Part shown: positions 1-64,000 of the stretch, in pieces
Layout of the letters: each line of letters begins with the position of its first letter
How positions within the stretch are numbered: the first letter of the stretch is position 1
Assembly: GCF_004349065.1 (NCBI RefSeq)
Contig: NZ_SMKZ01000030.1
Coordinates: 1 to 64,000 of the forward strand
DNA length: 64,000 nt
Direction of reading: 5' to 3'
Source of the DNA: Jiangella asiatica
Lineage (GTDB): Bacteria > Actinomycetota > Actinomycetes > Jiangellales > Jiangellaceae
Translations under genes and position numbers: made by a program
The notes under the pieces: generated by a model
What the model was told of the DNA's origin: nothing
Databases searched by the model: none
What the model saw: only the letters and a program-made list of their open reading frames with translations

Positions 1-7
1 GGGTTGG

Positions 8-1240
8 TCAGCGGCGGGTGGAGTAGCGGCCGGGTTTCTTGGGGCGGCGGCGCAGGGCGAAGCCGATGCCGCCGGCGACCACGGCCGCGCCGAGGCTGAG
101 CCACACCACCGTTGGTACGCCTTCGGAACTGCCGCCCGGGCTGCTCAGGACGTCCTCGTAGTCGTCGAGGGGGTTGCGGCCCAGGACGTCGCCTTCGCCG
201 GTCTCGATCAGGGTGGCGACCTCGTCCGGGGCGACGAGATGCCCGACGGGTTCGGGGTCCGGCGCGGTGAGCGCCCAGTCGAACAGGGACGCGGCGGCGT
301 CCTCGGCCCGTACCTCAGCGCCCAGGATGGTGGCGATCAGCGTGCGTCCGTCGCGTTCGACGGCGCCGACGAAGGTGTGCCCGGCCTGCGTGGTGAAGCC
401 GGTCTTCAGCCCGATCGCGCCGTCGTAGGAGCCGAGCAGCTGGTTCTGGTTCTGGATCTGGAACGTGGCGCCTTCGGTGCCGGGGAAGTCGTAGTCGGTG
501 GTGGCGGCCAGCCGGGAGAGGGTCTCGTCGGCCAGTGCCTGGCGTCCGATGAGGGCGAGGTCGTAGGCCGACGACAGCTGGCCGGGGCTGTCGAGTCCGT
601 GCGGTGTGACGGCCGTGGTGTCGAACGCGCCGAGCCGGGTGGCCTCGTCGTTCATCAGGTCGACGGTATAGTCCTGGCCGCCGGCAGCCTCGGCGATGGC
701 GTGCGCGGCGTCGTTGCCGGAGGCCAGCATCAGCCCGTGCAACAGATTTTCGACGGTGTATGTCTGCGCGCTGACCAGCCCGACCCGGCTGCCCTCGACG
801 GCGGCGTCGGCCTCGGTGGCGACGTAGGTCTCGTCGGGCTCCAGGGAGTCGCCGACGGCGAGCGCGGTGAGCAGCTTGATGGTGCTGGCCGGCGGCCGGC
901 GCTCGTGCGGGCTGAACGCCGCGAGCACGTCGCCGGACTCGACGTCGGCGACCAGCCACGCCTGCGCGTCCACTGTCGGCAGCGGCGGCGCGGACGTCGC
1001 GACCAGCGGCACTCCGGTGGCGCCCAGCTCCGTCCCGCCTACGACCTCGTCGACCGGCGCGCCCTCCGGCGGCCCCAGCACCGTCGGCGACGGCGACGAC
1101 GCGGGTGTCGGCTCGGGTGCCGGCGACGTGCCGGACGCCGCTGCGGTGGGTGCGGACACACCCCACCCGAGCACGACGAGGCCGGCCACCGGCACCAGCC
1201 AGGCCCGGTGGCCGCGTCGAGATCGCGCGCTGCCGCCCAT
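8..1240 (-). CDS. D-alanyl-D-alanine carboxypeptidase (peptidase S11, DacA-like)
   Basis: A penicillin-binding D,D-carboxypeptidase that trims the terminal D-Ala from peptidoglycan stem peptides outside the membrane. All three active-site motifs of the serine peptidase S11 family are visible: STIK at residues 119-122 (nucleophile Ser119), SGN at 174-176 and KTG at 279-281. An Arg-rich N-terminus followed by a hydrophobic stretch (residues 14-35, ending in TAAAS) is a signal peptide. It is followed by a Pro/Ser/Thr-rich linker of about 45 residues. A hydrophobic helix at about 374-397 followed by RRRPKK is a C-terminal membrane anchor. The 410-residue length is normal for actinobacterial homologues. 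It is a single gene running leftward, and the stop codon lies 8 bases from the window edge. Confidence 0.93.
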   Translation of the reverse strand: MGGSARSRRGHRAWLVPVAGLVVLGWGVSAPTAAASGTSPAPEPTPASSPSPTVLGPPEGAPVDEVVGGTELGATGVPLVATSAPPLPTVDAQAWLVADVESGDVLAAFSPHERRPPASTIKLLTALAVGDSLEPDETYVATEADAAVEGSRVGLVSAQTYTVENLLHGLMLASGNDAAHAIAEAAGGQDYTVDLMNDEATRLGAFDTTAVTPHGLDSPGQLSSAYDLALIGRQALADETLSRLAATTDYDFPGTEGATFQIQNQNQLLGSYDGAIGLKTGFTTQAGHTFVGAVERDGRTLIATILGAEVRAEDAAASLFDWALTAPDPEPVGHLVAPDEVATLIETGEGDVLGRNPLDDYEDVLSSPGGSSEGVPTVVWLSLGAAVVAGGIGFALRRRPKKPGRYSTRR

Positions 1241-1277
1241 GGTCGAGGTCAGACTAGCCAGTACCGGTGAGAATCGG

Positions 1278-1778
1278 TCATGTCGGTGCGTCGTCGAAGG
1301 GGAGGACGAGGGTGCGCAGCAGGTCAGCGAGCTGGGCCCGCTCGGCGGTGGCCAGCCCTGCCAGCAGCTCGCGCTCGCCGGCGAGCAGGCCCTCCAGTGC
1401 CGCGTCGACAGACTGTTTGCCGAGCTCGGTGAGGCGGACCCGGACGGCGCGCCGGTCGTCCTCGTCGCGGCGGCGGCTCACCAGTCCGCGGGCGGTGAGC
1501 TTGTCGACCCGGGCGGTCATGGTGCCGCTGGTGACCAGCGTCTGGCCGAGCAGAGTTCCGGGGGAGAGCTCGTACGGCTCGCCGGCCCGGCGCAGCGCGG
1601 CGAGGACGTCGAACTCCCAGGATTCCAGGCCGTGCTCGGCGAAGGCCGTACGCCGGGCGCGGTCGAGATGCCGGGCCAGCCTGCTGACGCGTGAGAGCAC
1701 CTCCATGGGGCTGACGTCGAGGTCGGGCCGCTCGTGCCGCCATGCCTCGGTCAGCCGATCGACCTCGTCCTGCGCCAT
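1278..1778 (-). CDS. MarR-family transcriptional regulator
   Basis: A 166-residue winged-helix regulator. The central part (about residues 45-110) has the MarR layout: a helix-turn-helix around LGQTLVTSGTMTARVDKL, then a wing rich in Arg/Asp (SRRRDEDDRRAVRVRLTELG), which is the family signature. It is divergent from the methyltransferase gene. The 100-base gap between them carries two related TTGACG-containing sites, so it probably represses itself and its neighbour and is released by a small ligand. The ligand cannot be read from the sequence. Confidence 0.9.
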   Translation of the reverse strand: MAQDEVDRLTEAWRHERPDLDVSPMEVLSRVSRLARHLDRARRTAFAEHGLESWEFDVLAALRRAGEPYELSPGTLLGQTLVTSGTMTARVDKLTARGLVSRRRDEDDRRAVRVRLTELGKQSVDAALEGLLAGERELLAGLATAERAQLADLLRTLVLPFDDAPT

Positions 1779-1807
1779 GGGACGACTCTACGGCCTGGCC
1801 CAAGCTT

Positions 1808-1860
1808 CTTGACGCCGAGATAACAAGTCTGCTGGGATGATGTTATCTTGACGTCAAGAT
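1808..1860. promoter_or_regulatory. Tandem MarR-type operators between marR and tam
   Basis: A perfect 16-bp palindrome, ATCTTGACGTCAAGAT, lies at 1845-1860. A second copy, CTTGACGCCGAGAT at 1808-1821, matches it at 12 of 14 positions. The two are 39 bases apart. A further inverted pair, GATAAC (1819-1824) and GTTATC (1842-1847), links them. Position and symmetry fit binding of the divergent MarR protein. That pairing is inferred. Confidence 0.65.
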
Positions 1861-1878
1861 TTATGGAGGTGCTCGCGG

Positions 1879-2643
1879 ATGTGGGATCCGGATCGCTATC
1901 TCGCCTTCGCCGATCAGCGTGCCCGGCCGTTCCGCGACCTCGTCGCCCAGGTCGACGCGACCGACGTACGTGAGGTCGCCGACCTGGGCTGCGGGCCTGG
2001 CAACCTCACCGTCGGCCTGGCCCTGCGCTGGCCGGACGCGCACGTCGTCGGCGTCGACTCGTCGGCGGAGATGATCGCGGCCACGCAGGCGGCCGACCGG
2101 GTCGAGTTCGTCCAGGCTGACCTGCGCGACTGGGAGCCTGCCCGTCCGGTCGACGTCCTGCTCAGCAACGCCACGCTGCAGTGGGTCCCCGGCCACCTGG
2201 AGCTGCTGCCGCGGCTGGCCGGGCACGTGGCCGACGGCGGCTGGCTGGCGTTCCAGGTGCCCGGCAACTTCGGCGAGCCGGCGCACGTGCTGCTGCGGGA
2301 GCTGACCGGGACCGACCGGTGGCGCGACCTGCTGCACCACCTGCACCGGCCGGGCGTGCACGAGCCGGCGGCGTACCTGGACGCGCTGCTGGACCTCGGC
2401 CTGGAGGCCCAGGTGTGGGAGACGACGTACCACCAGCTGCTCCAGGGCGAGGACGCGGTGCTGGAGTGGATGAGCGGAACGGCGCTGCGCCCGATCTTCG
2501 CCGCGCTCGACGCCGCCGGCGGGCGCGAACTGTTCCTCGCTGACTACCGCGAGCTGCTGCGCACCGCCTATTCGCCCGGCCGGCACGGCACCGTGCTGCC
2601 CTACCGGCGAGTCTTCGCTGTCGCCCGCAAGCCCGGCCGTTGA
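1879..2643 (+). CDS. tam: Trans-aconitate 2-methyltransferase
   Basis: A 254-residue SAM-dependent methyltransferase. The N-terminus MWDPDRYLAFADQRARPF is typical of Tam proteins. SAM motif I reads VADLGCGPGNLT (about residues 33-44), an acidic loop VVGVDSS follows, and LSNATLQWVPGH is the family's motif near the substrate site. Tam methylates trans-aconitate, a toxic by-product of aconitase, at a carboxylate. The start is fixed by GGAGG at 1865-1869, nine bases before ATG. It is controlled from the tandem palindromes upstream. The neighbouring carboxylate island makes a trans-aconitate link attractive but does not prove it. Confidence 0.87.
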   Translation: MWDPDRYLAFADQRARPFRDLVAQVDATDVREVADLGCGPGNLTVGLALRWPDAHVVGVDSSAEMIAATQAADRVEFVQADLRDWEPARPVDVLLSNATLQWVPGHLELLPRLAGHVADGGWLAFQVPGNFGEPAHVLLRELTGTDRWRDLLHHLHRPGVHEPAAYLDALLDLGLEAQVWETTYHQLLQGEDAVLEWMSGTALRPIFAALDAAGGRELFLADYRELLRTAYSPGRHGTVLPYRRVFAVARKPGR

Positions 2644-2724
2644 TCGCCGCGCTGCACGGGCTTTCGCCGCGCGTACGTCCACGACCCCCTCGGCAACCGC
2701 GTCGAGCTGCTCCAGCGCAGGTGA
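2644..2724 (+). pseudogene. Remnant of a VOC/glyoxalase-fold gene (C-terminus only)
   Basis: Directly after the tam stop codon, and in the same frame, the DNA reads ...TGFRRAYVHDPLGNRVELL and then a stop. This is the classic C-terminal end of a vicinal-oxygen-chelate (glyoxalase/bleomycin-resistance) protein, with the D-P-x-G-N-R-x-E-L signature that carries the last metal-ligand Glu. No start codon or N-terminal part is present. A deletion probably joined tam to the tail of a lost VOC gene. Confidence 0.6.
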
Positions 2725-2821
2725 GCGGCTGTCTCCGGCCGACAGGGTGGGGCTGTCCCCCTCAACGATCGGGGTGATGGCGGGATATCGCCCGCCGCGC
2801 CGGAAAACCAGACTCGACGGT

Positions 2822-3853
2822 ATGTCGATCAACACTGGAACCGCGGGCACCCCACCCCGCTCCGGCAGCGACTTCGCCGGCCTGTCCCGGCGGATCGCCG
2901 AAACTGGGCTGCTGGAGCGGCGGCCCGGCTACTACGTCGTGCGGATCGGGTTGGTTGTCGCGGCCTACGCGGCCGGGTGGGGCGCCTTCGCCGCCGTCGG
3001 TGACTCGTGGTGGCAGGTCGTGGTCGCCGTCGGGCTCGCCGTGGTCTTCGCCCAGGTGGCGCTGGTGGCGCACGACCTCGCGCACCGGCAGGTGTTCCGC
3101 AAACGACGGCCGAGCGAGATCGCCGGGCGCATCGCCGGCAACCTCGCGATCGGCATGGCCTATGGCTGGTGGCAGGACAAGCACACCAGGCATCACGCCA
3201 ACCCGAACCACGAGGAGCTCGACCCGGACGTCTCGCCCGAGCTCCTGGTGTGGTCGAGGCGGCAGGCCGGCAAGGCCTCGGGGCTGACGCGGTTCGTCGC
3301 GGCCCGGCAGGCGTTCCTGTTCTTCCCGCTGCTGACCTTCGAGGGCTTCAACCTGCACGTGGCCAGCGTCCGGGCCACGCTCGACCCGAAGACGAAGCGG
3401 CGCCACCTGGAGCTGGCCCTCCTGCTGGTGCACTTCGCGGCGTTCCTCAGCGCGCTGTTCGTGGTGTTGCCGCCGGGCAAGGCGATCGTGTTCCTGCTGG
3501 TCAACCAGGCCGTCTTCGGCGTCTACCTGGGCTGCACCTTCGCGCCCAACCACAAGGGGATGCCGACCCTGACCCGCGAGGACGAGCTGGACTACCTGCG
3601 CAAGCAGGTGCTGACCTCACGCAACGTCAAGGGCGGGCCGCTGATGGACGTCGCCCTCGGCGGGCTCAACTACCAGATCGAGCACCACCTGTTCCCGAGC
3701 ATGCCAACGCCCAACTTGCGCAAGGCCAAGCCGATCGTGGAGCGGTACTGCGCCGAGCTCGGCGTCGCGTACCACGAGACCGGGCTGATCGAGTCGTACC
3801 GGCTGGCGCTTCGGCACATGCACGACGTGGGCGAGCCGCTGCGGGAGCGCTGA
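2822..3853 (+). CDS. Membrane fatty-acid desaturase (DesA3/acyl-lipid type)
   Basis: A 343-residue di-iron membrane desaturase. Three His boxes are present in order: HDLAH near residue 83, HTRHH near 121 and QIEHH near 287. Hydrophobic pairs of helices lie between them. The third box NYQIEHHLFP is typical of front-end or DesA3-like acyl desaturases. It introduces a double bond into acyl chains at the membrane using O2 and a reductant. The chosen ATG gives MSINTG..., matching the usual N-terminal length. An in-frame ATG at 2777 would add 15 residues, and neither start has a strong ribosome site. The gene ends nine bases from the convergent flavoprotein gene. Confidence 0.87.
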   Translation: MSINTGTAGTPPRSGSDFAGLSRRIAETGLLERRPGYYVVRIGLVVAAYAAGWGAFAAVGDSWWQVVVAVGLAVVFAQVALVAHDLAHRQVFRKRRPSEIAGRIAGNLAIGMAYGWWQDKHTRHHANPNHEELDPDVSPELLVWSRRQAGKASGLTRFVAARQAFLFFPLLTFEGFNLHVASVRATLDPKTKRRHLELALLLVHFAAFLSALFVVLPPGKAIVFLLVNQAVFGVYLGCTFAPNHKGMPTLTREDELDYLRKQVLTSRNVKGGPLMDVALGGLNYQIEHHLFPSMPTPNLRKAKPIVERYCAELGVAYHETGLIESYRLALRHMHDVGEPLRER

Positions 3854-3862
3854 GCGGCGCGG

Positions 3863-5329
3863 TCACGCGATGGAGCCGGCGCGCCGGCCGAAGACGCTGC
3901 CGGCGGCCAGGCCGGTGCCGCCGGGATAGTTGCCGCTGAACAGGCCGCCCAGGGCCTCGCCGACGGCGAAGAGGCCGGGGACGATGCCGCCGCCCTCGCG
4001 GCGCACTTGTCCTCGGGTCGTCGCGGCGAGGCCGCCGAAGGCGAAGGTGATGCCGCACGCGACCGGGTAGGCGTGGAACGGCGGCGTACGCAGGGCCACG
4101 GCCCAGTTGCTCTTCGGCGGCGTCGTCGACGCGCGCCGGCCGTCCAGGACGGTGGGATCGAAGGGCACCTCCTCGTCGATGGAGTCGTTGAACGCGGTCA
4201 CCGTCGCGACCAGGCGGTCCGCGTCGATGCCCGCCCGACGGGCGAGCTCTGGCAGGGTGTCGGCCTCGATGTGCGAGACACCGGGCATCTCGTACTCCTC
4301 CGTGCGCAGCATCGGCCGGGTCGTGGCGTCGAACAGCTGGAAGGCGACGCCACCGGGCCGGGTGAGGATCTCGCGGCCGAGCTTGGCGTAGGTGTAGTTG
4401 CGGAAGTCCTCGCCCTCGTCGGCGAACCGCTCGCCGGCGGCGTCGACGATGATGCCGAGTGGGTAGCTCTGCCGGGTGAACCGGTTGGTCAGCTCGCGGT
4501 TCCCGGAGTTGTGCTGTGCGCCGGCGTCCCACTGGACGGCGTGCGCACTGGCCCAGTCCCCGCCCCGTAGCGCACCGAGGGCGACGGCCTGCTCGATCAG
4601 GTCGCCGCGGTTGTGCGGGGTACCGCGCACGACGGCGTGCCGCCAGCCCGCGCCCAGGTGCCTGGCCCGCAGCTCGGGGTCGGCCTCGAAGCTGCCGGCG
4701 GCCACGATCACCGACTCGGCCTCGATCCGCGTCGGCTCGCCGTCGACCAGGACCGAGACACCGGTCACCCCACGAGCATCGCCGAGCAGGCCGGTGACGT
4801 GGTGACCACAGCGCACCCGGACGCCGAGCCCGCCGGCCGTGCGCAGGTGGTCGGCGATCATGCCGACGCCGCCGCCGGTGTTGCCGATGTGCAGGCCGCC
4901 CCAGAACCGGTAGCCGCCGTCGGGCAGCGGGTAGGCCTGGCGCTCGTACATCAGCCGGAACCGCAGGCCCAGCCGGTGCTGCCAGCGCACCGTGTCCAGG
5001 CTCTCGGCCACCAGCACCTCGGCCAGCTCGGGGTCGCCGCGACCGTCGGTCAGCCGCTCGAGGTCGGCGAGGTACTCCTCGGCCGGGTAGGCCGGGACGA
5101 CAGTGAGCGGGAGCCGGTCGTCGGCGTCGATGAGCGGGAGCAGGTCGTCGAGGCCACCGTGGGCGACCCGGGTCGCGCCGGCGGTGTAGTAGCTGTTGCC
5201 GCCGTGCTCACCCCAGGGCGCCCGCTCCAGGACGACGACGGACCGGCCCCGCTCGGCCGCGGCGTGTGCTGCCGTCATCCCGGCGTTTCCTGAGCCGACG
5301 ACCACCACGTCGACGCGTTCCCCGTTCAC
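3863..5329 (-). CDS. FAD-dependent dehydrogenase, tricarballylate dehydrogenase (TcuA)-like
   Basis: A 488-residue flavoprotein of the fumarate reductase/succinate dehydrogenase group. The dinucleotide-binding GSGNAG is at residues 12-17. ERAPWGEHGGNSYYTAGATR follows, the pattern seen in TcuA, which oxidises tricarballylate to cis-aconitate. The C-terminal FAD motif is present (SGNYPGGTGLAAGSVFGRRAG). It is the last gene of a ten-gene leftward operon starting at 15369. A second copy lies at 12833-14326. The probable role is desaturation of a carboxylate substrate in the cytoplasm. The exact substrate is unknown. Electron transfer to a TcuB-like partner is not encoded nearby. Confidence 0.85.
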   Translation of the reverse strand: MNGERVDVVVVGSGNAGMTAAHAAAERGRSVVVLERAPWGEHGGNSYYTAGATRVAHGGLDDLLPLIDADDRLPLTVVPAYPAEEYLADLERLTDGRGDPELAEVLVAESLDTVRWQHRLGLRFRLMYERQAYPLPDGGYRFWGGLHIGNTGGGVGMIADHLRTAGGLGVRVRCGHHVTGLLGDARGVTGVSVLVDGEPTRIEAESVIVAAGSFEADPELRARHLGAGWRHAVVRGTPHNRGDLIEQAVALGALRGGDWASAHAVQWDAGAQHNSGNRELTNRFTRQSYPLGIIVDAAGERFADEGEDFRNYTYAKLGREILTRPGGVAFQLFDATTRPMLRTEEYEMPGVSHIEADTLPELARRAGIDADRLVATVTAFNDSIDEEVPFDPTVLDGRRASTTPPKSNWAVALRTPPFHAYPVACGITFAFGGLAATTRGQVRREGGGIVPGLFAVGEALGGLFSGNYPGGTGLAAGSVFGRRAGSIA

Positions 5330-5341
5330 TGCGCCCCCTTC

Positions 5342-6025
5342 TCAGCCGCGTGCTCGATCGACCTCGACCACCTCGACGGCGCCGAGCCAGGAGCGGTCGA
5401 GCGCGCCCCGGTCGGCGGCCGCCAGCTGGTCCGCTTCGCCGGCGAACGCCGCCTCGCCGGCGCCGACCACCTCGTCGGCGCGCTCACGTGGCACGACCAC
5501 GAGGCCGTCGGCGTCACCCACGACGAGGTCGCCGGCCTGCACCACGGCGCCGCCGACGGCGACCGGACCGCGGACCTCGCCGGGACCGTGCCGGGACGGA
5601 CCGAGGTGGGTGACGCCGCGACAGAAGACCGGGACCGGACCGCGGGCGATGTCCGCGCCGTCGCGTACGGCGCCGTCGACGACGACACCGGCGATACCGC
5701 GGGCCACGGCGTGGCGGTACACGATCTCGCCCATGACCGCCCGATCGACGAAGGCTCCCGCGTCGACCACCAGCACGTCGCCGGGCTCGGCCAGGTCGAT
5801 CGCCAGGTGGACGGCCAGGTTGTCCCCGGGCCGGGTGCGGACGGTGAGCGCCGGCCCGGCCAGCCGAGTATCCGGCGCCCGTCCGAGGAGCGGCAACAAG
5901 CCTCGCACGGCGCCGAAGCGTTCCAACTGGTCGGAGAGGACGGATGTCGGCAGCGCCCGGCCGCGCTCCACCAGGGCGGGGCGCAGCGCCGGGTCGGCGG
6001 TGGGGTACAGCCGGCACGAGGGCAT
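5342..6025 (-). CDS. RraA-like / HMG-aldolase family protein
   Basis: A 227-residue protein of the RraA/4-hydroxy-4-methyl-2-oxoglutarate aldolase family. The aldolase-type pair Arg-Asp sits in VVVDGAVRDGADIA, and the preceding glycine-rich GDNLAV and DVLVVDAGAF segments match the fold. DLVVGDADGLVVVPRE is the typical C-terminal motif. Family enzymes cleave 4-hydroxy-2-oxo-dicarboxylates or tricarboxylates to pyruvate plus a second oxo-acid, or decarboxylate oxaloacetate. The start is the ATG with GAGGAGG seven bases upstream. It lies 11 bases downstream of the Ldh-type gene in the same operon. In this context a retro-aldol step late in the pathway is likely. Confidence 0.85.
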   Translation of the reverse strand: MPSCRLYPTADPALRPALVERGRALPTSVLSDQLERFGAVRGLLPLLGRAPDTRLAGPALTVRTRPGDNLAVHLAIDLAEPGDVLVVDAGAFVDRAVMGEIVYRHAVARGIAGVVVDGAVRDGADIARGPVPVFCRGVTHLGPSRHGPGEVRGPVAVGGAVVQAGDLVVGDADGLVVVPRERADEVVGAGEAAFAGEADQLAAADRGALDRSWLGAVEVVEVDRARG

Positions 6026-6036
6026 GGTCGGCCTCC

Positions 6037-7062
6037 TCACCCGCGCCGGCGCATGGCCTGCAGCTGCTGCCAGATCTTCTCCGGGACCTCGATGCCGGCG
6101 GCCAGCCGTTCCCGCCGGCGTCGCTGCTCGATCTCGCCTGGGTACAGCACCTCGTCGAAGCCCGGTGCGGGTGGCGACGCCTTGACGTAGCCGGCGAACT
6201 CGGCCATCTCCTGCCGGAACTCCGGCAGCGAGCGGAACATCGCGATGTTGACCAACACCATCAGGATGCCGTCGTTGGGGAAACCGGCCGGGTCGGCGCC
6301 GTAACCGATCCCGGAGAGCACCGCGGCCAACGACTCGACGGCGAACGACAGCCCGTAGCCTTTGTGCCCTTGGTCGCCGCCCAGCGGCATCAGCGCGCCG
6401 CCGTCGAGGTAGGCGCCCGGATCGGTGGTCGGTTCGCCGTTGCGGTCGACCAGCCAGCCGGCCGGCACCTGCCGCCCCGCGCCGTGCGCGAACCTGACCT
6501 TCCCGCCGGCCACCGCGCTGGTGGCCATGTCGACGACGACGTTCCCAGGGACGTCGGCGGGCAGCGCGATGGAGATGGGGTTGGTGCCGAGCCGAGCGTC
6601 GGAGCCTCCGAATGGGACGACGCCCTTCGGTCCGCGGCCGGAGTCGGCCATCATCATGGCGGCCATGCCCGCCTCCGCGGCCCGGCCGGTGTAATGGCCG
6701 AGGCGGCCGACATGGCCCTGCCGGCGGACGGAGAGCGCGGCCACGCCCACCGTCCGGGCCTTCTCCAGCGCCTGCTCCATGGCGCGTTCGGTGACCACGA
6801 AGCCGAGGCCCCAGTGCCCGTCGACCAGCAGTGACGCCGGATGCTCCCGCAGCACCTCGGGAGTCGCCCCCGGCACGATGCGGCCCTGCTCGATCAGCCG
6901 GACGTAGGTCGGTGTCCGCACCGCTCCGTGCGAGTCGTGGCCGGTGAGGGAAGCCTCGAGTTGGTGGGCGGCGACGATTCGGGCCTCCTCAGGAGGCACA
7001 CCGACCGCCAGGTAGATCTCGCGCAGGCACTCGTCGAGCTCGCCCGGTTCGATGACGGGCAC
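6037..7062 (-). CDS. Malate/L-lactate/sulfolactate-type NAD(P) dehydrogenase (Ldh_2 family)
   Basis: A 341-residue oxidoreductase of the MDH2/LDH2 family, which has its own fold unlike classical MDH. The active-site segment GHDSHGAVR is at residues 41-49 and the central GTNPISIALPAD motif near 180 is conserved. DQGHKGYGLSFAVE carries the usual Lys-Gly. Family members interconvert 2-hydroxy and 2-oxo acids such as malate, ureidoglycolate or sulfolactate. It sits between PrpD-1 and the RraA-like gene in the operon. It could supply the 2-oxo acid that the aldolase cleaves. Confidence 0.87.
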   Translation of the reverse strand: MPVIEPGELDECLREIYLAVGVPPEEARIVAAHQLEASLTGHDSHGAVRTPTYVRLIEQGRIVPGATPEVLREHPASLLVDGHWGLGFVVTERAMEQALEKARTVGVAALSVRRQGHVGRLGHYTGRAAEAGMAAMMMADSGRGPKGVVPFGGSDARLGTNPISIALPADVPGNVVVDMATSAVAGGKVRFAHGAGRQVPAGWLVDRNGEPTTDPGAYLDGGALMPLGGDQGHKGYGLSFAVESLAAVLSGIGYGADPAGFPNDGILMVLVNIAMFRSLPEFRQEMAEFAGYVKASPPAPGFDEVLYPGEIEQRRRRERLAAGIEVPEKIWQQLQAMRRRG

Positions 7063-7087
7063 GTGACCTCCAGTGGGTGTGAGGCGG

Positions 7088-8518
7088 TCAGGGGATCGGC
7101 ACCGTGCTGACCGTGGCCTCCATCACCGTGGCCAACGAGTCCAGCCCGTCGGGACGGGTCACGACGTCGGCGAGGGTGGCGGCGGCGGCCGGGTCCACGA
7201 GGCCGGTGACGTTGTCGCGCAGCTTGCTTCGGATTTCGTCGTCGCTGAGCGGGCGGGCCGGCCCGCCGCGCGTCGTCAGCACCCGCTCCTCGAGCTCCCG
7301 GCCGCCGCGGGTGCGTACCCGCAGCACGGCCGGGAACTGGTCGGGGAAGATCGCGTCGCACTCGGGGTCGGCGACCACGTCGATGCGTTCCATCAGGGCA
7401 CGCCGTGCGGGGTCGGCGACCAGCTCGTCGGTGAAGTCGTCGAGCCCCAGCCCCAGGCCGCCGCCGCCGAACAGCGCCGCGGCGACGGTGTAGGGCCCGC
7501 TGAACTGGCCCTGGTAGCCCGTGACCGGGCGGCGCTTGAGCTCGATCGGCTGACCGATGGTGCGTGCGCTGTGCGCGGCGGTGCCCAGGACGGCGGACTC
7601 CACGTCGTCCGGGCGCAGCCCGCCCTCGCGCAGCGTGATGGCCGCGTCGATGCCCGCGTGGGTGAAGTGGTTGGCCGGGTAGGGCTTGATGAAGATGCCC
7701 GGGACCTCCCACTGCTGGCCAAGCCCGTCCACGAGTGGAGCGGGGTCGAACCGGCCCTTCAGGAACGCCTGGAAGAACCCGAACCGCCCCTCCAGGATGG
7801 TCGGCGGGCCGGTGAAGCCACGCGCCGCGAGCTGTGCGGCGGTCACGCCGCCGTGTGCCGCCCAGCCGCAGTGTGTGCGCTTCACCGTGCCGCCGGTGCG
7901 GTTGCCCTCGATGACCCCCGAGGCGAAGCTCGCGGAGACGGCCATCGCGTGCGCCACGGTGTCGTCGTCGCCGCCGAGCAGGACGGCCGCCGCGGCCGCG
8001 GCGCCCACCGTCCCGCAGATGGACGTCGCGTGCTGGCCGTACTCGAAGAACACCGAGTTGCGGGTCTCGCGGTCGTACCCGGCCATCCCGAGGCGGACGC
8101 AGATCTCCAGCCCGGCCGCGACGGCGGCGGTGAGCTCGGCGCCGCTCGATCCGTGCGCCTGCGCCACCGCCAGCGCGGCCGGGACGACGACGGCGCTGGG
8201 ATGCAGCACCGACGGCAGGTGGGTGTCGTCATAGTCGAGGGAGTGGGCGAGGACGCCGTTGGCGAACGCGGCTTGCGCGGCCGGTACCCGCTGGGCGCGG
8301 CCGATGACGCTGGCCTGCGCCGTCCCGCCCTGGTCGAGGACGTGTTCGACGGCGGCACGGCTGGTCGCCAGGCGCTGTGCGGCGACGCTGACGCCGAGCG
8401 TGTCCGCGACCCGGGTGCGGACGCTGCGCGCGACGTCGTCGGGCACGCCGTCGCGCCGGCACCGGACCGCGAAGGCGGCCAGCCGCTGTACCGGAGTGAG
8501 GTCCGGATGTTCGGTCAC
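7088..8518 (-). CDS. MmgE/PrpD family protein (paralogue 1)
   Basis: A 476-residue member of the family that contains 2-methylcitrate dehydratase, cis-aconitate decarboxylase and iminodisuccinate epimerase. The family block ANGVLAHSLDYDDTH lies at residues 86-100. HPSAVVVPAALAVAQ and the mid-protein KRTHCGWAAHGG (substrate-binding Lys/His region) follow. IKPYPANHFTH and DxFPAVLRVRTRGGRE are the C-terminal lid motifs. The start is a GTG that overlaps the stop of the upstream lyase by four bases (GTGA), so the two are translationally coupled. It is one of seven paralogues in this island. Confidence 0.88.
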   Translation of the reverse strand: MTEHPDLTPVQRLAAFAVRCRRDGVPDDVARSVRTRVADTLGVSVAAQRLATSRAAVEHVLDQGGTAQASVIGRAQRVPAAQAAFANGVLAHSLDYDDTHLPSVLHPSAVVVPAALAVAQAHGSSGAELTAAVAAGLEICVRLGMAGYDRETRNSVFFEYGQHATSICGTVGAAAAAAVLLGGDDDTVAHAMAVSASFASGVIEGNRTGGTVKRTHCGWAAHGGVTAAQLAARGFTGPPTILEGRFGFFQAFLKGRFDPAPLVDGLGQQWEVPGIFIKPYPANHFTHAGIDAAITLREGGLRPDDVESAVLGTAAHSARTIGQPIELKRRPVTGYQGQFSGPYTVAAALFGGGGLGLGLDDFTDELVADPARRALMERIDVVADPECDAIFPDQFPAVLRVRTRGGRELEERVLTTRGGPARPLSDDEIRSKLRDNVTGLVDPAAAATLADVVTRPDGLDSLATVMEATVSTVPIP

Positions 8519-9405
8519 CGATTCGCCCCTTCCGAAGGCTCTCTGGCCGTGGCGAGGATCCGTCGCGCCTGCGCGACGACGGCCGCGTCGACGAAGGCGC
8601 CCCCGACGACGGCCGTCGCGGTGTCGTCGTCCAGGCCCGCGACGATCGCCCGCGCCCGGGCGATCTCGGCCGGCGACGGCGTGAAGATCTCGTGCAGCAC
8701 CGGCAGCTGTGTGGGGTGGACCGCCGACTTGCCGGCGAACCCCAGCCGGCGCGCTCGCGTGGCCGCCCGCCGCAGGCCCTGCTCGTCGGCGAGGTCGGTG
8801 AACGCGCCGTCCACCGGGCGCCCGATCCCGGCCGCCCGGCTCTGCAGCGCAAGCGTGGAGCGGGCCAGCAGGGTGGCGTCGTCGTCGGCGAGGTCGGGCA
8901 GCCCCAGGTCGGCGGCGAAGTCGACCGAACCGAACACGAGTGCGGCCACCCGAGGGCTGGACCGCGAGATCGCGCCCGCGGCGAGGACGCCTGCCGCGGA
9001 CTCGATCGTGGGGTAGAGCCGGATCGTGCCGGCCGGGATGCCTCGTTCGCGCTCCAGCGCAGTGACCTGGTGGTCGACCGCCCGCACGGCGTCCGGGCCG
9101 GTGCACTTCGGCAGCCGCAGGGCAGCCAGGCCGGGGTGGACGACGGCGTCGACGTCGGTGGTCGAGTGGCCCGCGGCGTCGCGGTCGATCCGCACGTGGA
9201 CGGCGCACGGCGCACCGCGGGCGCGGTCGCGGACCAGGTCGGCGACGGCGGATCGGGCGGACGCCTTGTCGGTGGCGGCCACCGCGTCCTCGAGGTCGAG
9301 GACGACGGCGTCGGCGCCGGCGTCGAGGACCTTGCCGAGAATGCGCGTGTTCGACCCCGGTGCGAACAGGTAGCTGCGGTGGGCGGGCTCAGGCAACGAC
9401 ACCAC
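8515..9405 (-). CDS. HpcH/HpaI-CitE family CoA-ester lyase
   Basis: A 296-residue TIM-barrel lyase. The N-terminus RSYLFAPGSNTRILGKVLDAGADAVVLDLEDAV is the CitE/malyl-CoA lyase pattern, where Glu and Asp of LDLEDAV help bind Mg2+. Conserved IRLYPTIESAAGV and VFGSVDFAADLG follow. Homologues cleave citryl-CoA, malyl-CoA or citramalyl-CoA to an acyl-CoA and a 2-oxo acid. It follows the CoA-transferase gene with a 17-base overlap, which suggests the transferase makes its CoA-ester substrate. The start is GTG at 9405, and the adjacent GTG at 9402 is equally possible. Confidence 0.87.
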   Translation of the reverse strand: MVSLPEPAHRSYLFAPGSNTRILGKVLDAGADAVVLDLEDAVAATDKASARSAVADLVRDRARGAPCAVHVRIDRDAAGHSTTDVDAVVHPGLAALRLPKCTGPDAVRAVDHQVTALERERGIPAGTIRLYPTIESAAGVLAAGAISRSSPRVAALVFGSVDFAADLGLPDLADDDATLLARSTLALQSRAAGIGRPVDGAFTDLADEQGLRRAATRARRLGFAGKSAVHPTQLPVLHEIFTPSPAEIARARAIVAGLDDDTATAVVGGAFVDAAVVAQARRILATAREPSEGANR

Positions 9406-10597
9406 GCTCCCGGAGCGCGGCGAGGCGGTCGGCCGGGACGCCGAGCTCTCCGCCGAGCACGTCGTCGGTGTCCGCGCCGAGCCGGCGGCCGGTCCAGCGG
9501 ATCGAGCCCGGGGTCTCGGACAGGCCGAACAGGACGTTCTGCATGCGGACCGTGCCCAGGTCGTCGTCGGGCACCGAGGTGACCATGTCCACGGCCTGGA
9601 CGTGCGGGTCGGCCATGAGCTCGGCGACGTCGTAGACCGGCGCGATGGCGGCCTCGGCGCGCTCGAACGCGTCGACGGCCTCGTCCCTGGTCCGCTCGGC
9701 CAGCCAGTCGCCGACGTAGCCGTCGAGGAGGTCGGCGTGCTCGGCCCGTGTCCGCCCGCTGCGGAACCACGGTTCGTCGATGACCTCGGGGTGGCCCACC
9801 AGGCGCATGACCCGCTCGGCGATGACGGTCGCGCTGGTCGAGATGGCGACCCAGCGGCCGTCCTTGGTCCGGTAGGTGTTGCGAGGAGCGTTGTTGCCCG
9901 ACCGGTTCCCGGTGCGCCGCTGCACGATGCCGAGCTGGTCGTACCAGGTGGGCTGCGGGCCCAGCACGGTGACGATCGGGTCGAGGATGCTCTGGTCGAT
10001 CACTTGGCCACGGCCACCGTGTGCGTCGCGGTGGTACAGGGCCATCGTGACGGCCGCGGCGACCGCCATGCCGGCGATCCCGTCGGCCAGCCCGAACGGG
10101 GGCAGCGTGGGCGGCCCGTCTGGTTGGCCGGTGATCTCCGCGAACCCGCTCATGGACTCGGCGAGGGTGCCGAAGCCGGGGCGGTCGCGGTACGGCCCGC
10201 GCTGCCCGAAGCCGGTGACCCGCGCGAGGACCAGCCCGGGGTTGGCGGCGCTGAGCCGGTCGTAGCCCAGCCCCCAGCTCTCCAGCTTCCCGGGACGGAA
10301 GTTCTCGACGACGACGTCGGCGGTGGCGGCCAGGGCGCGGAAGATCTCCGCGCCGTCGGGGTCGCCGAGGTACAGCCCGACGGTGCGCTTGTTGCGGGAG
10401 ATCACCTTCCACCACAGCGGCACGCCGTCCTTGGCGTGCCCGTGGTGACGCAGCCCGTCGCCGAACCGCGGGTGCTCGATCTTGATCACTTCGGCGCCGT
10501 AGTCACCGAGGATCTGGCACGCCAGTGGGCCGGCCAGGATGGTCGAGACGTCGAGCACGCGCAGCCCGGCCAGCGGGCCGGTGACCTCCGCCGTCAT
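9389..10597 (-). CDS. CaiB/BaiF family (class III) CoA-transferase
   Basis: A 402-residue class III CoA-transferase. The N-terminal block GLRVLDVSTILAGPLACQIL, VIKIEHP and NKRTVGL are family signatures. The expected catalytic Asp, which forms the acyl anhydride in formyl-CoA transferase, is Asp172 in GLADGIAGM. It moves CoA from a donor such as succinyl-CoA to a carboxylic acid. The gene overlaps the cyclase-family gene upstream by four bases (ATGA) and the lyase gene downstream. It is a strong candidate for the activation step before CitE-type cleavage. Confidence 0.9.
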   Translation of the reverse strand: MTAEVTGPLAGLRVLDVSTILAGPLACQILGDYGAEVIKIEHPRFGDGLRHHGHAKDGVPLWWKVISRNKRTVGLYLGDPDGAEIFRALAATADVVVENFRPGKLESWGLGYDRLSAANPGLVLARVTGFGQRGPYRDRPGFGTLAESMSGFAEITGQPDGPPTLPPFGLADGIAGMAVAAAVTMALYHRDAHGGRGQVIDQSILDPIVTVLGPQPTWYDQLGIVQRRTGNRSGNNAPRNTYRTKDGRWVAISTSATVIAERVMRLVGHPEVIDEPWFRSGRTRAEHADLLDGYVGDWLAERTRDEAVDAFERAEAAIAPVYDVAELMADPHVQAVDMVTSVPDDDLGTVRMQNVLFGLSETPGSIRWTGRRLGADTDDVLGGELGVPADRLAALRERGVVA

Positions 10598-11442
10598 CGG
10601 TCCACGTCACCTTCGGGCGCGGCGCGGCCCGGCACGAGCGCCAGGGGCCGCACCGGCGAGCCGGTCGCACCGCGGATCTTCAGCGGCGCCAGCACGAACC
10701 CGAACTCGTGCACGCCGGCGGCGGCGATCGGGCGCAGGTCCATGACCTCGACGATGTTGATGCCGTGCTCGACCAGCAGCACTCGGTGCACGGGCAGCAC
10801 GGAGTGCCCGGTGCCGGGCCGGACCGTCTCGAAGGCGATCGTCTCGCCGCCGGCAACGCGCACCCGCCGCTCGGCCAGCCAGCGCGCGGCGTCCGGTCCC
10901 GGCCCGGGAGCGCCGTCCTCGGCGCCGACGAACTCCCGTTCCGGCCACAGCGCGGACCACCCGGTGCGGATCAGGGCGGCGTCGCCCGGCCGTACCTCGA
11001 CACCGGCTGCCGCCTCCGCGGCCTCGAGGTCCGCGGCGGTGACCTCGTAGCCGGGCGGCAGGACGTCGAGGCCGTGGGTGGCCGCGACGTCGAGGAGGAC
11101 GCCGCGCCCGACCATCGGCGCGAACTCGTCGATGCCCAGCCGGGTGAAGCCGCGGTTGGTCTGGACGTCGGCTGCGGGCGTGCCGTCGTGCAGCAGGCCG
11201 TCCTGCGAGATGTGGGCCGGGGCGTCGACGTGGGTGCCGACGTGGCCACCGGTGACGATGAGCTCGTTCGCCGACGAGCCGCCGTCGGCCCGCACGATGT
11301 CGCCGTGACGTCGCTGCAGCGCCAGGTCGAAAGCGGGATGGTTGGGCGAGACGGGCATGCCGCGATGCAGCTCGTGCGCGAGATCGATCACTGTCAGCCG
11401 GCCCAGCACGTCCCACCAACCAGTGGCGCCGTGTGCGGTCAT
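10594..11442 (-). CDS. Cyclase family protein (kynurenine formamidase-like metal hydrolase)
   Basis: A 282-residue member of the putative-cyclase family (PF04199 type). The metal-binding signature HVGTHVDAPAH is at residues 67-77, with more conserved His near the C-terminus (HSVLPVHRVLL). Known members hydrolyse N-formylkynurenine or isatin, or act on other amides and lactones. No tryptophan-pathway gene is near, so a lactone or amide hydrolysis step in the carboxylate pathway is more likely. The start is an ATG whose last bases form the TGA stop of PrpD-2 (ATGA). Confidence 0.83.
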   Translation of the reverse strand: MTAHGATGWWDVLGRLTVIDLAHELHRGMPVSPNHPAFDLALQRRHGDIVRADGGSSANELIVTGGHVGTHVDAPAHISQDGLLHDGTPAADVQTNRGFTRLGIDEFAPMVGRGVLLDVAATHGLDVLPPGYEVTAADLEAAEAAAGVEVRPGDAALIRTGWSALWPEREFVGAEDGAPGPGPDAARWLAERRVRVAGGETIAFETVRPGTGHSVLPVHRVLLVEHGINIVEVMDLRPIAAAGVHEFGFVLAPLKIRGATGSPVRPLALVPGRAAPEGDVDR

Positions 11443-12836
11443 CGGCCCGCCTTCCGTCCGGCGGGTGCGGCACCCTGCGCCGCGCCGTCGCCCCGGGCGA
11501 GGTCCATCACCCCGCTGACGCCGGGAAGCTCGTCGATCCGTTCCAGCAGGCCGGCCAGCTCGCCGACGGCGTCGGCCGCCAGCACGCGGCCCGCGCAGGC
11601 GGTGAACTTCTCCATCAGCTGTGCGCTGGTCAGCGGGACCCCGGGCATGCCCGTCAGCTGGTCGACCCGTTCCGTCAGCTCGACGCCCCCGGCCTGCTCG
11701 ACCGTCACCACGACGTGCAGGTCGAGGAACTCCGTGGGGATGCTCGGGTCGAACCGGATCGTCACCTTGGGGAGAAACGCCTCGACGTCGGCGGCGAAGC
11801 GGCGCTCGTTGGTGAACGAGTCGATGGTGACGCGCCCGTCGAGCAGTGCGACGGCGGTCGTGTACTGGACGGAGAACTTGCCGTCCAGGCCGGTCTCCGG
11901 CCGCGGCCGGTCGACGTAGTGCAGTTCGGGGAAGGTGACCACGACGGACTCGACCGCGCTCGCGTCGAACTCCGGGCGCCCGCGGATGGCCAGGGCGGCG
12001 TCGATCGGGCGGTGGGTGAAGTAGTTGGACGGGTGCTTCTTGAACCCGACGCCGGGGTCGACCATCCGCAGCGGGTCGGCGAAGCCCTCGACCAGGAGGT
12101 GCGGCTCCTGCTCGTCGCGCAGCAGCGTGTCGAAGTAGCCCTGCGGGCCGAAGACGTCCTGTGTCGCGGTCCAGCCGCGGCCGGCCAGCAGCGCGGACTC
12201 CAGGCCCATCCGCGCGGCGTGGCCGGAGTGGCTGGACTTGGTCATCGTCCCGGTGTTCAGGCTCAGGCTGCCCACCCGCGAGCCCGCGATCCCGAACGCC
12301 ATCGCGGCCTGCGTCGCGTCGAGCCCGAACAGCTTGACCCCGGCGGCAACCGCGCCCATCAGGCCGGTCGTCCCCGGCTTGTGGTAGCCGCGCCCGGTGT
12401 GCAGGCCGGTGCTGGCCATCCGCAGCCGCGACTGCACTTCGAACGCCGCAACCAGGGCGGTCAGGCAGTCCCGCCCGGAGTGCCCGTAGTGCTCGGCGAT
12501 GGCCAGGATGGCCGGCAGCGTCGGCGAGGTCGGGTGGTTCATCGGGTACCACGTGTTGTCGTAGTCCAGCGCGTGCGCCAGGGTGCCGTTGGCGAAGGCG
12601 GCGTCGGTGATCGACGTGCGGAAGCCGCCGCCGATCACCGTGGCCTGGGGAGCCCCGGCCAGCTCGCGGACGTAGTCGGTCACGAGCCGCCCGACCCCCA
12701 GGGGCTCGGTGGCGCCGGCCAGGGTGACGCCGACGCCGTCGAGGAACACGTGCCGGGCCACCTCGCGGGCCGCCTGCGGTATGCGGTCGTAGTCGAGTGC
12801 CCGCACGTGCTCGACGAGCTGGCCGGTGAGGGTCAC
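11439..12836 (-). CDS. MmgE/PrpD family protein (paralogue 2)
   Basis: A 465-residue PrpD-fold protein. The key block reads ANGTLAHALDYDNTWYPMNHP near residues 80-100. The usual second Asp of DYDD is Asn here. STPLHTGRG-like SATGLHTGRGYHKPGTTG equivalents and TKSSHSGHAARMG mark the substrate-binding His/Lys segment. FKKHPSNYFTHRPIDAA is the C-terminal lid motif. The GTG start overlaps the flavoprotein stop (GTGA). Being sandwiched between a TcuA-like dehydrogenase and a cyclase-family hydrolase suggests it acts on the dehydrogenase product by hydration, dehydration or decarboxylation. Confidence 0.86.
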   Translation of the reverse strand: MTLTGQLVEHVRALDYDRIPQAAREVARHVFLDGVGVTLAGATEPLGVGRLVTDYVRELAGAPQATVIGGGFRTSITDAAFANGTLAHALDYDNTWYPMNHPTSPTLPAILAIAEHYGHSGRDCLTALVAAFEVQSRLRMASTGLHTGRGYHKPGTTGLMGAVAAGVKLFGLDATQAAMAFGIAGSRVGSLSLNTGTMTKSSHSGHAARMGLESALLAGRGWTATQDVFGPQGYFDTLLRDEQEPHLLVEGFADPLRMVDPGVGFKKHPSNYFTHRPIDAALAIRGRPEFDASAVESVVVTFPELHYVDRPRPETGLDGKFSVQYTTAVALLDGRVTIDSFTNERRFAADVEAFLPKVTIRFDPSIPTEFLDLHVVVTVEQAGGVELTERVDQLTGMPGVPLTSAQLMEKFTACAGRVLAADAVGELAGLLERIDELPGVSGVMDLARGDGAAQGAAPAGRKAGR

Positions 12837-14326
12837 GACCGGCCTCCCAGTGCCGCCACGGCCGATGCCGCTGCCCGGCGGCCGAAGACCGCACCGCGCA
12901 TCAGGCCGGCGCCGGCCGGGTAGTTGTCGTAGAAGAACCCGCCGGTGATCTCGCCGGTGGCGAGGAGTCCGGGCATCGGGCGGCCCTCGTTGTCCAGGAC
13001 CCTGGCCTCGGGGTCGACGCGCAGCCCGCCGTAGGTGAACGTGATGCCGGCGGTCACCGGGTAGGCGACGAACGGCGGCGAGTCCAGGCGCAGCGCCCAG
13101 TTGCTCTTCGGCGGCACGACGCCCGAGGTGGCCAGGCCGTCCTCGATCGTGGGGTCGAAGGCGGCGGCGTCGTCGGGAGCAGCCTCGTTGTACGCCTCGA
13201 CGGTTGCGCGCAGTGCCGCTGGGGCGACGCCGAGCGCGGCGGCGAGCTCGTCGATCGTGTCGCCGGTCACCGGCTCCTGGGTCCGGTAGCGGGGTTGGAG
13301 GTAGCGCAGCGTCTTCTGGTCGAACACTTGCGCGGCCCAGGCCCGCGGCTGCGCCCGGATCGCGGCACCGGTCTTGGCGTAGGTCTTCATGTAGTACTGC
13401 TCGCCCTCGTCGACGAAGCGCTGGCCGAGGGCGTTGACCAGCAGGCCGTACGGGTAGGAGTGCCGGCCGGTCTGGTCGGTGATGGCGAGGTCGCCCTCCG
13501 CTGGTGCGTCGGCGGCGACGGGGGTGGCGTGGCAGCCGCCCCAGTGCCCGATCGCCTGGGCGCCGGCACGCAGCGCCTGGTCGAGCATGGTGCCCTTGTT
13601 GAAGCGCGAGCCGCGCACCTTGACCAGGTCCCAGCCGGGTCCGAGGTAGCGCAGCCGCATCTCCGGGTTGGCCTCGAACCCGCCGCAGGCCAGGATCACC
13701 GTGCCGTGCAGCGTCACGAACTCGTCGCTGCGCCGGACGCGGACCCCGAGCACGGTGGACCCCTCGGTGACCAGCTCGTGCGCGGGGGAGTCGTACCAGA
13801 TGTCGATGCCGGCCGCCTCGACGGCCGCGAACAGGTCGTCGGTCAGGCCGATGCCCTCGTGAACGGCGCGGACCGCCCCGCCCGGCGGCAGCGTGTACGG
13901 CTGGGCCTCGCTCAGCTGGTCCTTGTCGACGAACTTGCGCGTGGCCAGCTCCCACTTCACGCCCTTGTCGCGCATCCACGTCATCGTCGGGTAGCTCTCG
14001 TCGAGGAGCACGTCGGCGAGCTCGGGCACCATCCGGCCACTGGAGGTGTCCATGAGGTCGCGGAGGTAGTCGGCCCGGCTGTAGGCCTCCACCCTCGACA
14101 CCGGGACCAACTCGTGGGACGACGCGTCGAGCAGCGGTTCGAGCGCCGCCATGCCCTCGTGGACGAAGCGGAACGTGGCACCGGCGAACCTGCTGTTGCC
14201 GCCTCGCTCCGCCCGCGGGGCCGCCTCCAGCATGGTCACCGGCGCGCCCGTGTCGTGCACGGCCAGCGCGGCGACCATGGCGGCGTTGCCCGCACCCACC
14301 ACGATCACGCGGTCGTCGTTCGTCAT
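12833..14326 (-). CDS. FAD-dependent dehydrogenase, TcuA-like (second copy)
   Basis: A 497-residue flavoprotein, paralogous to 3863-5329. VIVVGAGNAAMVAALAV carries the FAD Rossmann motif, and EAAPRAERGGNSRFAGATFRF matches the TcuA-type second block. The C-terminal FAD site GGFFYDNYPAGAGLMRGAVFGRRA is intact. The expected reaction is oxidation of a saturated carboxylate bond, as in tricarballylate to cis-aconitate. I placed the start at the ATG preceded by GAGAGGGG. An ATG 18 bases further upstream overlaps the propeller stop (ATGA) and is also possible. It is the second gene of the ten-gene operon. Confidence 0.85.
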   Translation of the reverse strand: MTNDDRVIVVGAGNAAMVAALAVHDTGAPVTMLEAAPRAERGGNSRFAGATFRFVHEGMAALEPLLDASSHELVPVSRVEAYSRADYLRDLMDTSSGRMVPELADVLLDESYPTMTWMRDKGVKWELATRKFVDKDQLSEAQPYTLPPGGAVRAVHEGIGLTDDLFAAVEAAGIDIWYDSPAHELVTEGSTVLGVRVRRSDEFVTLHGTVILACGGFEANPEMRLRYLGPGWDLVKVRGSRFNKGTMLDQALRAGAQAIGHWGGCHATPVAADAPAEGDLAITDQTGRHSYPYGLLVNALGQRFVDEGEQYYMKTYAKTGAAIRAQPRAWAAQVFDQKTLRYLQPRYRTQEPVTGDTIDELAAALGVAPAALRATVEAYNEAAPDDAAAFDPTIEDGLATSGVVPPKSNWALRLDSPPFVAYPVTAGITFTYGGLRVDPEARVLDNEGRPMPGLLATGEITGGFFYDNYPAGAGLMRGAVFGRRAAASAVAALGGRS

Positions 14327-14340
14327 GCGTCCCCTCTCGT

Positions 14341-15369
14341 TCATACGGGCTCGCGGGCCAGGATCGAGGCCATCCGGTTCGGGTAGTCGCCCGCGCTCAC
14401 CCGTGCCGCCTCCGTCTCGTCCTCGATGCTGAAGATCGAGACCGTGCCGTCCTTCCGGTTCGGGACGCACAGGAACCGCTCGTCGAGGCTGACCTTGACG
14501 AAGGCCGGCTCCCTGCCGGTGGCGATCTGGGACCTCAGCCGAAGCTCCGGCAGCGAGTAGACGGCGATGTAGTCGGCGATGCTGGCGGCCGCGTAGAGCG
14601 TGCTTTCGTCCGAGAGCATCCGCATGCCGTGGTTGACGGTGTAGCCGACCTTGTGCGGCACCTCGACGCCGGCGGGCAGCCGAGGCAGGTGGACCGTCGC
14701 AGACGTCGCGCCCCGCGCCAGGTCGACGACGCTGAACCCGTGCAGGCGGGAGAGCTGGACGTAGGCCGTGCGCCGGTCGCGCGTGACGACGAACGGCCGG
14801 ACCGACTCGCCCAGGTGGACGCGCTGCACGCACTCCAGGCGCTCGGTGTCGATGACCGACAGCGTGTGGCCCCAAATGGTGCCGACGTAGAGCCGCGAGC
14901 CGTCGGAGGAGATCTCGGTGCCGTGCGGACCCCAGCCGCACGGCACCCGTGCGATGGAGGCCTGCTTGCCCACGTCGACCACCTCGACGTAGCTGCGATC
15001 GCGAATCGGCACGTAGACGCGGCCCCCGTCGGGCGAGGCGCTGATGTGGTTCGGCTGGCCGCTGAGGGGCAGCGTCCAGAGCAGCTCGTGGGTGCCGGTG
15101 CGGAACGCCGCCAGGTCGCCGGGCAGGCGGGTGTCGCCGCGCTCCTTGCCGAGGGGCGCGGGGTACCGGCTGGCGTACATCGTCGCGCCGTCCGGCGCCG
15201 GCCACAGCGAGTCGACCTGCATCGCCATGGGCTGGCCGTCGACCTGGACGCGTTCCATGGCGACGGTGTCGACGACGGTGAAGTCGGTCAGGTCGATGAC
15301 GGTCAGGTCGCCTCCGTGCATGTTGGCGACGTAGAGGAGCTCGCGTCCCTGGGCCGGTGGCGACGTCAT
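14341..15369 (-). CDS. YncE-like beta-propeller protein
   Basis: A 342-residue repeat protein made of blades of about 45 residues, each with a pattern like DGSRLYVGTIWGHTLSVIDT. This is typical of YVTN/YncE or lactonase-type seven-bladed propellers. No signal peptide is visible (MTSPPAQGRELLYVANMHGG), so it probably stays in the cytoplasm, unlike many YncE proteins. The start is ATG 15369 with GGGGAG upstream; TTG 15372 is less likely. It is the first gene of the leftward operon, next to operator A. A lactone-hydrolysing or binding role is possible, but I cannot assign an activity. Confidence 0.72.
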   Translation of the reverse strand: MTSPPAQGRELLYVANMHGGDLTVIDLTDFTVVDTVAMERVQVDGQPMAMQVDSLWPAPDGATMYASRYPAPLGKERGDTRLPGDLAAFRTGTHELLWTLPLSGQPNHISASPDGGRVYVPIRDRSYVEVVDVGKQASIARVPCGWGPHGTEISSDGSRLYVGTIWGHTLSVIDTERLECVQRVHLGESVRPFVVTRDRRTAYVQLSRLHGFSVVDLARGATSATVHLPRLPAGVEVPHKVGYTVNHGMRMLSDESTLYAAASIADYIAVYSLPELRLRSQIATGREPAFVKVSLDERFLCVPNRKDGTVSIFSIEDETEAARVSAGDYPNRMASILAREPV

Positions 15370-15427
15370 CAAAGCTCCCCTCGGTCCGTAGATCGTGTGG
15401 TACCGAGACCGTACGAGGTGATCGGTA

Positions 15428-15441
15428 GACTGTCAACAATA
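15428..15441. promoter_or_regulatory. Island operator A (GntR-type) on the propeller operon promoter
   Basis: GACTGTCAACAATA lies between the propeller and MOT1 genes. Read leftward it overlaps a good promoter: -35 TTGACA (complement of 15431-15436), 17-base spacer, -10 TACGGT (complement of 15408-15413). It holds the exact core TGTCAACA shared with sites D and F. Confidence 0.7.
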
Positions 15442-15485
15442 GCCTGGTCTACTGTTCTCGTCTGACGCGGAGAACGGAGGTCGCG

Positions 15486-16640
15486 ATGGCGGAGGCCCTC
15501 GCGGGAGCCGACCGGCCCGCATGGTGGCAGTCCGCCGTCGCGGCAACCGCTGACCTGGGCATCTTCCTCCCCATCGCCGTGATGCTCGTCGTGGTGAACG
15601 GCCTGTCCGCGACCGCCGTGCTGGTCTGCGCCGGCCTGCTGTACCTCCTCGTGGCGTTCGTCTACCGGGTGCCGGTTCCCGTCCAGCCGATGAAGGCGAT
15701 GACGGCGCTGGCGATCGCGTCCGAGCTGCCGGCTCCCGTCATCGCGGCGGGTGCGCTGACCATCGGCGCGCTGTTCGTGCTGCTCGGCCTGACCGGGCTG
15801 CTGGACCGGCTGGCGCCGCTCGTGCCGCTGGCGGTGGTGCGCGGCGTCCAGCTCGCCGTCGGCCTGGCGCTGGCCAAGGTCGCGTACGGGCTGGTCGCCC
15901 ATCCCGCCGCGGCCTTCACCGCACCGCCGTCGCCGCTGGTGACGGCGGTGGGCGCCGCCGTGCTGGTGGCGGTGTTCGTCCGCTGGCCGCGCGCCGGCCT
16001 GGCGCTGGCGATGGCCGCGGCCGTCGTCGTGGTCGCCGTGTCCACCCCGGACGGGACCACGTGGGGCCCGGCCGCGGTGGATCTGCCCGAGCTCACGCTG
16101 GAGTCGTTCGGGTTGGCCGCGGTGCTCCTGGTCGTCCCGCAGGCGCCGCTCACCGTGACCAGCTCCTGCATCGCCACCGCGGACGCGGCGCGGCACTACT
16201 TCGGGCCGCGCGCCGGCCGGGTCCGCACCGGCCGGCTCGCGCTGACCGTCGGCGCCGGCAACCTCCTGTCCGGGCTGGCGGCCGGGATGCCGATGTGTCA
16301 CGGCTCCGGCGGGGTGTCCGCGCACCACCGGTTCGGCGGACGGATCGGATCCACTCCGGCGATCGCCGGTGCCGGCCTGCTGGTCGTCGGCGTGGTGCTC
16401 GGCGCCGACTTCGCCCGGCGGGCGGGCGCCTTCCCGATCCCGGTGCTGGTGGCACTGCTGGTGACGGCGGCGCTGTGGCACGTCCGGCTGCTGGCCAGCC
16501 TGCGCCGGCGGCGCGACTGGGTGATCGCGTTGGCCGTCGGCGGCGGCAGTCTGGTGGTCAACCTCGGGGTGCTCGTGGTGCTGGCGATGGTGACGTGGTG
16601 GGCGGTCCCGGCGCTGCGCCGGAGTCCGACCATGAGGTGA
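15486..16640 (+). CDS. MOT1-type molybdate/sulfate family transporter
   Basis: A 384-residue integral membrane protein with about ten hydrophobic segments. The two signature loops of the MOT1 group are present: VPVPVQPMKAMTALAI near residue 60 and PMCHGSGGVSAHHRFGGRIG near 262. MOT1 proteins carry molybdate in plants and bacteria. No molybdoenzyme is encoded in this window, and the gene shares its control region with a carboxylate operon, so organic-anion transport is an alternative. GGAGG at 15476-15480 sets the start. Its last 83 bases overlap the convergent dehydrogenase gene. Confidence 0.85.
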   Translation: MAEALAGADRPAWWQSAVAATADLGIFLPIAVMLVVVNGLSATAVLVCAGLLYLLVAFVYRVPVPVQPMKAMTALAIASELPAPVIAAGALTIGALFVLLGLTGLLDRLAPLVPLAVVRGVQLAVGLALAKVAYGLVAHPAAAFTAPPSPLVTAVGAAVLVAVFVRWPRAGLALAMAAAVVVVAVSTPDGTTWGPAAVDLPELTLESFGLAAVLLVVPQAPLTVTSSCIATADAARHYFGPRAGRVRTGRLALTVGAGNLLSGLAAGMPMCHGSGGVSAHHRFGGRIGSTPAIAGAGLLVVGVVLGADFARRAGAFPIPVLVALLVTAALWHVRLLASLRRRRDWVIALAVGGGSLVVNLGVLVVLAMVTWWAVPALRRSPTMR

Positions 16641-17730
16641 TCCGCGCCGCGACGGCCTCGGCGAACCCTGCGGTCGTGTCCGGTCCACGCAGGTCGGGGG
16701 TGCCCCGGCCGGCGGCGAGCCGCTCCTCGACGCCGCCACGCAGGAGGTCGGCCGCCGCGGCCAGGCCCTCGCCGTGGCCGTTGTCGTCGAGCCAGCGCAG
16801 CAGCAGTTCCGCGGAGAGCATCAGGCCGATGGGGTTCGCGACGCCGCGGCCGGCGATGTCGGGTGCCGAGCCGTGCGCGGCCTGTGCCATCGCCTTGTCG
16901 TCCCCGGCGTTGAGCGACGGCGACATCCCGAGCGCTCCGGCGAGTTCGCCGGCCAGGTCGGACAGGATGTCGCCGTGCATGTTCTCGGTGAGCAGCACGT
17001 CGAACCGTCCCGGGTCACGCACGAGATGGACGGTGGCGGCGTCCACGTGCACCTCGTCGAGCACCACGTCCGGGTAGGTGGCAGCGACCTCGCGGGCGAC
17101 GTCGAGGTACAGGCCCATCGTCAGGGCGAGGACGTGCGCCTTGTGCACGACGGTGACCCGCCCGCGGCGCTGCCTGGCCAGCCGGCACGCGGCGTGGGCG
17201 ATCTGCGTCGCCCGCCGCCGGGTGAAGACACCGATGTTCAGCGCCACGTCGGCCGTGGGCATCACCTCGCCGGTGCCGGCGACCACCGCCCGGTCGGAGT
17301 AGAACCCCTCGGTGTTCTCCCGGGCGAACGCCACGTCGATGCCCTCGACCACCGGCTTCACCCCGGGCAGCACCCGGACGGGGCGGAGGTTGGCGTACAG
17401 CTCGAAGCGCTGCCGCAGCGCGCCGTGCGGGCTCAGCCGGCCGCGCCACGGCTGCGGGTAGGCCGAGCTGTCGTGCGGCCCGGTGATCCAGCCGGGCAGC
17501 TCGGCCAGGGTCCGGTGGGTGTGTTCGGGCAGCGTGGAGTCCGCCTCCTCGAGTCCTCGCCACCCGGTCGGCAGCTCGATCCACTCGATCGGGGCGCAGC
17601 CGGCGGCGGCCACCGCGGCCTCCACGACGAGGACCGTGGCCGGCACGATCTCCGGGCCGATGCCGTCGCCGTGCAGGAGGCCCAGCCGGGTCGCCGGACC
17701 GGTCATTCGAACATCACCGACATCTGTCAC
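16558..17730 (-). CDS. Isocitrate/isopropylmalate/tartrate-type dehydrogenase (copy 1)
   Basis: A 390-residue NAD(P)-dependent beta-decarboxylating dehydrogenase. GDGIGPEIVPATV begins the fold. RENTEGFYSDR binds the substrate carboxylate, HKAHVLALTMGLYL carries the catalytic Lys region, and LTENMHGDILSDLAGE holds the Mg2+-binding Asp residues. HGSAPDIAGRGVANPIG is the NAD site. Compared with copy 2 (30397-31467) it has about 25 extra C-terminal residues rich in Ser/Pro, encoded antisense to the end of the transporter gene. The GTG start overlaps the upstream stop (GTGA); ATG 17706 is an alternative. Confidence 0.87.
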   Translation of the reverse strand: MTDVGDVRMTGPATRLGLLHGDGIGPEIVPATVLVVEAAVAAAGCAPIEWIELPTGWRGLEEADSTLPEHTHRTLAELPGWITGPHDSSAYPQPWRGRLSPHGALRQRFELYANLRPVRVLPGVKPVVEGIDVAFARENTEGFYSDRAVVAGTGEVMPTADVALNIGVFTRRRATQIAHAACRLARQRRGRVTVVHKAHVLALTMGLYLDVAREVAATYPDVVLDEVHVDAATVHLVRDPGRFDVLLTENMHGDILSDLAGELAGALGMSPSLNAGDDKAMAQAAHGSAPDIAGRGVANPIGLMLSAELLLRWLDDNGHGEGLAAAADLLRGGVEERLAAGRGTPDLRGPDTTAGFAEAVAARITSWSDSGAAPGPPTTSPSPAPRAPRG

Positions 17731-18647
17731 TCCTTCGTCAGGTCGTGAGGGCTTCGTGGTGCGGTCAGCGCGGCGAGCATCGTGTGCCGGTCCGGCGCCG
17801 GATCGGTAGTCGCGGCGGCGCGCAGCCGCTCCTCGCGTCCGGCGGCGAGCAGGGCGCGCGCCCCCGCCTCGGCGAGGCCGGCGTCGACGTCGAGGGCGCG
17901 CAGTGTGGCCGCGACCTCCAGCAGCTCGTGTCCGCGCCGCTCGCCGTGCACGGCGGTGCGGCCGATCAGGTAGTCCGCCAGCACCCGCCAGTCGTGGAAG
18001 GGCAGGTCACCCATGGAGTCGAGGACCCGGTCCAGGACGCCGTACTTGGCCGCGGCCAGCCCGGTCTGCAGGACCAGCGCCTCCACGCCCTTGACGAGCA
18101 GGCTGCGCAGCATCTTGACGCTGCTCGCCGCGCCCGCGGGGCCGTCGATGCGGGCGATGTCCAGGCCGAGGCCGGCGCCCCACGACATCAGCGGGTCCGC
18201 GCCGGCCCCGCTGGCCAGCAGCGGCACCCGGTGCCGGTGCGGCGGAACCGCGGCCATCACCGCGACGTCGGCGAATGCCGCGCCGGTGGCTTCCACGATG
18301 CCGGCGATGCGCTCCATCAGGGCGGGCGAGGCGGAGTTGGCGTCGGCGACGACGTGGCGGGAGGTCAGGTGCGGTGCCAGCGAGCGCGCCACCGCCTCGG
18401 CGGAGGCGGCGGTTACGAACGAGAACACCACGTCGGTCCCGCGAGCGATCTCGGCCGGGCCGGTGACCGGCTCCAGGCCGGCGGCTCGTGCCGCATCGCG
18501 GGCGCGGCCGCCCGCCGCCGCGTCGACGTCCGCGTCGAACGCGGCGTCGTAGGCCAGGACCCCGACGCCTGCCTCGGCGACCAGGCCGCCGCCGAAGGCC
18601 CGCCCGGCCTCCCCGGCGCCGATCAGGCCGACCACCGCACTGTTCAT
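17727..18647 (-). CDS. NAD(P)-dependent beta-hydroxyacid dehydrogenase-like protein (6PGDH_NAD / DUF1932 type)
   Basis: A 306-residue protein with the Rossmann motif VGLIGAGEAGRAFG at the N-terminus. A helical C-terminal half resembles DUF1932-type phosphogluconate-dehydrogenase relatives. The segment GPAGAASSVKMLRSLLVKG carries the catalytic-Lys region of 3-hydroxyisobutyrate dehydrogenase relatives. It is expected to oxidise or reduce a beta-hydroxy or 2-hydroxy acid. The start is an ATG overlapping the PrpD-3 stop (ATGA). It lies in a four-gene operon from the TPP enzyme to the dehydrogenase. Confidence 0.82.
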   Translation of the reverse strand: MNSAVVGLIGAGEAGRAFGGGLVAEAGVGVLAYDAAFDADVDAAAGGRARDAARAAGLEPVTGPAEIARGTDVVFSFVTAASAEAVARSLAPHLTSRHVVADANSASPALMERIAGIVEATGAAFADVAVMAAVPPHRHRVPLLASGAGADPLMSWGAGLGLDIARIDGPAGAASSVKMLRSLLVKGVEALVLQTGLAAAKYGVLDRVLDSMGDLPFHDWRVLADYLIGRTAVHGERRGHELLEVAATLRALDVDAGLAEAGARALLAAGREERLRAAATTDPAPDRHTMLAALTAPRSPHDLTKE

Positions 18648-20014
18648 GACCGCACCTCCCGCAGGTCCACCAGGCCGGTGACGTCGTCGGTCTCGGCGAG
18701 CGACCACAACCGCCGGGCCAGCTCGCTCGCCCGGGCCGCGCCGAGGACCGGCTCGACGTAGGTGTCGAACTTCTCCCGCAGGTCGTCGTCGCTCAGCGGG
18801 GCGTCCGGGTCGCCGCGGCGGGTCGGCGCACGGTGCTCGACGACGCGGCCGTCGCGCAGCCGCACCCGCACCCGGGCACCGCGGCGGCCCGGGAAGTCCG
18901 CCTCCGAGCCCGGGTCGACGGCCAGCTCCACGCGGGCGGCCAGGTCGCGCAGCGGAACCGACCCGAGCCGCTGCGGTGTGAAGGCCGCCAGCGGGACCTC
19001 GCCGTACGTTAGCGCGGTGGCGACGCAGAAGGCGATGCTGAACTGTGCCTCGTGGCGGGTCCGTGGCCGGGGGTTGCCGGCCACCCGGAGCGCGGCCCCG
19101 TACGTGGCGACTTCGACGTGCTCGACCGACGCCGGGTCGATGCCGTGCTCGTCGCGCAGCGCCACGGCGGCGTCGATCGGCGCGAAGATGTGGCCGCAGC
19201 AGGCATGTGCCTTCACCGAGAGCGCCGCGGCGTTGCGCACCGTGTCGAGGTCGTCGAACGTGCCCGACCAGTCCGGCCCGTCCGCGGTCGCGGCGCCGAG
19301 CCCGTCGAGCACGTCGAGCGCGCCGCGCAGGCCCCGCACGGCCGCCTGCCCGGCGAGGACGCCGGCCTCGGCGGCGTGCCCGGCGTGTAGGGGCTTGTTC
19401 ATCGAGCCCTGGTGCATCGCCCGCTGCAGCCCGCTGCCCAGAGTCGTCGCCGTGGCCATGGCGTGAGCGAGTGCGTCGGCGTCGCCGCCGGACAGCAAGG
19501 CGGCCGCCGCGGCCGCGCCGATCGGCCCGACCGTCCCCGTGGTGTGCCAGTGCCGGTAGTGCGCCGGCTGCAGGGCAGCGGCGACCCGGGTGGCGATCTC
19601 GATGCCGGTGCCGATCGCGGTGAGCATGTCGGTCCCGCTGCGCGCGCGTGCCTGTCCGACGGCGAGCGCGGCGGCCACGGTCGAGGCGCCCGGATGGAAC
19701 AGGCCCTCACGGTAGATGTCGTCGAGCTCCGCGGCATGGGCGGCGGACGCGTTGAGCAGGGCGGCCGTCCGGACCGGAACGCGCTCGCCGGACGGCACGA
19801 GCGCGGATCGCCCCGCCGACCAGTCCTCGCTCAGCGCCGTCCGCAGGATCCGCACCGGCTCGGCGTCGTGGCCGGCCACGGTCGCGGCGAACCAGTCGAC
19901 CGTGGCCCGGGTGAGGTCGTGTGCGGTCTCCGCGTCCAGTCCGGTCACTCGTTGGTGGATCGCCCACTGGGCGGCTCGCAGCAGCGGTGGGGCGGTCGTC
20001 TGGAGGCCGGTCAT
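18644..20014 (-). CDS. MmgE/PrpD family protein (paralogue 3)
   Basis: A 456-residue PrpD-fold protein, more diverged than most of the others. The key block reads LNASAAHAAELDDIY: the first Gly of ANG is replaced and Tyr-Asp becomes Glu-Leu. HPGASTVAAALAVGQA, MHQGSMNKPLHAGHAAEAG and the C-terminal lid with KAHACCGHIFAPIDAA are recognisable. It follows the TPP enzyme by one base. Substrate and reaction are unknown, and the divergence suggests a different substrate from copies 1, 2 and 7. Confidence 0.85.
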   Translation of the reverse strand: MTGLQTTAPPLLRAAQWAIHQRVTGLDAETAHDLTRATVDWFAATVAGHDAEPVRILRTALSEDWSAGRSALVPSGERVPVRTAALLNASAAHAAELDDIYREGLFHPGASTVAAALAVGQARARSGTDMLTAIGTGIEIATRVAAALQPAHYRHWHTTGTVGPIGAAAAAALLSGGDADALAHAMATATTLGSGLQRAMHQGSMNKPLHAGHAAEAGVLAGQAAVRGLRGALDVLDGLGAATADGPDWSGTFDDLDTVRNAAALSVKAHACCGHIFAPIDAAVALRDEHGIDPASVEHVEVATYGAALRVAGNPRPRTRHEAQFSIAFCVATALTYGEVPLAAFTPQRLGSVPLRDLAARVELAVDPGSEADFPGRRGARVRVRLRDGRVVEHRAPTRRGDPDAPLSDDDLREKFDTYVEPVLGAARASELARRLWSLAETDDVTGLVDLREVRS

Positions 20015-20015
20015 C

Positions 20016-21629
20016 TCAGAACTGGGACTCGTACTGGGCCGGGTCGACGGCCGCCTCGATGAGCAGCGGCCGGTCGAGACCGGCGATCGGGCTGGCGGCC
20101 AGCGCGTTCTCCAGCTCGGCCCGGCTGGTGGCCCGGACGCCGTAGCAGTCCATCGACTCGGCCAGCCGGACCAGGTCGGTCCGCTCGATGCGCGTGGCGG
20201 TGCTGGGATAGCCCAGTCGCAGCTGTTTCAGCTCGATCCGGTTGAGGCTGCCGTCGACGAAGACGACCACCACCATGCCGAGCCGCAGGGCCGCCGCGAG
20301 CCGCAGCTCGCCCTGCACCATGGCGAACCCGCCGTCGCCGACGGTGCACACCACGGGACGCTCGGGCGCGGCCAGCTTCGCGCCGATCGCGCCGGGCAGT
20401 GCGAAGCCCATCGAGGACAGGCCGTTGCTCATCAGGCTGGTGCGCGGCTCGTACGTGGTCCAGCCCTGGCCGACCAGCAGCTTGTGCGATCCGACGTCGG
20501 TGGTGACGATCGTCTCGCGAGGCACGCTGGCGCGCACCACGTCAACGACGTCGGTCGGGTTGAGCCGGCCCGCGACCCGGCCGGTGTAGTAGGCGTCGCG
20601 TAGGCGGTCGCGGTGGGCCGCGACCTCGTCGTGCCGCCAGTACCCGACGCCGGCGCACTCCTCGGCGAACCACTGGACGGCTGGCCCGATCGCGCCCACG
20701 ATCTCGATGTCGGCCCGGTACACCTGGTCGGTGTTGGGCACGGCGTCCACGTGGATCACTCGGGCCGGCACCTGCCACGGCTTGATCAGCTCGACCGGGT
20801 CGAACCCGACGGCGAGGATCACGTCGGCCTGGCCGAGCAGGTCCCAGACCACCTGGTTGCACGCCATGTCCAGGACGCCGGCGAACCACTCGCCGTCCTC
20901 GGGCACGACGCCCTTGGCCATCGGCGAGACGACCAGCGGGATCCCGGCTCCCCCGGCGAGCTGGACGAGCGCGGTACCGGCGCCGGCGCGCAGGGCGGCC
21001 ACCCCGGCCAGCACGACCGGCCGGCGCGCGTCGCGCAGGACCGCGATCGGGTCGAGCCCGGGTTCACTCGCCCGGACCTCGGGCGCGGCCACGCCGGCGT
21101 GCAGCGGAGGGAGTACGACGTCGTCGTCGGCCTCGCGACCCGCGGTGTCGGCATGGGTGGTGAGGTGGACGGCACCGGGTCGCTCGGCCGTCGCCAGCCG
21201 CAGCGCCTTGCGCATGACGGTGCCGACCGACGCCGCCTCCACCCGGCCGGCCCACTTGGTGATCGGCGCGAACAGCTGGTTGTGGTCGAGCACCTGGTGG
21301 GTGAAGTACGGCTCCCGGGCCGACCCGATCTGGCCGCTGATGGCGATCATCGGCACCCGGTCGAGGTTCGCCGCGGCGACCCCGTTGACCAGGGCCGACG
21401 AGCCGGGTCCGAGCGTGGAGATGCACACCCCGGGCAGTCCGGTGGCCATGGCCAGGCCCTCGGCCATGAAGGCCGCCGTCGCCTCGCGGCGGGCCAGCAC
21501 GGTGTCGATGCCCCGAACCCGCGCACCCTCCATGAACTCGATGTTCGACGTCCCTGGATAACCGAACACGAAAGGGACCCCGGCCCGCTTGATGTACTCC
21601 GCCATCACCTGCGACGTGCTCAGGGCCAC
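20016..21629 (-). CDS. Thiamine diphosphate-dependent enzyme (acetolactate synthase/decarboxylase superfamily)
   Basis: A 537-residue ThDP enzyme with the three expected domains. The N-terminal Pyr domain has the catalytic Glu49 (LARREATAAFMAEG) that activates the cofactor. A central Rossmann-like domain spans about 190-320. The C-terminal PP domain has GDGG at 431-434 with Asn463 closing the Mg2+/ThDP motif. Such enzymes decarboxylate 2-oxo acids or join them to aldehydes. No regulatory small subunit is nearby, so a catabolic decarboxylase or lyase is likelier than acetolactate synthesis. GTG start with GGAGG five bases upstream. Confidence 0.87.
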   Translation of the reverse strand: MALSTSQVMAEYIKRAGVPFVFGYPGTSNIEFMEGARVRGIDTVLARREATAAFMAEGLAMATGLPGVCISTLGPGSSALVNGVAAANLDRVPMIAISGQIGSAREPYFTHQVLDHNQLFAPITKWAGRVEAASVGTVMRKALRLATAERPGAVHLTTHADTAGREADDDVVLPPLHAGVAAPEVRASEPGLDPIAVLRDARRPVVLAGVAALRAGAGTALVQLAGGAGIPLVVSPMAKGVVPEDGEWFAGVLDMACNQVVWDLLGQADVILAVGFDPVELIKPWQVPARVIHVDAVPNTDQVYRADIEIVGAIGPAVQWFAEECAGVGYWRHDEVAAHRDRLRDAYYTGRVAGRLNPTDVVDVVRASVPRETIVTTDVGSHKLLVGQGWTTYEPRTSLMSNGLSSMGFALPGAIGAKLAAPERPVVCTVGDGGFAMVQGELRLAAALRLGMVVVVFVDGSLNRIELKQLRLGYPSTATRIERTDLVRLAESMDCYGVRATSRAELENALAASPIAGLDRPLLIEAAVDPAQYESQF

Positions 21630-21660
21630 AGTGCCTCCGTTCGTCGAATGTCAGCAGTGT

Positions 21661-21672
21661 ACAGTTAACAAT
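21661..21672. promoter_or_regulatory. Island operator B between the TPP enzyme and PEP-mutase-like genes
   Basis: ACAGTTAACAAT matches the island motif ACTGTCAACAAT at 10 of 12 positions. It lies in the 85-base divergent gap. It is the weakest of the seven sites but the only such sequence in this gap. Confidence 0.5.
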
Positions 21673-21714
21673 CGTCCGGAGATACCGCCGCGGCCGGCAC
21701 ACCTGGAGGGCTCC

Positions 21715-22584
21715 ATGAACCACACCCGGCAGCTGCGCGAGCTGATCGCTGCTGGCACGGTCCCGTGCCCGATCGTCTACAACCCGCTGACCGCCGTGAT
21801 CGCCAGGGAGGCCGGCTTCCCGATGGTCGGCGTGGGCGGCTACGCGCTCGGTGCGAACCTGATGACCGCCGAGCCGCTGCTCACCCTGACCGAATGCGTG
21901 GAGCACGCACGACGCATCGTGCTGGCGGCCCGGGTGCCGGTGGTGGTGGACGCCGGCGCCGGGTTCGGCTCGCCGGTCCACGCCCAGCGCACGGTCCGCG
22001 AGTTCGAGAGCGCCGGCATCGCCGGGATTCACCTGGAGGACCAGGTGTATCCCAAGCGCGTGCACTACCACCGGGGCATCGAGCACATCGTCCCGGTCCA
22101 GGAGATGGTGGAGCGGATCGAGGCCGCGGTCGAGGCCCGTCGTGACGCGGACTTCGTGATCGTCGCCCGCACCGACGCGATGGCCACCGACGGCTACGAC
22201 GAGGCCATCCGGCGGGCGCACCGCTACGTCGAGGCGGGCGCGGACCTGATCTACGCCTGGCCGAACGATCTCGACGAGGCACGCCGGGTTCCACGCGACG
22301 TGCCGGCGCCCACCGTCTACGGCGTCAGCGAAGGCAACCGGCTGGGCCGGCCGCGCCCGAGCACCGCGGAGCTGGCCGAGATGGGGTACTCGGTGGTCCG
22401 CAACCCGCACCTGGCCACGCTGACGCAGTACCGCGCGGTCCAGGAGGCGCTGCGGCACTGGCGGCGCACCGGCCGCACCAGCGACGAGCCCGCGGAGATG
22501 GTGCGGATCCGGCAGGAGATCGAGGACGTGATGGGCCTGGACGCCCACTACGCGCTCGAACGCCGGACGATAGAGAAGAGCTGA
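21715..22584 (+). CDS. Isocitrate lyase/PEP mutase superfamily protein with altered active site
   Basis: A 289-residue TIM-barrel protein of the methylisocitrate lyase/oxaloacetate decarboxylase superfamily. Conserved features are GGYALGANLM near residue 41, IHLEDQVYPKR at 105-115 and VARTDAMATDGYDEA. Two key positions differ from lyases. The flexible-loop KRCGH becomes KRVHYH (Val116 in place of the catalytic Cys), and DADTGFG becomes DAGAGFG (a Mg2+-ligand Asp becomes Gly). It may therefore do a different reaction on an oxo-acid or ester. GGAGG six bases before ATG fixes the start. Divergent from the TPP enzyme across operator B. Confidence 0.83.
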   Translation: MNHTRQLRELIAAGTVPCPIVYNPLTAVIAREAGFPMVGVGGYALGANLMTAEPLLTLTECVEHARRIVLAARVPVVVDAGAGFGSPVHAQRTVREFESAGIAGIHLEDQVYPKRVHYHRGIEHIVPVQEMVERIEAAVEARRDADFVIVARTDAMATDGYDEAIRRAHRYVEAGADLIYAWPNDLDEARRVPRDVPAPTVYGVSEGNRLGRPRPSTAELAEMGYSVVRNPHLATLTQYRAVQEALRHWRRTGRTSDEPAEMVRIRQEIEDVMGLDAHYALERRTIEKS

Positions 22585-22595
22585 GAGGGCAGCGC

Positions 22596-23348
22596 TCAGG
22601 CCAGGTACATGCCGCCGTTGACGTTGAGCGTCTGGCCGGTGACGAACCCCGCCTGCTCGGACACCAGGTACTCGACCGCCGCGGTGACTTCGTCCAGGCG
22701 GCCCATGCGTCCCAGCGGGATGCGCCCGACGCGACCGGCGTAGTGCGCGGCCGTCGTCGCCTGGTCGCCCTGGCTGGTCCACGGACCCCGTTCGGTGTCG
22801 ATCATGCCCGGGGAGATCGCGTTGACCGTCACTCCGGTCGCGGCGAACTCCAGCGCCAGCGCCCGGGTGAGCCCGATGAGGCCGGCCTTCGCGGTGACGA
22901 CGCTGGCCCGGTGTGCGGCGCCGGTCTGGCCGGACACACCGGCGACGAACACCAGGCGCCCCCAGCCGGCGCGCACCATGGCCGGGAGCACGGCCTGGGC
23001 GCAGTGGAACGCGCCGTCCAGGCCGACCCGCAGCGGCGTGCTCCACTCGTCGTCGGACAGGTCGAGGAAGTCGCGATGCACCCGGATGCCAGCGCAGTGC
23101 ACGAGCACGTCGACCTCGCCGAACGCGGACCCGGCCCGGTCGACGGCGGCGCGCACCGCCGCCCCGTCGGCGACGTCACCGGGCACGGCGACCGCGCTGC
23201 CGCCGTCGGCGACGATCGCCTCGGTCGCCGCCTCGACGGCCTGCGCCGACCGGGCGTTCAGCGCCACCCGGTGCCCGGCCGCTGCCAGCTGCCGGGCCAC
23301 GGCCAGGCCGATGTTGCGTCCCGCTCCGGTGACCAGCACCGTCCTCAT
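22596..23348 (-). CDS. Short-chain dehydrogenase/reductase-like protein with degenerate catalytic residues
   Basis: A 250-residue SDR-fold protein. The cofactor motif TGAGRNIG (7-14) and the C-terminal FVTGQTLNVNGGMYLA are normal for FabG-like SDRs. The Asn-Ser-Tyr-Lys tetrad is mostly lost: Gly109, Gly137 and Val150 stand where Asn, Ser and Tyr are expected, and only Lys154 remains. It may bind NAD(P)H or a ligand without normal redox chemistry, or use another mechanism. It is the last gene of the ACAD-ligase-PrpD-4-SDR operon. The reading frame is otherwise intact, so decay is not obvious. Confidence 0.82.
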   Translation of the reverse strand: MRTVLVTGAGRNIGLAVARQLAAAGHRVALNARSAQAVEAATEAIVADGGSAVAVPGDVADGAAVRAAVDRAGSAFGEVDVLVHCAGIRVHRDFLDLSDDEWSTPLRVGLDGAFHCAQAVLPAMVRAGWGRLVFVAGVSGQTGAAHRASVVTAKAGLIGLTRALALEFAATGVTVNAISPGMIDTERGPWTSQGDQATTAAHYAGRVGRIPLGRMGRLDEVTAAVEYLVSEQAGFVTGQTLNVNGGMYLA

Positions 23349-23361
23349 CGTCGGACTCCTC

Positions 23362-24780
23362 TCACCGTGGTGCCGGGGTCAGCACCGGACGAAGCTGCCG
23401 CACGTCCGCGACCTGCTCGAGGCCGGCGACTGCCGCGCACAGGGCGTCGACGGCATCCGGCCCGATGCCGCCGCCCAGGACTCGCCGCGCCTTCGCGCAC
23501 ACCTCGTCCCAGTCCAGGGGCCGCAGTCGGGAGCCGCGGGCCGCCGTCACCCGCCGCTCGAGCCGGGTGCCGTCGCGCAACCGCACCTCGACGACCGCGC
23601 GCCGGCTGGAGAGGTGTCCGTCGATCACGCCGTCGAGCCCGGGGTCTGGCAGCAGCTCGATCCGCTCCATCAGCGCCGAGATATCCGCGCCGCGCCGCCG
23701 CGCATAATCGTGCGCCGACTCGAAGGTGAGCCCGCCGTCGGCGACGATCACGGCGAGCACGTACTGCAGGTGGATGTCCGGCATGTGGCGGCCGTCCACG
23801 ATGCGCGCGCCGTGTGGCGGCAGCCGGCAGGTGAGCGCGACGACGTCGGCCGGGCCGAACGGCCGCTCGGCGAGCAGGTACTCCGTCGCCTCGGCGGCCG
23901 CCTGGATGGGCATCCCGACCGGGTAGCGCTTGAGGTCGGTGAGCTCCACGTAGTGCTGTCCGGCGAGCGCGTCGACCATCGCGGCGGCGCTGCCCCCGGC
24001 GCCGAAGACGTCGAACACGCTGGGCGTCCCGTCCAGGACGTCGTCGACGGCGGTGAAACCGTGCCGCACCAGCTCGACCGCGCGCACCCCGCTGTGTGCC
24101 TGCATCCCGGCCGAGCTGAACGCCTTCTCCAGGTGCCGCTCGTCACGGTAGAAGGAGGTGAAGCCCGACGCCTGGTCCGCCGCGTACGCCAGCACGTGGA
24201 CCACCTGATCGTGGGACAGGCCGGCCAGGCTCGCCGCCGCGGCCGCGGCACCGAACGGCTGGGCCAGCGAGTGCGGGCTCCGGTAGGACTTCTGCATCGC
24301 CTCCAGGCTGCCCCACGCGGCGACGGAGACGGCGCACCCCACGTCGTAGCCGAGGACGACCGCCCGGAGCAGGTCGCGACCGCTGCGAGCCTCGGTCTCG
24401 GCCAAGGCCAGCGCGGCCGGCACGATGCTGGCGCCCGGGTGCATCCGGGCCAGGTCGTGGACGTCGTCGGTCTCGTCGGCGTGCGCGCTCATCGCGTTGG
24501 CGAGCGCGGCGAGCTCCGGACGGACCAAGCCGCCGTCGCCGACGAGACTGGCCTCGCCGCGGGACCCGTAGGAGGCGACATAGCGGCGCGCCAGCCGGCC
24601 GGCCTCCAGGCGGGAACCACTGATCATCGCGACGAACGCGTCGAGGACGGCGCGTTTGGCCGCGGCCACGGTCGGCGCCGGCAGCTCCCGCTCGGCGGCG
24701 GCCGCGATGTGCCGGGCCACGGCGACGGTGCCGTCGTTCGAGGTCGTGGACGGCTGGTGGGCGGGCCGGCCGATCGTCAT
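23362..24780 (-). CDS. MmgE/PrpD family protein (paralogue 4)
   Basis: A 472-residue PrpD-fold protein. Its key block LANAMSAHADETDDVHDL and the next motif HPGASIVPAALALAE closely resemble paralogue 6 (CAHADESDDSHEP, HPGASIVPTAIAVGE), so copies 4 and 6 form a subgroup. EKAFSSAGMQAHSG is the mid-protein motif. The ATG start overlaps the acyl-CoA ligase stop by four bases. The AHADE form lacks the LDYDD acidic cluster seen in copies 1 and 7, which suggests a different substrate or reaction. Confidence 0.86.
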   Translation of the reverse strand: MTIGRPAHQPSTTSNDGTVAVARHIAAAAERELPAPTVAAAKRAVLDAFVAMISGSRLEAGRLARRYVASYGSRGEASLVGDGGLVRPELAALANAMSAHADETDDVHDLARMHPGASIVPAALALAETEARSGRDLLRAVVLGYDVGCAVSVAAWGSLEAMQKSYRSPHSLAQPFGAAAAAASLAGLSHDQVVHVLAYAADQASGFTSFYRDERHLEKAFSSAGMQAHSGVRAVELVRHGFTAVDDVLDGTPSVFDVFGAGGSAAAMVDALAGQHYVELTDLKRYPVGMPIQAAAEATEYLLAERPFGPADVVALTCRLPPHGARIVDGRHMPDIHLQYVLAVIVADGGLTFESAHDYARRRGADISALMERIELLPDPGLDGVIDGHLSSRRAVVEVRLRDGTRLERRVTAARGSRLRPLDWDEVCAKARRVLGGGIGPDAVDALCAAVAGLEQVADVRQLRPVLTPAPR

Positions 24781-26927
24781 GACGGTGCCTCCCCGTTGTC
24801 CTCCGCGGCCAGGACGGCGAGTGCGTCGACGGCGGCCACGCCGTGGCCCGCGGGCAGCACGACGACGGGGTTCGCCTCCAGCTCGACCACGGCCGGGCCG
24901 CGGAGCTCGCCGGCACCGGACAGCGCCACCACCGCCTCGGCGAGCGCCGCACGGTCACCGGCGGGACGGCCGCGGTGCCCGCCGAGAACGTCGGACGCGG
25001 CGATCTCGTCGATCATCTCGTGCGCCGTGCGCAGGTCCACCGGCGCCACTCGCAGGCTCCGCCGGCCCAGGACCTCGGCGGCCACCCCGCCGTCGGCGAG
25101 AACGACGACCGGCGTGCCGCTGGCGTCGACGCGGTAGCCGAGCAGCACCTCGGCGACACCGGCGACCATCGGCTGGACGAGGCAGTGGCGCAGGTGGACG
25201 TCCGGTGCGTGCCCGGACACGTTCGCCACGACGGTGTCGATCGCGTGCCGCAGCCGCTCGGCGTCGCCGACGTCGAGGACCACGCCGCCGGCGTCGGACT
25301 TGTGCGGCAGGCTCGCCGCCCGCGCCTTGACCGCTACCGGACCGTCGAACGGGAGCTCCGGCGGCGGTGCGGCCACGTCGACGAGCACCCAGGGCACGTG
25401 CGGGACGCCCAGCCGGTCGAGCAGCTGGTACGACCCGTCCTCGGTCAACGTCCTGGTGGCATGTAGCTGGGAGGCTTCACTCCCGGCTTGGACGCGCGGG
25501 GGCGCGGAACGCGGCGCGCGCCGGCGCAGCGCAGCGGTGACGGCGTCGGCGCACGACTCAGGCGTCCTGAACGCCGGCACCCCCGACTGCCGGAGCGTTC
25601 GCAGCGCGTCTGGAGCGGCCGGCACGACGAAGGCGGCCAGCGCCGTTCCGGCGCCGGCGCTGTCGACGACCGGGCGGACCGCCAGTTCCGGCTGGAACCG
25701 GGCCGAGGACCCGGCCACCGCGATGAGCAGGTCGAAGTCGCCGCTGCTCAGGAGCACGTCGAGGGCGGTCTTCACAACGTCGTACCTGGCGCCGGCAAGG
25801 GTCAGGTCGATCACCGGTGCGCCGTCGACCTCGATGCCGCTGGCGTGGAGACGCCGCCGGGTCCGCTCGCTCGGCGGTTGCACGTCGGCCCCGCGCACCG
25901 CGAGCTGGTCGGCGACCATCGCGGCACCGCCGCCCGTCGTCGTCACGACGCCGATGCGCGGCCGGTCACGGGGCCGGTCCGGCGCGGGTGGGCCGCCGGC
26001 CGGCAGCCGCCGGACGAGGGCCTGCGCCTCCAGCAACGCTTCGAACGTGTCCACGCGCACGATGCCGAGATCGGCCAGGATGGCCGACGCCGTCGCGTCG
26101 TCGCCGGCCAGAACGCCGGTGTGCGACAGGGTGAGCTCGTTCACCACCCGGGACCGGCCCACCTTGTACGCGACGATCGGCCGGTCGCGGGCGGCCGCGG
26201 CCACCGCGAACCGCCGCAGCTCGTCGACGTCGGGCAGGGACTCGAGGAACAGCGCGTAGCTGGCCACCGCCGGGTCGTCCACCGTCGCCATGCAGACCTC
26301 GCCCAGGCTGAGATCGGCCTCGCCTCCGGTGGAGACCAGGCCCGCGAATCCGATGCCCATCTCCGCACCCCGCGACAGCAGGGCGCCGATGACGCTGCCG
26401 GACTGTGAGGCCACGAAGACGTCACCGACCGGCGGATCGGGCTCGGTGAAGGCCGCGTTGGCGGTGAGGATCAGGCGCTCGCGCAGGTTCGCCACGCCCA
26501 GGCTACTGGGACCGAGCAGCCTGAGCTCCGAGGACCGCACGGCGTCGAGCAGCTGCTCCTGCAGGCGTCGGCCGGCGGCACCGGCCTCGGCGAACCCGCT
26601 GGCCATCACCGTCGCGACCGGGACACCGAGTGCGGCGGCCTCGCGCACCGCCTCAACGGCCAGGTCGGGACGGGTCATGATCAGGGCGTGGTCGGGCACC
26701 TCGGGCAGGGCCCGCAGCGAGGGCCACGCGCGGTGGCCGTCCACGGTATCGCGGGCCGGGTTGACGGGGTAGATCGCGCCGGGCCAGCCGGCCGCGGCCA
26801 GGAACCGCAGCGGCCGGGCCGTGGTCTTCGACGGGTCGTCGGACGCACCGAGCAGGGCGACGCTGCGCGGTGAGAGGAGGGCCCGATGCCACCGATGGCC
26901 GGAGCCAGGGCGCTCGGCACTCCTCAT
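24777..26927 (-). CDS. ADP-forming acyl-CoA ligase (acetate-CoA ligase, fused alpha-beta)
   Basis: A 716-residue NDP-forming acyl-CoA synthetase. An N-terminal CoA-binding domain (SVALLGASDDPSKTTARPL) is followed by two ligase-CoA domains with the phospho-His at His269 (LTLSHTGVLAG). An ATP-grasp domain occupies about residues 490-716 (PVAVKARAASLPHKSDAGGV). These enzymes interconvert acyl-CoA + ADP + Pi and acid + ATP + CoA through a phosphohistidine. Next to an acyl-CoA dehydrogenase it could activate an acid for oxidation, or recover ATP from an acyl-CoA product. It starts four bases after the ACAD stop. Confidence 0.88.
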   Translation of the reverse strand: MRSAERPGSGHRWHRALLSPRSVALLGASDDPSKTTARPLRFLAAAGWPGAIYPVNPARDTVDGHRAWPSLRALPEVPDHALIMTRPDLAVEAVREAAALGVPVATVMASGFAEAGAAGRRLQEQLLDAVRSSELRLLGPSSLGVANLRERLILTANAAFTEPDPPVGDVFVASQSGSVIGALLSRGAEMGIGFAGLVSTGGEADLSLGEVCMATVDDPAVASYALFLESLPDVDELRRFAVAAAARDRPIVAYKVGRSRVVNELTLSHTGVLAGDDATASAILADLGIVRVDTFEALLEAQALVRRLPAGGPPAPDRPRDRPRIGVVTTTGGGAAMVADQLAVRGADVQPPSERTRRRLHASGIEVDGAPVIDLTLAGARYDVVKTALDVLLSSGDFDLLIAVAGSSARFQPELAVRPVVDSAGAGTALAAFVVPAAPDALRTLRQSGVPAFRTPESCADAVTAALRRRAPRSAPPRVQAGSEASQLHATRTLTEDGSYQLLDRLGVPHVPWVLVDVAAPPPELPFDGPVAVKARAASLPHKSDAGGVVLDVGDAERLRHAIDTVVANVSGHAPDVHLRHCLVQPMVAGVAEVLLGYRVDASGTPVVVLADGGVAAEVLGRRSLRVAPVDLRTAHEMIDEIAASDVLGGHRGRPAGDRAALAEAVVALSGAGELRGPAVVELEANPVVVLPAGHGVAAVDALAVLAAEDNGEAPS

Positions 26928-26931
26928 CGGC

Positions 26932-28086
26932 TCAGCGCCCGCTTCGCTGACTGAACCGCCGGTCGAAGATCCCTTCGGCGATGCGGTTCTTGAGGATCTC
27001 CGTGGACCCGCCGGCGATCATCCAGCCGCGAGTGCGGCGGACGCAGTACTCCACCAGTGACTCCTGTGTGTACCCGGTGGCGCCCATCACCTGCATGGCG
27101 GTGTTGGCGACCTCGAAGCCGGCCCGGTTGGCGGCCAGCTTGGCCAGCGCGGTGTCGTGGGCGGAGGGCAGGCCGTGGTCGGCACGGGCTGCGGCCCGGT
27201 GGAGGACAAGCTGCGCGGACTCCAGTGCGAGCGCCATGTCCGCGAACATCCACTGGATGCCCTGGAAGTCGCACAGCGGACGGCCGAACTGGTGCCGGCG
27301 CGTGGCGTGCTCGCGTGCCTCGTCGAAGGCGAGCTGGCCCAGGGCGATGGAGCGGGCGGCGTTGCCGAGCCGCTCGATGTTGAACGTCGACATCTGCCTG
27401 GCGAAGCCGCCCTCGGCGATGAGCACGTTGGCCGCGGGCACCCGGCAGCGGTCGAGGTAGAGGGGCGCCCACTGCTCGCCGCTCATGAACGTGGCCGGCT
27501 TGCCCACGGACAACCCCGGTGTGTCCCGCTCGACCAGCACCGATCCGATGCCCGCGGTCCCCGGACCGAACCGGGCGTAGATCAGGAAGAGGTCGGCCTC
27601 GACGCTGTGTGTGGTGAACACCTTCGAGCCGTCGAGGACCACGTGGGCGTCACCGTCGCGGCGAACCGTGGTCCGCAGGTCCGTCACCGCGGAGCCCGCT
27701 TCGGGCTCGGTCATCCCGAGCCCGACCAGCGTGTCCCCGCTGAGCAGCCCGGGCAGGTAGCGCGCGCGGAGGTCGTCGTCGGCGAGCTCGGCGATGGTGC
27801 GGACGGCCCCGAAATTGCCGGCCTGGACGACGTCGGCGCTGCGCGGACAGACCGAACCGATCGCCTCGATGACCACGACCGCGTCCAGCAGGCTGGCGCC
27901 CTGCCCGCCGCGGGCGGTGGGGATGGTGAGCCCGAGGAACCCCTGGCGGGCCAGGTGCCTGGCGACGTCACGCGGGTAGCCGCTGTCGTGGGCGCGTTCC
28001 GCGGCGCCGGGCCCGAGGTGGGCGCGGGCGAAGGCTCGGGCGGCCTGGTGCAGGTCCTGTTGGTCGGTGCTCAACCCGAAGTCCAT
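26932..28086 (-). CDS. Acyl-CoA dehydrogenase
   Basis: A 384-residue flavoprotein that makes alpha,beta-double bonds in acyl-CoA thioesters. GMTEPEAGS at 124-132 and [10 protein letters not shown] near the C-terminus are family signatures. The Glu used by medium-chain enzymes (YEGT) is replaced (AGGST), but Glu238 in [11 protein letters not shown] stands where long-chain and isovaleryl-CoA dehydrogenases keep their base. It should therefore be active, perhaps on branched acyl-CoA. GGAGGCGAG precedes the ATG. The promoter (TTGCTA, 17 bases, TACCAT) encloses operator C. Confidence 0.9.
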
Positions 28087-28108
28087 CTCGCCTCCGGAAA
28101 TATGGTAA

Positions 28109-28120
28109 ACAGTTGACAGT
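28109..28120. promoter_or_regulatory. Island operator C between the ACAD and gntR genes
   Basis: ACAGTTGACAGT (reverse: ACTGTCAACTGT) lies in the divergent gap. It sits between the -35 and -10 of the leftward ACAD promoter and 113 bases before the gntR start, so it may also allow autoregulation. Confidence 0.65.
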
Positions 28121-28233
28121 CTTCTAGCAAGGCGCTGACCGCCGACAGTCGGCTACTGCATGATCGAGTGATCGCCGGGTGTTACGATCCGCTGCATCGC
28201 AGCACGCGGCGCAGGACAAGAGGAGGGGGACGC

Positions 28234-28950
28234 GTGGCTGACATCTATCGCCCTGTGCGGCCGCCGGCCCCGCTGCGTGAGCAGGTGTACGAGAGCCTCG
28301 AGGAGCTGATCCTCGACGGCAGGCTCAAGGCCGGCGAGCGGCTCGTCGAGAGCGACCTGGCCGCTCGTCTCGGCGTCTCCCGGGGACCGATCCGGGAGGC
28401 CCTTCAACACCTGGAGCGCGACGGCTGGCTGGAGGTGCGACCGCGGCAGGGCACCTACGTGCGCGAGCCGCAGCCGGACGAGCTCCAGGACTACTTCTGG
28501 GCACGCAAGCTCCTCGAGGTCGAGGCGGCGGGCCGGGCGGCCCGGCGGGTCCGTACGTCGCCCGACGCGGCGGCTCCGGGCCTGGAGCGCCTGCGCCGCA
28601 TCGTCGCGAAGAGCGAGGAGCTCACCGTTGGGCTGCCGCCGAAGGGCGTCACCGACCTGACGCCGGAGCAGGCCGAGCGCCGTCGCCAGTACCGTGAGAA
28701 CTCCCGCCAGTTCCACTACGCGGTCGGCGAGCTGTCGGGCAGCCCTGCCCTCGTCGAGCTGCTGGTGTTCCTCGGGAAGCGGACCCGCTGGTACTTCTCG
28801 TCGCTGGGCTACAACAGCAGGCTCGACGAGCACAAGGCGCTGCTCGGCGCCATCGAGCAGGGCGACGAGGACACCGTGATGTCGCTCATGCGTGAGCACA
28901 TGGACAGCATGACGTCGACCTCGCTGGCCGAGATCCGCTCGCACGCGTAG
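28234..28950 (+). CDS. GntR-family regulator (FadR/FCD subfamily), probable island regulator
   Basis: A 238-residue regulator. The N-terminal winged helix-turn-helix spans about residues 12-75 (LREQVYESLEELILDGRLKAGERL ... LAARLGVSRGPIREALQHLE). The all-helical FCD ligand domain follows (DYFWARKLLEVEAAGRAARR ... EHKALLGAIEQGDEDTVMSLMREHM), with His residues that usually bind a metal and a carboxylate ligand. GTG start preceded by AGGAGGGGG. FCD regulators typically sense organic acids. It is the only regulator inside the island, and the shared TGT-NN-ACA motif has the symmetry typical of FadR-group operators. Confidence 0.9.
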   Translation: MADIYRPVRPPAPLREQVYESLEELILDGRLKAGERLVESDLAARLGVSRGPIREALQHLERDGWLEVRPRQGTYVREPQPDELQDYFWARKLLEVEAAGRAARRVRTSPDAAAPGLERLRRIVAKSEELTVGLPPKGVTDLTPEQAERRRQYRENSRQFHYAVGELSGSPALVELLVFLGKRTRWYFSSLGYNSRLDEHKALLGAIEQGDEDTVMSLMREHMDSMTSTSLAEIRSHA

Positions 28951-28985
28951 GCCGGTCGACGGCCGCGGCGGCGCCAGGCGGCCGG

Positions 28986-30371
28986 TCACGGTTGCAGCAG
29001 CCGGTCGAGGTCGGCGATCGACGTAGCGGTGCCCAGCGACCACACCGCGTCCCAGATCGTGTCGGCCCGACCGGCCATCACCGTGTCCGCGAGTGCGCCG
29101 TCGAACTTCGACCGCAGCTCGGCACGGGTCATCGGCCGGTTCGGCGACCCGGGAGGGTGCTCGACGGCGTGCGACCGTGAGGTGCCGTCCTTCATCGTGA
29201 GCGTCAGCCTGATCGGGAACCCCATGTCGTGTCCGCCGCCGAGGGCCGGGTCGGCGTCGACTGACACGTGGTCGCGCAGGAACGAGCGGACGACGTCGTC
29301 GCCGATCGCCGCCTCGCCGAAGGATCCGACGTCGAGCGCGCCGCGCGCCAGCGTGGACACCACCACGTAGGGGATCGAGTGGTCGGCGGTCTCGCGGGTG
29401 CCCGGCGCCATCTTCTCCGGGCTCACCATCAAGGCGGCGGCCTTCGGGTCGAGCCGCAGGTCGACGGCGGCGACATCGTCCAGCCTGGTTCCCGACTCGA
29501 CGAGGTCGACGGCGGCCTGGCCGGCGCTCTGCCCGACCGAACCGCACGGGAAGCGCTTGATCTGGGTTCCCCCGATCCGGTCTGCCGCGCCGCGGTCCGG
29601 CAGCGGCAGCGGCGGTACCTGGTCCGGCGCGAGTCCGAGGGCACGGGCGAAGAACGCGTTCTGGCCGGTGAACGGGGCGGCCGGGCCGCGGGCACCGAGT
29701 GAGGAGAGGATGACCGCGTACAGTGCGTGCCGGCAGGCGTCGGCCGCGGCGAAGGCCTTCCACATGGACAGCTCACCGTGGCGTGCCTGACGGAACGCTC
29801 CATGGCTGGTGACGGCGATGGACACGGCGTGCCGCGCCTGCTGCTCGGTCAGCCCGAACAGGACGGCGGCACCGGCGGCGGCACCGAGCATGGTCACGTT
29901 CACGTGGTCGAACCCGCGCTGGCGGGGAGCGATCCGGTCGGCGGCCTCCATCGCCACCTCGTAGGCCACCGCGACCGCGTCCAGGAACTCGCCGGCGTCG
30001 CTTCCCCGCTCGACCGCCGCGGCGAACAGCGTGGGGATCACGTCGCTGGGGTGGATGGGCTCCATCCCGAAGTAGGCGTCGTTGTAGTCCAGGTACCGGG
30101 TCGCCACACCATTGGCGAGCGCCGCGCCCTCGGCGTCGGTCCGGGTCGACGTGCCCCACACGGTGTGGTGGCCGTCGACGGCCCGGCGGGCGGCGTAGGC
30201 GGCGGCGACGGCGGGCGCGTCGTTGCCCAGCGAGCCGAGGGCGCAGCCGATCGCGTCGACCACGCGCACCAGGATCGACTCGCGCCGCGCCCCATCGGGT
30301 GCTGCGGCGGGTGCGGCGGCGAAGGCCGCGATGGCCTCCAGCCACGGGTCCGTCGTCGTGTCACGGTCCAC
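28986..30371 (-). CDS. MmgE/PrpD family protein (paralogue 5)
   Basis: A 461-residue PrpD-fold protein. The key block is LANGVATRYLDYNDAYFGMEPIHPSDVIPT: His of AHxLDYDD is replaced by Arg and the acidic pair is DYND. FRQARHGELSMWKAFAAADACR is the substrate-side segment. IKRFPCGSVGQSAGQAA replaces the more usual lid motif. It is the last gene of the operon that begins with the universal stress gene. It lies 25 bases after copy 2 of the isocitrate-type dehydrogenase and ends 35 bases from the convergent gntR. Confidence 0.86.
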   Translation of the reverse strand: MDRDTTTDPWLEAIAAFAAAPAAAPDGARRESILVRVVDAIGCALGSLGNDAPAVAAAYAARRAVDGHHTVWGTSTRTDAEGAALANGVATRYLDYNDAYFGMEPIHPSDVIPTLFAAAVERGSDAGEFLDAVAVAYEVAMEAADRIAPRQRGFDHVNVTMLGAAAGAAVLFGLTEQQARHAVSIAVTSHGAFRQARHGELSMWKAFAAADACRHALYAVILSSLGARGPAAPFTGQNAFFARALGLAPDQVPPLPLPDRGAADRIGGTQIKRFPCGSVGQSAGQAAVDLVESGTRLDDVAAVDLRLDPKAAALMVSPEKMAPGTRETADHSIPYVVVSTLARGALDVGSFGEAAIGDDVVRSFLRDHVSVDADPALGGGHDMGFPIRLTLTMKDGTSRSHAVEHPPGSPNRPMTRAELRSKFDGALADTVMAGRADTIWDAVWSLGTATSIADLDRLLQP

Positions 30372-30396
30372 GGTCTGTGCTCCTCCCGTCGGGCGG

Positions 30397-31467
30397 TCAG
30401 GTCTCGATCCGCCGGACCAGCTCGTGGCCGAACGCCACGGTGCTCGCGGTTCCGCCGAGGTCTGGTGTCCGGAGCCCGCCGGCCAGGGTCTGCGCCACGG
30501 CCGCCTCGACGAGGCCGGCCGCGGCGGCGCACCAGGGCGCGGCCTTCCGCGCCTGCCACCACCGCAGCAGCATGGCCACGGACAGCACCAGCGCGGACGG
30601 GTTCGCGATGCCGCGGCCCGCGATCTGCGGTGCCGAGCCGTGCACGGCCTGCGCCATGGCGGCGTCGTCGCCGACGTTGAGGCTGGGTGCGAGGCCCAGG
30701 CCGCCGACCATGCCGGCCGTCAGGTCCGACAGGACGTCGCCGCCGAGGTTCTCGGCGACGATGACGTCGAACTCCTCTGGGGCGAGCACCAGCCGGGCGG
30801 CCAGGGCGTCCAGGTGGAGGTCGTCGAAGGTGACCTCCGGCGCCTCCGCGCAGACGGCGCGCGCGGTCTCGAGGTACAGGCCCATCGTCCTGGGCAGCAC
30901 GTTGGCCTTGTGCGCCAGGACGACCCGGCCGCGTCGCTCCCGGGCCAGCCGGACGGCCTCGCGGGTGGCCGCCGCGATCCGCTCCGCGGAGAAGACGCCG
31001 ACAGCCAGCGCCAGGTCGTCGCGCAGCGGCAGCTCGCCGGTGCCGTCGACCATGGACCTGTCGGCGTAGAAGCCCTCGGTGTTCTCGCGCACGACGACGC
31101 AGTCCAGCTCGGGGAAGCGGCACGGGACGCCCGGCAGCGCCCGGGCCGGACGGATGTTGCTGGTCAACCGGAATCGCTTGCGGCACTCGCCGCTGGGGTT
31201 GAGGCCGCCCTCGGCGGGCGGTGGATAGGCGGCGGTGTCGACGGGGCCGAGAATCCAGCCGTCGGTGTCATGAAGCGCCGCGGCCGTGTCGTCCGGGAAG
31301 GTCGTGCCGTGCTCGGCGAGTGCGGCGAACCCGACCGGGAGGTGCTGCGTTTCCACGGCGCCACCGGCCCGCGCGGTCGCCGCCAGCAGGACGCGCTCGG
31401 CGACGGGGACGATCTCCGGGCCGATGCCGTCGCCGGTGAGCACCGCGCAGCGCAGCGGGCCGGTCAC
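30397..31467 (-). CDS. Isocitrate/isopropylmalate/tartrate-type dehydrogenase (copy 2)
   Basis: A 356-residue paralogue of 16558-17730. It has LTGDGIGPEIVPVAERV, RENTEGFYADRS, HKANVLPRTMGLYLE, VAENLGGDVLSDLTAG (metal-binding Asp residues) and HGSAPQIAGRGIANPSA. The predicted reaction is oxidative decarboxylation of a 2-hydroxy-3-carboxy acid (isocitrate, isopropylmalate, homoisocitrate or tartrate). It ends cleanly at RRIET without the tail seen in copy 1. The GTG start overlaps the PrpD-6 stop (GTGA). Confidence 0.88.
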   Translation of the reverse strand: MTGPLRCAVLTGDGIGPEIVPVAERVLLAATARAGGAVETQHLPVGFAALAEHGTTFPDDTAAALHDTDGWILGPVDTAAYPPPAEGGLNPSGECRKRFRLTSNIRPARALPGVPCRFPELDCVVVRENTEGFYADRSMVDGTGELPLRDDLALAVGVFSAERIAAATREAVRLARERRGRVVLAHKANVLPRTMGLYLETARAVCAEAPEVTFDDLHLDALAARLVLAPEEFDVIVAENLGGDVLSDLTAGMVGGLGLAPSLNVGDDAAMAQAVHGSAPQIAGRGIANPSALVLSVAMLLRWWQARKAAPWCAAAAGLVEAAVAQTLAGGLRTPDLGGTASTVAFGHELVRRIET

Positions 31468-32831
31468 GGGCGCGGCCCGGTGTGGGTGAGGGAACGCAGC
31501 ACTCGCCCGACGCGGGGCAGCAGGGTGTCGTCGGCGGTTCGGCAGGCAGTGATCAGCTCCTGCCGTGCCGCGGGTGGCAATGCCAGCGCCATCAGGTCGT
31601 CGGCCTTGTGCTCCACCTCCGCCCGGGTCATGGGGTCGTCCTTGGTCCCGCGGACGGGAAAGACCGTGGCCTCCCGGGTGGTCCCGTCGGCGAGGTCGAT
31701 CTCGAGCCGGGCCTGGCGGATCGGTTCCATGTCCGCGTCGGCGATGAGCGTCGTCCGCTCGAGCAGGCCGGCGACCACGGGGATGCGCGCACCCAGCGGG
31801 TCGTGCGCGGCGGCGAACGTGCAGGTGCCGTCCACCAGGGTGCGGGCGACGAGGTACTGGACGTTGATGTCGGCCATGTCCCGCTGGTCCACGATGCGGG
31901 CGAGGTCCGCGGGCAGGTGGCAGCGCACCGCCCTCACCTCGGCCGGCTCCACGCCACCGGCACGCAGTTCCTCCGCGGCCTGGACGGCGGCCTGGGCGGG
32001 CGAGCCGACACAGTACTTCTTGATGTTCGTCTCCACGACGATCGGCGGGGAGGCCGCGGACCGCTCCAGCGCGGACTCCTCGACGCCGCGTCCGGTCGCG
32101 GTGAAGAAGGTGATCTCCCCGTCGAAGGTGTCCCGGACGCCGGGCCAGCCGGCCGCGACGAGCTCGGCGGCGCGCACCGCGTTCCATGCTGGCATGCCGG
32201 CGAAGACGAAGGCCTTCTCGACGTGGTGCTCGTCGCGCAGCCAGGTGCCCAGCCCGCCGGCCTGCTGGGCGGTGTAGGCGATCAGCGACCGCTGCTGCTC
32301 CGGGTCGAACCCGTGCAGCGCCGCGGCCGCGACCGCACTGCCCCAGAGCCCGCCCATGGCGTGCGTGCTGCCATGGGCTCGGCGCCGCTGCGCCGCCGTG
32401 GACCACGTCATCCAGTTCATCAGCGCACAGGCCTCGTAGCCCAGCGCGATCGCCTCCACGACCTGCCGGCCGCCGCTGCCCAGATGCTCCCCGACGGCGA
32501 TGGCCGTGGGCACGATGGACGCGCCCGGATGGGAGCGGGACGGCTCGTGCGAGTCGTCGGACTCGTCGGCGTGTGCGCAGATCGCGTTGACGAACGATGC
32601 CTCCTCGGGGTGGACACCGGCCTCCTCGCCGACGGCCGAGCAGCGCCCCGCCGCGCGCCTGGCGGCCAGCCAGCGGCTCGCCGTCCGGCCGACGGGCATC
32701 ACCCGGCCGGAAACGACCGCGGCCAGGGTGTCCAGGAGGTGCATTGCGGTGGCCTCACGGGCGTCCGGGGCGTCGATCACCTCGCGCCGTGCCGCCAGGT
32801 GGGCGATGACACGGCCGGTGAGATCGGTCAT
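31464..32831 (-). CDS. MmgE/PrpD family protein (paralogue 6)
   Basis: A 455-residue PrpD-fold protein close to paralogue 4. It has FVNAICAHADESDDSHEP, SHPGASIVPTAIAVGEHLG, EKAFVFAGMPAWNAV and a C-terminal HLPADLARIVDQRDMADINVQYL, which has a match in copy 4 (CRLPPHGARIVDGRHMPDIHLQY). The two copies probably do the same type of reaction on related substrates in separate operons. ATG overlaps the universal stress protein stop (ATGA). Confidence 0.86.
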   Translation of the reverse strand: MTDLTGRVIAHLAARREVIDAPDAREATAMHLLDTLAAVVSGRVMPVGRTASRWLAARRAAGRCSAVGEEAGVHPEEASFVNAICAHADESDDSHEPSRSHPGASIVPTAIAVGEHLGSGGRQVVEAIALGYEACALMNWMTWSTAAQRRRAHGSTHAMGGLWGSAVAAAALHGFDPEQQRSLIAYTAQQAGGLGTWLRDEHHVEKAFVFAGMPAWNAVRAAELVAAGWPGVRDTFDGEITFFTATGRGVEESALERSAASPPIVVETNIKKYCVGSPAQAAVQAAEELRAGGVEPAEVRAVRCHLPADLARIVDQRDMADINVQYLVARTLVDGTCTFAAAHDPLGARIPVVAGLLERTTLIADADMEPIRQARLEIDLADGTTREATVFPVRGTKDDPMTRAEVEHKADDLMALALPPAARQELITACRTADDTLLPRVGRVLRSLTHTGPRP

Positions 32832-33262
32832 CCCGCGTCCCGTCCCGCCGCCGCGGCGTCGTCGCGCTTGACCGCCAGCACCGGGCAGGGCGCGGTGAGC
32901 AGCACCTCCTGTGCGGTGCTCCCGAGGACGAGCTTGCCGACCGGGGACCGGCGCCGAAGACCGATGACGATGAGGTCGACGTTCTCGTCCTCAGCGGTCC
33001 GCACCAGCTCCGCCGCCACCGAACCGACCCCGAGCTGGGTGCGCACGCAGACCTCGACACCGGACGCGCGCAGCTCCTCGCGCAGCCCGCCGAGGTGCTG
33101 CTCCACCGAGCGGACGCGCGCCGGGACGTCGCCGACCGGCGGCGCCACTTGCTCGTGGTGGGCGACGAGCAACGTGCCGCCGTGCTGGCGTGCCTCGGTC
33201 ACGGCGTGCCGCAGGGCTGCCTGCCCTTCCGGGGTGGTGGTGAAGCCGACGAGAATCCGCAT
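32828..33262 (-). CDS. Universal stress protein (UspA family)
   Basis: A 144-residue single-domain Usp. The ATP-binding motif G-2x-G-9x-G(S/T) appears as GLRRRSPVGKLVLGSTAQEVL near the C-terminus, followed by APCPVLAVKR. It is the first gene of the Usp-PrpD-6-dehydrogenase-PrpD-5 operon, directly behind operator D and a strong promoter. The start is ATG 33262, with GGAGG four bases before it. Why a stress protein heads a catabolic operon is unclear; similar proteins sometimes accompany TctCBA systems. Confidence 0.87.
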   Translation of the reverse strand: MRILVGFTTTPEGQAALRHAVTEARQHGGTLLVAHHEQVAPPVGDVPARVRSVEQHLGGLREELRASGVEVCVRTQLGVGSVAAELVRTAEDENVDLIVIGLRRRSPVGKLVLGSTAQEVLLTAPCPVLAVKRDDAAAAGRDAG

Positions 33263-33307
33263 CAATCCTCCAGGCCGTCGCTCCAGGCAGTCTATGGAGA
33301 AACTGCT

Positions 33308-33321
33308 GACTGTCAACAGTC
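33308..33321. promoter_or_regulatory. Island operator D, overlapping the hydroxyacid dehydrogenase stop codon
   Basis: GACTGTCAACAGTC is the most symmetrical copy (six-base arms around CA). Leftward it overlaps -35 TTGACA, 16-base spacer, -10 TAGACT (complement of 33289-33294) for the Usp operon. The stop codon of the upstream dehydrogenase gene (33313-33315) lies inside it. Confidence 0.72.
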
Positions 33322-34338
33322 TGCGAGAAGGCCACCCCACTGGCCGGGCCGCTCCCACGCCACCGCCGGGTTGAGCACGAGCGCGGGGTCGAGGCGGTGG
33401 TCCAGGTACGCGCGGAGCTGGGCGGCGCTGGTCAGGGCGAAGTCGTCGAACGCGGCGTCGACGGTGTAGCCGATGTGTGGCGTGCACAGCACGTTGTCGA
33501 GCCTGCGCAGCGGGTGGTCCGGTGGCAACGGCTCCTGGGTGAACACGTCGAGCGCGGCGCCTTCGATCGTGCCGGACCGCAGCGCGTCGACCAGGGCGGC
33601 CTCGTCGACGATCGCGCCGCGCGAGGTGTTCACCAGCACCGAGTGCGGTCCCATCAGGGCGAGCTCGCGGGCGCCGACGAGGCCGGTCGTCTCCGGCGCC
33701 AGCCGCAGGTGGATGCTGACGACATCGGACCGGACGAGCAGATCGTCGAAGCCGGCCGCCTCCACCTGCTCGGCCGCGGCCCGCTCCGGCGTCATGGACG
33801 TGCTCCAGGCCAGGACACGCATCCCCATGGCGCGGGCCAGGCGGGCCACCATGACGCCGTGCCGGCCGAGCCCGAGGACGCCGAGGGTCCGCCCGTGCAG
33901 CAGCCGGCCGAGCGTCGCCGGCCAGGCGCCGGCGCGCATCGCCTGGCCGGTGGGGACCAGCCGCCGGTACCAGGCGATCATCAGGCCGATGACCAGCTCC
34001 GCGATCACCGGGGCCGGTGTCGTGCTGCCGCGGCCGAGCGCGACCATGATGCCCTCGCGGGTGGCCGCCGGGACGTCGACGTGATACGCGTGGCCGCCGG
34101 TCTGCAGGAGCAGTTCCACCCCACGCAAGTGGGCGAGCGTCTCCGCGGAGAACCCGGTGCGTTCCCTGATGGCGATGACAACGGGGACGCCCTCGACGGC
34201 GCGCGCCAGCTGCCGCTGGCTCACCGGCTCACGCAGCGCCGTCAGCTCGACGCGGTCCGCGAGCTCGGCGAGGTGCGGCGAACCGGACACGCCGCCTTCG
34301 TAGTCGTCGAGCACGAGCACCTGCGGCCTCGTGGGCAC
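33313..34338 (-). CDS. D-isomer-specific 2-hydroxyacid dehydrogenase
   Basis: A 341-residue NAD-dependent dehydrogenase of the D-2-hydroxyacid family. The NAD motif GLGRHG is at residues 156-161. The catalytic Arg lies in VNTSRGAIVDE, Glu in FTQEPLP and His in CTPHIGYT, all as expected. It interconverts D-2-hydroxy acids and 2-oxo acids. GTG start with GGGAGG upstream. Transcribed leftward from the region of operator E, it reads straight into operator D and the Usp operon. Confidence 0.89.
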   Translation of the reverse strand: MPTRPQVLVLDDYEGGVSGSPHLAELADRVELTALREPVSQRQLARAVEGVPVVIAIRERTGFSAETLAHLRGVELLLQTGGHAYHVDVPAATREGIMVALGRGSTTPAPVIAELVIGLMIAWYRRLVPTGQAMRAGAWPATLGRLLHGRTLGVLGLGRHGVMVARLARAMGMRVLAWSTSMTPERAAAEQVEAAGFDDLLVRSDVVSIHLRLAPETTGLVGARELALMGPHSVLVNTSRGAIVDEAALVDALRSGTIEGAALDVFTQEPLPPDHPLRRLDNVLCTPHIGYTVDAAFDDFALTSAAQLRAYLDHRLDPALVLNPAVAWERPGQWGGLLADC

Positions 34339-34399
34339 CGTGGGCCTCCCGTAGTCCGAACCAGTTGTCCGAGCCCGTTGCCGAGCCGTTGTCGGTGGG

Positions 34400-34423
34400 C
34401 TGCAGACCGTTTACAGTCTGCAG
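34400..34423. promoter_or_regulatory. Island operator E with extended palindrome
   Basis: The core GACCGTTTACAGTC (34405-34418) is a variant of the island motif. It is flanked by outer arms CTGCAGAC and GTCTGCAG that pair perfectly, making a 24-bp palindrome apart from the centre. It lies between the hydroxyacid dehydrogenase and AtuA genes. TTTACA (34410-34415) could be a -35 for the rightward gene. Confidence 0.6.
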
Positions 34424-34484
34424 AACACGTTGATTGATGGTAGCGGCCGCGGTCCCCGCGGCGCCGACGCGAGAAGGGCCTCCG

Positions 34485-35864
34485 ATGACGACAGTGACCG
34501 CGGTCGCCGCGACCGGAGGGCTGGGCTCGGGCTACTCGGAGGAGTCGTTGCGCGCCGCGGTGACCGCAGGTGCCGACTTCGTCGGGTGCGACGCGGGGAG
34601 CACGGACGGGGGACCGTACTTCCTGGGCTCGGGCAACCCGAAGGTCTCGAAGGCCGCCTACCGGCGCGACCTGCGGCCCATGTTGCGAGCCGCCGTCGAA
34701 CGGGGGATACCGCTGCTGATGGGGACCTCGGGCTACGCCGGTGCGCGCGCCCACGTCGACTGGGCGGCGGCTCTGGTGCGAGAGGTCGCCCGCGCGGACG
34801 GCCTGAGCTTCACCATGGCCGTGGTGAACAGCGAGCTCGACGCCGCTACGGTGCGGCGCTACCTCGACCGCGGCCGCGTCCACCCGCTCGGCGAGTCCGG
34901 CCCGCTCCAGGCCGGCACGATCGACAGAGCCAGCCGGATCGTCGCGCAGATGGGCAGCGAGCCGTTCGAGGCTGCGCTGGAGTCCGGCGCCCAGGTGGTC
35001 GTGGCCGGCCGGGCCAGCGACCCGGCCATCTACGCGGCGCTGCCGCGGCTGCGCGGCCTGACCGGTGGTCCGACGTGGCATGCGGCCAAGGTCCTCGAGT
35101 GCGGGGCCGCCTGCGTCGAACGGCGGGTCCATCCCGACTGCGTGGTCGCCGAGATCGGCGAGTCGGACTTCGTCGTCTACCCACCGAATCCGGCGATGCG
35201 CTGCACGCCGCAGAGCGTCGCGGCCCAGACGCTCTACGAGAACGCCGACCCGTTCCGCTTCGTGGAGCCGGCCGGGGTCCTCGACACCAGCGACTGCACG
35301 TACGAGGCGCGCGACGAGCGCAGCGTCCGGGTGTCCGGCAGCCGATTCCAGCCCAAGGAGCCCTACGACGTGCGACTGGAGGCGGCCGAGCTGGTCGGGT
35401 ATCGCTCGACGGCGATCGGCGGCATCCGCGATCCGCTCGTGCTGGGCCAGCTCCACCTCTTCCTCGACGACGCGTTCGCCTCCGTGCGCCGCAAGGTCGA
35501 GCAGAGCATGGGTCTGGTGGACGGAGCCGACTACCGGCTGTCCTGGCGGGTGTACGGATGCGACGGCGTCCTCGGTGCCCTGGAGCCCGAGAGCCGCGCC
35601 GGCCCGCCGCACGAGGTTGGCCTACTGATCGACATCGTGGCCGGTGACCAGGAGGTCGCGCGCGGTGCCTGCGCCATCGCCTGGCACACGGTGCTGCACC
35701 ACCCGGTCAGGGGATGGTCGGGGCTGGTCAGCAACGTCGCGTTCCCGCACTCGCCGCCGCACGCCGATCTCGGTCCTGTCTACGAGTTCTCGATGAACCA
35801 CGTGATGGCGCTCGACGATCCGCTCGAGGTCGTCGACATCGCGCTGGAACGCGTCGGCGGCTGA
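34485..35864 (+). CDS. Acyclic terpene utilisation AtuA-like protein (DUF1446)
   Basis: A 459-residue AtuA/DUF1446 protein. Recognisable parts are GGLGSGYSEESLRAAV, the Asp/Gly-rich VGCDAGSTDGGPYFLGSG near residue 33 and VVAGRASDPAIYAA near 168. AtuA is required for citronellol and geraniol breakdown in Pseudomonas, but its reaction is not well defined and many homologues sit in other catabolic clusters. No terpene genes (atuC/F, liuBD) are here. The start is ATG 34485 after GAAGGG; an earlier frame start lacks a ribosome site. It is paired with the DUF4387 gene. Confidence 0.82.
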   Translation: MTTVTAVAATGGLGSGYSEESLRAAVTAGADFVGCDAGSTDGGPYFLGSGNPKVSKAAYRRDLRPMLRAAVERGIPLLMGTSGYAGARAHVDWAAALVREVARADGLSFTMAVVNSELDAATVRRYLDRGRVHPLGESGPLQAGTIDRASRIVAQMGSEPFEAALESGAQVVVAGRASDPAIYAALPRLRGLTGGPTWHAAKVLECGAACVERRVHPDCVVAEIGESDFVVYPPNPAMRCTPQSVAAQTLYENADPFRFVEPAGVLDTSDCTYEARDERSVRVSGSRFQPKEPYDVRLEAAELVGYRSTAIGGIRDPLVLGQLHLFLDDAFASVRRKVEQSMGLVDGADYRLSWRVYGCDGVLGALEPESRAGPPHEVGLLIDIVAGDQEVARGACAIAWHTVLHHPVRGWSGLVSNVAFPHSPPHADLGPVYEFSMNHVMALDDPLEVVDIALERVGG

Positions 35865-35872
35865 CGGAGGCG

Positions 35873-36202
35873 ATGAGCGTGAAGCTGTACGAGCTGGCCG
35901 CGCTGGTGCGGTCGAAGAACGCCGGACCGTTCGCCCTGACGATCGACGTGATGTTCGCCGGACGGGCGGAGTACGTCCGGGTCCGCGACAGCGGCGTGCT
36001 CGACGCCGGCGGCGTTGCGGCGCTCTACGGTGTGCCGGTCGAGGCCGTGCGGGTGTTCCACTACGAGCCGGCGCTGGCGATCAAGGTCTCGATGCCGCGC
36101 ACGGTGCCGAGTGGGTCGCGGCTGGACGGCGACGTCTACGGCGGCCAGTTCCACGCACCCCTGGTCATGCTGGACGTGCCGCCGCTCCCGGCCGCCTCCT
36201 GA
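35873..36202 (+). CDS. DUF4387 family protein
   Basis: A 109-residue protein starting MSVKLYELAALVRSKNAGPFALTIDVMF, typical of the DUF4387 family. These small proteins are nearly always next to, or fused with, AtuA/DUF1446 proteins, and probably form a complex with them. ATG has GGAGG five bases upstream, and the gene begins eight bases after the AtuA stop. The function is unknown. Confidence 0.82.
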   Translation: MSVKLYELAALVRSKNAGPFALTIDVMFAGRAEYVRVRDSGVLDAGGVAALYGVPVEAVRVFHYEPALAIKVSMPRTVPSGSRLDGDVYGGQFHAPLVMLDVPPLPAAS

Positions 36203-36210
36203 GCCGCGGG

Positions 36211-36642
36211 TCACTCGTCGACGAACACGCTGTTGCCGCTGGTCCGGCCGTCTGCGGCGGCGCCGAGCCGTAGCACCTTGGCCCCGTCGCGGCTGGTCAC
36301 CGTGAAGCCGTGCACGACGTCGCAGGGGAAGACCAGCAGGTCGTCTGGGCCGGCGTCGACATAGTCGACGCCGATCCGGGCGCGCACGGTCCCGGAGATC
36401 ACGAAGTAGGCATGGTCGGCGTCGACGCCGTCGTGGCGATGCGGGTCGATGCCGCCACCGAACTCGATGACGTCGAGGGTGACGTGCAGCCACCGCGACC
36501 GCGGCGTCCCCGGCCGCAGCAGCCGGTGAGCGGCCGTGCGCGGGTGGCCCGCCAGGTCCGTGGCCGGTGCGACGTCGGCGGCGCGCACGACGCCGCCTTG
36601 CACCGTGCCGCCGGACCGGTCAGGAGCGGGTGTCGCGGCCAC
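36211..36642 (-). CDS. Cupin-domain protein
   Basis: A 143-residue single cupin. The first cupin motif reads GGGIDPHRHDGVDADHAYFVISGTV, with His-x-His and Glu replaced by Asp/His variants. The second motif is DLLVFPCDVVHGFTV. Metal binding through the His residues is likely, but the reaction (isomerase, dioxygenase or sensor) cannot be assigned. It is downstream of tctA with a 23-base overlap, so it is co-expressed with the transporter. Confidence 0.8.
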   Translation of the reverse strand: MAATPAPDRSGGTVQGGVVRAADVAPATDLAGHPRTAAHRLLRPGTPRSRWLHVTLDVIEFGGGIDPHRHDGVDADHAYFVISGTVRARIGVDYVDAGPDDLLVFPCDVVHGFTVTSRDGAKVLRLGAAADGRTSGNSVFVDE

Positions 36643-38194
36643 GGTCCTCGTCCCGGTCCGGCGGACTCACCACGGCGCCGGGCCGGCCGCCGTCGACGCC
36701 GTCGACGCCTGCCTCCACGATGGCCTCGGTCTCCTCCGCCCGGCGGGAGACCCGCAGCCCGAACCACAGCAGGAGGACGATCACCGCCGCGATCGCGATG
36801 ACCATCGGATGCCACAGCCAGCTGTATCCGTACGTGCCCATCGACGTCCACAGGTACCGCTCCGCGGGCTCGGAGAGCACGAAGCCGATCAGCAACGGCG
36901 GCCGCGGCACGCCGATCTGCTTCATGACCCAGCCCACCAGGCCGAAGGCGATCAGCGCGATGATGTCGCCCCACTGCCGCGACGCCTGGTAGGAGGCGAC
37001 GAACAGCATCACGAACAGGAACGGGGTGAACAACTCGGCCGGCAGCACGGTGATGCGGGCGATCTGCCGGGCCAGGATCAGGCAGACGCCACAGGCGAGG
37101 ATGTTGGCGATGGCCAGCATCCACGCGATCGAGACCGACACCGAGAGGTCGGTCGTCACCATGCTGGGCCCGGCCTGCAGCCCCATCAGCGTGAAGCCGC
37201 CGAGCAGGATCGCCATGCTGCCGCTGCCGGGGATGCCGAACATGAGCGTGGGAATGAGCGCGCCGCCCTCGGTGGCGTTGTTGGCGCTCTCCGAGGCGAT
37301 GACGCCGCGCACGTCGCCCTTGCCGAAGTTGCGCCGGTTCTTCGACGTCTGCGCGGCGACACCGTAGGCCAGCCAGTGCCCGATGCTCCCGCCCAGGCCG
37401 GGCAGGATGCCGATGAACGCGCCGATGGCCGAGCTACGCGCCACCAGTCCGGGGTTGCGCACCGTCGAGCGCATGCCGCGGAAGACGCTGCCCTCGATCT
37501 TGTTCATCCCGGCGACCGAGCGCTTCTCCACGAGCAGATCGATCAGCTCGGGGATCGCGAACATGCCGATCGCCAGGACGGCGAGCGGGATGCCGTCGAA
37601 CAGGTAGATCTGGTCGAACGAGAAGCGGTACACCGGGTGCGTCGGTGCCCCGCCGATGGAGCCCAGCAGCAGCCCGATGGCGCCGGCCATCAGGCCCAGC
37701 CGCATCGAGCCCTTCGACAGCAGCGCGACCATGCTCAACCCGAGCAGAGTGAGCAGGAACAGCTCGGGTGAGCCGAACGCCAGGATGATCGGCCGGGCGC
37801 TGAAGATGGCGAAGAACATCACGAGGGCGCCGAAGATGCCGCCCAGCATCGACGAGAACAGTCCGGCGGCCAGCGCCTCCGCGCCTCTGCCCTGCCGCGC
37901 GAGCGGGTAGCCGTCGAGCACGGTGGCCTGTGACGCCGAGGAACCGGGCACGCCGAGCAGAACGCTCGGGAAGGTGTCCGACGTGGCCGTGATGGCGAAC
38001 ATGCCCACCAGGAGGGCGAGCCCTTCGGTCGGGTCCATGCCGAAGATGAACGGCAGGAGCATCGACATCCCGGCGAGGCCCCCGAGCGCGGGGAGGATGC
38101 CGAGCACCGTACCGATCGCCACCCCCAGGCAGAGGTACAGCATGGTGCCGGGCTGCAGCAGGTTGACCAGTGCTTCGTGTGCTACGTCGAGCAC
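36620..38194 (-). CDS. tctA: Tripartite tricarboxylate transporter permease TctA
   Basis: A 524-residue membrane protein with about 11-12 hydrophobic segments, the large permease of TTT systems. Family hallmarks are GILPALGGLAGMSMLLPFIFGMDP near residue 32 and a second GILPGLGGSIGHWLAYGVA near 263, the two repeated substrate-side loops, plus FGIPGSGSMAILLGG. It moves a carboxylate handed over by TctC, driven by ion gradients. GTG start with GGAAGGGCGG upstream. It lies 59 bases downstream of the TctC gene. The small subunit TctB is encoded about 4 kb away. Confidence 0.93.
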   Translation of the reverse strand: MLDVAHEALVNLLQPGTMLYLCLGVAIGTVLGILPALGGLAGMSMLLPFIFGMDPTEGLALLVGMFAITATSDTFPSVLLGVPGSSASQATVLDGYPLARQGRGAEALAAGLFSSMLGGIFGALVMFFAIFSARPIILAFGSPELFLLTLLGLSMVALLSKGSMRLGLMAGAIGLLLGSIGGAPTHPVYRFSFDQIYLFDGIPLAVLAIGMFAIPELIDLLVEKRSVAGMNKIEGSVFRGMRSTVRNPGLVARSSAIGAFIGILPGLGGSIGHWLAYGVAAQTSKNRRNFGKGDVRGVIASESANNATEGGALIPTLMFGIPGSGSMAILLGGFTLMGLQAGPSMVTTDLSVSVSIAWMLAIANILACGVCLILARQIARITVLPAELFTPFLFVMLFVASYQASRQWGDIIALIAFGLVGWVMKQIGVPRPPLLIGFVLSEPAERYLWTSMGTYGYSWLWHPMVIAIAAVIVLLLWFGLRVSRRAEETEAIVEAGVDGVDGGRPGAVVSPPDRDEDRGRDTRS

Positions 38195-38253
38195 GTCGAC
38201 CGCCCTTCCTGGTGGACGTTGGTCTCACTCACGGATCAGGCACCCCGGGTCGC

Positions 38254-39405
38254 TCACCCTTCCGCTCCCTCCTCGTCGAGCCTGACGTCGTAGGTGTCCT
38301 CGACCCACTGCAGCAGCCAGTCGATCGACGATGACTCCACCTCGCCCATGTCGTCCCAGGCGGTCTGGGCGTCCTCGCCGAGCAGGATGTCGTAGCCGCC
38401 GAGCTCGGCCTCCGCCGCCGCGAGGAACTCTTCGTCCTGCGAGAGCTCCTGCCACGCCGCCGCCAGTTCGTCCTTGCAGTTCTGCGGCGCGTCGGCGTGC
38501 ATGGTCAGGGCCTTGTTCAAGGAGATGGTGGCCACGGCCATCGTGACGTAGGCGTCGACCACCTCGCCGCTGGGCGGCTCGCCGTAGACCTCCTCGTAGA
38601 CCTCCAGCGGGCTCGGCAGGTCGGGGAACTGCGGGTCGCGGACCAGCTCGCCGCCCTCGACCGAGCCGAAGCTCATCAGGGCCTGCGCGTCGCCGTCCTC
38701 GACCAGCGGCTCGACGCTGGCGATGTAGGCCGGCGCGGTGTCGTAGCCCAGGTCCGACTCGCCCTGCTCCCACGCCACCCGGGCCGGTCCCCGTCCGTCG
38801 TAGCCGAGGACGGTGTTCACGTCGGCCTCGAACATCTCGAAGATGAGCAGGATGCGCAGTTCGCCGCCGGCGGCCGGCTGGCCCGCGTAGGTGTACTGCT
38901 CGCTCTGGCGCTCGCCCGTGAGGTCGGCGGCCTCGCCGATGATGTCGTTGTCCGACCGGGCGTAGATGACGCCGCCCAGCGGGAAGCCGGCGATCGGCGT
39001 GAGGTCGTCGAAGGCGAACTCGACGCCCTCCTGGTTGACGATGACCGGAACCTGGGTCGACGCGCTGGTCATCAACCAGCTCTGACCGTCTGGCTCCGTC
39101 TGGTTGACGTAGCGGTTGGCGCCCAGGATGCTGCCGCCGCCCGGGATGTTGACGACCTGGATGTCGAGGTCCATCAGGTCGGCGAGGAACGGGGCGGCCA
39201 AGCGCGCCGTCGTGTCGGTGCCGCCGCCCTCGCCGAACGGGACGATGAGCTCGATGCGATCACCCGGCGAATAACACTCCCCGTCGCCGCCGTCGGCTCC
39301 TTGCGCGTCGTTTCCGCAGGCAGCGGCCGCGAGCGCCACCGCCGTCAGCGGTAGCCAGATCTGCCTGACCTTGTTCTTCGTGGATCCGCCTGTCTGGTGC
39401 CCCAT
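38254..39405 (-). CDS. tctC: TctC-like substrate-binding lipoprotein
   Basis: A 383-residue solute-binding protein. The N-terminus has a signal peptide ending in lipobox LAAAAC with the lipid-anchored Cys30. The TctC/Bug pattern follows: IELIVPFGEGGGTDTTARLAAPFLADLM and VVNIPGGGSILGANRYV. These loops grip a carboxylate through main-chain NH groups. The C-terminus is unusually rich in Asp/Glu. It is the first gene of tctC-tctA-cupin, transcribed from the operator F promoter. It should sit outside the membrane and set substrate specificity for the island. Confidence 0.9.
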   Translation of the reverse strand: MGHQTGGSTKNKVRQIWLPLTAVALAAAACGNDAQGADGGDGECYSPGDRIELIVPFGEGGGTDTTARLAAPFLADLMDLDIQVVNIPGGGSILGANRYVNQTEPDGQSWLMTSASTQVPVIVNQEGVEFAFDDLTPIAGFPLGGVIYARSDNDIIGEAADLTGERQSEQYTYAGQPAAGGELRILLIFEMFEADVNTVLGYDGRGPARVAWEQGESDLGYDTAPAYIASVEPLVEDGDAQALMSFGSVEGGELVRDPQFPDLPSPLEVYEEVYGEPPSGEVVDAYVTMAVATISLNKALTMHADAPQNCKDELAAAWQELSQDEEFLAAAEAELGGYDILLGEDAQTAWDDMGEVESSSIDWLLQWVEDTYDVRLDEEGAEG

Positions 39406-39470
39406 GGAGATTCTCCCTGTATCTGGGACGTGAACGGCTGATCGGCTGAGTGTTAACCGGACAAGCGTAA

Positions 39471-39482
39471 ACTGTCAACACT
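39471..39482. promoter_or_regulatory. Island operator F on the tctC promoter
   Basis: ACTGTCAACACT upstream of tctC. Leftward it overlaps -35 TTGACA, then 17 bases, then -10 TAACAC (complement of 39450-39455). It keeps the exact core TGTCAACA. Confidence 0.7.
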
Positions 39483-39519
39483 TTGCGCGGCCAAGCATGG
39501 ACGCCGCTGGGTGCTGCTC

Positions 39520-40710
39520 CTACGTCGCGGTCCGCCGCAGCCGCGCGGCGAAGTCGCCGGCGATGCACGCGACGACGATCACCCAGAATCCCGCCAGGAG
39601 GCCCAGCCACCCGGCCAGCAGACCGAAGATCGCCGGCACGACCGCCTGCGTCAGCCGGTTGCCGGCCACCCGCTGCCCGACGGCCATGCCGCGTTCGGAC
39701 TCCGACGTCACCCGGGCCAGCATCAGCAGGGTCAGCGGCTGGGAGAGACCCAGGGCGAACCCGGACACGAGGACCGAGACCACCACGACGACCCCCGTGT
39801 ACGAGCTCGCCGAGGTCCCCAGGGCGACCGCGCCAGGCACGGTGCACATCGTCATGAGGGTCGACGCCCGGAAGCGCTGGTCGAGTACGGCGAAGGCGCT
39901 CCTGGCGGCGAGCGCGCCCACCCCGGCCAGCGACAGCACCGTCCCGATCTGGGTCGAGGACCAGCCGCCTCCTTCCAGATGCAGCGGGAGGAAGGACTGG
40001 CGGATCGTGAGCAGCGCCTGGGCCGTGCTCGAGGTCACCAGAGCCGCCAGCACGCCGTGCCGCCGCCACAGGTGGGTCGCGAACAGCCGCGCGGCGCGGC
40101 CGCCGTCCGGCAACCGCTTCGCGGGCGTGGCGGCGAGGTCCGCCCGGGTACCGCGCGGCAGGAACAGGGCGAGCGGCAGCAGCAGGACCCCCGCCACCAG
40201 CGACGCGGCGAACGCGGCGGTGACGCCGACGTAGTCGGTGAGCAGCCCGCCGATGGGCGGCCCGCCGAGCATGCCGGCGAGGGCAGCCGTCGAGACGCGG
40301 GCGATCTTGCGCCGCGAGGCGGCATCGGACGTCGCGATCGTCGCCAGCGTCTGGGCCGCGAGCCAGGCCCCGACGCCGCCGGCGCCGAGAAGGAAGTGGC
40401 CGACGGCCAGCGGGACCGGATCCGCGGCTACGACCATCAACGCCGCGCCGAGGGTGAACACCGCGGCGCCGGCGCCGACGATGACGCGTCCGCCCAGCCG
40501 GCCGAGCAGGTTGCCGGTCGGTATCGCGGTGAGCAGCCCGCCGAGGCCCTGCGCCGCGACGACGATGCCGGCGGTCACCGCGTCGCCGCCCAGTGCGACC
40601 GCTTGCGGCGCGATGATCGGTTTGACGACGTTCTGGCCGAGCCCGAAGCACAGCGCGACCAGTACCAGGCTCCACGTGCTCGCGTGCGGGCTCGCGGCCG
40701 GTGCCCTCAC
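39520..40710 (-). CDS. MFS transporter
   Basis: A 396-residue protein with about 12 hydrophobic segments and the MFS layout. PTGNLLGRLGGRVIVGAG is the loop 2-3 motif of the first half, and AGNRLTQAVVPAIFG lies in the second. It could export a pathway product or import an acid. GTG start, 13 bases after the PrpD-7 stop, so both are one operon from operator G. The substrate is unknown. Confidence 0.86.
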   Translation of the reverse strand: MRAPAASPHASTWSLVLVALCFGLGQNVVKPIIAPQAVALGGDAVTAGIVVAAQGLGGLLTAIPTGNLLGRLGGRVIVGAGAAVFTLGAALMVVAADPVPLAVGHFLLGAGGVGAWLAAQTLATIATSDAASRRKIARVSTAALAGMLGGPPIGGLLTDYVGVTAAFAASLVAGVLLLPLALFLPRGTRADLAATPAKRLPDGGRAARLFATHLWRRHGVLAALVTSSTAQALLTIRQSFLPLHLEGGGWSSTQIGTVLSLAGVGALAARSAFAVLDQRFRASTLMTMCTVPGAVALGTSASSYTGVVVVVSVLVSGFALGLSQPLTLLMLARVTSESERGMAVGQRVAGNRLTQAVVPAIFGLLAGWLGLLAGFWVIVVACIAGDFAARLRRTAT

Positions 40711-40723
40711 CGCACGCCCGCGA

Positions 40724-42115
40724 TCACCGTGGCCAGCCCGCGGCGGACGCGTCCGGCGTGCGCAGCGGCGCGAGGAGCTCCTGGAGGTCGTCCACCGTCT
40801 CCAGCGTGCCGAGCACGGTCCGGACGGCCGCGGTGGTGTCCGGCGAGAGTCCGCCGGAGCGGCAGCAGTCGTCGAACTTGCGCCCGAGCTCGGCGTCGGT
40901 CAGCGCCAGCTCCGGGCCGTTGCCGCGGGGCCGCTCGACGCGCGTGCGCAGCGTCCGCCCGTCGTCGAGGGTCACGGTGACCTCGGCGGGGAAGTGGTCG
41001 GACCCCCAGCGGTCCGCTGGCATGGGCTCGGCATGGACCTTCCGCATCAGCGACACCACCTCCGGGTCGCGGATGGCATCGCCGGAGAAGTCGCCGAGCC
41101 CGACCTGCCCGGTGGACAACGCTCTGGCGGCGACGTACTGCACGCTGAACTTGGCTTCGAGTCCGGTGCTCACCGCCGGCCGGTTCGTGTGCTTCAGGCG
41201 CCTCGGGTGCGTCCAGATGTCGACGCGCCTGATCGCGGCCGGCGCCGGTACCTCGTCGCGCAGGCTGATGGCGGCGTCGGCCACGCCGTGGGTGCTGGAA
41301 CAGCACGGGTACTGCTTGACGGTCAGGCCGGGGTCGATCAGGTCCCAGACTCCCAGCGTGGACACCGCTCGCTCCGCGTGGTACCCGCCGGGGCCGTTGA
41401 ACAACTGCCCGAAGCCCTGGTCGTGCTCGAACGCGTCCACGTTCGCCGTCGCGCCCATGGCGGCCAGCCGCGCGGCGAAGACGCCGTTCTGTGCCGCCCG
41501 CCCCACCTGCAGTGGCTTGGTCGCGGTGCCGAAGTTCGCCTTCATCCCCGCCGCGGTCGAGGCGGCGATGGCGAGGGCCGTCGCGATACCGTCCGCATCG
41601 AGGCCGAGGAGCTTGGCCGCGGCCGCCGTGGCACCGAAGACGCCGAGCGTCGCGGTGGGATGCCAGCCGCGCTCGTAGTGGACGAAGTTGGTCGCCCGGC
41701 CGAGCTTGGCCGCGACCTCGAACCCGACGACGTACGCGGTGAGCAGCTCCGCCCCGGTCGCCGTCCGGGCCTCGGCCACGGCGAGCGCCGCCGGCAGCAC
41801 GACGACGCTGGGGTGCCCCCCGAGCGAACCAGTGCAGTCGTCGTAGTCGAGCGCGTGCCCGATGGAGCCATTGGCGAACGCCGCCGTCTCGACCGCTGTT
41901 CGCCGCTCGTGGCCGATCACCGTCGCCGGACCGTCGCCGGTATCGGCGACGTACCGGTCGACGACCGGCGCGATCGGGCTGCGGGTGCCCGCGACGGTGA
42001 CGCCGACGCAGTCGAGGACGGCTCGCTTGGCGACGTCGACGGCCTGTTCGGGGACGTCTGAGAGCCCGATCCCGTGGGTCCAACCTGCCATGGTCTCGAA
42101 CAACGATGGCTTCAT
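40724..42115 (-). CDS. MmgE/PrpD family protein (paralogue 7)
   Basis: A 463-residue PrpD-fold protein with the most canonical block: FANGSIGHALDYDDCTGSLGGHPS. TATLGVFGATAAAAKLLGL and GTATKPLQVGRAAQNG are typical of bacterial MmgE/PrpD proteins. KQYPCCSSTHGVADAAISL is the lid motif, with the Cys-Cys-Ser-Ser-His segment seen in many family members. The start is ATG 42115 with GGAGG five bases before it. It is the first gene of a two-gene operon with the MFS transporter. Confidence 0.87.
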   Translation of the reverse strand: MKPSLFETMAGWTHGIGLSDVPEQAVDVAKRAVLDCVGVTVAGTRSPIAPVVDRYVADTGDGPATVIGHERRTAVETAAFANGSIGHALDYDDCTGSLGGHPSVVVLPAALAVAEARTATGAELLTAYVVGFEVAAKLGRATNFVHYERGWHPTATLGVFGATAAAAKLLGLDADGIATALAIAASTAAGMKANFGTATKPLQVGRAAQNGVFAARLAAMGATANVDAFEHDQGFGQLFNGPGGYHAERAVSTLGVWDLIDPGLTVKQYPCCSSTHGVADAAISLRDEVPAPAAIRRVDIWTHPRRLKHTNRPAVSTGLEAKFSVQYVAARALSTGQVGLGDFSGDAIRDPEVVSLMRKVHAEPMPADRWGSDHFPAEVTVTLDDGRTLRTRVERPRGNGPELALTDAELGRKFDDCCRSGGLSPDTTAAVRTVLGTLETVDDLQELLAPLRTPDASAAGWPR

Positions 42116-42163
42116 CGAGCCTCCCGGACGCGCGGCGGAGTAGGTCAGGATTGCATTCTGTTT

Positions 42164-42175
42164 ATTGTTGACCGT
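42164..42175. promoter_or_regulatory. Island operator G on the tctB promoter
   Basis: ATTGTTGACCGT (reverse: ACGGTCAACAAT). Rightward it overlaps -35 TTGACC (42168-42173), 18-base spacer, -10 TAGACT (42192-42197). The -10 lies in the perfect palindrome GAGTCTAGACTC (42187-42198). The site is shared with the divergent PrpD-7 operon. Confidence 0.68.
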
Positions 42176-42224
42176 TCGCAAAATCCGAGTCTAGACTCAC
42201 CGGCCAATAGGAAGAGGTGAGACG

Positions 42225-42725
42225 GTGCCTGCCCTCGTCGCACTGCGCCTCGGCTTCTCGGCGCTGTGGATCGTCGCTTTCGCCTACGCGATCACGGAGA
42301 CCTTCGACTTCCCGTCGATCTCCGGCATGTACCCGCGGGTCGCGGCCGCCCTCGGGCTGATCCTTGCCGCCGTGACGTTCGCCGTGGACCTGTGGAAGTG
42401 GCGCCGCGGTCGCGACGTCCTGGGCTCGGAGGTGAGCATCTCCGCCAGCGCGGCGCTGGCCGCTGAGGACGAACACGGTGTGCGCCGAGCCTTCCTGCGC
42501 GCCGCCCGGTACGCCCTCTGGCTCGTCGCGCTCATGGCCAGCTTCTGGCTCGTGGGCGTCGTCGCGGGCGCGGGCCTGTTCGTCCTCGCCTTCCTCCTCG
42601 TCGAGAGCAAGGCGCACTGGATCCTTCTCGTCGCCGGACCGCTCGCGACCATGGGTCTGCTCATGCTGCTGGCGAACTCGATGAACCTGTTCTGGCCGGA
42701 GTCACTCATCACGCTCGTCCCGTGA
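42225..42725 (+). CDS. tctB: TctB-like small permease subunit of the tripartite tricarboxylate transporter
   Basis: A 166-residue protein with four hydrophobic segments (about residues 5-22, 34-50, 88-118 and 127-150). This matches the poorly conserved TctB family in size and layout. FPSISGMYPRVAAALGLILA is a typical TctB first-loop motif. It completes TctC and TctA, which are encoded on the other strand 3-6 kb away. GTG start after AAGAGGTGA. It is the only gene on its transcript, driven from operator G. Confidence 0.82.
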   Translation: MPALVALRLGFSALWIVAFAYAITETFDFPSISGMYPRVAAALGLILAAVTFAVDLWKWRRGRDVLGSEVSISASAALAAEDEHGVRRAFLRAARYALWLVALMASFWLVGVVAGAGLFVLAFLLVESKAHWILLVAGPLATMGLLMLLANSMNLFWPESLITLVP

Positions 42726-42908
42726 AAGGCCGAACCGCGCGTTTCGGCACGAGTTCCACCGCCGGTCTCTCCGAATGCGTCGCCGACGGCGTCACTGGCC
42801 GGCTTGGCGCCGACGCCGCTCCCGTCCGCGACCGACGGCGACGCCGCAGCCGCGGGCGGCACCGCGCGACCGGACCCGAAGCCGGACGCTGGTGCACGGC
42901 GGCCCGGC

Positions 42909-43568
42909 TCAGGTGCCGCTGAGCCGCGGCTTGTGCTCCAGCCCGGACAGGCCGTTCCACGCCAGGTTGACCAGGTGCGCCGCCACGTCGGCCTTCTTCG
43001 GCGAGCGCACCTCCAGCCACCACTGGCCGGTCAGTGCGACCATGCCGACCAGCATCTGCGCGTACATGGGCGCGTGCTTGGTGGCGAAGCCGCGGGCCTT
43101 GAACTCCGCGGCCAGGATGTACTCGACCTGGCTGGCGGCGTCGGAGATCAGGCTGGCGAAGCCGCCGGTGGAGTGCGCCACCGGCGAGTCGCGCACCAGG
43201 ATGCGGAACCCGTCGGTGGACATCTCGATGTAGTCGAGCAGCGCCAGCGCGGCCCGCTCCAGGACCACCCGGGGATGGGTTGCCGAGCCCAACGCCGTGG
43301 TGATGCGGTCGAGCAGCCCTTCCATCTCGCGGTCGACGACGACGGCGTAGAGGCCCTCCTTGCCGCCGAAGTGCTCGTAGACCACCGGTTTCGAGACGCC
43401 GGCGCGGGCTGAGATCTCCTCGATGGACGTGCCGTCGAACCCCCGCTCGGCGAAGAGCGCGCGCCCCACGTCGAGCAGCTGTTCGCGGCGCTGCTTGCCG
43501 GTCATGCGGACCCGGCTGGGAGTGGCACGCGGCCGGGCCGCGACATCGTCGGTCACGTGCCTCATCAT
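42909..43568 (-). CDS. TetR-family transcriptional regulator
   Basis: A 219-residue regulator. The N-terminal helix-turn-helix is complete (QLLDVGRALFAERGFDGTSIEEISARAGVSKPVVYEHFGGKEGLYAVV). The C-terminal ligand domain is helical, with TQWWLEVRS-type aromatic residues near the end. It follows the delta-9 desaturase by 21 bases in the same direction, so the two form an operon. The tandem palindromes upstream of the desaturase are its likely operators. By analogy with desaturase-linked TetR proteins it may sense acyl-CoA. The 183 bases between its end and tctB contain no gene that I can support. Confidence 0.88.
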   Translation of the reverse strand: MMRHVTDDVAARPRATPSRVRMTGKQRREQLLDVGRALFAERGFDGTSIEEISARAGVSKPVVYEHFGGKEGLYAVVVDREMEGLLDRITTALGSATHPRVVLERAALALLDYIEMSTDGFRILVRDSPVAHSTGGFASLISDAASQVEYILAAEFKARGFATKHAPMYAQMLVGMVALTGQWWLEVRSPKKADVAAHLVNLAWNGLSGLEHKPRLSGT

Positions 43569-43589
43569 GCCCCGTCGTCCGACAACGCG

Positions 43590-44588
43590 TCAGGGGGCGA
43601 TGAGCGTGGACTCGCCGCCGTAGTCGTCGACGCGCTTGGACTCGATGCGCTCCGGGCTCGGCCAGCGGACGTCCCACACCCAGCCGAGCTTCTCCAGCGC
43701 CCAGATGATGCGCGCGCTGGAGTCGATCTGACCCTTGAGCACGCCGTGCCGGGCGCAGGTGGGGTCGGCGTGGTGGAGGTTGTGCCAGGACTCACCCATG
43801 GACAGGAAGGCCAGCCACCACACGTTGCCGGACTTGTCGCGGCTCTCGAACGGGCGCTCGCCGATGGCGTGGCAGATCGAGTTGATGGACCACGTGACGT
43901 GGTGCAGCAGGCCGACCCGGACGAGCGTCGCCCAGAAGAACGCGGTCAGCGCGCCGTGCCAGGACCACGTCGCCAGCCCGCCGATGATGGGCGGCAGCAG
44001 CAGCGACAGCGCCACCCACAGCGGGAACAGCTTGCTGATGCGGCGGATGTCGTTGTCCTTGATGAGGTCCGGCGCGAACTTTCGCTGGTCGGTCTGCTCC
44101 ACGTCGAACAACCAGCCCATGTGGGCGAAGAACATGCCCTTGATGAGGGCGGGCACGGACTCGCCGTAACGCCACGGCGAGTGCGGGTCGCCCTCCTTGT
44201 CCGCGAACTTGTGGTGCCGGCGGTGGTCGGCCACCCAGCGGATGACCGGGCCCTCGACCGCCATGCTGCCCGCGATCGCCAGGGCGTTCTTCACGCCGCG
44301 GTTGGCCTTGAACGACCGGTGGGTGAAGTGCCGGTGGAACCCAACGGTGACGCCGTGCCCGCTGATCGCGTAGAAGACCACGGCCAACACGACGTCCAGC
44401 CAGCCCAGGTAGCCGCCCATCCACGCGACCGGGATCGCGGCGACCAGCGCCACGAACGGCACGGCGATGAAGACGCCGATGGTGATGCGTTCGCCCATCG
44501 TCTGGGTGTCGCCGGACAACGTGCCGAGCGGGAGATCGGCCTGCGCGGGCGTGGACTGTGGGCCTTTCGCCGTGTCCGTGGAAGCCAT
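43590..44588 (-). CDS. Stearoyl-CoA delta-9 desaturase (DesC-like)
   Basis: A 332-residue di-iron membrane desaturase. The three His boxes of acyl-CoA delta-9 enzymes are present: HRHFTHRSF near residue 84, HRRHH near 121 and HNLHH near 265. Four transmembrane segments lie in two pairs. It makes oleoyl-type chains from stearoyl-CoA, tuning membrane fluidity. Co-transcribed with the downstream TetR gene, which probably regulates it. It is distinct from the DesA3-type enzyme at 2822-3853. Confidence 0.92.
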   Translation of the reverse strand: MASTDTAKGPQSTPAQADLPLGTLSGDTQTMGERITIGVFIAVPFVALVAAIPVAWMGGYLGWLDVVLAVVFYAISGHGVTVGFHRHFTHRSFKANRGVKNALAIAGSMAVEGPVIRWVADHRRHHKFADKEGDPHSPWRYGESVPALIKGMFFAHMGWLFDVEQTDQRKFAPDLIKDNDIRRISKLFPLWVALSLLLPPIIGGLATWSWHGALTAFFWATLVRVGLLHHVTWSINSICHAIGERPFESRDKSGNVWWLAFLSMGESWHNLHHADPTCARHGVLKGQIDSSARIIWALEKLGWVWDVRWPSPERIESKRVDDYGGESTLIAP

Positions 44589-44617
44589 GGAGTCTCCGTA
44601 GATTAGGGGTGCCTTCC

Positions 44618-44648
44618 TTACGGAACCGTAACCTACGATCCCGTAGGT
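44618..44648. promoter_or_regulatory. Tandem inverted-repeat operators upstream of the delta-9 desaturase
   Basis: Two adjacent palindromes: TTACGGAACCGTAA (44618-44631, six-base arms) and ACCTACG-ATCC-CGTAGGT (44631-44648, seven-base arms). They share base 44631. They lie 30-60 bases before the desaturase ATG, where a TetR repressor would block transcription. Confidence 0.62.
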
Positions 44649-44702
44649 CGTATAGTCCGGATCTCCCCTTCTGTACCCACTCTGGGGTGGACCGATGCGG
44701 GT

Positions 44703-44795
44703 CTACATCACGAGGATTGTGTGTGCTCCACCATGCTTGCAAGCCTGGTGAGGCGCGAGAACGCCTGGTGATGTCGCGGATCGTTGATGATCATT
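44703..44795. repeat. Hairpin-rich intergenic repeat, copy 1
   Basis: It shares the core CACCATGCTTGC (44729-44740) followed by (A)AGCCTGGTGAGGCGCG with copies 2 and 3, and ends in GATGATCATT. Its left end CTACATCACGAGG matches the complement of the right end of copy 3 (CCTCGTGACGTAG). It lies between the desaturase promoter and tRNA-Gln. It is the most diverged copy. Confidence 0.6.
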
Positions 44796-44923
44796 GGGGC
44801 AAGCGGTCCGGCCCTGCACCCCCGGGGGCGACTGGACGGGTTCGAGGGTCGACGCGGGAGGGTGGCCGGTGCGGGAGGCGGTGGTTGTCGAGCGCCGCAT
44901 GAGAGAATGAGGATCGCCTACGG

Positions 44924-44994
44924 TCCCGGGTGGTGTAATGGCAGCACAGCTGGTTTTGGTCCAGTTAGTAGGGGTTCGAGTCCTCTCCCGGGAG
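44924..44994 (+). tRNA. tRNA-Gln (anticodon TTG)
   Basis: A 71-base cloverleaf. The acceptor arms TCCCGGG and CCCGGGA pair fully. The anticodon stem CTGG/CCAG encloses loop TTTTGGT with anticodon TTG. The T arm is GGGGTTCGAGTCCTC. No CCA is encoded. The 335-base stretch before it (44589-44923) holds the TetR operators and repeat copy 1 and no gene. Confidence 0.93.
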
Positions 44995-45077
44995 CTTTTC
45001 GGCGGAGTTCTCGTCGGGCTGGCTGGGGAGGTATCGTCGTGCCCGGTCCCGCCACCGAAGCCGAGGAGCACGAACGC

Positions 45078-46532
45078 GTGACTACGCGCCCGGCAGCCGT
45101 CGTTGTCCTCGCCGCCGGCGAGGGCACCCGGATGAAGTCGTCCACCCCCAAGGTCTTGCACGAAGTCGCCGGCCGCACCCTCGTGGGACACGCCGTCGCC
45201 GCGGCCCAGGAGCTGAAGCCCGACCATCTCAGCGTGGTCATCGGGCACGGCCGCGACCAGGTCGCGGCCCACCTGGAGCAGGTGGCGCCGGGCGTCACCA
45301 CCGCGGTGCAGGAGCAGCAGCTCGGTACCGGGCACGCGGTCATGGTCGCGCTGGAGGGGATGCCCGAGCTCGACGGCGTCGTCGTGGTCACGTACGGCGA
45401 CGTGCCGCTGCTCACCGGCGACACGCTGAACGAGCTGGTCGGCACCCACGTCGTCGACGGCAACGCGGTCACGGTGCTGACGGCGCAGGTGGCCGACCCG
45501 ACGGGGTACGGGCGCATCGTGCGTGACGACGGCGGCGGCGTGCGCGCCATCGTCGAGCACAAGGATGCCGACGACGCCACCAGGGCCGTCAACGAGATCA
45601 ACTCCGGCATCTACGCCTTCGACGCCGACGTGCTGCGCGCCGGGCTGTCGCGTATCACCAGCGACAACGCCCAGGGCGAGCTGTACCTGACCGACGTGCT
45701 CGGGCTCGCCCGCGCCGACGGCTTGCGGGTCGGCGCCGTCGTCACCGCCGACGCCTGGCAGACCGAGGGGGTCAACGACCGCGTCCAGCTGGCGGCCATG
45801 AACCGGGAACTGAACCGGCGCATCACAGAGCGCTGGATGCGTGAGGGCGTCACCATGATCGACCCTGCCAGCACGTGGATCGACGTCACCGTCACGCTGG
45901 CCCGCGACGTCGTCCTGCGCCCGGGGGTCCAGTTGCTCGGCGCCACCGAGGTGGGCACGGGCGCCGAGGTCGGCCCCGACTCGACGCTGAACGACACCGT
46001 CGTCGGCGCGGGGGCCAGCGTCGTTCGCACGCATGCCACCGGCGCGCGCATCGGCGACGAGGCCACCGTCGGGCCGTTCACCTATCTGCGTCCAGGTGCG
46101 GTGCTGGAGGCCAAGTCCAAGGCCGGTGCGTACGTCGAGATCAAGAAGTCGACGGTGGGCCCCGGTGCCAAGGTGCCGCACCTGACCTACGTCGGCGACG
46201 CCACCATCGGCGAGGGCGCCAACATCGGTGCCGGCACGATCTTCGCCAACTACGACGGGGTGGCCAAGCACCACACCGTCGTCGGGCGGCACAGCTTCGT
46301 CGGCAGCGATTCGGTGCTGGTGGCGCCGGTCGAGCTGGCCGACGGCAGCTATGTCGCCGCCGGATCCACGGTCGTCACGGGGACGGAGCCGGGCGAGCTC
46401 GCGGTCGCGCGGGCCCGGCAACGCAACATCGACGGCTGGGTGGAGCGCAAGCGGTCGGGTACGGCGACCGACGAGGCGGCACGACAGGCGAAGGAACGAC
46501 AAGCCGAGCAGGCTGAGGGGGAACACGCGTGA
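45078..46532 (+). CDS. glmU: Bifunctional UDP-GlcNAc pyrophosphorylase / glucosamine-1-phosphate acetyltransferase
   Basis: A 484-residue GlmU that makes UDP-GlcNAc for peptidoglycan in the cytoplasm. The N-terminal nucleotidyltransferase motif is LAAGEGTRMKSSTPKVLHEVAG, with LGTGHAVM and TYGDVPLL later. The C-terminal half is a left-handed beta-helix of hexapeptide repeats from about residue 260. GPFTYLRPGAVLEAKSKAGAYVEIKKS and ANYDGVAKHHT belong to the acetyltransferase site. I chose GTG 45078, giving VTTRPAAVVVLAAG; an upstream GTG at 45039 has a strong GGGGAGG and would add 13 residues. It overlaps prs by four bases. Confidence 0.95.
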   Translation: MTTRPAAVVVLAAGEGTRMKSSTPKVLHEVAGRTLVGHAVAAAQELKPDHLSVVIGHGRDQVAAHLEQVAPGVTTAVQEQQLGTGHAVMVALEGMPELDGVVVVTYGDVPLLTGDTLNELVGTHVVDGNAVTVLTAQVADPTGYGRIVRDDGGGVRAIVEHKDADDATRAVNEINSGIYAFDADVLRAGLSRITSDNAQGELYLTDVLGLARADGLRVGAVVTADAWQTEGVNDRVQLAAMNRELNRRITERWMREGVTMIDPASTWIDVTVTLARDVVLRPGVQLLGATEVGTGAEVGPDSTLNDTVVGAGASVVRTHATGARIGDEATVGPFTYLRPGAVLEAKSKAGAYVEIKKSTVGPGAKVPHLTYVGDATIGEGANIGAGTIFANYDGVAKHHTVVGRHSFVGSDSVLVAPVELADGSYVAAGSTVVTGTEPGELAVARARQRNIDGWVERKRSGTATDEAARQAKERQAEQAEGEHA

Positions 46533-47509
46533 CGGGTATCCGGGCCACGGGCACGAAGACGCTGATGCTGTTCGGGGGACGGGCACATCCCGAACTGAAC
46601 GCCGAGGTCGCCGACTGCCTCGGCGTGAGCCTGGTGCCGAGCAAGACGTTCAACTTCGCCAACGGCGAGATCTACGTCCGGTTCGAGGAGAGCGTGCGCG
46701 GCAGTGACGCGTTCGTCATCCAGAGCCACACCGCGCCCATCAACGAGTGGATCATGGAGCAGCTCATCATGGTCGACGCGTTGAAGCGCGCGTCGGCCAA
46801 GCAGATCACCGTGGTGATGCCGTTCTACGGCTACGCGCGGCAGGACAAGAAGCACCGCGGCCGCGAGCCGATCTCGGCCCGGCTGATCGCCGACATGTTC
46901 AAGACCGCCGGCGCCGACCGGTTGATGGCCGTCGACCTGCACACCGCGCAGATCCAGGGCTTCTTCGACGGCCCGGTCGACCACCTGTGGGCGCTGCCCA
47001 TCCTGGCCAACCACGTGGCGGAGCATTACGACCCCACGAACATGACGGTCGTGTCGCCCGACGCCGGCCGGGTGCGGGTGGCCGACGTGTGGGCAGACCG
47101 GCTCGGCACGCCGCTGGCCATCATCCACAAGCGCCGCAACCCCGATGTCGCCAACGAGGTGAAGGTGCACGAGGTCGTCGGTGACGTCGAGGGCCGCACC
47201 TGCCTGCTGGTCGACGACATGATCGACACCGCCGGCACCATCACCCAGGCGGCCGAGGCCCTGATGGATGCCGGTGCCGACAACGTCCTCGTGGCCGCCA
47301 CCCACGCCGTGCTCTCCGGCCCGGCGGTCGACCGGCTGAAGAACTCGGCCGGCATCAAGGAGGTCATCGTCACCAACACGCTGCCGATCGCCGAGGACCG
47401 CCGCTTCGACAAGCTGACGGTGCTCTCGATCGCGCCGCTGGTGGCGCGTGCCATCCACGAGGTCTTCGAAGAGGGCTCGGTCACCAGCCTCTTCAACGGC
47501 AACGCCTGA
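46529..47509 (+). CDS. prs: Ribose-phosphate pyrophosphokinase (PRPP synthetase)
   Basis: A 326-residue class I PRPP synthetase. It transfers pyrophosphate from ATP to ribose-5-phosphate for nucleotide, His and Trp synthesis. Key segments: NFANGEIYVRFEESVRG, FYGYARQDKKHRGREPISA (ATP site), VDLHTAQIQGFF and the PRPP-binding LVDDMIDTAGTI. The GTG start lies in the overlap with glmU (GTGA), as in many actinobacteria. The 278 bases after it carry no gene that I can support and include the presumed promoter for the L25 gene. Confidence 0.96.
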   Translation: MTGIRATGTKTLMLFGGRAHPELNAEVADCLGVSLVPSKTFNFANGEIYVRFEESVRGSDAFVIQSHTAPINEWIMEQLIMVDALKRASAKQITVVMPFYGYARQDKKHRGREPISARLIADMFKTAGADRLMAVDLHTAQIQGFFDGPVDHLWALPILANHVAEHYDPTNMTVVSPDAGRVRVADVWADRLGTPLAIIHKRRNPDVANEVKVHEVVGDVEGRTCLLVDDMIDTAGTITQAAEALMDAGADNVLVAATHAVLSGPAVDRLKNSAGIKEVIVTNTLPIAEDRRFDKLTVLSIAPLVARAIHEVFEEGSVTSLFNGNA

Positions 47510-47787
47510 AGGGCGGTTCCGGTGATGCCGGCCCCGCCCGCGGCTCGTTCCTCGCCGATGCCCGACCGAACCCTGGCCGGCATCGCCGGACCCGCCCGTC
47601 CCGTTGCCGTGAGGTTCAGGGCCGGTTTCACATCGGGGCTGCTCGGGGGCTAAACTTCGAGGGTTGCCTCGGCGAGGGTGCTGTCCATCCGGCGGCACCG
47701 TGATCGACGCGGTGCGCAGTCGGTGCGCGCCCTTGCCCGAGCCCGACGTGCCGCTGACCGCCCACCGCCTTCCGAGGAGTTCTCACC

Positions 47788-48441
47788 GTGTCCGACGTCA
47801 AGATCGCCGCCGAGCTGCGTACCGAGTTCGGCAAGGGCGCCGCGCGCCGACTTCGTCGCGCCGCCAAGGTTCCCGCGGTCCTCTACGGACATGGGACCGA
47901 CCCCGTTCACCTCGCCCTGCCGGGCCACGACACCATGCTGGCCCTCAAAACGGCCAACGTGCTCATCACGCTCGACATCGAGGGCCGCGGCAGCGAACTG
48001 GCGCTGCCCAAGCACGTCCAGCGCGACCCGCTGAAGGGTTTCATCGAGCACGTCGACCTGCTGCTGGTCAAGCGCGGCGAGAAGGTCACCGTCGACGTCG
48101 CCGTGCACGTCACCGGTGAGGCCGCGCCGGGCACCTTGGTCAACCTGGACAACCCCACAATCGCCATCGAGGCCGAGGCCACCCACCTGCCCGAGGGCAT
48201 CGAAGTGTCGGTCGAGGGCCTGGCCGAGGGCACCCAGATCCACGCCAAGGACCTCGCGCTGCCGAGCGGCTCGACCCTGGCCGCCGACGAGGAGCTGCTG
48301 GTGGTCAACGTCACCGCGGCACCGACCGCCGAGCAGCTCGAGGGTGAGGTGGAGGAGGCCGCTGCCGAGGGGGCCGAGGAGGCTCCGGCCGAGGGCGCTG
48401 CCGAGGAGACCACCGAGGAAGCCGCCGGCGACGAGTCGTAG
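47788..48441 (+). CDS. rplY: 50S ribosomal protein L25 / general stress protein Ctc
   Basis: A 217-residue long form of L25 (TL5/Ctc type). The N-terminal 5S-rRNA-binding domain is [34 protein letters not shown] beta-rich C-terminal domain ([20 protein letters not shown]) follows. The tail of about 40 residues is almost all Glu and Ala, which is common in actinobacterial Ctc proteins. It binds 5S rRNA on the large subunit. It lies 26 bases before pth. Confidence 0.94.
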
Positions 48442-48467
48442 AGTTCACCGGGCCGGGGAGCCTGCCG

Positions 48468-49052
48468 ATGTCCGACGACGCATGGCTGGTGGTCGGCTTG
48501 GGCAACCCCGGCCCGACCTATTCCGGCACGCGCCACAACGTCGGCGCCTTGGTCGTCGACCTGCTGGCGGCGCGTGCCGGCGCGAACTTCAAGTCGCAGC
48601 GCCGGCTGCGCGCCGACGTCGCCGAGACACGCATCGGCGGCATCCCCGGTTCTCGGGCGGTGCTGGCCAAGCCGCACTCCTACATGAACGAGTCCGGTGG
48701 GCCGGTCGGCCAGCTGACCGACTTCTACAAGATCACGCCGGAGCGGCTGCTCGTCGTCCATGACGAGCTCGACCTCCCATTCGGCACGGTGCGGTTGAAG
48801 CGCGGCGGTGGTGACAACGGTCACAACGGGCTGCGCTCGGTGCGTGCCCGCATCGGCACCGGCGACTACTGTCGGCTGCGTTTCGGTATCGGCCGCCCGC
48901 CCGGCCGGATGGACCCGGCGGCCTTTGTCCTCAAGCCGTTCTCCGCTGCTGAGAAGCGCGATCTCGAACTCGAGGTGGATCGGGCGGCGGATGCCGCTGA
49001 GGCGGTCGTCGTCGACGGCCTGGTGTACGCCCAGAATCATTACAACGCATGA
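48468..49052 (+). CDS. pth: Peptidyl-tRNA hydrolase
   Basis: A 194-residue enzyme that frees tRNA from stalled peptidyl-tRNA. [19 protein letters not shown] contains the catalytic His near residue 23. [10 protein letters not shown] and [27 protein letters not shown] hold the other conserved Asn and Asp residues. The length and position after rplY are standard in Gram-positive bacteria. Confidence 0.95.
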
Positions 49053-49200
49053 ATCGAACGACTCGCGAGACCGAGCCGCGGCTTGTCGGAAATGACCTGA
49101 ACGTTCGGCTGGCCCCATTCGGTCTATTGCGCGTATAGTCCGTCCCAGTTCGTCGGCTTCATGATGAGCCGGTGGGGGGTATCGGAGCCTTGGGGGGGCC

Positions 49201-50736
49201 ATGGCTACGGTCGGTTTGTCGTCGGCTGGGGCGCGCGCACGATCGCGGAGAAGGCCATCGGAATTCGATGGAGACCGCGGTCGTGGTGATCTCGCGCCTA
49301 CGCTCAGTCGACCCTTTCGCTATCGACGCGCCACAGCGGCCGGTGACGCATTCACCGCATTGATTGCGTTCGTCGCCATCTGGTTGCCGGGCGGCCCGGT
49401 TCAGGCGCCATCGCTGGCGCAGACGCTCGCGGTGAGCACCATCGCGGTGGGTTGGCCGTGCGTGTTGACTGTCAAGACCGCACGCGCGGACCGCCTGTTC
49501 GCCGGCGGTGGCCCGTACGGTGACGTGCTGCGGGCGCTAGCGGCGCTGATCGCGGTGGTGGCCATCGTCTGCGCCGTTCTCGACGTCCGGCTGCTCGGTG
49601 GCCCGTTCCTGGCCGTGTCGGCGATCCTGGTCGCCGGCTCGCTGGCGACCCGGGTCTATGTGCGGCGCCGCCTGCGTGAGCTGCGGCAGCGTGGCCGCGC
49701 GACGCGGCGCACGCTGGTCGTCGGCCCGGCGTCCGGCATCGCCGGGGCGGTGGATCGGTACGGCCGTGACGGGGAACACCCGCTGGCGGTCGTCGCGGCG
49801 TGCGTGGAGGACGACGGCACCGCGCCGCCGGCCACCGTGCCCGTCGTCGGCCGGATCGACAAGGGGCTGCCCGGTCATGACGACGCGGTCCGCGACGAGG
49901 CACTCATCAGGTCGGTCCGCGAGTCCGTCCTGCGGGTGCGGGCCCGGGCGGTGTGCGTGACTCCGGGCTCGGAGTTCACCGGCGACCGGCTGCGGGCACT
50001 GAGCTGGACGCTCGGCGATCTCGGCGTCGATCTGGTCACCGACCTCGGGCTGTCCGACGTCGCGCTGCACCGGATGGGCCTGGGCAGCATGGGGTCGGGT
50101 GTGCTGCTGCACGTCCGGCATGCGCGGCCGGCCGGGCTACGGCGGCTGGCGAAGGCGCTCACCGACCGGCTGCTGGCCGCGGTGCTGCTCCTGGTGTTGT
50201 CGCCGCTGATGCTGAGCATCGCCACGGCGGTGCGGCTGTCCGGGCCGGGCCCGGTGGTCTACCGCCAGGTGCGGGTCGGTCAGGACGGGCTGTTCTTCAC
50301 GATGATGAAGTTCCGCACCATGCACCTGGACGCCGACCTGCGCCGGGCTGAGCTGATGGGCGACTGCGACGGCGACGGGCCGATGTTCAAGATGCGGGAC
50401 GACCCGCGCATCACGCGGGTGGGTCGGGTGCTGCGTAGGTACTCCCTGGACGAGCTGCCGCAGTTGGTCAACGTGGTGCGTGGCGAGATGTCGCTGGTCG
50501 GGCCGCGCCCGGCACTGCCGGAGGAGGTGGCGGCCTACGACACGGTCGCCCGCCGCCGGCTGAGAGCGGTGCCCGGTATGACGGGGCTGTGGCAGGTGAG
50601 CGGCCGGTCGAATCTGTCCTGGGGCGAGACCGTCCGGCTGGACCTTCGCTATGTCGACAACTGGTCCTACAGTGAGGATCTGCAACTGCTGGGCCGGACG
50701 GCGGGGGCGGTGGTGCGCAGCACCGGCGCCTATTGA
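49201..50736 (+). CDS. Polyprenyl-phosphate sugar-phosphate transferase (exopolysaccharide initiation)
   Basis: A 511-residue membrane glycosyltransferase. The N-terminal third has about four hydrophobic segments, followed by a nucleotide-binding-like middle (TLVVGPASGIAGAVDRYGRDG). The C-terminal bacterial sugar transferase domain starts at a further membrane helix (DRLLAAVLLLVLSPLM). It shows VYRQVRVGQDGLFFTMMKFRTM, TRVGRVLRRYSLDELPQLVNV and MSLVGPRPALPEEV. It loads a sugar phosphate on undecaprenyl phosphate to start polysaccharide synthesis. ATG follows a run of G. With the next gene it hints at a cell-surface polysaccharide. Confidence 0.88.
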   Translation: MATVGLSSAGARARSRRRPSEFDGDRGRGDLAPTLSRPFRYRRATAAGDAFTALIAFVAIWLPGGPVQAPSLAQTLAVSTIAVGWPCVLTVKTARADRLFAGGGPYGDVLRALAALIAVVAIVCAVLDVRLLGGPFLAVSAILVAGSLATRVYVRRRLRELRQRGRATRRTLVVGPASGIAGAVDRYGRDGEHPLAVVAACVEDDGTAPPATVPVVGRIDKGLPGHDDAVRDEALIRSVRESVLRVRARAVCVTPGSEFTGDRLRALSWTLGDLGVDLVTDLGLSDVALHRMGLGSMGSGVLLHVRHARPAGLRRLAKALTDRLLAAVLLLVLSPLMLSIATAVRLSGPGPVVYRQVRVGQDGLFFTMMKFRTMHLDADLRRAELMGDCDGDGPMFKMRDDPRITRVGRVLRRYSLDELPQLVNVVRGEMSLVGPRPALPEEVAAYDTVARRRLRAVPGMTGLWQVSGRSNLSWGETVRLDLRYVDNWSYSEDLQLLGRTAGAVVRSTGAY

Positions 50737-50767
50737 CCCAGGGAGTACGACCGCCATTGGAGGCGGC

Positions 50768-51652
50768 GTGACGACGTGGTTGGTGACTGGCGCTGACGGG
50801 CTGCTCGGCCATGACCTGGTGACCATGCTGCGCGCAATCCGGGAGCGGGTGATCCCGACCAACCGCACTGTCCTCGACCTCACCGATCAGCGTGCCGTGG
50901 ACGCGGCGGTGTCGACGATCGCTCGCATCGGTGCGCACGGCTCCGGCTCGGTCGTGGTCAATCTCGCCGGTCGGGCCGACGTCGACGAGGTCGAGGTGGA
51001 CGAGGACCGCGCTCGCGAGGTCAACGTCGCCGGCGTGGCAAACCTGGCGCTGGCCTGCGAGCGGACCGGGCTGCGCCTGGTCCACGTGTCGACCAGCTAC
51101 GTGTTCGACGGCACGCGCTCCGACCCGTATCCCGAGGACGCCCCGGTGAGCCCGACGACGGCCTACGGGCGCACCATGGCCGAGGGCGAGCTGGCGGTGC
51201 TGGAGACCTTGCCGCAGACCGGCGTGGTTCTGCGCACCGGCTGGTTGTACGGCGAGTCCGGGCGCTGCTTCGCCCGCACCATCGCCGCCGCGGCGGCCGA
51301 GCAGGAGTACGTCGACGTCGTCGACGACCAGCACGGCCAGCCGACCTGGACCATGGACCTGGCCGACCGGATCGTCGAGACCGCCCGGCTGCCGGCGGTG
51401 TCCGGCATCCTGCACGCCACCAACTCCGGCTCGACGACGTGGTTCGGCCTGGCCCGCGCGGTCTTCGCCGAACTCGGTCTCGACCCGGCCCGGGTTCGCC
51501 CCATCACCAGCGACGACGTCCCGCGGGTGGCGTTGCGGCCGGCGAACTCGGTCCTGGCCCAGGGCCGCTGGTCGGAGTTCGGGCTGGCGCCGCTGCGGCC
51601 GTGGCGTGACGCGCTCGCCGACGCGGCGCCGTGCGTGCTCGCCAGCGAGTGA
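50768..51652 (+). CDS. dTDP-4-dehydrorhamnose reductase-like protein (RmlD family)
   Basis: A 294-residue extended-SDR protein. VTGADGLLGHDLV is the NADPH motif. VVNLAGRADVDEVE and LVHVSTSYVFDG carry the catalytic Ser/Thr. YGRTMAEGE has the YxxxE-like position where Lys is usual: the segment reads Y-G-R-T-M, so the active Lys is replaced. RTGWLYG and RPANSVLA are RmlD signatures. GTG start, GGAGG four bases before. It may make a deoxysugar for the polysaccharide begun by the preceding transferase. Confidence 0.82.
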   Translation: MTTWLVTGADGLLGHDLVTMLRAIRERVIPTNRTVLDLTDQRAVDAAVSTIARIGAHGSGSVVVNLAGRADVDEVEVDEDRAREVNVAGVANLALACERTGLRLVHVSTSYVFDGTRSDPYPEDAPVSPTTAYGRTMAEGELAVLETLPQTGVVLRTGWLYGESGRCFARTIAAAAAEQEYVDVVDDQHGQPTWTMDLADRIVETARLPAVSGILHATNSGSTTWFGLARAVFAELGLDPARVRPITSDDVPRVALRPANSVLAQGRWSEFGLAPLRPWRDALADAAPCVLASE

Positions 51653-51675
51653 ACGGCGCCGGCCAGCGACCCGGC

Positions 51676-52932
51676 TCAGTCCGCCGTCGGCTGCGGCGGG
51701 TCGAAGTAGTGCACCTCCTCGCGGGCGATGAGACCGTCGACGACGGTGTACAGCGACATCTTCGCGGCGGTGTGGCGCTTCCCCGACGGAATGTGCGTCA
51801 TGTCGAACGTGAACCGGATGGCGAACCGGTCGTCGGCGACGAACGGGCCGTCGGCGTCGACGTCGTGGATCTCCAGGTCGGCGTTGAGTCGCTGGCTGTT
51901 GGCCATGATGTCGGCCGGTCCGCGCAGCGCGACGTGGTCTCCGCCGGTTTCCAGGGGCGCGATCCGGGTCATGCCGGGCGCCATGAACCGACCCACTGCG
52001 TCGAAGTCGCCGGCGATCATGGTCGAGAGGTAGTCCTCGGCCAGCCTCCTCGTGGCGGCGCCGGTGGGCGGCGTCGCCGGCGCGCGGAAGTCGGCCGCGT
52101 GGTCGACGGCCCAGTCGCGGAACGGGCGGGCCGGATGGCCGGTGAGGCGCTCGACGGTGTCCGTCACCGGCTCGGGGTGCTCGGTGAGCGTGGCCCAGTA
52201 CTCCATCGCGGCGTCGGCGTACGCGGCATCGCCGAACACGGCGGTGAGCTCGGCCAGCGCCTCGTCGGCCGGCTGGTCCCGCCAGTGCACCGGGCGGCCG
52301 ATCGCCTCGCCGATGAGCCGGGCCTGCTCGGCCATGGTGACCGTCTCCGGGCCGGTGAGGACATATGTCGCATCGGCATGGCCGGGCTCGGTCAAGGCGG
52401 CGACGGCGACATCGGCGAGGTCGCGCTCGTGGATCAGCGAGCGGCCCGCGTCGCCGTACGGGCCGCGCACCGCGCCGGTGTGCGCCTGGCCGGCCCACTC
52501 CAGCGCGTTGGTCGCGAAACCGCCGGCGCGCAGGAACGTGCGGGCCAGCCCCGCCTGGTCGATCGTGTGCTCGACCTGGCCCCAGACGCCGTTCTCCGCA
52601 GGTGACCGGTCGTCGCGCACGTTCATGGCGGACAGGTAGACGACGTGGCGGGGCTCGGTGGCGAGGGCGGCGACGGCGGCAGGCGCGTGCTCGTCGGTGA
52701 AGAACGGCCAGAGCAGGAAGACCCGGTCGACGCCGGCAGCAGCCGCGGCGAGCGTCTCGGGCCGGGTCAGGTCGCCGGCGACGACCTCCACGGCGGCCGG
52801 CAGGTCCGCCGCTTCCGGGTTCCTGGTGAGTGCCCGGACCTGGCGGCCCTGGCCGGCCAGGCGGGTGACGACGTGGCGGCCGACGTTGCCGGTCGCGCCG
52901 ATGACGAGGATGGTGCCTTCGGTGGTGTCCAT
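51676..52932 (-). CDS. NmrA-like NAD(P)-binding protein fused to a SnoaL-like domain
   Basis: A 418-residue two-domain protein. Residues 1-280 form an atypical SDR/NmrA domain (ILVIGATGNVGRHVVTRL; YLSAMNVRDD), the class of QorB-like quinone reductases and redox sensors. Residues about 292-418 form a SnoaL/NTF2-like domain (AEDYLSTMIAGDFDAVGRFMAPG ... EEVHYFDPP). It is divergent from soxR across a SoxR-type palindrome, which suggests a redox-induced protein. It lies convergent with the RmlD-like gene. Confidence 0.82.
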   Translation of the reverse strand: MDTTEGTILVIGATGNVGRHVVTRLAGQGRQVRALTRNPEAADLPAAVEVVAGDLTRPETLAAAAAGVDRVFLLWPFFTDEHAPAAVAALATEPRHVVYLSAMNVRDDRSPAENGVWGQVEHTIDQAGLARTFLRAGGFATNALEWAGQAHTGAVRGPYGDAGRSLIHERDLADVAVAALTEPGHADATYVLTGPETVTMAEQARLIGEAIGRPVHWRDQPADEALAELTAVFGDAAYADAAMEYWATLTEHPEPVTDTVERLTGHPARPFRDWAVDHAADFRAPATPPTGAATRRLAEDYLSTMIAGDFDAVGRFMAPGMTRIAPLETGGDHVALRGPADIMANSQRLNADLEIHDVDADGPFVADDRFAIRFTFDMTHIPSGKRHTAAKMSLYTVVDGLIAREEVHYFDPPQPTAD

Positions 52933-52947
52933 GGGGACAAGGCTCAG

Positions 52948-52967
52948 ACTTAAACAATGGTTCAGGT
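52948..52967. promoter_or_regulatory. Probable SoxR operator
   Basis: ACTTAAAC-AATG-GTTCAGGT is an imperfect inverted repeat (six of eight arm bases pair) in the gap between the NmrA-SnoaL gene and soxR. Size and form resemble SoxR boxes, which lie in long promoter spacers. Confidence 0.55.
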
Positions 52968-52976
52968 CAAGCTACG

Positions 52977-53378
52977 GTGGTGTCTGTGCCAGGAATCCCC
53001 GCGGAGCTGACCATCGGCGAGCTGTCCGAACGCAGCGGCGTTCCCGCGTCCACGCTCCGGTTCTACGAGCGGCTCGGATTGATCCGCAGCCGCCGTACCA
53101 CCGGAAACCAACGTCGCTACGAGCAGGCGGTGCTGCGGCACGTGGCCTTCATCCGGGCGTCCCAGAGCGTCGGCATACCGCTGGCGAAGATCGGCGAGGT
53201 GCTGGCCTTCCTGCCGCAGGGGCAGGCGCCGACGCCGCAGTTCTGGGCCCGCGCTTCCCAATGCTGGGGCGAGGAGATCGACGCCCGGATCGCCGCGATG
53301 CGCCGTACTCGCGACCAGTTCACTCGGTGTGCCGGCTGCGGCTGCCTGTCGTTCGACGACTGCGGCCTGGTCGCCTGA
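52977..53378 (+). CDS. soxR: SoxR, redox-sensing MerR-family activator
   Basis: A 133-residue MerR-type regulator. The N-terminal winged helix reads LTIGELSERSGVPASTLRFYERLGLI. The [2Fe-2S] ligands Cys118, Cys121, Cys123 and Cys129 (C-x2-C-x-C-x5-C in RCAGCGCLSFDDCG) are the SoxR signature. In actinobacteria SoxR usually responds to redox-active compounds rather than superoxide alone. The start is one of three close GTG codons (52977, 52980, 52986). The likely target is the divergent NmrA-SnoaL gene. Confidence 0.92.
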   Translation: MVSVPGIPAELTIGELSERSGVPASTLRFYERLGLIRSRRTTGNQRRYEQAVLRHVAFIRASQSVGIPLAKIGEVLAFLPQGQAPTPQFWARASQCWGEEIDARIAAMRRTRDQFTRCAGCGCLSFDDCGLVA

Positions 53379-53440
53379 TCCCGCACGCCGCTCGGGCGCG
53401 ACGGCGCACGTCCCCCGCCCCCGCCCCCTGCCTCGAGATC

Positions 53441-53530
53441 GAAATGATCACGTTCAGCAGGGTTTCCCGCGCATCACCAGGATCGCAAGCATGGTTCGAC
53501 ACGAGCTTTCGTGCTGAACGTGATCATTTC
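53441..53530. repeat. Hairpin-rich intergenic repeat, copy 2 (with 19-bp perfect terminal inverted repeats)
   Basis: GAAATGATCACGTTCAGCA (53441-53459) and its exact complement at 53512-53530 bound a 90-base element. The inner core, on the minus strand, is AACCATGCTTGCGATCCTGGTGATGCGCG, here split by an inner hairpin. About the first 65 bases match copy 3 closely. It lies between soxR and cysQ. Confidence 0.78.
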
Positions 53531-53654
53531 GGGAAGCGGTCGGCGAAGGGTGACCGAATAGTGGACGGATTGTCTCGGATGATGGTCGTCGGCGGGAGGA
53601 TCGGTGCCGTTGGTCCTACGCTGGGACGTTCGACGATCTGGCTCGAGGAGACCC

Positions 53655-54425
53655 GTGGCATCGACCGACGCGGCACTGGCCGCCCGCCTCGCCACCGAGG
53701 CGGGCGCGTTGCTGCTCGCGGTGCGTCGCGACCACTCCGGCGTGCACGAGCCGGGCACGGGCACTCGTGAGCTGCGCGACACCGGGGATCGCGCAGCCCA
53801 TCGATTTCTGGCCGGCGAGCTGAGGCGGGAACGCCCGGACGACGCCGTGCTCAGCGAAGAGGCACCCGACGACGCCGCCCGGCTGGCCGCGTCACGGCTG
53901 TGGATCGTCGACCCGCTCGACGGTACCCGCGAGTTCGCCGAAGGCCGCGACGACTGGGCGGTCCACGTGGCGCTGTGGGCCGGCGGCGACCTGGTGGCCG
54001 GCGCCGTCGCGCTGCCCGGGCTCGACACCACGCTGGTGAGCGAGCCGGCACCTGAAGTCCCCGCCCGTCGCGACGGCCGCGTCCGCATCGCCGTCAGCCG
54101 CAGCCGCCCGCCGGCCGTTGCCGAGCACGTCGCGCGGGTACTCGACGCCGAGCTGGTGGGCGTCGGCTCGGCCGGCTTCAAGGCCGCCGCCGTCGTGCGC
54201 GGTGAGGTCGACGCCTACCTGCACTCCGGCGGTCAGTACGAGTGGGACTCCGCGGCGCCGGTCGCCGTCGCCCGTGCCGCGGGCCTGCACGCCAGCCGCG
54301 TCGACGGCAGCCCGCTGCTGTACAACCAGTCCGACCCGTACCTGCCCGACCTGCTCGTGGCCCGCCCGGAGCTCGCCGACGCGCTCCTGGCGGCCGTTGC
54401 TCAACCGGTGAGGTCCGCCCGATGA
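53655..54425 (+). CDS. cysQ: 3'(2'),5'-bisphosphate nucleotidase CysQ / inositol monophosphatase family
   Basis: A 256-residue Mg2+-dependent phosphatase. LSEEAPDD and LWIVDPLDGTREFAEGRDDWAVHVAL give the metal-binding E-E and D-P-L-D-G-T motifs. QYEWDSAAPVAVARAAG is the C-terminal W-D motif. Its place directly before cysD and cysN supports a role in removing PAP, or controlling PAPS, during sulfate assimilation. GTG start with GAGGAG upstream. It overlaps cysD by four bases. Confidence 0.88.
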   Translation: MASTDAALAARLATEAGALLLAVRRDHSGVHEPGTGTRELRDTGDRAAHRFLAGELRRERPDDAVLSEEAPDDAARLAASRLWIVDPLDGTREFAEGRDDWAVHVALWAGGDLVAGAVALPGLDTTLVSEPAPEVPARRDGRVRIAVSRSRPPAVAEHVARVLDAELVGVGSAGFKAAAVVRGEVDAYLHSGGQYEWDSAAPVAVARAAGLHASRVDGSPLLYNQSDPYLPDLLVARPELADALLAAVAQPVRSAR

Positions 54426-55330
54426 CGATCCACGATTACCAGCTCTCGCAGCTCGACCTGCTCGAGGCCGAGGCCGTGCACATCTTCCGGGAGGTGGCCG
54501 CGGAGCTGGAGCGCCCGGTGCTGCTGTTCTCCGGCGGCAAGGACTCCATCGTCATGCTGCGGCTGGCCGAGAAGGCGTTCTGGCCGGCGCCGATGCCGTT
54601 CCCCGTCATGCACGTCGACACCGGCCACAACTTCCCGGAGGTCCTGGAGTTCCGCGACCGGCGGGTCGCCGAGCTGGGCGTCAACCTCGTCGTCGCCTCG
54701 GTGCCCGAAGCCATCGACCGCGGCCTGGTCGCCGAGGAGCCGAACGGCTCGCGCAACCGCATCCAGACGCCGGTGCTCCTGGAGGCGGTCGAGAAGCACC
54801 GCTTCACCGCGTTGTTCGGCGGCGCCCGGCGCGACGAGGAGAAGGCCCGGGCCAAGGAGCGGGTGTTCTCCTTCCGCGACGACTTCGGCCAGTGGGACCC
54901 GAAGAACCAGCGTCCGGAGCTGTGGAGCCTGTACAACGGCCGCATCCACCTGGGCGAGAGCATCCGGGTCTTTCCGCTGTCCAATTGGACCGAGCTCGAC
55001 GTCTGGCACTACATCCAGCGTGAGGGCATCGAGGTGCCGTCCATCTACTACGCACACGACCGCGAGGTGTTCGAGCGCGACGGCATGCTCTTCGCCGCCA
55101 ACGAGTTCTGCCGGCCGCGCGAGGGTGAGACGACGTTCGTCGCCAGGGTCCGCTACCGCACGGTCGGCGACGCGTCCCTGACCGCGGCGGTGAAGTCCGA
55201 TGCCGACACCGTCGAGAAGGTCATCGACGAGGTCGCGTCCACCCGGCTCACCGAGCGCGGCGCCACCCGCGGCGACGACCGCGTGAGCGAGGCGGCGATG
55301 GAGGACCGGAAGAAGGAAGGCTACTTCTGA
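54422..55330 (+). CDS. cysD: Sulfate adenylyltransferase subunit 2
   Basis: A 302-residue ATP-pyrophosphatase-type subunit. The P-loop is LLFSGGKDSIVMLRLAEKAF. HVDTGHNFPEVLEFRD and ALFGGARRDEEKARAKER are standard CysD motifs. With CysN it makes adenosine-5'-phosphosulfate from sulfate and ATP. ATGA overlap with cysQ and a one-base gap to cysN indicate tight coupling. Confidence 0.95.
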   Translation: MTIHDYQLSQLDLLEAEAVHIFREVAAELERPVLLFSGGKDSIVMLRLAEKAFWPAPMPFPVMHVDTGHNFPEVLEFRDRRVAELGVNLVVASVPEAIDRGLVAEEPNGSRNRIQTPVLLEAVEKHRFTALFGGARRDEEKARAKERVFSFRDDFGQWDPKNQRPELWSLYNGRIHLGESIRVFPLSNWTELDVWHYIQREGIEVPSIYYAHDREVFERDGMLFAANEFCRPREGETTFVARVRYRTVGDASLTAAVKSDADTVEKVIDEVASTRLTERGATRGDDRVSEAAMEDRKKEGYF

Positions 55331-55331
55331 G

Positions 55332-56582
55332 ATGGATCTCCTCAGGTTCGCCACCGCCGGGTCGGTCGACGACGGCAAGAGCACGCTGATCGGCCGACTG
55401 CTCTACGACTCCAAGGCGATCTTCACCGACCAGCTGGAGAGCGTGGAGCGCACCAGCCAGCAGCGCGGCGACGAGTACACCAACCTCGCGCTGCTCACCG
55501 ACGGCCTGCGCGCGGAGCGCGAGCAGGGCATCACCATCGACGTCGCCTACCGCTACTTCGCCACCCCGCGGCGCAAGTTCATCATCGCCGACACCCCGGG
55601 ACACATCCAGTACACCCGCAACATGGTCACCGGCGCGTCCACCGCGGACCTGGCGATCGTGCTCGTCGACGCGCGCAAGGGCATGGTGGAGCAGAGCCGC
55701 CGGCACGCGTTCATCGTGTCGCTGCTGCGGGTGCCGCACCTCGTGCTCGCGGTCAACAAGATGGACCTCGTCGACTGGTCGCAGGAGGTGTTCGACGAGA
55801 TCGAGCACGAGTTCTCCGCGTTCGCCACCAAGCTCGACGTCCCCGACCTCACCGTGGTGCCCATCTCGGCGCTGCACGGCGACAACATCGTCAGCCGTTC
55901 GCCGAACATGCCCTGGTACGAAGGGCCGTCGCTGCTGCACCACCTCGAGCACGTGCACATCGCCAGCGACCGCAACCTCGTCGACGTCCGGTTCCCGGTG
56001 CAGTACGTGATCCGGCCGCAGTCGCTGCAGCACGCCGACTACCGCGCCTACGCCGGTCAGGTGGCCGGCGGGGTGCTCAAGCCCGGCGACGAGGTGATGG
56101 TGCTGCCCAGCGGCTTCACCACCCGCATCACCTCGATCGACACCGCCGAGGGGCCGGTCGCGGAGGCGTTCGCGCCGATGTCGGTGACCATCCGGCTCGA
56201 GGACGAGATCGACATCTCCCGCGGCGACCTGATCTGCCGGCCGCACAACCAGCCGTCGGTGGCGCAGAACATCGACGCCATGGTCTGCTGGATGGCCGAG
56301 ACGCCGCTGGTGCCGGGGCAGAAGCTGGCGATCAAGCACACCACCCGGTCCGCTCGCGTGTTGGTCAAGGAGCTGCAGTACCGGCTCGACGTCAACTCCC
56401 TGCACCGTGACGACACCGCCACCCAGCTCGGCCTCAACGACGTCGGGCGGGTACGGCTGCGCACCACGGTGCCGCTGCTGGCCGACGAGTACCGTCGCAA
56501 CCGGTCGACCGGCGGGTTCATCCTCATCGACGAGTCGACCAACCGTACGGTCGGCGCTGGGATGATCACCTCGGCCAGCTGA
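55332..56582 (+). CDS. cysN: Sulfate adenylyltransferase subunit 1 (GTPase)
   Basis: A 416-residue EF-Tu-like GTPase. G1 is GSVDDGKSTLIGRLL, G3 is DTPGH and G4 is NKMD. Beta-barrel domains follow. It drives sulfate activation by CysD with GTP hydrolysis. There is no fused APS kinase domain (CysNC) and no cysC or cysH in the window. It is the last gene of cysQDN. The 75 bases after it carry the inverted repeat before the lasso cluster. Confidence 0.95.
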   Translation: MDLLRFATAGSVDDGKSTLIGRLLYDSKAIFTDQLESVERTSQQRGDEYTNLALLTDGLRAEREQGITIDVAYRYFATPRRKFIIADTPGHIQYTRNMVTGASTADLAIVLVDARKGMVEQSRRHAFIVSLLRVPHLVLAVNKMDLVDWSQEVFDEIEHEFSAFATKLDVPDLTVVPISALHGDNIVSRSPNMPWYEGPSLLHHLEHVHIASDRNLVDVRFPVQYVIRPQSLQHADYRAYAGQVAGGVLKPGDEVMVLPSGFTTRITSIDTAEGPVAEAFAPMSVTIRLEDEIDISRGDLICRPHNQPSVAQNIDAMVCWMAETPLVPGQKLAIKHTTRSARVLVKELQYRLDVNSLHRDDTATQLGLNDVGRVRLRTTVPLLADEYRRNRSTGGFILIDESTNRTVGAGMITSAS

Positions 56583-56602
56583 GCGGCGGCGCGCCGTCGA
56601 AG

Positions 56603-56634
56603 GGCGACTGTCCGGGTTGTGCGATACAGTCGCC
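56603..56634. promoter_or_regulatory. Inverted repeat in front of the lasso-peptide cluster
   Basis: GGCGACTGT (56603-56611) and ACAGTCGCC (56626-56634) pair perfectly over nine bases with a 14-base spacer. GATACAGT inside the right arm could be a -10, and the site ends 23 bases before the first lasso gene. It may be an operator or a leader hairpin. No U-tract follows, so it is a poor terminator for cysN. Confidence 0.5.
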
Positions 56635-56657
56635 GCAGCAGATTCTGTGGGGGGCCG

Positions 56658-56918
56658 ATGAAACTGCGTAGCGACGGTGTGAGTTGGCGTGAGATCGACG
56701 GCGAGACCGTCATCCTCGACCTTTCCTCGTCCACCTACCTCAAGACGAACCAAGCCGGCTCGACACTGATGCGGCTGCTGGCCGAGGACCGTTCCTCCGA
56801 CGAGCTCGCCGAAGGCCTGGTCGACGCGTTCGGCATTCCAGCCGACCGTGCGCGGGCCGACACCGAGGCGTTCATCCGGATGCTCCGCGAGCGCAAGCTC
56901 CTAGAAGGTTCCGACTAA
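56658..56918 (+). CDS. Lasso peptide RiPP recognition element (B1 / PqqD-like)
   Basis: An 86-residue PqqD-fold protein. VSWREIDGETVILDLSSSTYLKTN gives the beta-strands that grip the leader, and the C-terminal helices follow (SSDELAEGLVDAFGI ... IRMLRERKLLEG). It should bind the Y-x-x-P leader motif of the two precursors and pass them to the B2 protease. ATG 56658 follows a run of six G. It is the first gene of the cluster and lies 42 bases before precursor 1. Confidence 0.87.
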   Translation: MKLRSDGVSWREIDGETVILDLSSSTYLKTNQAGSTLMRLLAEDRSSDELAEGLVDAFGIPADRARADTEAFIRMLRERKLLEGSD

Positions 56919-56960
56919 CGTCCGCATGCACATTCACGATAAGAGATTGGTGGTCTGGTG

Positions 56961-57095
56961 ATGACGTACGAGTCGCCAGTACTGGAGGAGATCGGTTCGG
57001 TTCGTGAGCTGACCCTCGCGGCAAGCGGTCGTGGTCGTTCGGACCAGGTCCAGTGGTTCCGGTACGACAACGATCCCGGTGGCGTTCTCTCCTGA
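56961..57095 (+). CDS. Lasso peptide precursor 1
   Basis: A 44-residue precursor, too short for usual gene calling. The leader has Y-x-x-P at residues 3-6 and ends in ELTL with Thr18 at the usual -2 position. This predicts a 25-residue core from Ala20 to Ser44. Asp28 is core position 9, so a nine-residue Ala1-Asp9 ring is expected, with a 16-residue tail containing WFRY and ending GGVLS. The C-terminal Ser is a candidate phosphorylation site for the cluster's kinase. ATG 56961 is preceded by a weak GGTGG-like site. Confidence 0.85.
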   Translation: MTYESPVLEEIGSVRELTLAASGRGRSDQVQWFRYDNDPGGVLS

Positions 57096-57198
57096 CGCTT
57101 CCGAAACGCGGGAGACGTGCTCGGAACCGCGAATGAGAACTTCACCGAATTCTCCCCACCGCACGTTTCGACACGGTACGCTCTCGCTTGTGGTAAAT

Positions 57199-57243
57199 GC
57201 GAGACTTTGGTGGAAGTCTCGCCGTCCGCCCTCTCTCAGAGGG
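57199..57243 (+). promoter_or_regulatory. Two tandem hairpins between the lasso precursor genes
   Basis: Hairpin 1 is GCGAGACTT-TGGTGG-AAGTCTCGC (57199-57222), a perfect nine-pair stem. Hairpin 2 is CCCTCT-CTC-AGAGGG (57229-57243), a perfect six-pair stem. The strong ribosome site AGGGGGG of precursor 2 follows eight bases later. They could stabilise or attenuate the message and set the ratio of the two precursors. Confidence 0.55.
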
Positions 57244-57264
57244 CACCAGAAGGGGGGCACGGAA

Positions 57265-57405
57265 ATGGCTTATGAGCCACCCGTGGTGGAAGAAGTGGGT
57301 TCCGTTCGCGAGCTGACCCTCGCGCACGGCGGCCAAGGTTCGGCGGACCAGATTCTCTGGTTCACCTGGGGCAATGACCGCCCGCCGGGCGGCGGCCTGT
57401 CCTGA
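57265..57405 (+). CDS. Lasso peptide precursor 2
   Basis: A 46-residue paralogue of precursor 1, with nearly the same leader (Y-x-x-P at 3-6, GSVRELTL at 12-19). The predicted core is 27 residues from Ala20 to Ser46, again with Asp28 at core position 9 for an Ala1-Asp9 ring. The tail has ILWFTW and ends PPGGGLS. Features shared with precursor 1 are DQ-x-x-WF after the ring, an ND pair and the final Leu-Ser. Net charge differs: the ring of precursor 1 has two Arg, this one has none. Strong AGGGGGG ribosome site. Confidence 0.87.
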   Translation: MAYEPPVVEEVGSVRELTLAHGGQGSADQILWFTWGNDRPPGGGLS

Positions 57406-57493
57406 CGCCGTCACACTCACGAAGCGTGTGGAGCCGTTCGCACCGTGGGGGCGGCTCCACGCCGTGAGCCGGCAGAACTCCGGGGGCCTGTTC

Positions 57494-58678
57494 ATGGGTG
57501 GAAAGAGGCCGGCGCCGTCGTTCGCGGGCACCGGAGTCGAAACGCCGTACTATCGGCTGTCCGCATTCGAGCTGGCGACGTCCTGGGTGCCCGGCGTGCG
57601 GCCGCTGGGGCCGCTGCCGGACACCGTCTCGTCGGCCAGGATCGCTTTCGAGAGCGCCGTCCGCCCGGCGCTGCTCCGCCCGCCCTGCTACGTCTCGTTC
57701 TCCGGCGGACGTGACTCGTCCGCTGTCCTGGCGGTCGCCACGCACATCGCCCGCCGCGAAGGACTCGCCGACCCCGTCCCTGTGACCGAGGTCTACCCGG
57801 GTATCGACGCGGCTGATGAGTCGCACTGGCAACGGCTGGTGATCGACCACTTGGGGCTGCACGAGTGGACCCGCATCTCGATCAGCGGTGAGAGCGACCT
57901 GCTCGGTGCGGCGGCCCAGGCGAGTCTGCTGCGTCGCGGTGTGCTCTGGCCGCCGTCCTTCCATGTCAAGGACGCCCTCTTCGCAACGGCGTCCGGCGGC
58001 ACCCTGCTGACTGGTGAGGGCGGCGACGAGGTCATCGGCCCTCGCCGCGTGACGCCGGTGACGCTGCTGGTGCGCAAGCGCCGGCGACCGCGGCCGGCAC
58101 TGCTCCGCGCGGTCACCGCCGCCCTGGCCCCCGCGCCACTGCGCCGAGCCTGGCTGCGCCGCGACATCGCCCGCAGCGACCAGCAGCCCTGGCTCCGTCC
58201 GTCGGTGGCGCGTGAGCACCGTCGGCAACTGGCCGCCGACGAGGCCGCGGAGCCGTTGTCCTGGGGCCGCGCGATCCGCTGGGTCCGCCACCGTCGCGCT
58301 GTCGACGCCGTGCTGACCAACTACCAGGCGCTGGGCACGGAGCACGACGTCGTTGTCGGCCATCCGTTGCTCGACGACGGCTTCCTGGCGGCACTCGCTG
58401 GTGCGGGCGGACGCTGGGGCTTTGCCGGCCGCACGGCGCTGATGCGGATCCTCTTCGCCGACGTCCTGCCGGACGAGATCCTGCGCCGCTCTACGAAGGC
58501 GAGCTTCGACCGCGCGTACATGGGTGAGGCCACCCGCGACTTCGCCCGCGGCTGGGACGGCACCGGCGTCGACACCGACCTCGTCGACCCCGAGACACTG
58601 CGGGCGGCGTGGCTGTCCGACCACCCGTCCACGCTGAGCGGCACGTTGCTGCAGCAGGCCTGGCTGGCGAGCCGATGA
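57494..58678 (+). CDS. Lasso cyclase (asparagine synthetase-like, C protein), short form
   Basis: An ATP-dependent enzyme that adenylates the ring Asp so that Ala1 can close the macrolactam. The P-loop SFSGGRDSS is at residues 68-76. LTGEGGDEVIG and the C-terminal helical region match the asparagine synthetase domain. At 394 residues it is about 100-200 shorter than usual lasso cyclases, because only 67 residues precede the P-loop and the glutaminase-like domain is missing. An in-frame GTG at 57428 would add only 22 residues. The stop overlaps the B2 start (ATGA). Confidence 0.85.
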   Translation: MGGKRPAPSFAGTGVETPYYRLSAFELATSWVPGVRPLGPLPDTVSSARIAFESAVRPALLRPPCYVSFSGGRDSSAVLAVATHIARREGLADPVPVTEVYPGIDAADESHWQRLVIDHLGLHEWTRISISGESDLLGAAAQASLLRRGVLWPPSFHVKDALFATASGGTLLTGEGGDEVIGPRRVTPVTLLVRKRRRPRPALLRAVTAALAPAPLRRAWLRRDIARSDQQPWLRPSVAREHRRQLAADEAAEPLSWGRAIRWVRHRRAVDAVLTNYQALGTEHDVVVGHPLLDDGFLAALAGAGGRWGFAGRTALMRILFADVLPDEILRRSTKASFDRAYMGEATRDFARGWDGTGVDTDLVDPETLRAAWLSDHPSTLSGTLLQQAWLASR

Positions 58679-59121
58679 TCCGCGCGGTCCCGCTTCGGGA
58701 GTGGCCGGCGCTGCTGGCCGCGGCCGGCGTCGCTCTCGTCGTCGAGGTGGGCCTGCGGGTCACGACGCTGCCGCGGCTGGCCCGGCTGCTCGGCGCCCCG
58801 CTGCGAACCGACGACGGCGGCGACCTCATGCCGCCGTCGACGCCGGCTCGCCTCGGACCCTCGCTGACGCCTGCGACCCGACGGCGGCTGCGGGCTGTGC
58901 GCCGCGTACTGCGGCACTGGCCGTTCGGCGACACCTGCCTGCGTCGGGCTCTGGTGAGCGGCCACGTGCTGCGCCGGCTCCGCCCCGTCCTGCGGGTCGG
59001 CGTGGCGAAGGTGGACGGGCGTATCCAGGCGCACGCCTGGCTGGAGATCGACGGGGTGAGCCTCGACCCGGCCGGCGCGGAGCTGTACCAGACCTTCGAG
59101 TCGATCGGCGGTGCCCGCTGA
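58675..59121 (+). CDS. Lasso peptide leader protease (B2, transglutaminase-like)
   Basis: A 148-residue protein with the Cys-His-Asp triad of the lasso B2 family. Cys88 is in FGDTCLRRALV, His120 is in QAHAWLEIDG, and Asp126 probably completes it. An N-terminal hydrophobic helix (residues 8-27) may anchor it to the membrane. It removes the leader after Leu19 so that the core can fold and cyclise. It starts inside the cyclase stop and is followed directly by the kinase gene (TGATG overlap). Confidence 0.88.
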   Translation: MIRAVPLREWPALLAAAGVALVVEVGLRVTTLPRLARLLGAPLRTDDGGDLMPPSTPARLGPSLTPATRRRLRAVRRVLRHWPFGDTCLRRALVSGHVLRRLRPVLRVGVAKVDGRIQAHAWLEIDGVSLDPAGAELYQTFESIGGAR

Positions 59122-60080
59122 TGACGCTGGAGCGGCAGTTTCTCTACGGCCTGTCGGTCGCCTCCGAGGTGCCGCTCTACCAGGAACGACCGGCTCTGGC
59201 CGAAGGACGGCCGGACGTGGTGATCCGGTGGGGACGGCCGGTGCCGCGGCGCGACGAGCCGCCGGCCGGGCAGATGCTGGCGCACCTGGAGCTCGACCAG
59301 CCGTACTACACCTTCACCCGGACCGGCGACGACGGCTACCGACTGCGGTTCTACCGGACCTGCGACTTCGTCGTCGAGCCGGGCCTGCGGACGGTGCGGG
59401 TGGAGCTGGTCGCCGGCGCCGACCCGGGGATCGCCGGCATCCTCACCGCCGGTGCGCTGCTGTCGTTCCTGCTCACCGTCCGCGGCGAGGTCGTGCTGCA
59501 TGCCAGTGCCGTGCAGGTCGGCGACGGCGCGGTGGCGTTCGTCGGCCGCTCCGGCATGGGCAAGTCGACCATGGCGACGCTGCTGTGCGCCGACGGCGGC
59601 GCGCTCGTCACCGACGACGTACTCCGGCTGGACGGCGACAGCGGACGGTTCGTGTGCCGGCTCGGCGCGACCGAGCTGCGGCTGCGCAAGTCCGCGGCCG
59701 AGCTGGTCGAGCAGTTCGACGTCGCGCCCGCCAGCCGGGTCACCAGCGACGCGCGCGACGCCCTTCGCGTGGCCCCGTCGACGACGGACCGGGTGCCCCT
59801 GGCCGGCATCGTGTTCCCGCTCCCGGACCACGAGCGCGACACCGTCGAGGTCACCCGGCTGGGCGCCATGGAGGCCCTGATCACGCTTTTGCGGTTCCCG
59901 CGGCTGCTCGGCTGGACCGACCCGGCCATCCTGGACCGTCAGTTCCAGCAGGCCGGCGAGATCGTGGAGCGGGTGCCGGTCTTCATCGCCCGGGTCCCCT
60001 GGGGCCCGCCGTTCCGTCCCGATCTGGCACCCGCGATCGCCGCCGCCGTCGGCGTCACCGCTCCAGCCGCCCCGAAATGA
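59121..60080 (+). CDS. HPr kinase-like protein of the lasso cluster (predicted precursor kinase)
   Basis: A 319-residue protein. The Walker A motif GRSGMGKST is at 142-150, after VLHASAVQVGDGAVAFV, the layout of HPr-kinase-type P-loop proteins. VTDDVLRLDGD gives the metal-binding Asp residues. A first domain of about 120 residues is of unknown type. The homologous kinase of the paeninodin cluster phosphorylates the C-terminal Ser of its precursor, and both precursors here end in Ser. The stop codon TGA (60078-60080) is supplied by repeat copy 3. Confidence 0.82.
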   Translation: MTLERQFLYGLSVASEVPLYQERPALAEGRPDVVIRWGRPVPRRDEPPAGQMLAHLELDQPYYTFTRTGDDGYRLRFYRTCDFVVEPGLRTVRVELVAGADPGIAGILTAGALLSFLLTVRGEVVLHASAVQVGDGAVAFVGRSGMGKSTMATLLCADGGALVTDDVLRLDGDSGRFVCRLGATELRLRKSAAELVEQFDVAPASRVTSDARDALRVAPSTTDRVPLAGIVFPLPDHERDTVEVTRLGAMEALITLLRFPRLLGWTDPAILDRQFQQAGEIVERVPVFIARVPWGPPFRPDLAPAIAAAVGVTAPAAPK

Positions 60081-60155
60081 TCACGTTCAGCACGAAATCT
60101 CGTGTCGCACCATGCTTGCGATCATGGTGACGCGCGGAGAGTCCTCGTGACGTAG
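60074..60155. repeat. Hairpin-rich intergenic repeat, copy 3
   Basis: It starts with the same GAAATGATCACGTTCAGCAC as the complement of copy 2 and stays nearly identical for about 65 bases, through CACCATGCTTGC (60108-60119) and ATGGTGACGCGCGG. It then ends in CCTCGTGACGTAG like copy 1 rather than in the second terminal repeat. CACCATG and CATGGTG form an inner stem. Its first bases encode the end of the kinase gene. Confidence 0.75.
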
Positions 60156-60200
60156 CCGCACACTCACACTCACGGCGGCCCGGCGGCCGACCGGCCGGCC

Positions 60201-60620
60201 TCAGCCCTGCGGCGTGCGGTAGAGCGGCTGTGCCTCCTGCGGCGGTGCGCCGATCCTCGATCGCGAGTGCGCCTGGCCGAGCCACGTGCCGACGTCGTCG
60301 CCCTCGCCGCGGTCGGGGCGGTCGACCCGGGTGGTGTCGCCCTCGTCGCGCTCGGCGGCCCGTTCGTGCGCGGCCACCTTGCGCCGCAGGTACTCGATCT
60401 CCTCCCGGCGCTCGCGGGAACGCCGCACGCCCGCAATGCAGGCGAGCAGCCCGAGCATGCCGAGCATGCCGGTGCCGATGCCGACGGCGAAGACCCCCCA
60501 CAGCGGCGTGTCCAGGTCGATGTCGAACGCGCTCACCGCGACCTGATCGCCGCCCTCGATCACAGCGACGACGACCGCTGCGGCGGCGACGGCGAGCAAC
60601 AGCAGTCCGAGCACGATCAT
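60201..60620 (-). CDS. Small membrane protein, LapA-like
   Basis: A 139-residue protein with two hydrophobic segments (about 1-22 and 41-66) joined by a short loop. A basic stretch RRSRERREEIEYLRRKVAAHE, likely a coiled coil, and a polar tail follow. The layout resembles LapA-domain proteins, but no specific function can be given. ATG has GGAGG eight bases upstream. It is transcribed away from the PNPOx-family gene. Confidence 0.72.
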   Translation of the reverse strand: MIVLGLLLLAVAAAAVVVAVIEGGDQVAVSAFDIDLDTPLWGVFAVGIGTGMLGMLGLLACIAGVRRSRERREEIEYLRRKVAAHERAAERDEGDTTRVDRPDRGEGDDVGTWLGQAHSRSRIGAPPQEAQPLYRTPQG

Positions 60621-60765
60621 GAGAAGGTCCTCCGTCTCTCGGCGGTTCCTAAACATACCTTCCCGTCGAGTCATCTGGGCAAACCAGGACAGGACGGTCT
60701 GTGGTCGGCTGCGGGCTGCCGATCGGCGTGCGGCGGGAATACCGTCGCAAGTAAGGCCCCGACGA

Positions 60766-60776
60766 CCGATGAGTTC
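60766..60776 (+). promoter_or_regulatory. CCGATGAGTTC motif, copy 1
   Basis: This 11-base motif lies 55 bases before the PNPOx-family start and recurs exactly 50 bases before the ABC transporter start. GC-rich bases precede it in both places. It may be part of an alternative sigma-factor promoter. Confidence 0.35.
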
Positions 60777-60831
60777 TGGTCGCTGGTCCGGTCTCTTCGT
60801 CTGAACTGCCGCGTCCGAAGGAGACCAGACG

Positions 60832-61368
60832 ATGACGACGCAACCGGCGCAGGCCCGCAACCTCGATGGCTACGGCGCGCCGCTGATTCCGTGGGAGAAG
60901 GTCCGCGACCGCCTTGGGCAGGGGGTCAGCCAGGCGCCAGGCACGGGCGGCCCGAACCGGCACACTTGCTGGCTGGCGACCGTGCGGCCCGACGGGCGAC
61001 CGCATGTCATGCCGCTGGGAGCGCTCTGGATGGACGAGAGGTTCTACTTCACCGCCGGCCCGGGCACCCGCAAGGCCAAGAATCTCGCCCGCGACCCGCA
61101 CTGCGTGATCACGGTCGCCACCGACCCGTTCGACCTGGTCGTGGAGGGCAAGGCGGTCAAGGTGACCGATGAGGCGACGCTCCAGCGCGTGTGCGGTGCC
61201 TACAACAGCGAGGGCTGGCCGGCAATCGTCCGCGACGGAGCCCTCCACGCCGACTACAGCGCGCCCAGCGCCGGCCCGCCGCCCTGGTACGTCTACGAGG
61301 TCCGCCCGGCGACGGCGTACGTCCTCGGCGCCGAGGACCCGTACGGCGCGACCCGCTGGACGTTCTGA
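60832..61368 (+). CDS. Pyridoxamine 5'-phosphate oxidase-family protein
   Basis: A 178-residue split-barrel flavin/F420-binding-type protein. HTCWLATVRPDGRPHVMPLGALWMDERFYF and TRKAKNLARDPHCVITV are typical of the family, with the conserved Arg-Pro-x-Val and the KxxNL phosphate-binding segment. True PdxH catalytic residues are not evident, so it is probably an FMN- or F420-dependent reductase. The 216 bases after it contain no gene that I can support; a weak, frame-broken protein-like stretch lies there on the minus strand. Confidence 0.8.
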   Translation: MTTQPAQARNLDGYGAPLIPWEKVRDRLGQGVSQAPGTGGPNRHTCWLATVRPDGRPHVMPLGALWMDERFYFTAGPGTRKAKNLARDPHCVITVATDPFDLVVEGKAVKVTDEATLQRVCGAYNSEGWPAIVRDGALHADYSAPSAGPPPWYVYEVRPATAYVLGAEDPYGATRWTF

Positions 61369-61584
61369 CCCAAGCCGCTCTCACTCGACAAGGCAACCAG
61401 GGATATCCGGTCGGCGACGCCGAAGTCCACCGGGTCGTCGACGCTGTCCGGGAAGCAGACGTGGTGCGGTCTCGAACTGCGAGCGATGGACGCCGTCGCG
61501 GTGCAGCGCGGTCAGCAGCGGCACGCCGCCGACGAGGCGATCGGGCGGAAGCTCAGCGTCACCGGCAGCGACGGGTCCATCGGC

Positions 61585-62343
61585 TCACCGGGAACGCATG
61601 ATGTCGAGGTCGACGTCGCCGGTGATGCCGTCGACGTGGGCGAAGATGTTGACCTGCCAGACGTGCCAGGGGTCGCCGTCCGGCCGGCGCAGGAAGCGGA
61701 AGTCCCACAGGTCGCGGTCCAGCCCGTCCCGGGTCGGGTACTGCTCGTCCCAGTCCGGGCGCACGTAGTACAACAGCTCCCGGCCCCACGCCTCCTCGAC
61801 GATGTCGACGAACGTCGCGACCTGCCCGGCGACCTCGTCTGCGGGTGGGCGATCGGAACAGTTGCCGCTCAGCTCCAGGTCGATGGCCGGCGGCAGCGCG
61901 GTGTCGTCGGGCGGTGCGACGCGGAGGAAGTTGCGCGCCTGGTCCTCACCGGGTGCGCACAGGGTGAAGAAGTGGTAAGCACCGCGGTCGATGCCGACCC
62001 GGGCCGCTCCGGCCCAGTTGTCGGCGAACCGGTCGTCCACCCAGCCCTGTCCCTCGGTGGCCTTGATGTAGGCGAACTCGATGTCGTCTTGGGCGACCCG
62101 TTCCCAGTCGATCCGGTCCCGGTGCGCGGAGACGTCGATGCCGTAGCGCTCGCCGTCCTCCAGTCCGGGCCGCCAGTTCGGCACGAGGAGGAACCAGAAC
62201 GCCGCACCCACCGCCACGAGGCCGACCAGCACACCCGCCGTGACCAGGAGGGCGATCCGTCGCCGACGGCGCACGGCCCCCGCCCCCTCCCCGAACGCAC
62301 TGTCTGGCCACTCTACGACACCGGATTTCAGTGGTCGGCGCAT
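61585..62343 (-). CDS. Membrane-anchored GH25 lysozyme (muramidase)
   Basis: A 252-residue protein. RRRRRIALLVTAGVLVGLVAVGAAFWFLL (about residues 25-53) is an N-terminal signal anchor, quoted in parts: an Arg run and then a hydrophobic helix. The GH25 barrel follows with YGIDVSAHRDRIDW (first catalytic Asp), FAYIKATEGQGWVDDRF, GAYHFF and PAIDLELSG (catalytic Glu/Asp). It cleaves peptidoglycan between MurNAc and GlcNAc at the cell surface. It is a single gene, divergent from the ABC transporter. Confidence 0.88.
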   Translation of the reverse strand: MRRPLKSGVVEWPDSAFGEGAGAVRRRRRIALLVTAGVLVGLVAVGAAFWFLLVPNWRPGLEDGERYGIDVSAHRDRIDWERVAQDDIEFAYIKATEGQGWVDDRFADNWAGAARVGIDRGAYHFFTLCAPGEDQARNFLRVAPPDDTALPPAIDLELSGNCSDRPPADEVAGQVATFVDIVEEAWGRELLYYVRPDWDEQYPTRDGLDRDLWDFRFLRRPDGDPWHVWQVNIFAHVDGITGDVDLDIMRSR

Positions 62344-62395
62344 GTCGATGCGGGGCCTCCGTCATCGACGTATTTGTAGGAGGTCCGGCCGCCCG

Positions 62396-62406
62396 CCGAT
62401 GAGTTC
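62396..62406 (+). promoter_or_regulatory. CCGATGAGTTC motif, copy 2
   Basis: Exact second copy of the motif at 60766-60776, 50 bases before the ABC ATPase start. Confidence 0.35.
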
Positions 62407-62456
62407 GGGCGAACCGGGCGGTCAGAGCAGGAGATACGAACCAACGGGAGGGCGAA

Positions 62457-63275
62457 ATGGTCTACGAGGAACCCGGCACGCTGGCCGTACAGGCCAGCGG
62501 CCTGGCGAAGCATTACCGAGGACGTGCGGGAACGGTCGAAGCCGTCCGCGGCGTCGACCTGCGCGTCACCGCCGGCGAGGTCTTCGGCTTCCTGGGCCCC
62601 AACGGCGCCGGAAAGTCCACGACGGTGCGCATGCTCACCACGCTGATGACCATCACGGCGGGGACGGCACGGGTCGCCGGCTTGGACGTCGCGCACGACC
62701 CGGACGGTGTGCGGCGACGCATCGGCGTGGCCCTGCAGGAGGCCGGCCTCGACCCGCGCCAGACCGGCCGTGAGCTGCTGGCCCTGCAGGCCCGGCTGTT
62801 CGGCAGCACCCGAGCCGAGGCCGCGACGCGCGCGCAGGAGCTGCTGGTGCTGTTGGAGCTGGAAGACGCCGCCGACCGACGGATCAAGGGGTACTCCGGC
62901 GGCATGAAACGCCGGCTCGACCTCGCCTCGGCCCTCGTGCACGAACCCGAGGTGCTGTTCCTCGACGAGCCCACCACCGGGCTCGACCCGGCCAGCCGGC
63001 TCACCGTGTGGGACGAGGTGCGCCGCATCAACGGCCGCGGCACCACGGTCTTCCTCACCACGCAGTACCTGGAGGAGGCCGACCAGCTCTGCGACCGGAT
63101 CGCCATCATCGACGCCGGCCGGATCGTGCGCCAAGGGACGCCGGCCGAGCTCAAGGCCGGCCTGCGCGAGCGCCGCGGTCTTGCCGTCGACCCCACGCTC
63201 GACGAGGTCTTCCTCGACGCCACCGGCCGGACACGCGAACGCGTTGCCGGCGAGGTCCAGGAGGTGACGGCATGA
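62457..63275 (+). CDS. ABC transporter ATP-binding protein (DrrA-like drug exporter)
   Basis: A 272-residue ATPase. Walker A is GPNGAGKST at 47-55, the signature is YSGGMKRRLDLA at about 146-157, and Walker B is VLFLDEPTTGLDP at about 166-178. FLTTQYLEEADQLCDRIAIID and the C-terminal LDEVFLDATG extension are typical of the daunorubicin-resistance DrrA group. It pairs with the overlapping permease gene. It could export a peptide or antibiotic; a link to the lasso cluster 2.4 kb upstream is speculative. Confidence 0.92.
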   Translation: MVYEEPGTLAVQASGLAKHYRGRAGTVEAVRGVDLRVTAGEVFGFLGPNGAGKSTTVRMLTTLMTITAGTARVAGLDVAHDPDGVRRRIGVALQEAGLDPRQTGRELLALQARLFGSTRAEAATRAQELLVLLELEDAADRRIKGYSGGMKRRLDLASALVHEPEVLFLDEPTTGLDPASRLTVWDEVRRINGRGTTVFLTTQYLEEADQLCDRIAIIDAGRIVRQGTPAELKAGLRERRGLAVDPTLDEVFLDATGRTRERVAGEVQEVTA

Positions 63276-64000
63276 CCACGGTCCAGCAGGCGAACCTGCT
63301 CGGCGGCCGGGCGCTGCGGGAAGGGCTGCGCACCCCGGAGTCGCTGGCGCCGACGCTGTTCATCCCGGTGTTCTTCCTGGTCGTCAACTTCGGCCAGGCC
63401 GGGCGGATCTTCCCATCGAGCACGACGGACTTCCTCTACGGCCAGACGTACGCCGCGTTCCAGCTGCCCAGCTCGCTGCTGCTGGCCGCGTCGTTCGGCT
63501 CCGCCGCGCTCTACCTCGTCGAGGACATCGAGGGTGGGTACTTCGACAAGCTGCGGGCCTCGCCGGTGTCGCGCAGCGCCCTGGTGATCGGCCGGCTGCT
63601 GGCCGAGGGCGTGAAGGGCGTCGTCATCACGGCGGTGCTACTCGTGATCGCGCTGCCGTTCGGGGTCAGCGTGGCCAGCGGAGTGGTCGGTGTGGTGCTG
63701 TTGCTCGTGCTAACGGCGCTGTGGGGCGTGGTGTTCGGCGGCTTCATGCAGCTCATCGCGCTGAAGTCGCGCAGCGCGGCCGCCACCAACGCCGGTGGGC
63801 TGGTGTTCTTCCCGCTGCTGTTCCTGACGCCGAACTTCGTGCCGCGCGAGCTGCTGACCCGGCCCATGGAGATCGCGGCGACGCTGAACCCCGTCACCTA
63901 CGTGATGGAGGCGCTGCGCTCGCTGATCCTCCAGGATCCGCAGTGGGACGTGCTGACCCGCGGCTTCGGCATCGTCGGTGTGCTCGGCGTGATCATGGTC
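63272..64000 (+). CDS. ABC-2 type permease (DrrB-like), truncated by the window end
   Basis: The first 243 residues of an ABC-2 exporter permease; no stop is reached before the window ends. Hydrophobic segments start at about residues 27, 62, 107, 137 and 170. GGYFDKLRASPVSRSALVIGRLLAE is the coupling-helix motif of the DrrB family, and NPVTYVMEALRSL marks the last loop. ATG overlaps the ATPase stop (ATGA), so the two subunits are coupled. Confidence 0.9.
   Translation, partial: MTTVQQANLLGGRALREGLRTPESLAPTLFIPVFFLVVNFGQAGRIFPSSTTDFLYGQTYAAFQLPSSLLLAASFGSAALYLVEDIEGGYFDKLRASPVSRSALVIGRLLAEGVKGVVITAVLLVIALPFGVSVASGVVGVVLLLVLTALWGVVFGGFMQLIALKSRSAAATNAGGLVFFPLLFLTPNFVPRELLTRPMEIAATLNPVTYVMEALRSLILQDPQWDVLTRGFGIVGVLGVIMV

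Follow-up and report, generated by a model that had tools for sequence, protein, structure and literature searches.

Which products does a lasso-peptide cluster make when it holds two precursor genes and a kinase gene in an actinomycete, and where would such products act? In the available parts of the review literature, the phosphorylated lasso peptides described all come from Firmicutes and Proteobacteria, and the accessible portion of a study on Bacilli calls their role there an open question (PMC13381572). The cluster considered here lies at positions 56658-60080 of a contig from the soil actinomycete Jiangella asiatica, inside the window, that is, the whole stretch of 64,000 nucleotides that was analysed. 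It comprises genes for an RRE protein, two precursors, a cyclase, a B2 protease and an HprK-like kinase.

Gene content and precursors

56658..56918, plus strand: RRE / B1 (PqqD-like, 86 aa); PF05402 52.7 bits; first gene conserved in Jiangellaceae
56961..57095, plus strand: precursor A1 (44 aa); NF033521 31.5 bits
57265..57405, plus strand: precursor A2 (46 aa); NF033521 33.4 bits; orthologue line of its own in the genus
57494..58678, plus strand: short macrolactam cyclase C (394 aa); PF00733 only; synthetase domain alone, ATP-binding, SGGRDSS loop
58675..59121, plus strand: leader protease B2 (148 aa); NF033537 62.1 bits, PF13471 52.9 bits
59121..60080, plus strand: HprK/PEPCK-fold peptide kinase K (319 aa); invariant H127 K148 D165 D166; modelled fold

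Searches with Pfam and NCBIfam profiles placed the RRE above the cut-off of PF05402 (PqqD; 23.4 bits) and under that of NF033530 (49.5 bits, cut-off 70); the transglutaminase-like protease B2 exceeds the cut-off of NF033537 (33), and both precursors exceed that of the lasso leader model NF033521 (19). Neither A1 nor A2 had the paeninodin precursor model NF033524 among its matches. The features expected of a lasso precursor, a Y-x-x-P leader, Thr at position -2 and an acid at core position 7-9 (here Asp9), are found in A1 and A2 alike, and both end in Ser. The first-pass annotation had named the same six genes, with precursors of 44 and 46 residues, and the same motifs, and the open reading frames and profile matches bear it out. 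Its description of a tightly packed operon holds for C, B2 and K only (overlaps of 4 bp for C/B2 and 1 bp for B2/K), since gaps of 42, 169 and 88 bp flank the precursors. The cluster stretch gave no match to a sigma-70 promoter, a terminator or an Rfam family.

The genome search for this gene order proposed earlier was fruitful: the six genes recur in identical order in 8 of the 12 sampled Jiangella genomes (source genome counted), which puts the gene set beyond chance. Horizontal spread on plasmids was rejected after a search of PLSDB, where cyclase C had no match at E up to 1e-3 and kinase K matched just 11 records, each below 60% identity.

The predicted core of A1 is AASGRGRSDQVQWFRYDNDPGGVLS and that of A2 is AHGGQGSADQILWFTWGNDRPPGGGLS, each with a predicted Ala1-Asp9 ring. 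Loci close to that of the window keep Asp9, Thr(-2) and a small first residue, and some distant MAG loci differ; the comparison supports the earlier proposal of Ala1-Asp9 rings, 9 residues long and closed at Asp9, and of two separate products from A1 and A2. The tails of 16 (A1) and 18 (A2) residues, correctly counted before provided that Thr is position -2, had been regarded as unusual; the listed relatives that we compared often have long tails too, and the tails are therefore not special to the Jiangella cluster.

A polysaccharide locus around the cluster

49201..50736, plus strand: Bac_transf polysaccharide-initiating sugar phosphotransferase; PF02397 208.5 bits; the genome's sole PF02397 match
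50651..51652, plus strand: RmlD-like dTDP-sugar reductase; PF04321 272.8 bits
53604..54425, plus strand: phosphatase, presumably CysQ-like, linked neighbour; PF00459; synteny
54422..55330, plus strand: sulfate adenylyltransferase subunit 2, presumably CysD, linked neighbour; PF01507; synteny
55332..56582, plus strand: GTPase subunit of sulfate adenylyltransferase, presumably CysN; PF00009; synteny; 75 bp upstream of the RRE gene

In Jiangellaceae the order glmU-prs-rplY-pth-Bac_transf-cysQDN-lasso is conserved, and in the 8 Jiangella genomes tested a distance of 4.7-22.5 kb separates the Bac_transf gene from the cyclase; downstream of the cluster lie epimerase, PIG-L, Wzy_C, pyruvyl transferase and GT2 genes. 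A neighbour tally covered 119 of the 142 called ORFs from 20 loci. Of 59 genomes, 30 have a PF02397 sugar transferase no more than 30 kb from a short cyclase, against 1.29 expected, and the linkage recurs in ten named genera, one further genus and MAGs; all counts are raw and ignore shared ancestry. The 59 genomes comprise 10 class-sample genomes and 49 others, which represent 50 of the best 79 loci among the matches listed in a scan of genome contigs and were chosen by hand, with isolates predominating. The distance count omits five second cyclase copies, which changes nothing because their contigs hold no PF02397 match. Among 78 control genomes, with lasso loci anchored on B2 places above the Pfam cut-off, two showed the linkage, and one of these is a kinase locus; 73 of the 78 carry PF02397, and just 24 carry it on the same contig as B2.

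Antimicrobial activity is common among actinobacterial lasso peptides, and A1 and A2 might be ordinary secreted antibiotics whose polysaccharide neighbourhood is inherited as functionless hitch-hiking. Indeed, the linkage is largely vertical, forming a single synteny block in Jiangellaceae, and 29 of the 59 genomes had no sugar transferase within the 30 kb. We nevertheless regard this explanation as unlikely, given the recurrence across genera, the rarity of the linkage among the control loci and the A1 core, which is nearly invariant in Jiangella (pN 0.028 vs pS 0.357 as raw proportions of differences, 8 sequences), unlike that of a diversifying weapon. Moreover, paeninodin-like clusters of Bacilli, another phylum, likewise stand in a polysaccharide setting, as reported in the accessible part of PMC13381572. 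The gene setting and the short cyclase together hint that the peptides serve the cell surface rather than as antibiotics.

Kinase, nucleotidyltransferase and exporter

On its family score by itself, K is a weak kinase call, reaching only 23.0 bits against PF07475 (cut-off 33.3). The catalytic His-Lys-Asp-Asp residues are invariant in an alignment of 58 of 58 close kinases (strong matches with E below 1e-60, weaker kinase-type matches being left out), and their spacing is that of the BsfK motif as quoted in the available text of PMC10368454. The predicted model of K (pLDDT 96.5) matched PEPCK with Z 16.8 and rmsd 3.9 over 265 residues; HprK itself was absent among the structure matches listed, and a PDB sequence search gave nothing convincing. 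With the kinase of a paeninodin-family cluster, K shares only 27% identity across roughly half of its length.

A C-terminal Ser was found in 72 of 82 distinct precursors from related loci that have a kinase match no more than 6 kb away (counted after 11 pattern-called ORFs had been removed by eye as non-precursors), and nine of the other ten carry Ser within the last three residues. By contrast, none of 32 precursors from 29 actinobacterial lasso loci without a kinase match (at E up to 1e-4 in fetched stretches of 4-13 kb; end residues read by eye) ended in Ser. These 29 loci came from 55 fetched; a kinase match was present in nine more (L156, L160, L167, L169, L170, L173, L174, L175 and L177), with precursors ending in Ser in L167 and L169 and in Gly in L170, and 16 others contributed no precursor to the count. 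Both precursors of L176, a short-cyclase locus without a kinase match, end in Ser (2/2), as do further precursors from short-cyclase loci with no kinase in view (4/4, one peptide shared with L176), so that membership of the clade may explain the Ser no less than the kinase does. Taken from these comparisons, the earlier proposal of the last Ser as kinase target gains support, and K is predicted to phosphorylate the C-terminal Ser of both precursors.

BsfK and LppK, whose motif spacing (BsfK) is identical to that of K, modify Ser3, according to the accessible parts of PMC10368454 and PMC13381572; the C-terminal Ser might then be conserved for another reason, and K might act on the ring. One precursor of each pair does keep Ser3, namely A1 in the 8 Jiangella genomes and A2 in the sister-genus MAG locus L030. 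The partner lacks it in each case (Gly3 or Asn3 in Jiangella A2, Asp3 in L030 A1), which makes Ser3 less likely as a common target, and in the window's A1 and A2 the last Ser is the only hydroxyl residue of the cores that occupies corresponding places. Together with the Ser ends in the kinase loci, this renders modification at Ser3 improbable, and we continue with the C-terminal Ser as the predicted site.

The first-pass annotation had stated that the cluster lacks its own transporter. This is true inside the window only: an MsbA-like exporter gene occupies contig 65215-67137, some 1.2 kb beyond the end of the window; its product is 59% identical to the exporter adjoining a related cluster, and in 13 of 14 genomes its orthologues are on the same contig as the cyclase. 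With a PF14907 nucleotidyltransferase gene (124.3 bits) it forms a separate convergent pair at contig 65215-68402, 5-8 kb downstream of the cluster, and 54 of 59 genomes have PF14907 no more than 30 kb from their short cyclase, a figure that stands without a control set. The nucleotidyltransferase and exporter of a pseudomycoidin-type locus are thus both present, past the window end. In pseudomycoidin, PsmN adds a hexose to phospho-Ser, and we take PF14907 to be the family of PsmN. Because the exporter and this PsmN-like gene belong to the locus, the final product is probably phosphoglycosylated, and the plain +80 Da product expected earlier is probably not the final form. The exporter pair, the polysaccharide setting and the truncated cyclase had gone unmentioned in the earlier reading.

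A short cyclase and a variant of a known scheme

An N-terminal amidotransferase-like domain belongs to the usual architecture of lasso cyclases, which is not to say that it is essential. Cyclase C exceeds the PF00733 cut-off (61.2 bits vs 21) and falls far under those of the lasso cyclase models (NF033561, 33.4 of 300; NF033535, 16.3 of 525). It had no GATase match, and neither had the longest frame, of 434 aa, from an alternative start at 57374. The predicted model (pLDDT 94.8) has the beta-lactam/asparagine synthetase fold, residues 16-394 aligning with 157-524 of human ASNS and 18-394 with 156-488 of beta-lactam synthetase; PF00733 and this predicted fold are those of an asparagine-synthetase-like macrolactam cyclase. 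In one beta-lactam synthetase row, 1jgt_B, the aligned range begins at chain residue 26, and the others differ. A PDB sequence search gave no match for C. In a quick tree of the sequences, cyclases of the short form make up a broad clade with almost exclusively actinobacterial members. A hidden upstream amidotransferase domain was rejected for the relatives: in 73 of 85 short-type domains the open frame extends upstream by no more than 130 aa, and ten more, scanned upstream, gave no GATase match; the remaining two are L060 and L049. That these cyclases, which lack the N-terminal domain, fail to thread and leave unthreaded branched rings or linear phosphopeptides, like the polyphosphorylated cyclase-free LPPs described in the accessible part of PMC13381572, is an unlikely alternative, since Asp9, Thr(-2) and small residue 1 kept near the window, along with the retained ATP loop, argue that ring closure is still selected, and B2 is kept as well.

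We therefore favour, with a probability of roughly 0.68, a scheme in which the cluster works like those of paeninodin and pseudomycoidin. The RRE would bind the Y-x-x-P leader of A1 and A2, K would phosphorylate the C-terminal Ser on the linear precursor, B2 would cut after Leu(-1), and the short cyclase would join Ala1 to Asp9. The PF14907 nucleotidyltransferase just past the window would probably add a sugar to the phosphate, and the adjoining MsbA-like exporter would carry the product out. The cluster lies in a cell-surface polysaccharide locus and has been inherited together with it, and from this position and inheritance we infer a likely role at the cell surface or matrix.

The paeninodin family (Paenibacillus dendritiformis), as on Priestia plasmid pB2.3 (L121), likewise has an RRE, B2, a cyclase, an HprK-like kinase, an exporter, a C-terminal Ser and polysaccharide genes nearby. 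However, the family has one precursor and belongs to Bacillota, whereas Jiangella has two and belongs to Actinomycetota; the Priestia cyclase has 646 aa with GATase_7 vs 394 aa without it; the gene order is C-A-K-B1-B2-D vs B1-A1-A2-C-B2-K with the exporter apart; and only the Priestia precursor matches NF033524 (57.7 bits). Pseudomycoidin (Bacillus pseudomycoides psm) also has a kinase and a nucleotidyltransferase gene in its locus, and Jiangella differs by its two precursors, the separate convergent pair and the short cyclase. LPPs share the polysaccharide setting, but they lack a cyclase, and BsfA ends in Asp, as far as the available parts of PMC10368454 and PMC13381572 describe them. Kinase-less actinobacterial clusters share the split RRE and B2 and the leader motif; their cyclase frames span 566-667 aa in 11 of the 12 loci that yielded one, the exception being L172 with 443 aa. 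The Jiangella cluster is thus a new variant of the paeninodin/pseudomycoidin mechanism type, with precursors outside NF033524.

The short cyclase directly raises the question of which function the N-terminal amidotransferase-like domain has in lasso cyclases, because a broad clade appears to manage without one. More speculatively, and in our view doubtful, the lasso peptides might themselves be cell-surface parts, with phospho-Ser as attachment point and the PF14907 enzyme or the neighbouring sugar-phosphate machinery linking sugars or polysaccharide to it; if true, this would be a widespread lasso-peptide glycoconjugate system that spans Actinomycetota and Bacillota and has a short cyclase clade of its own in the former. 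A second phylum with the same polysaccharide linkage, a near-frozen peptide and single-copy partner genes in Jiangella make the role of these peptides testable by deletion.

The six-gene cluster and its two precursors

The six genes that the first-pass annotation had placed at 56658-60080 are present on the + strand in the order RRE protein, precursors A1 and A2, cyclase C, leader protease B2 and HprK-like kinase K (the window being part of contig 58 of the 7.03 Mb genome). RRE, C and B2 pass the Pfam cut-offs, and B2 and both leaders pass those of NCBIfam. Y-x-x-P, Thr at -2, Asp at core position 9 and a final Ser are read in both A1 and A2, as originally proposed, and the tails of 16 and 18 residues follow from predicted cores of 25 and 27 residues. 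Cyclase matches (E up to 0.001) were found in 26 of the 393 genomes of the class, 19 of them with E below 1e-60, and within the genus Jiangella in 8 of 12 genomes. A1 and A2 are both present in all 8 Jiangella genomes carrying the cluster. The A1 core is near-constant while its codons drift (pN 0.028 vs pS 0.357 over the 8 Jiangella sequences), and A2, more variable than A1, retains WF and the G-Leu/Ile-Ser end; from these patterns A1 and A2 look like two separate products under purifying selection.

Elsewhere in the window, five ORFs lie within 24 kb (18644-20014, 23362-24780, 28986-30371, 31464-32831 and 40724-42181), which by eye we take to be MmgE/PrpD-type proteins; the genes beside them presumably encode something resembling a tripartite tricarboxylate transporter.

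Judged from its genes, the cluster would work like those of paeninodin and pseudomycoidin. However, because neither precursor is matched by the paeninodin model NF033524 and C is missing a domain usual in such cyclases, we file it as a putative variant of the paeninodin/pseudomycoidin kind and do not place it in the paeninodin family. The relevant passages of two reviews name only Firmicutes and Proteobacteria as sources of phosphorylated lasso peptides (PMC8498205, PMC9266682), and a deltaproteobacterial case was described later (PMC10368454).

A cyclase without the amidotransferase domain

The cyclase C (394 aa) has PF00733 as its sole Pfam match, and its longest frame (434 aa) gave no additional domain match, whereas the cyclase on Priestia plasmid pB2.3 (from a cluster annotated as paeninodin-family) has 646 aa and a GATase_7 match of 75.1 bits. 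The model of C (pLDDT 94.8) aligns with residues 161-604 of TsnB9 (Z 19.1, rmsd 4.1, 316 residues), 157-524 of human asparagine synthetase (6gq3; Z 16.9, rmsd 4.0, 257 residues) and 156-488 of beta-lactam synthetase (1mc1; Z 15.3, rmsd 4.4, 252 residues). Since these alignments run from residue 16-18 of C to its end, the synthetase domain is complete in the model and the amidotransferase domain is missing. Among the named loci of the matches listed, the upstream open frame is at most 130 aa in 73 of 85 short-type domains (median 48 over all), and a GATase match was absent in the 10 scanned of the other 12. A quick tree separated 66 short from 19 full-length domains by one branch (support 100), several full-length rows being long-branched. 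The named loci among the matches listed belong to the Actinomycetota, with the exception of a single MAG (L101) that carries the label Gemmatimonadetes. A narrow literature search found no paper describing the short form.

Some loci differ in composition. In some MAGs of Acidimicrobiales and other Actinomycetota, short cyclases are accompanied by precursor-like peptides (L060:7292-7387; L061:6151-6246 and 6347-6442; L071:7299-7394) whose cores have about 11 residues (e.g. ...LTETIVIVAQGETS) and an acid at position 9; only two residues follow the acid, too few to form a threaded tail. Near their short-cyclase clusters, Phytoactinopolyspora (L116:6726-8651) and Nocardioides (L038:8541-10829) also encode a full-length asparagine-synthase-like protein that has a GATase domain. 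Five Amycolatopsis and Prauserella loci (L070, L076, L086, L088, L104) have two short cyclases apiece and two precursor types, one ending in -GDLTFS, the other in -GDNDAYS or a near form.

The kinase and its predicted target

K scores only 23.0 bits against PF07475 (cut-off 33.3), so its assignment relies on motif and fold. All 58 close kinases aligned keep H127, K148, D165 and D166, whose spacing is the same as in the BsfK motif, given in an excerpt of its description as H148-G163-G166-G168-K169-S170-D186-D187 (PMC10368454). Residues 1-313 of the model of K (pLDDT 96.5) align with ATP-type PEPCK (Z 16.8, rmsd 3.9, 265 residues). According to the pertinent review passage, paeninodin-type kinases need those four residues and act on the precursor's C-terminal Ser (PMC9266682).

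Relatives for the precursor comparison came from the best 79 loci of the contig scan and the loci of the class sample. Of the 82 distinct precursors in these loci that have a kinase match no more than 6 kb away, 72 carry Ser as their last residue, and 9 of the 10 exceptions have one among the final three (GSR, SAG, ST, SK, SE and SEA ends). In 29 lasso loci of actinobacteria that gave no kinase match, none of the 32 precursors ends in Ser (Fisher p 7e-20, a value that ignores shared ancestry). Counter to a simple link between kinase and Ser, however, where the fetched stretch of a short-cyclase locus showed no kinase, 4 of 4 precursors end in Ser, as do both precursors of L176, a locus without a kinase match, one being the same peptide as in that set. 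The -GSR precursors of Georgenia, Microbacterium and Cellulosimicrobium (L093, L094, L099), with penultimate Ser, accompany a kinase. Five actinobacterial loci (L156, L160, L173, L174, L175) have RRE, B2 and kinase matches, and the stretch fetched for each gave none for a cyclase; they may be LPP-like, or have a full-length cyclase missed by the cyclase model.

A rival target is Ser3, the residue named for BsfK and LppK in excerpts of their descriptions. Ser3 is present in Jiangella A1 and, in a sister-genus MAG (L030), in A2, but it is absent from Jiangella A2 (Gly3 or Asn3) and from L030 A1 (Asp3); one precursor per pair could thus be modified there, and the last Ser alone is shared by both.

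Polysaccharide setting and possible sugar transfer

The cluster had been described as being without its own transporter; however, an exporter homologue lies just beyond the window end, and it and a nucleotidyltransferase gene are found 5-8 kb past K:

Contig 65215-67137 (-): closest homologue, in a search of the window's genome, of the Tessaracoccus exporter (59% identical)
Contig 67137-68402 (-): PF14907 nucleotidyltransferase, the single PF14907 match in the window's genome

In 13 of 14 genomes an exporter homologue (52-68% identity) shares a contig with the cyclase, and 54 of 59 genomes have PF14907 within 30 kb of the short cyclase, a count made on short-cyclase genomes only. Among 119 neighbouring ORFs of related clusters in other genera, 18 are ABC transporters, 14 match PF14907 and 11 are glycosyltransferases (commonest model). 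Review passages state that PsmN, the nucleotidyltransferase of pseudomycoidin, attaches hexoses to the phospho-Ser (PMC9266682, PMC8498205). Together with this sugar transfer, the PF14907 gene and exporter in the locus point to a product that probably carries more than the phosphate alone.

Within the window, the cluster is preceded upstream by genes for a PF02397 sugar transferase and an RmlD-like reductase and by three cys-type genes, which we take to be cysQ-cysD-cysN; downstream, past the exporter pair, follow epimerase, PIG-L, Wzy_C, polysaccharide pyruvyl transferase and GT2 genes. The order glmU-prs-rplY-pth-Bac_transf-...-cysQDN-lasso is retained across Jiangella and Phytoactinopolyspora as far as the fetched stretches reach. 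In L110:7092-13593 (G113), and similarly in L108 (G059), a cassette is inserted between cysN and RRE (AMP-ligase-like, PLP decarboxylase, carrier protein, GNAT-like and two GT2 genes, some named by eye).

PF02397 has a single match per genome in 8 of 8 Jiangella tested, at a distance of 4.7-22.5 kb to the cyclase, and lies within 30 kb of the short cyclase in 30 of 59 genomes, where random placement expects 1.29. The linked set comprises Jiangella, Phytoactinopolyspora, Nocardioides, Rhodococcus, Gryllotalpicola, Pseudonocardia, Terrabacter, Actinophytocola, Georgenia and Microbacterium, one further genus and three MAGs; in the other 29 (e.g. Amycolatopsis, Isoptericola, Tessaracoccus, Occultella) the sugar transferase is not near. 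In a control of 78 genomes from the class that carry other B2 genes and whose assemblies are often fragmented, PF02397 was within 30 kb in 2, and one of these two (G033) has a kinase and a Ser-ending precursor (L167). An excerpt on Bacilli places paeninodin-like and LPP clusters within loci for capsular polysaccharide and describes their role as unknown (PMC13381572). The link drawn in that excerpt recurs here in a second phylum; no paper reporting it for Actinomycetota was recognised in our literature search.

Genes, motifs, linkage, conservation and predicted folds are what the analysis observed; from them we infer, as the most likely order of reactions, a route in which RRE would bind the leader, K would phosphorylate the last Ser before threading, B2 would cleave and C would close the Ala1-Asp9 ring. 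The PF14907 enzyme would then probably transfer a sugar, and the products would be exported, with a likely role at the cell surface.
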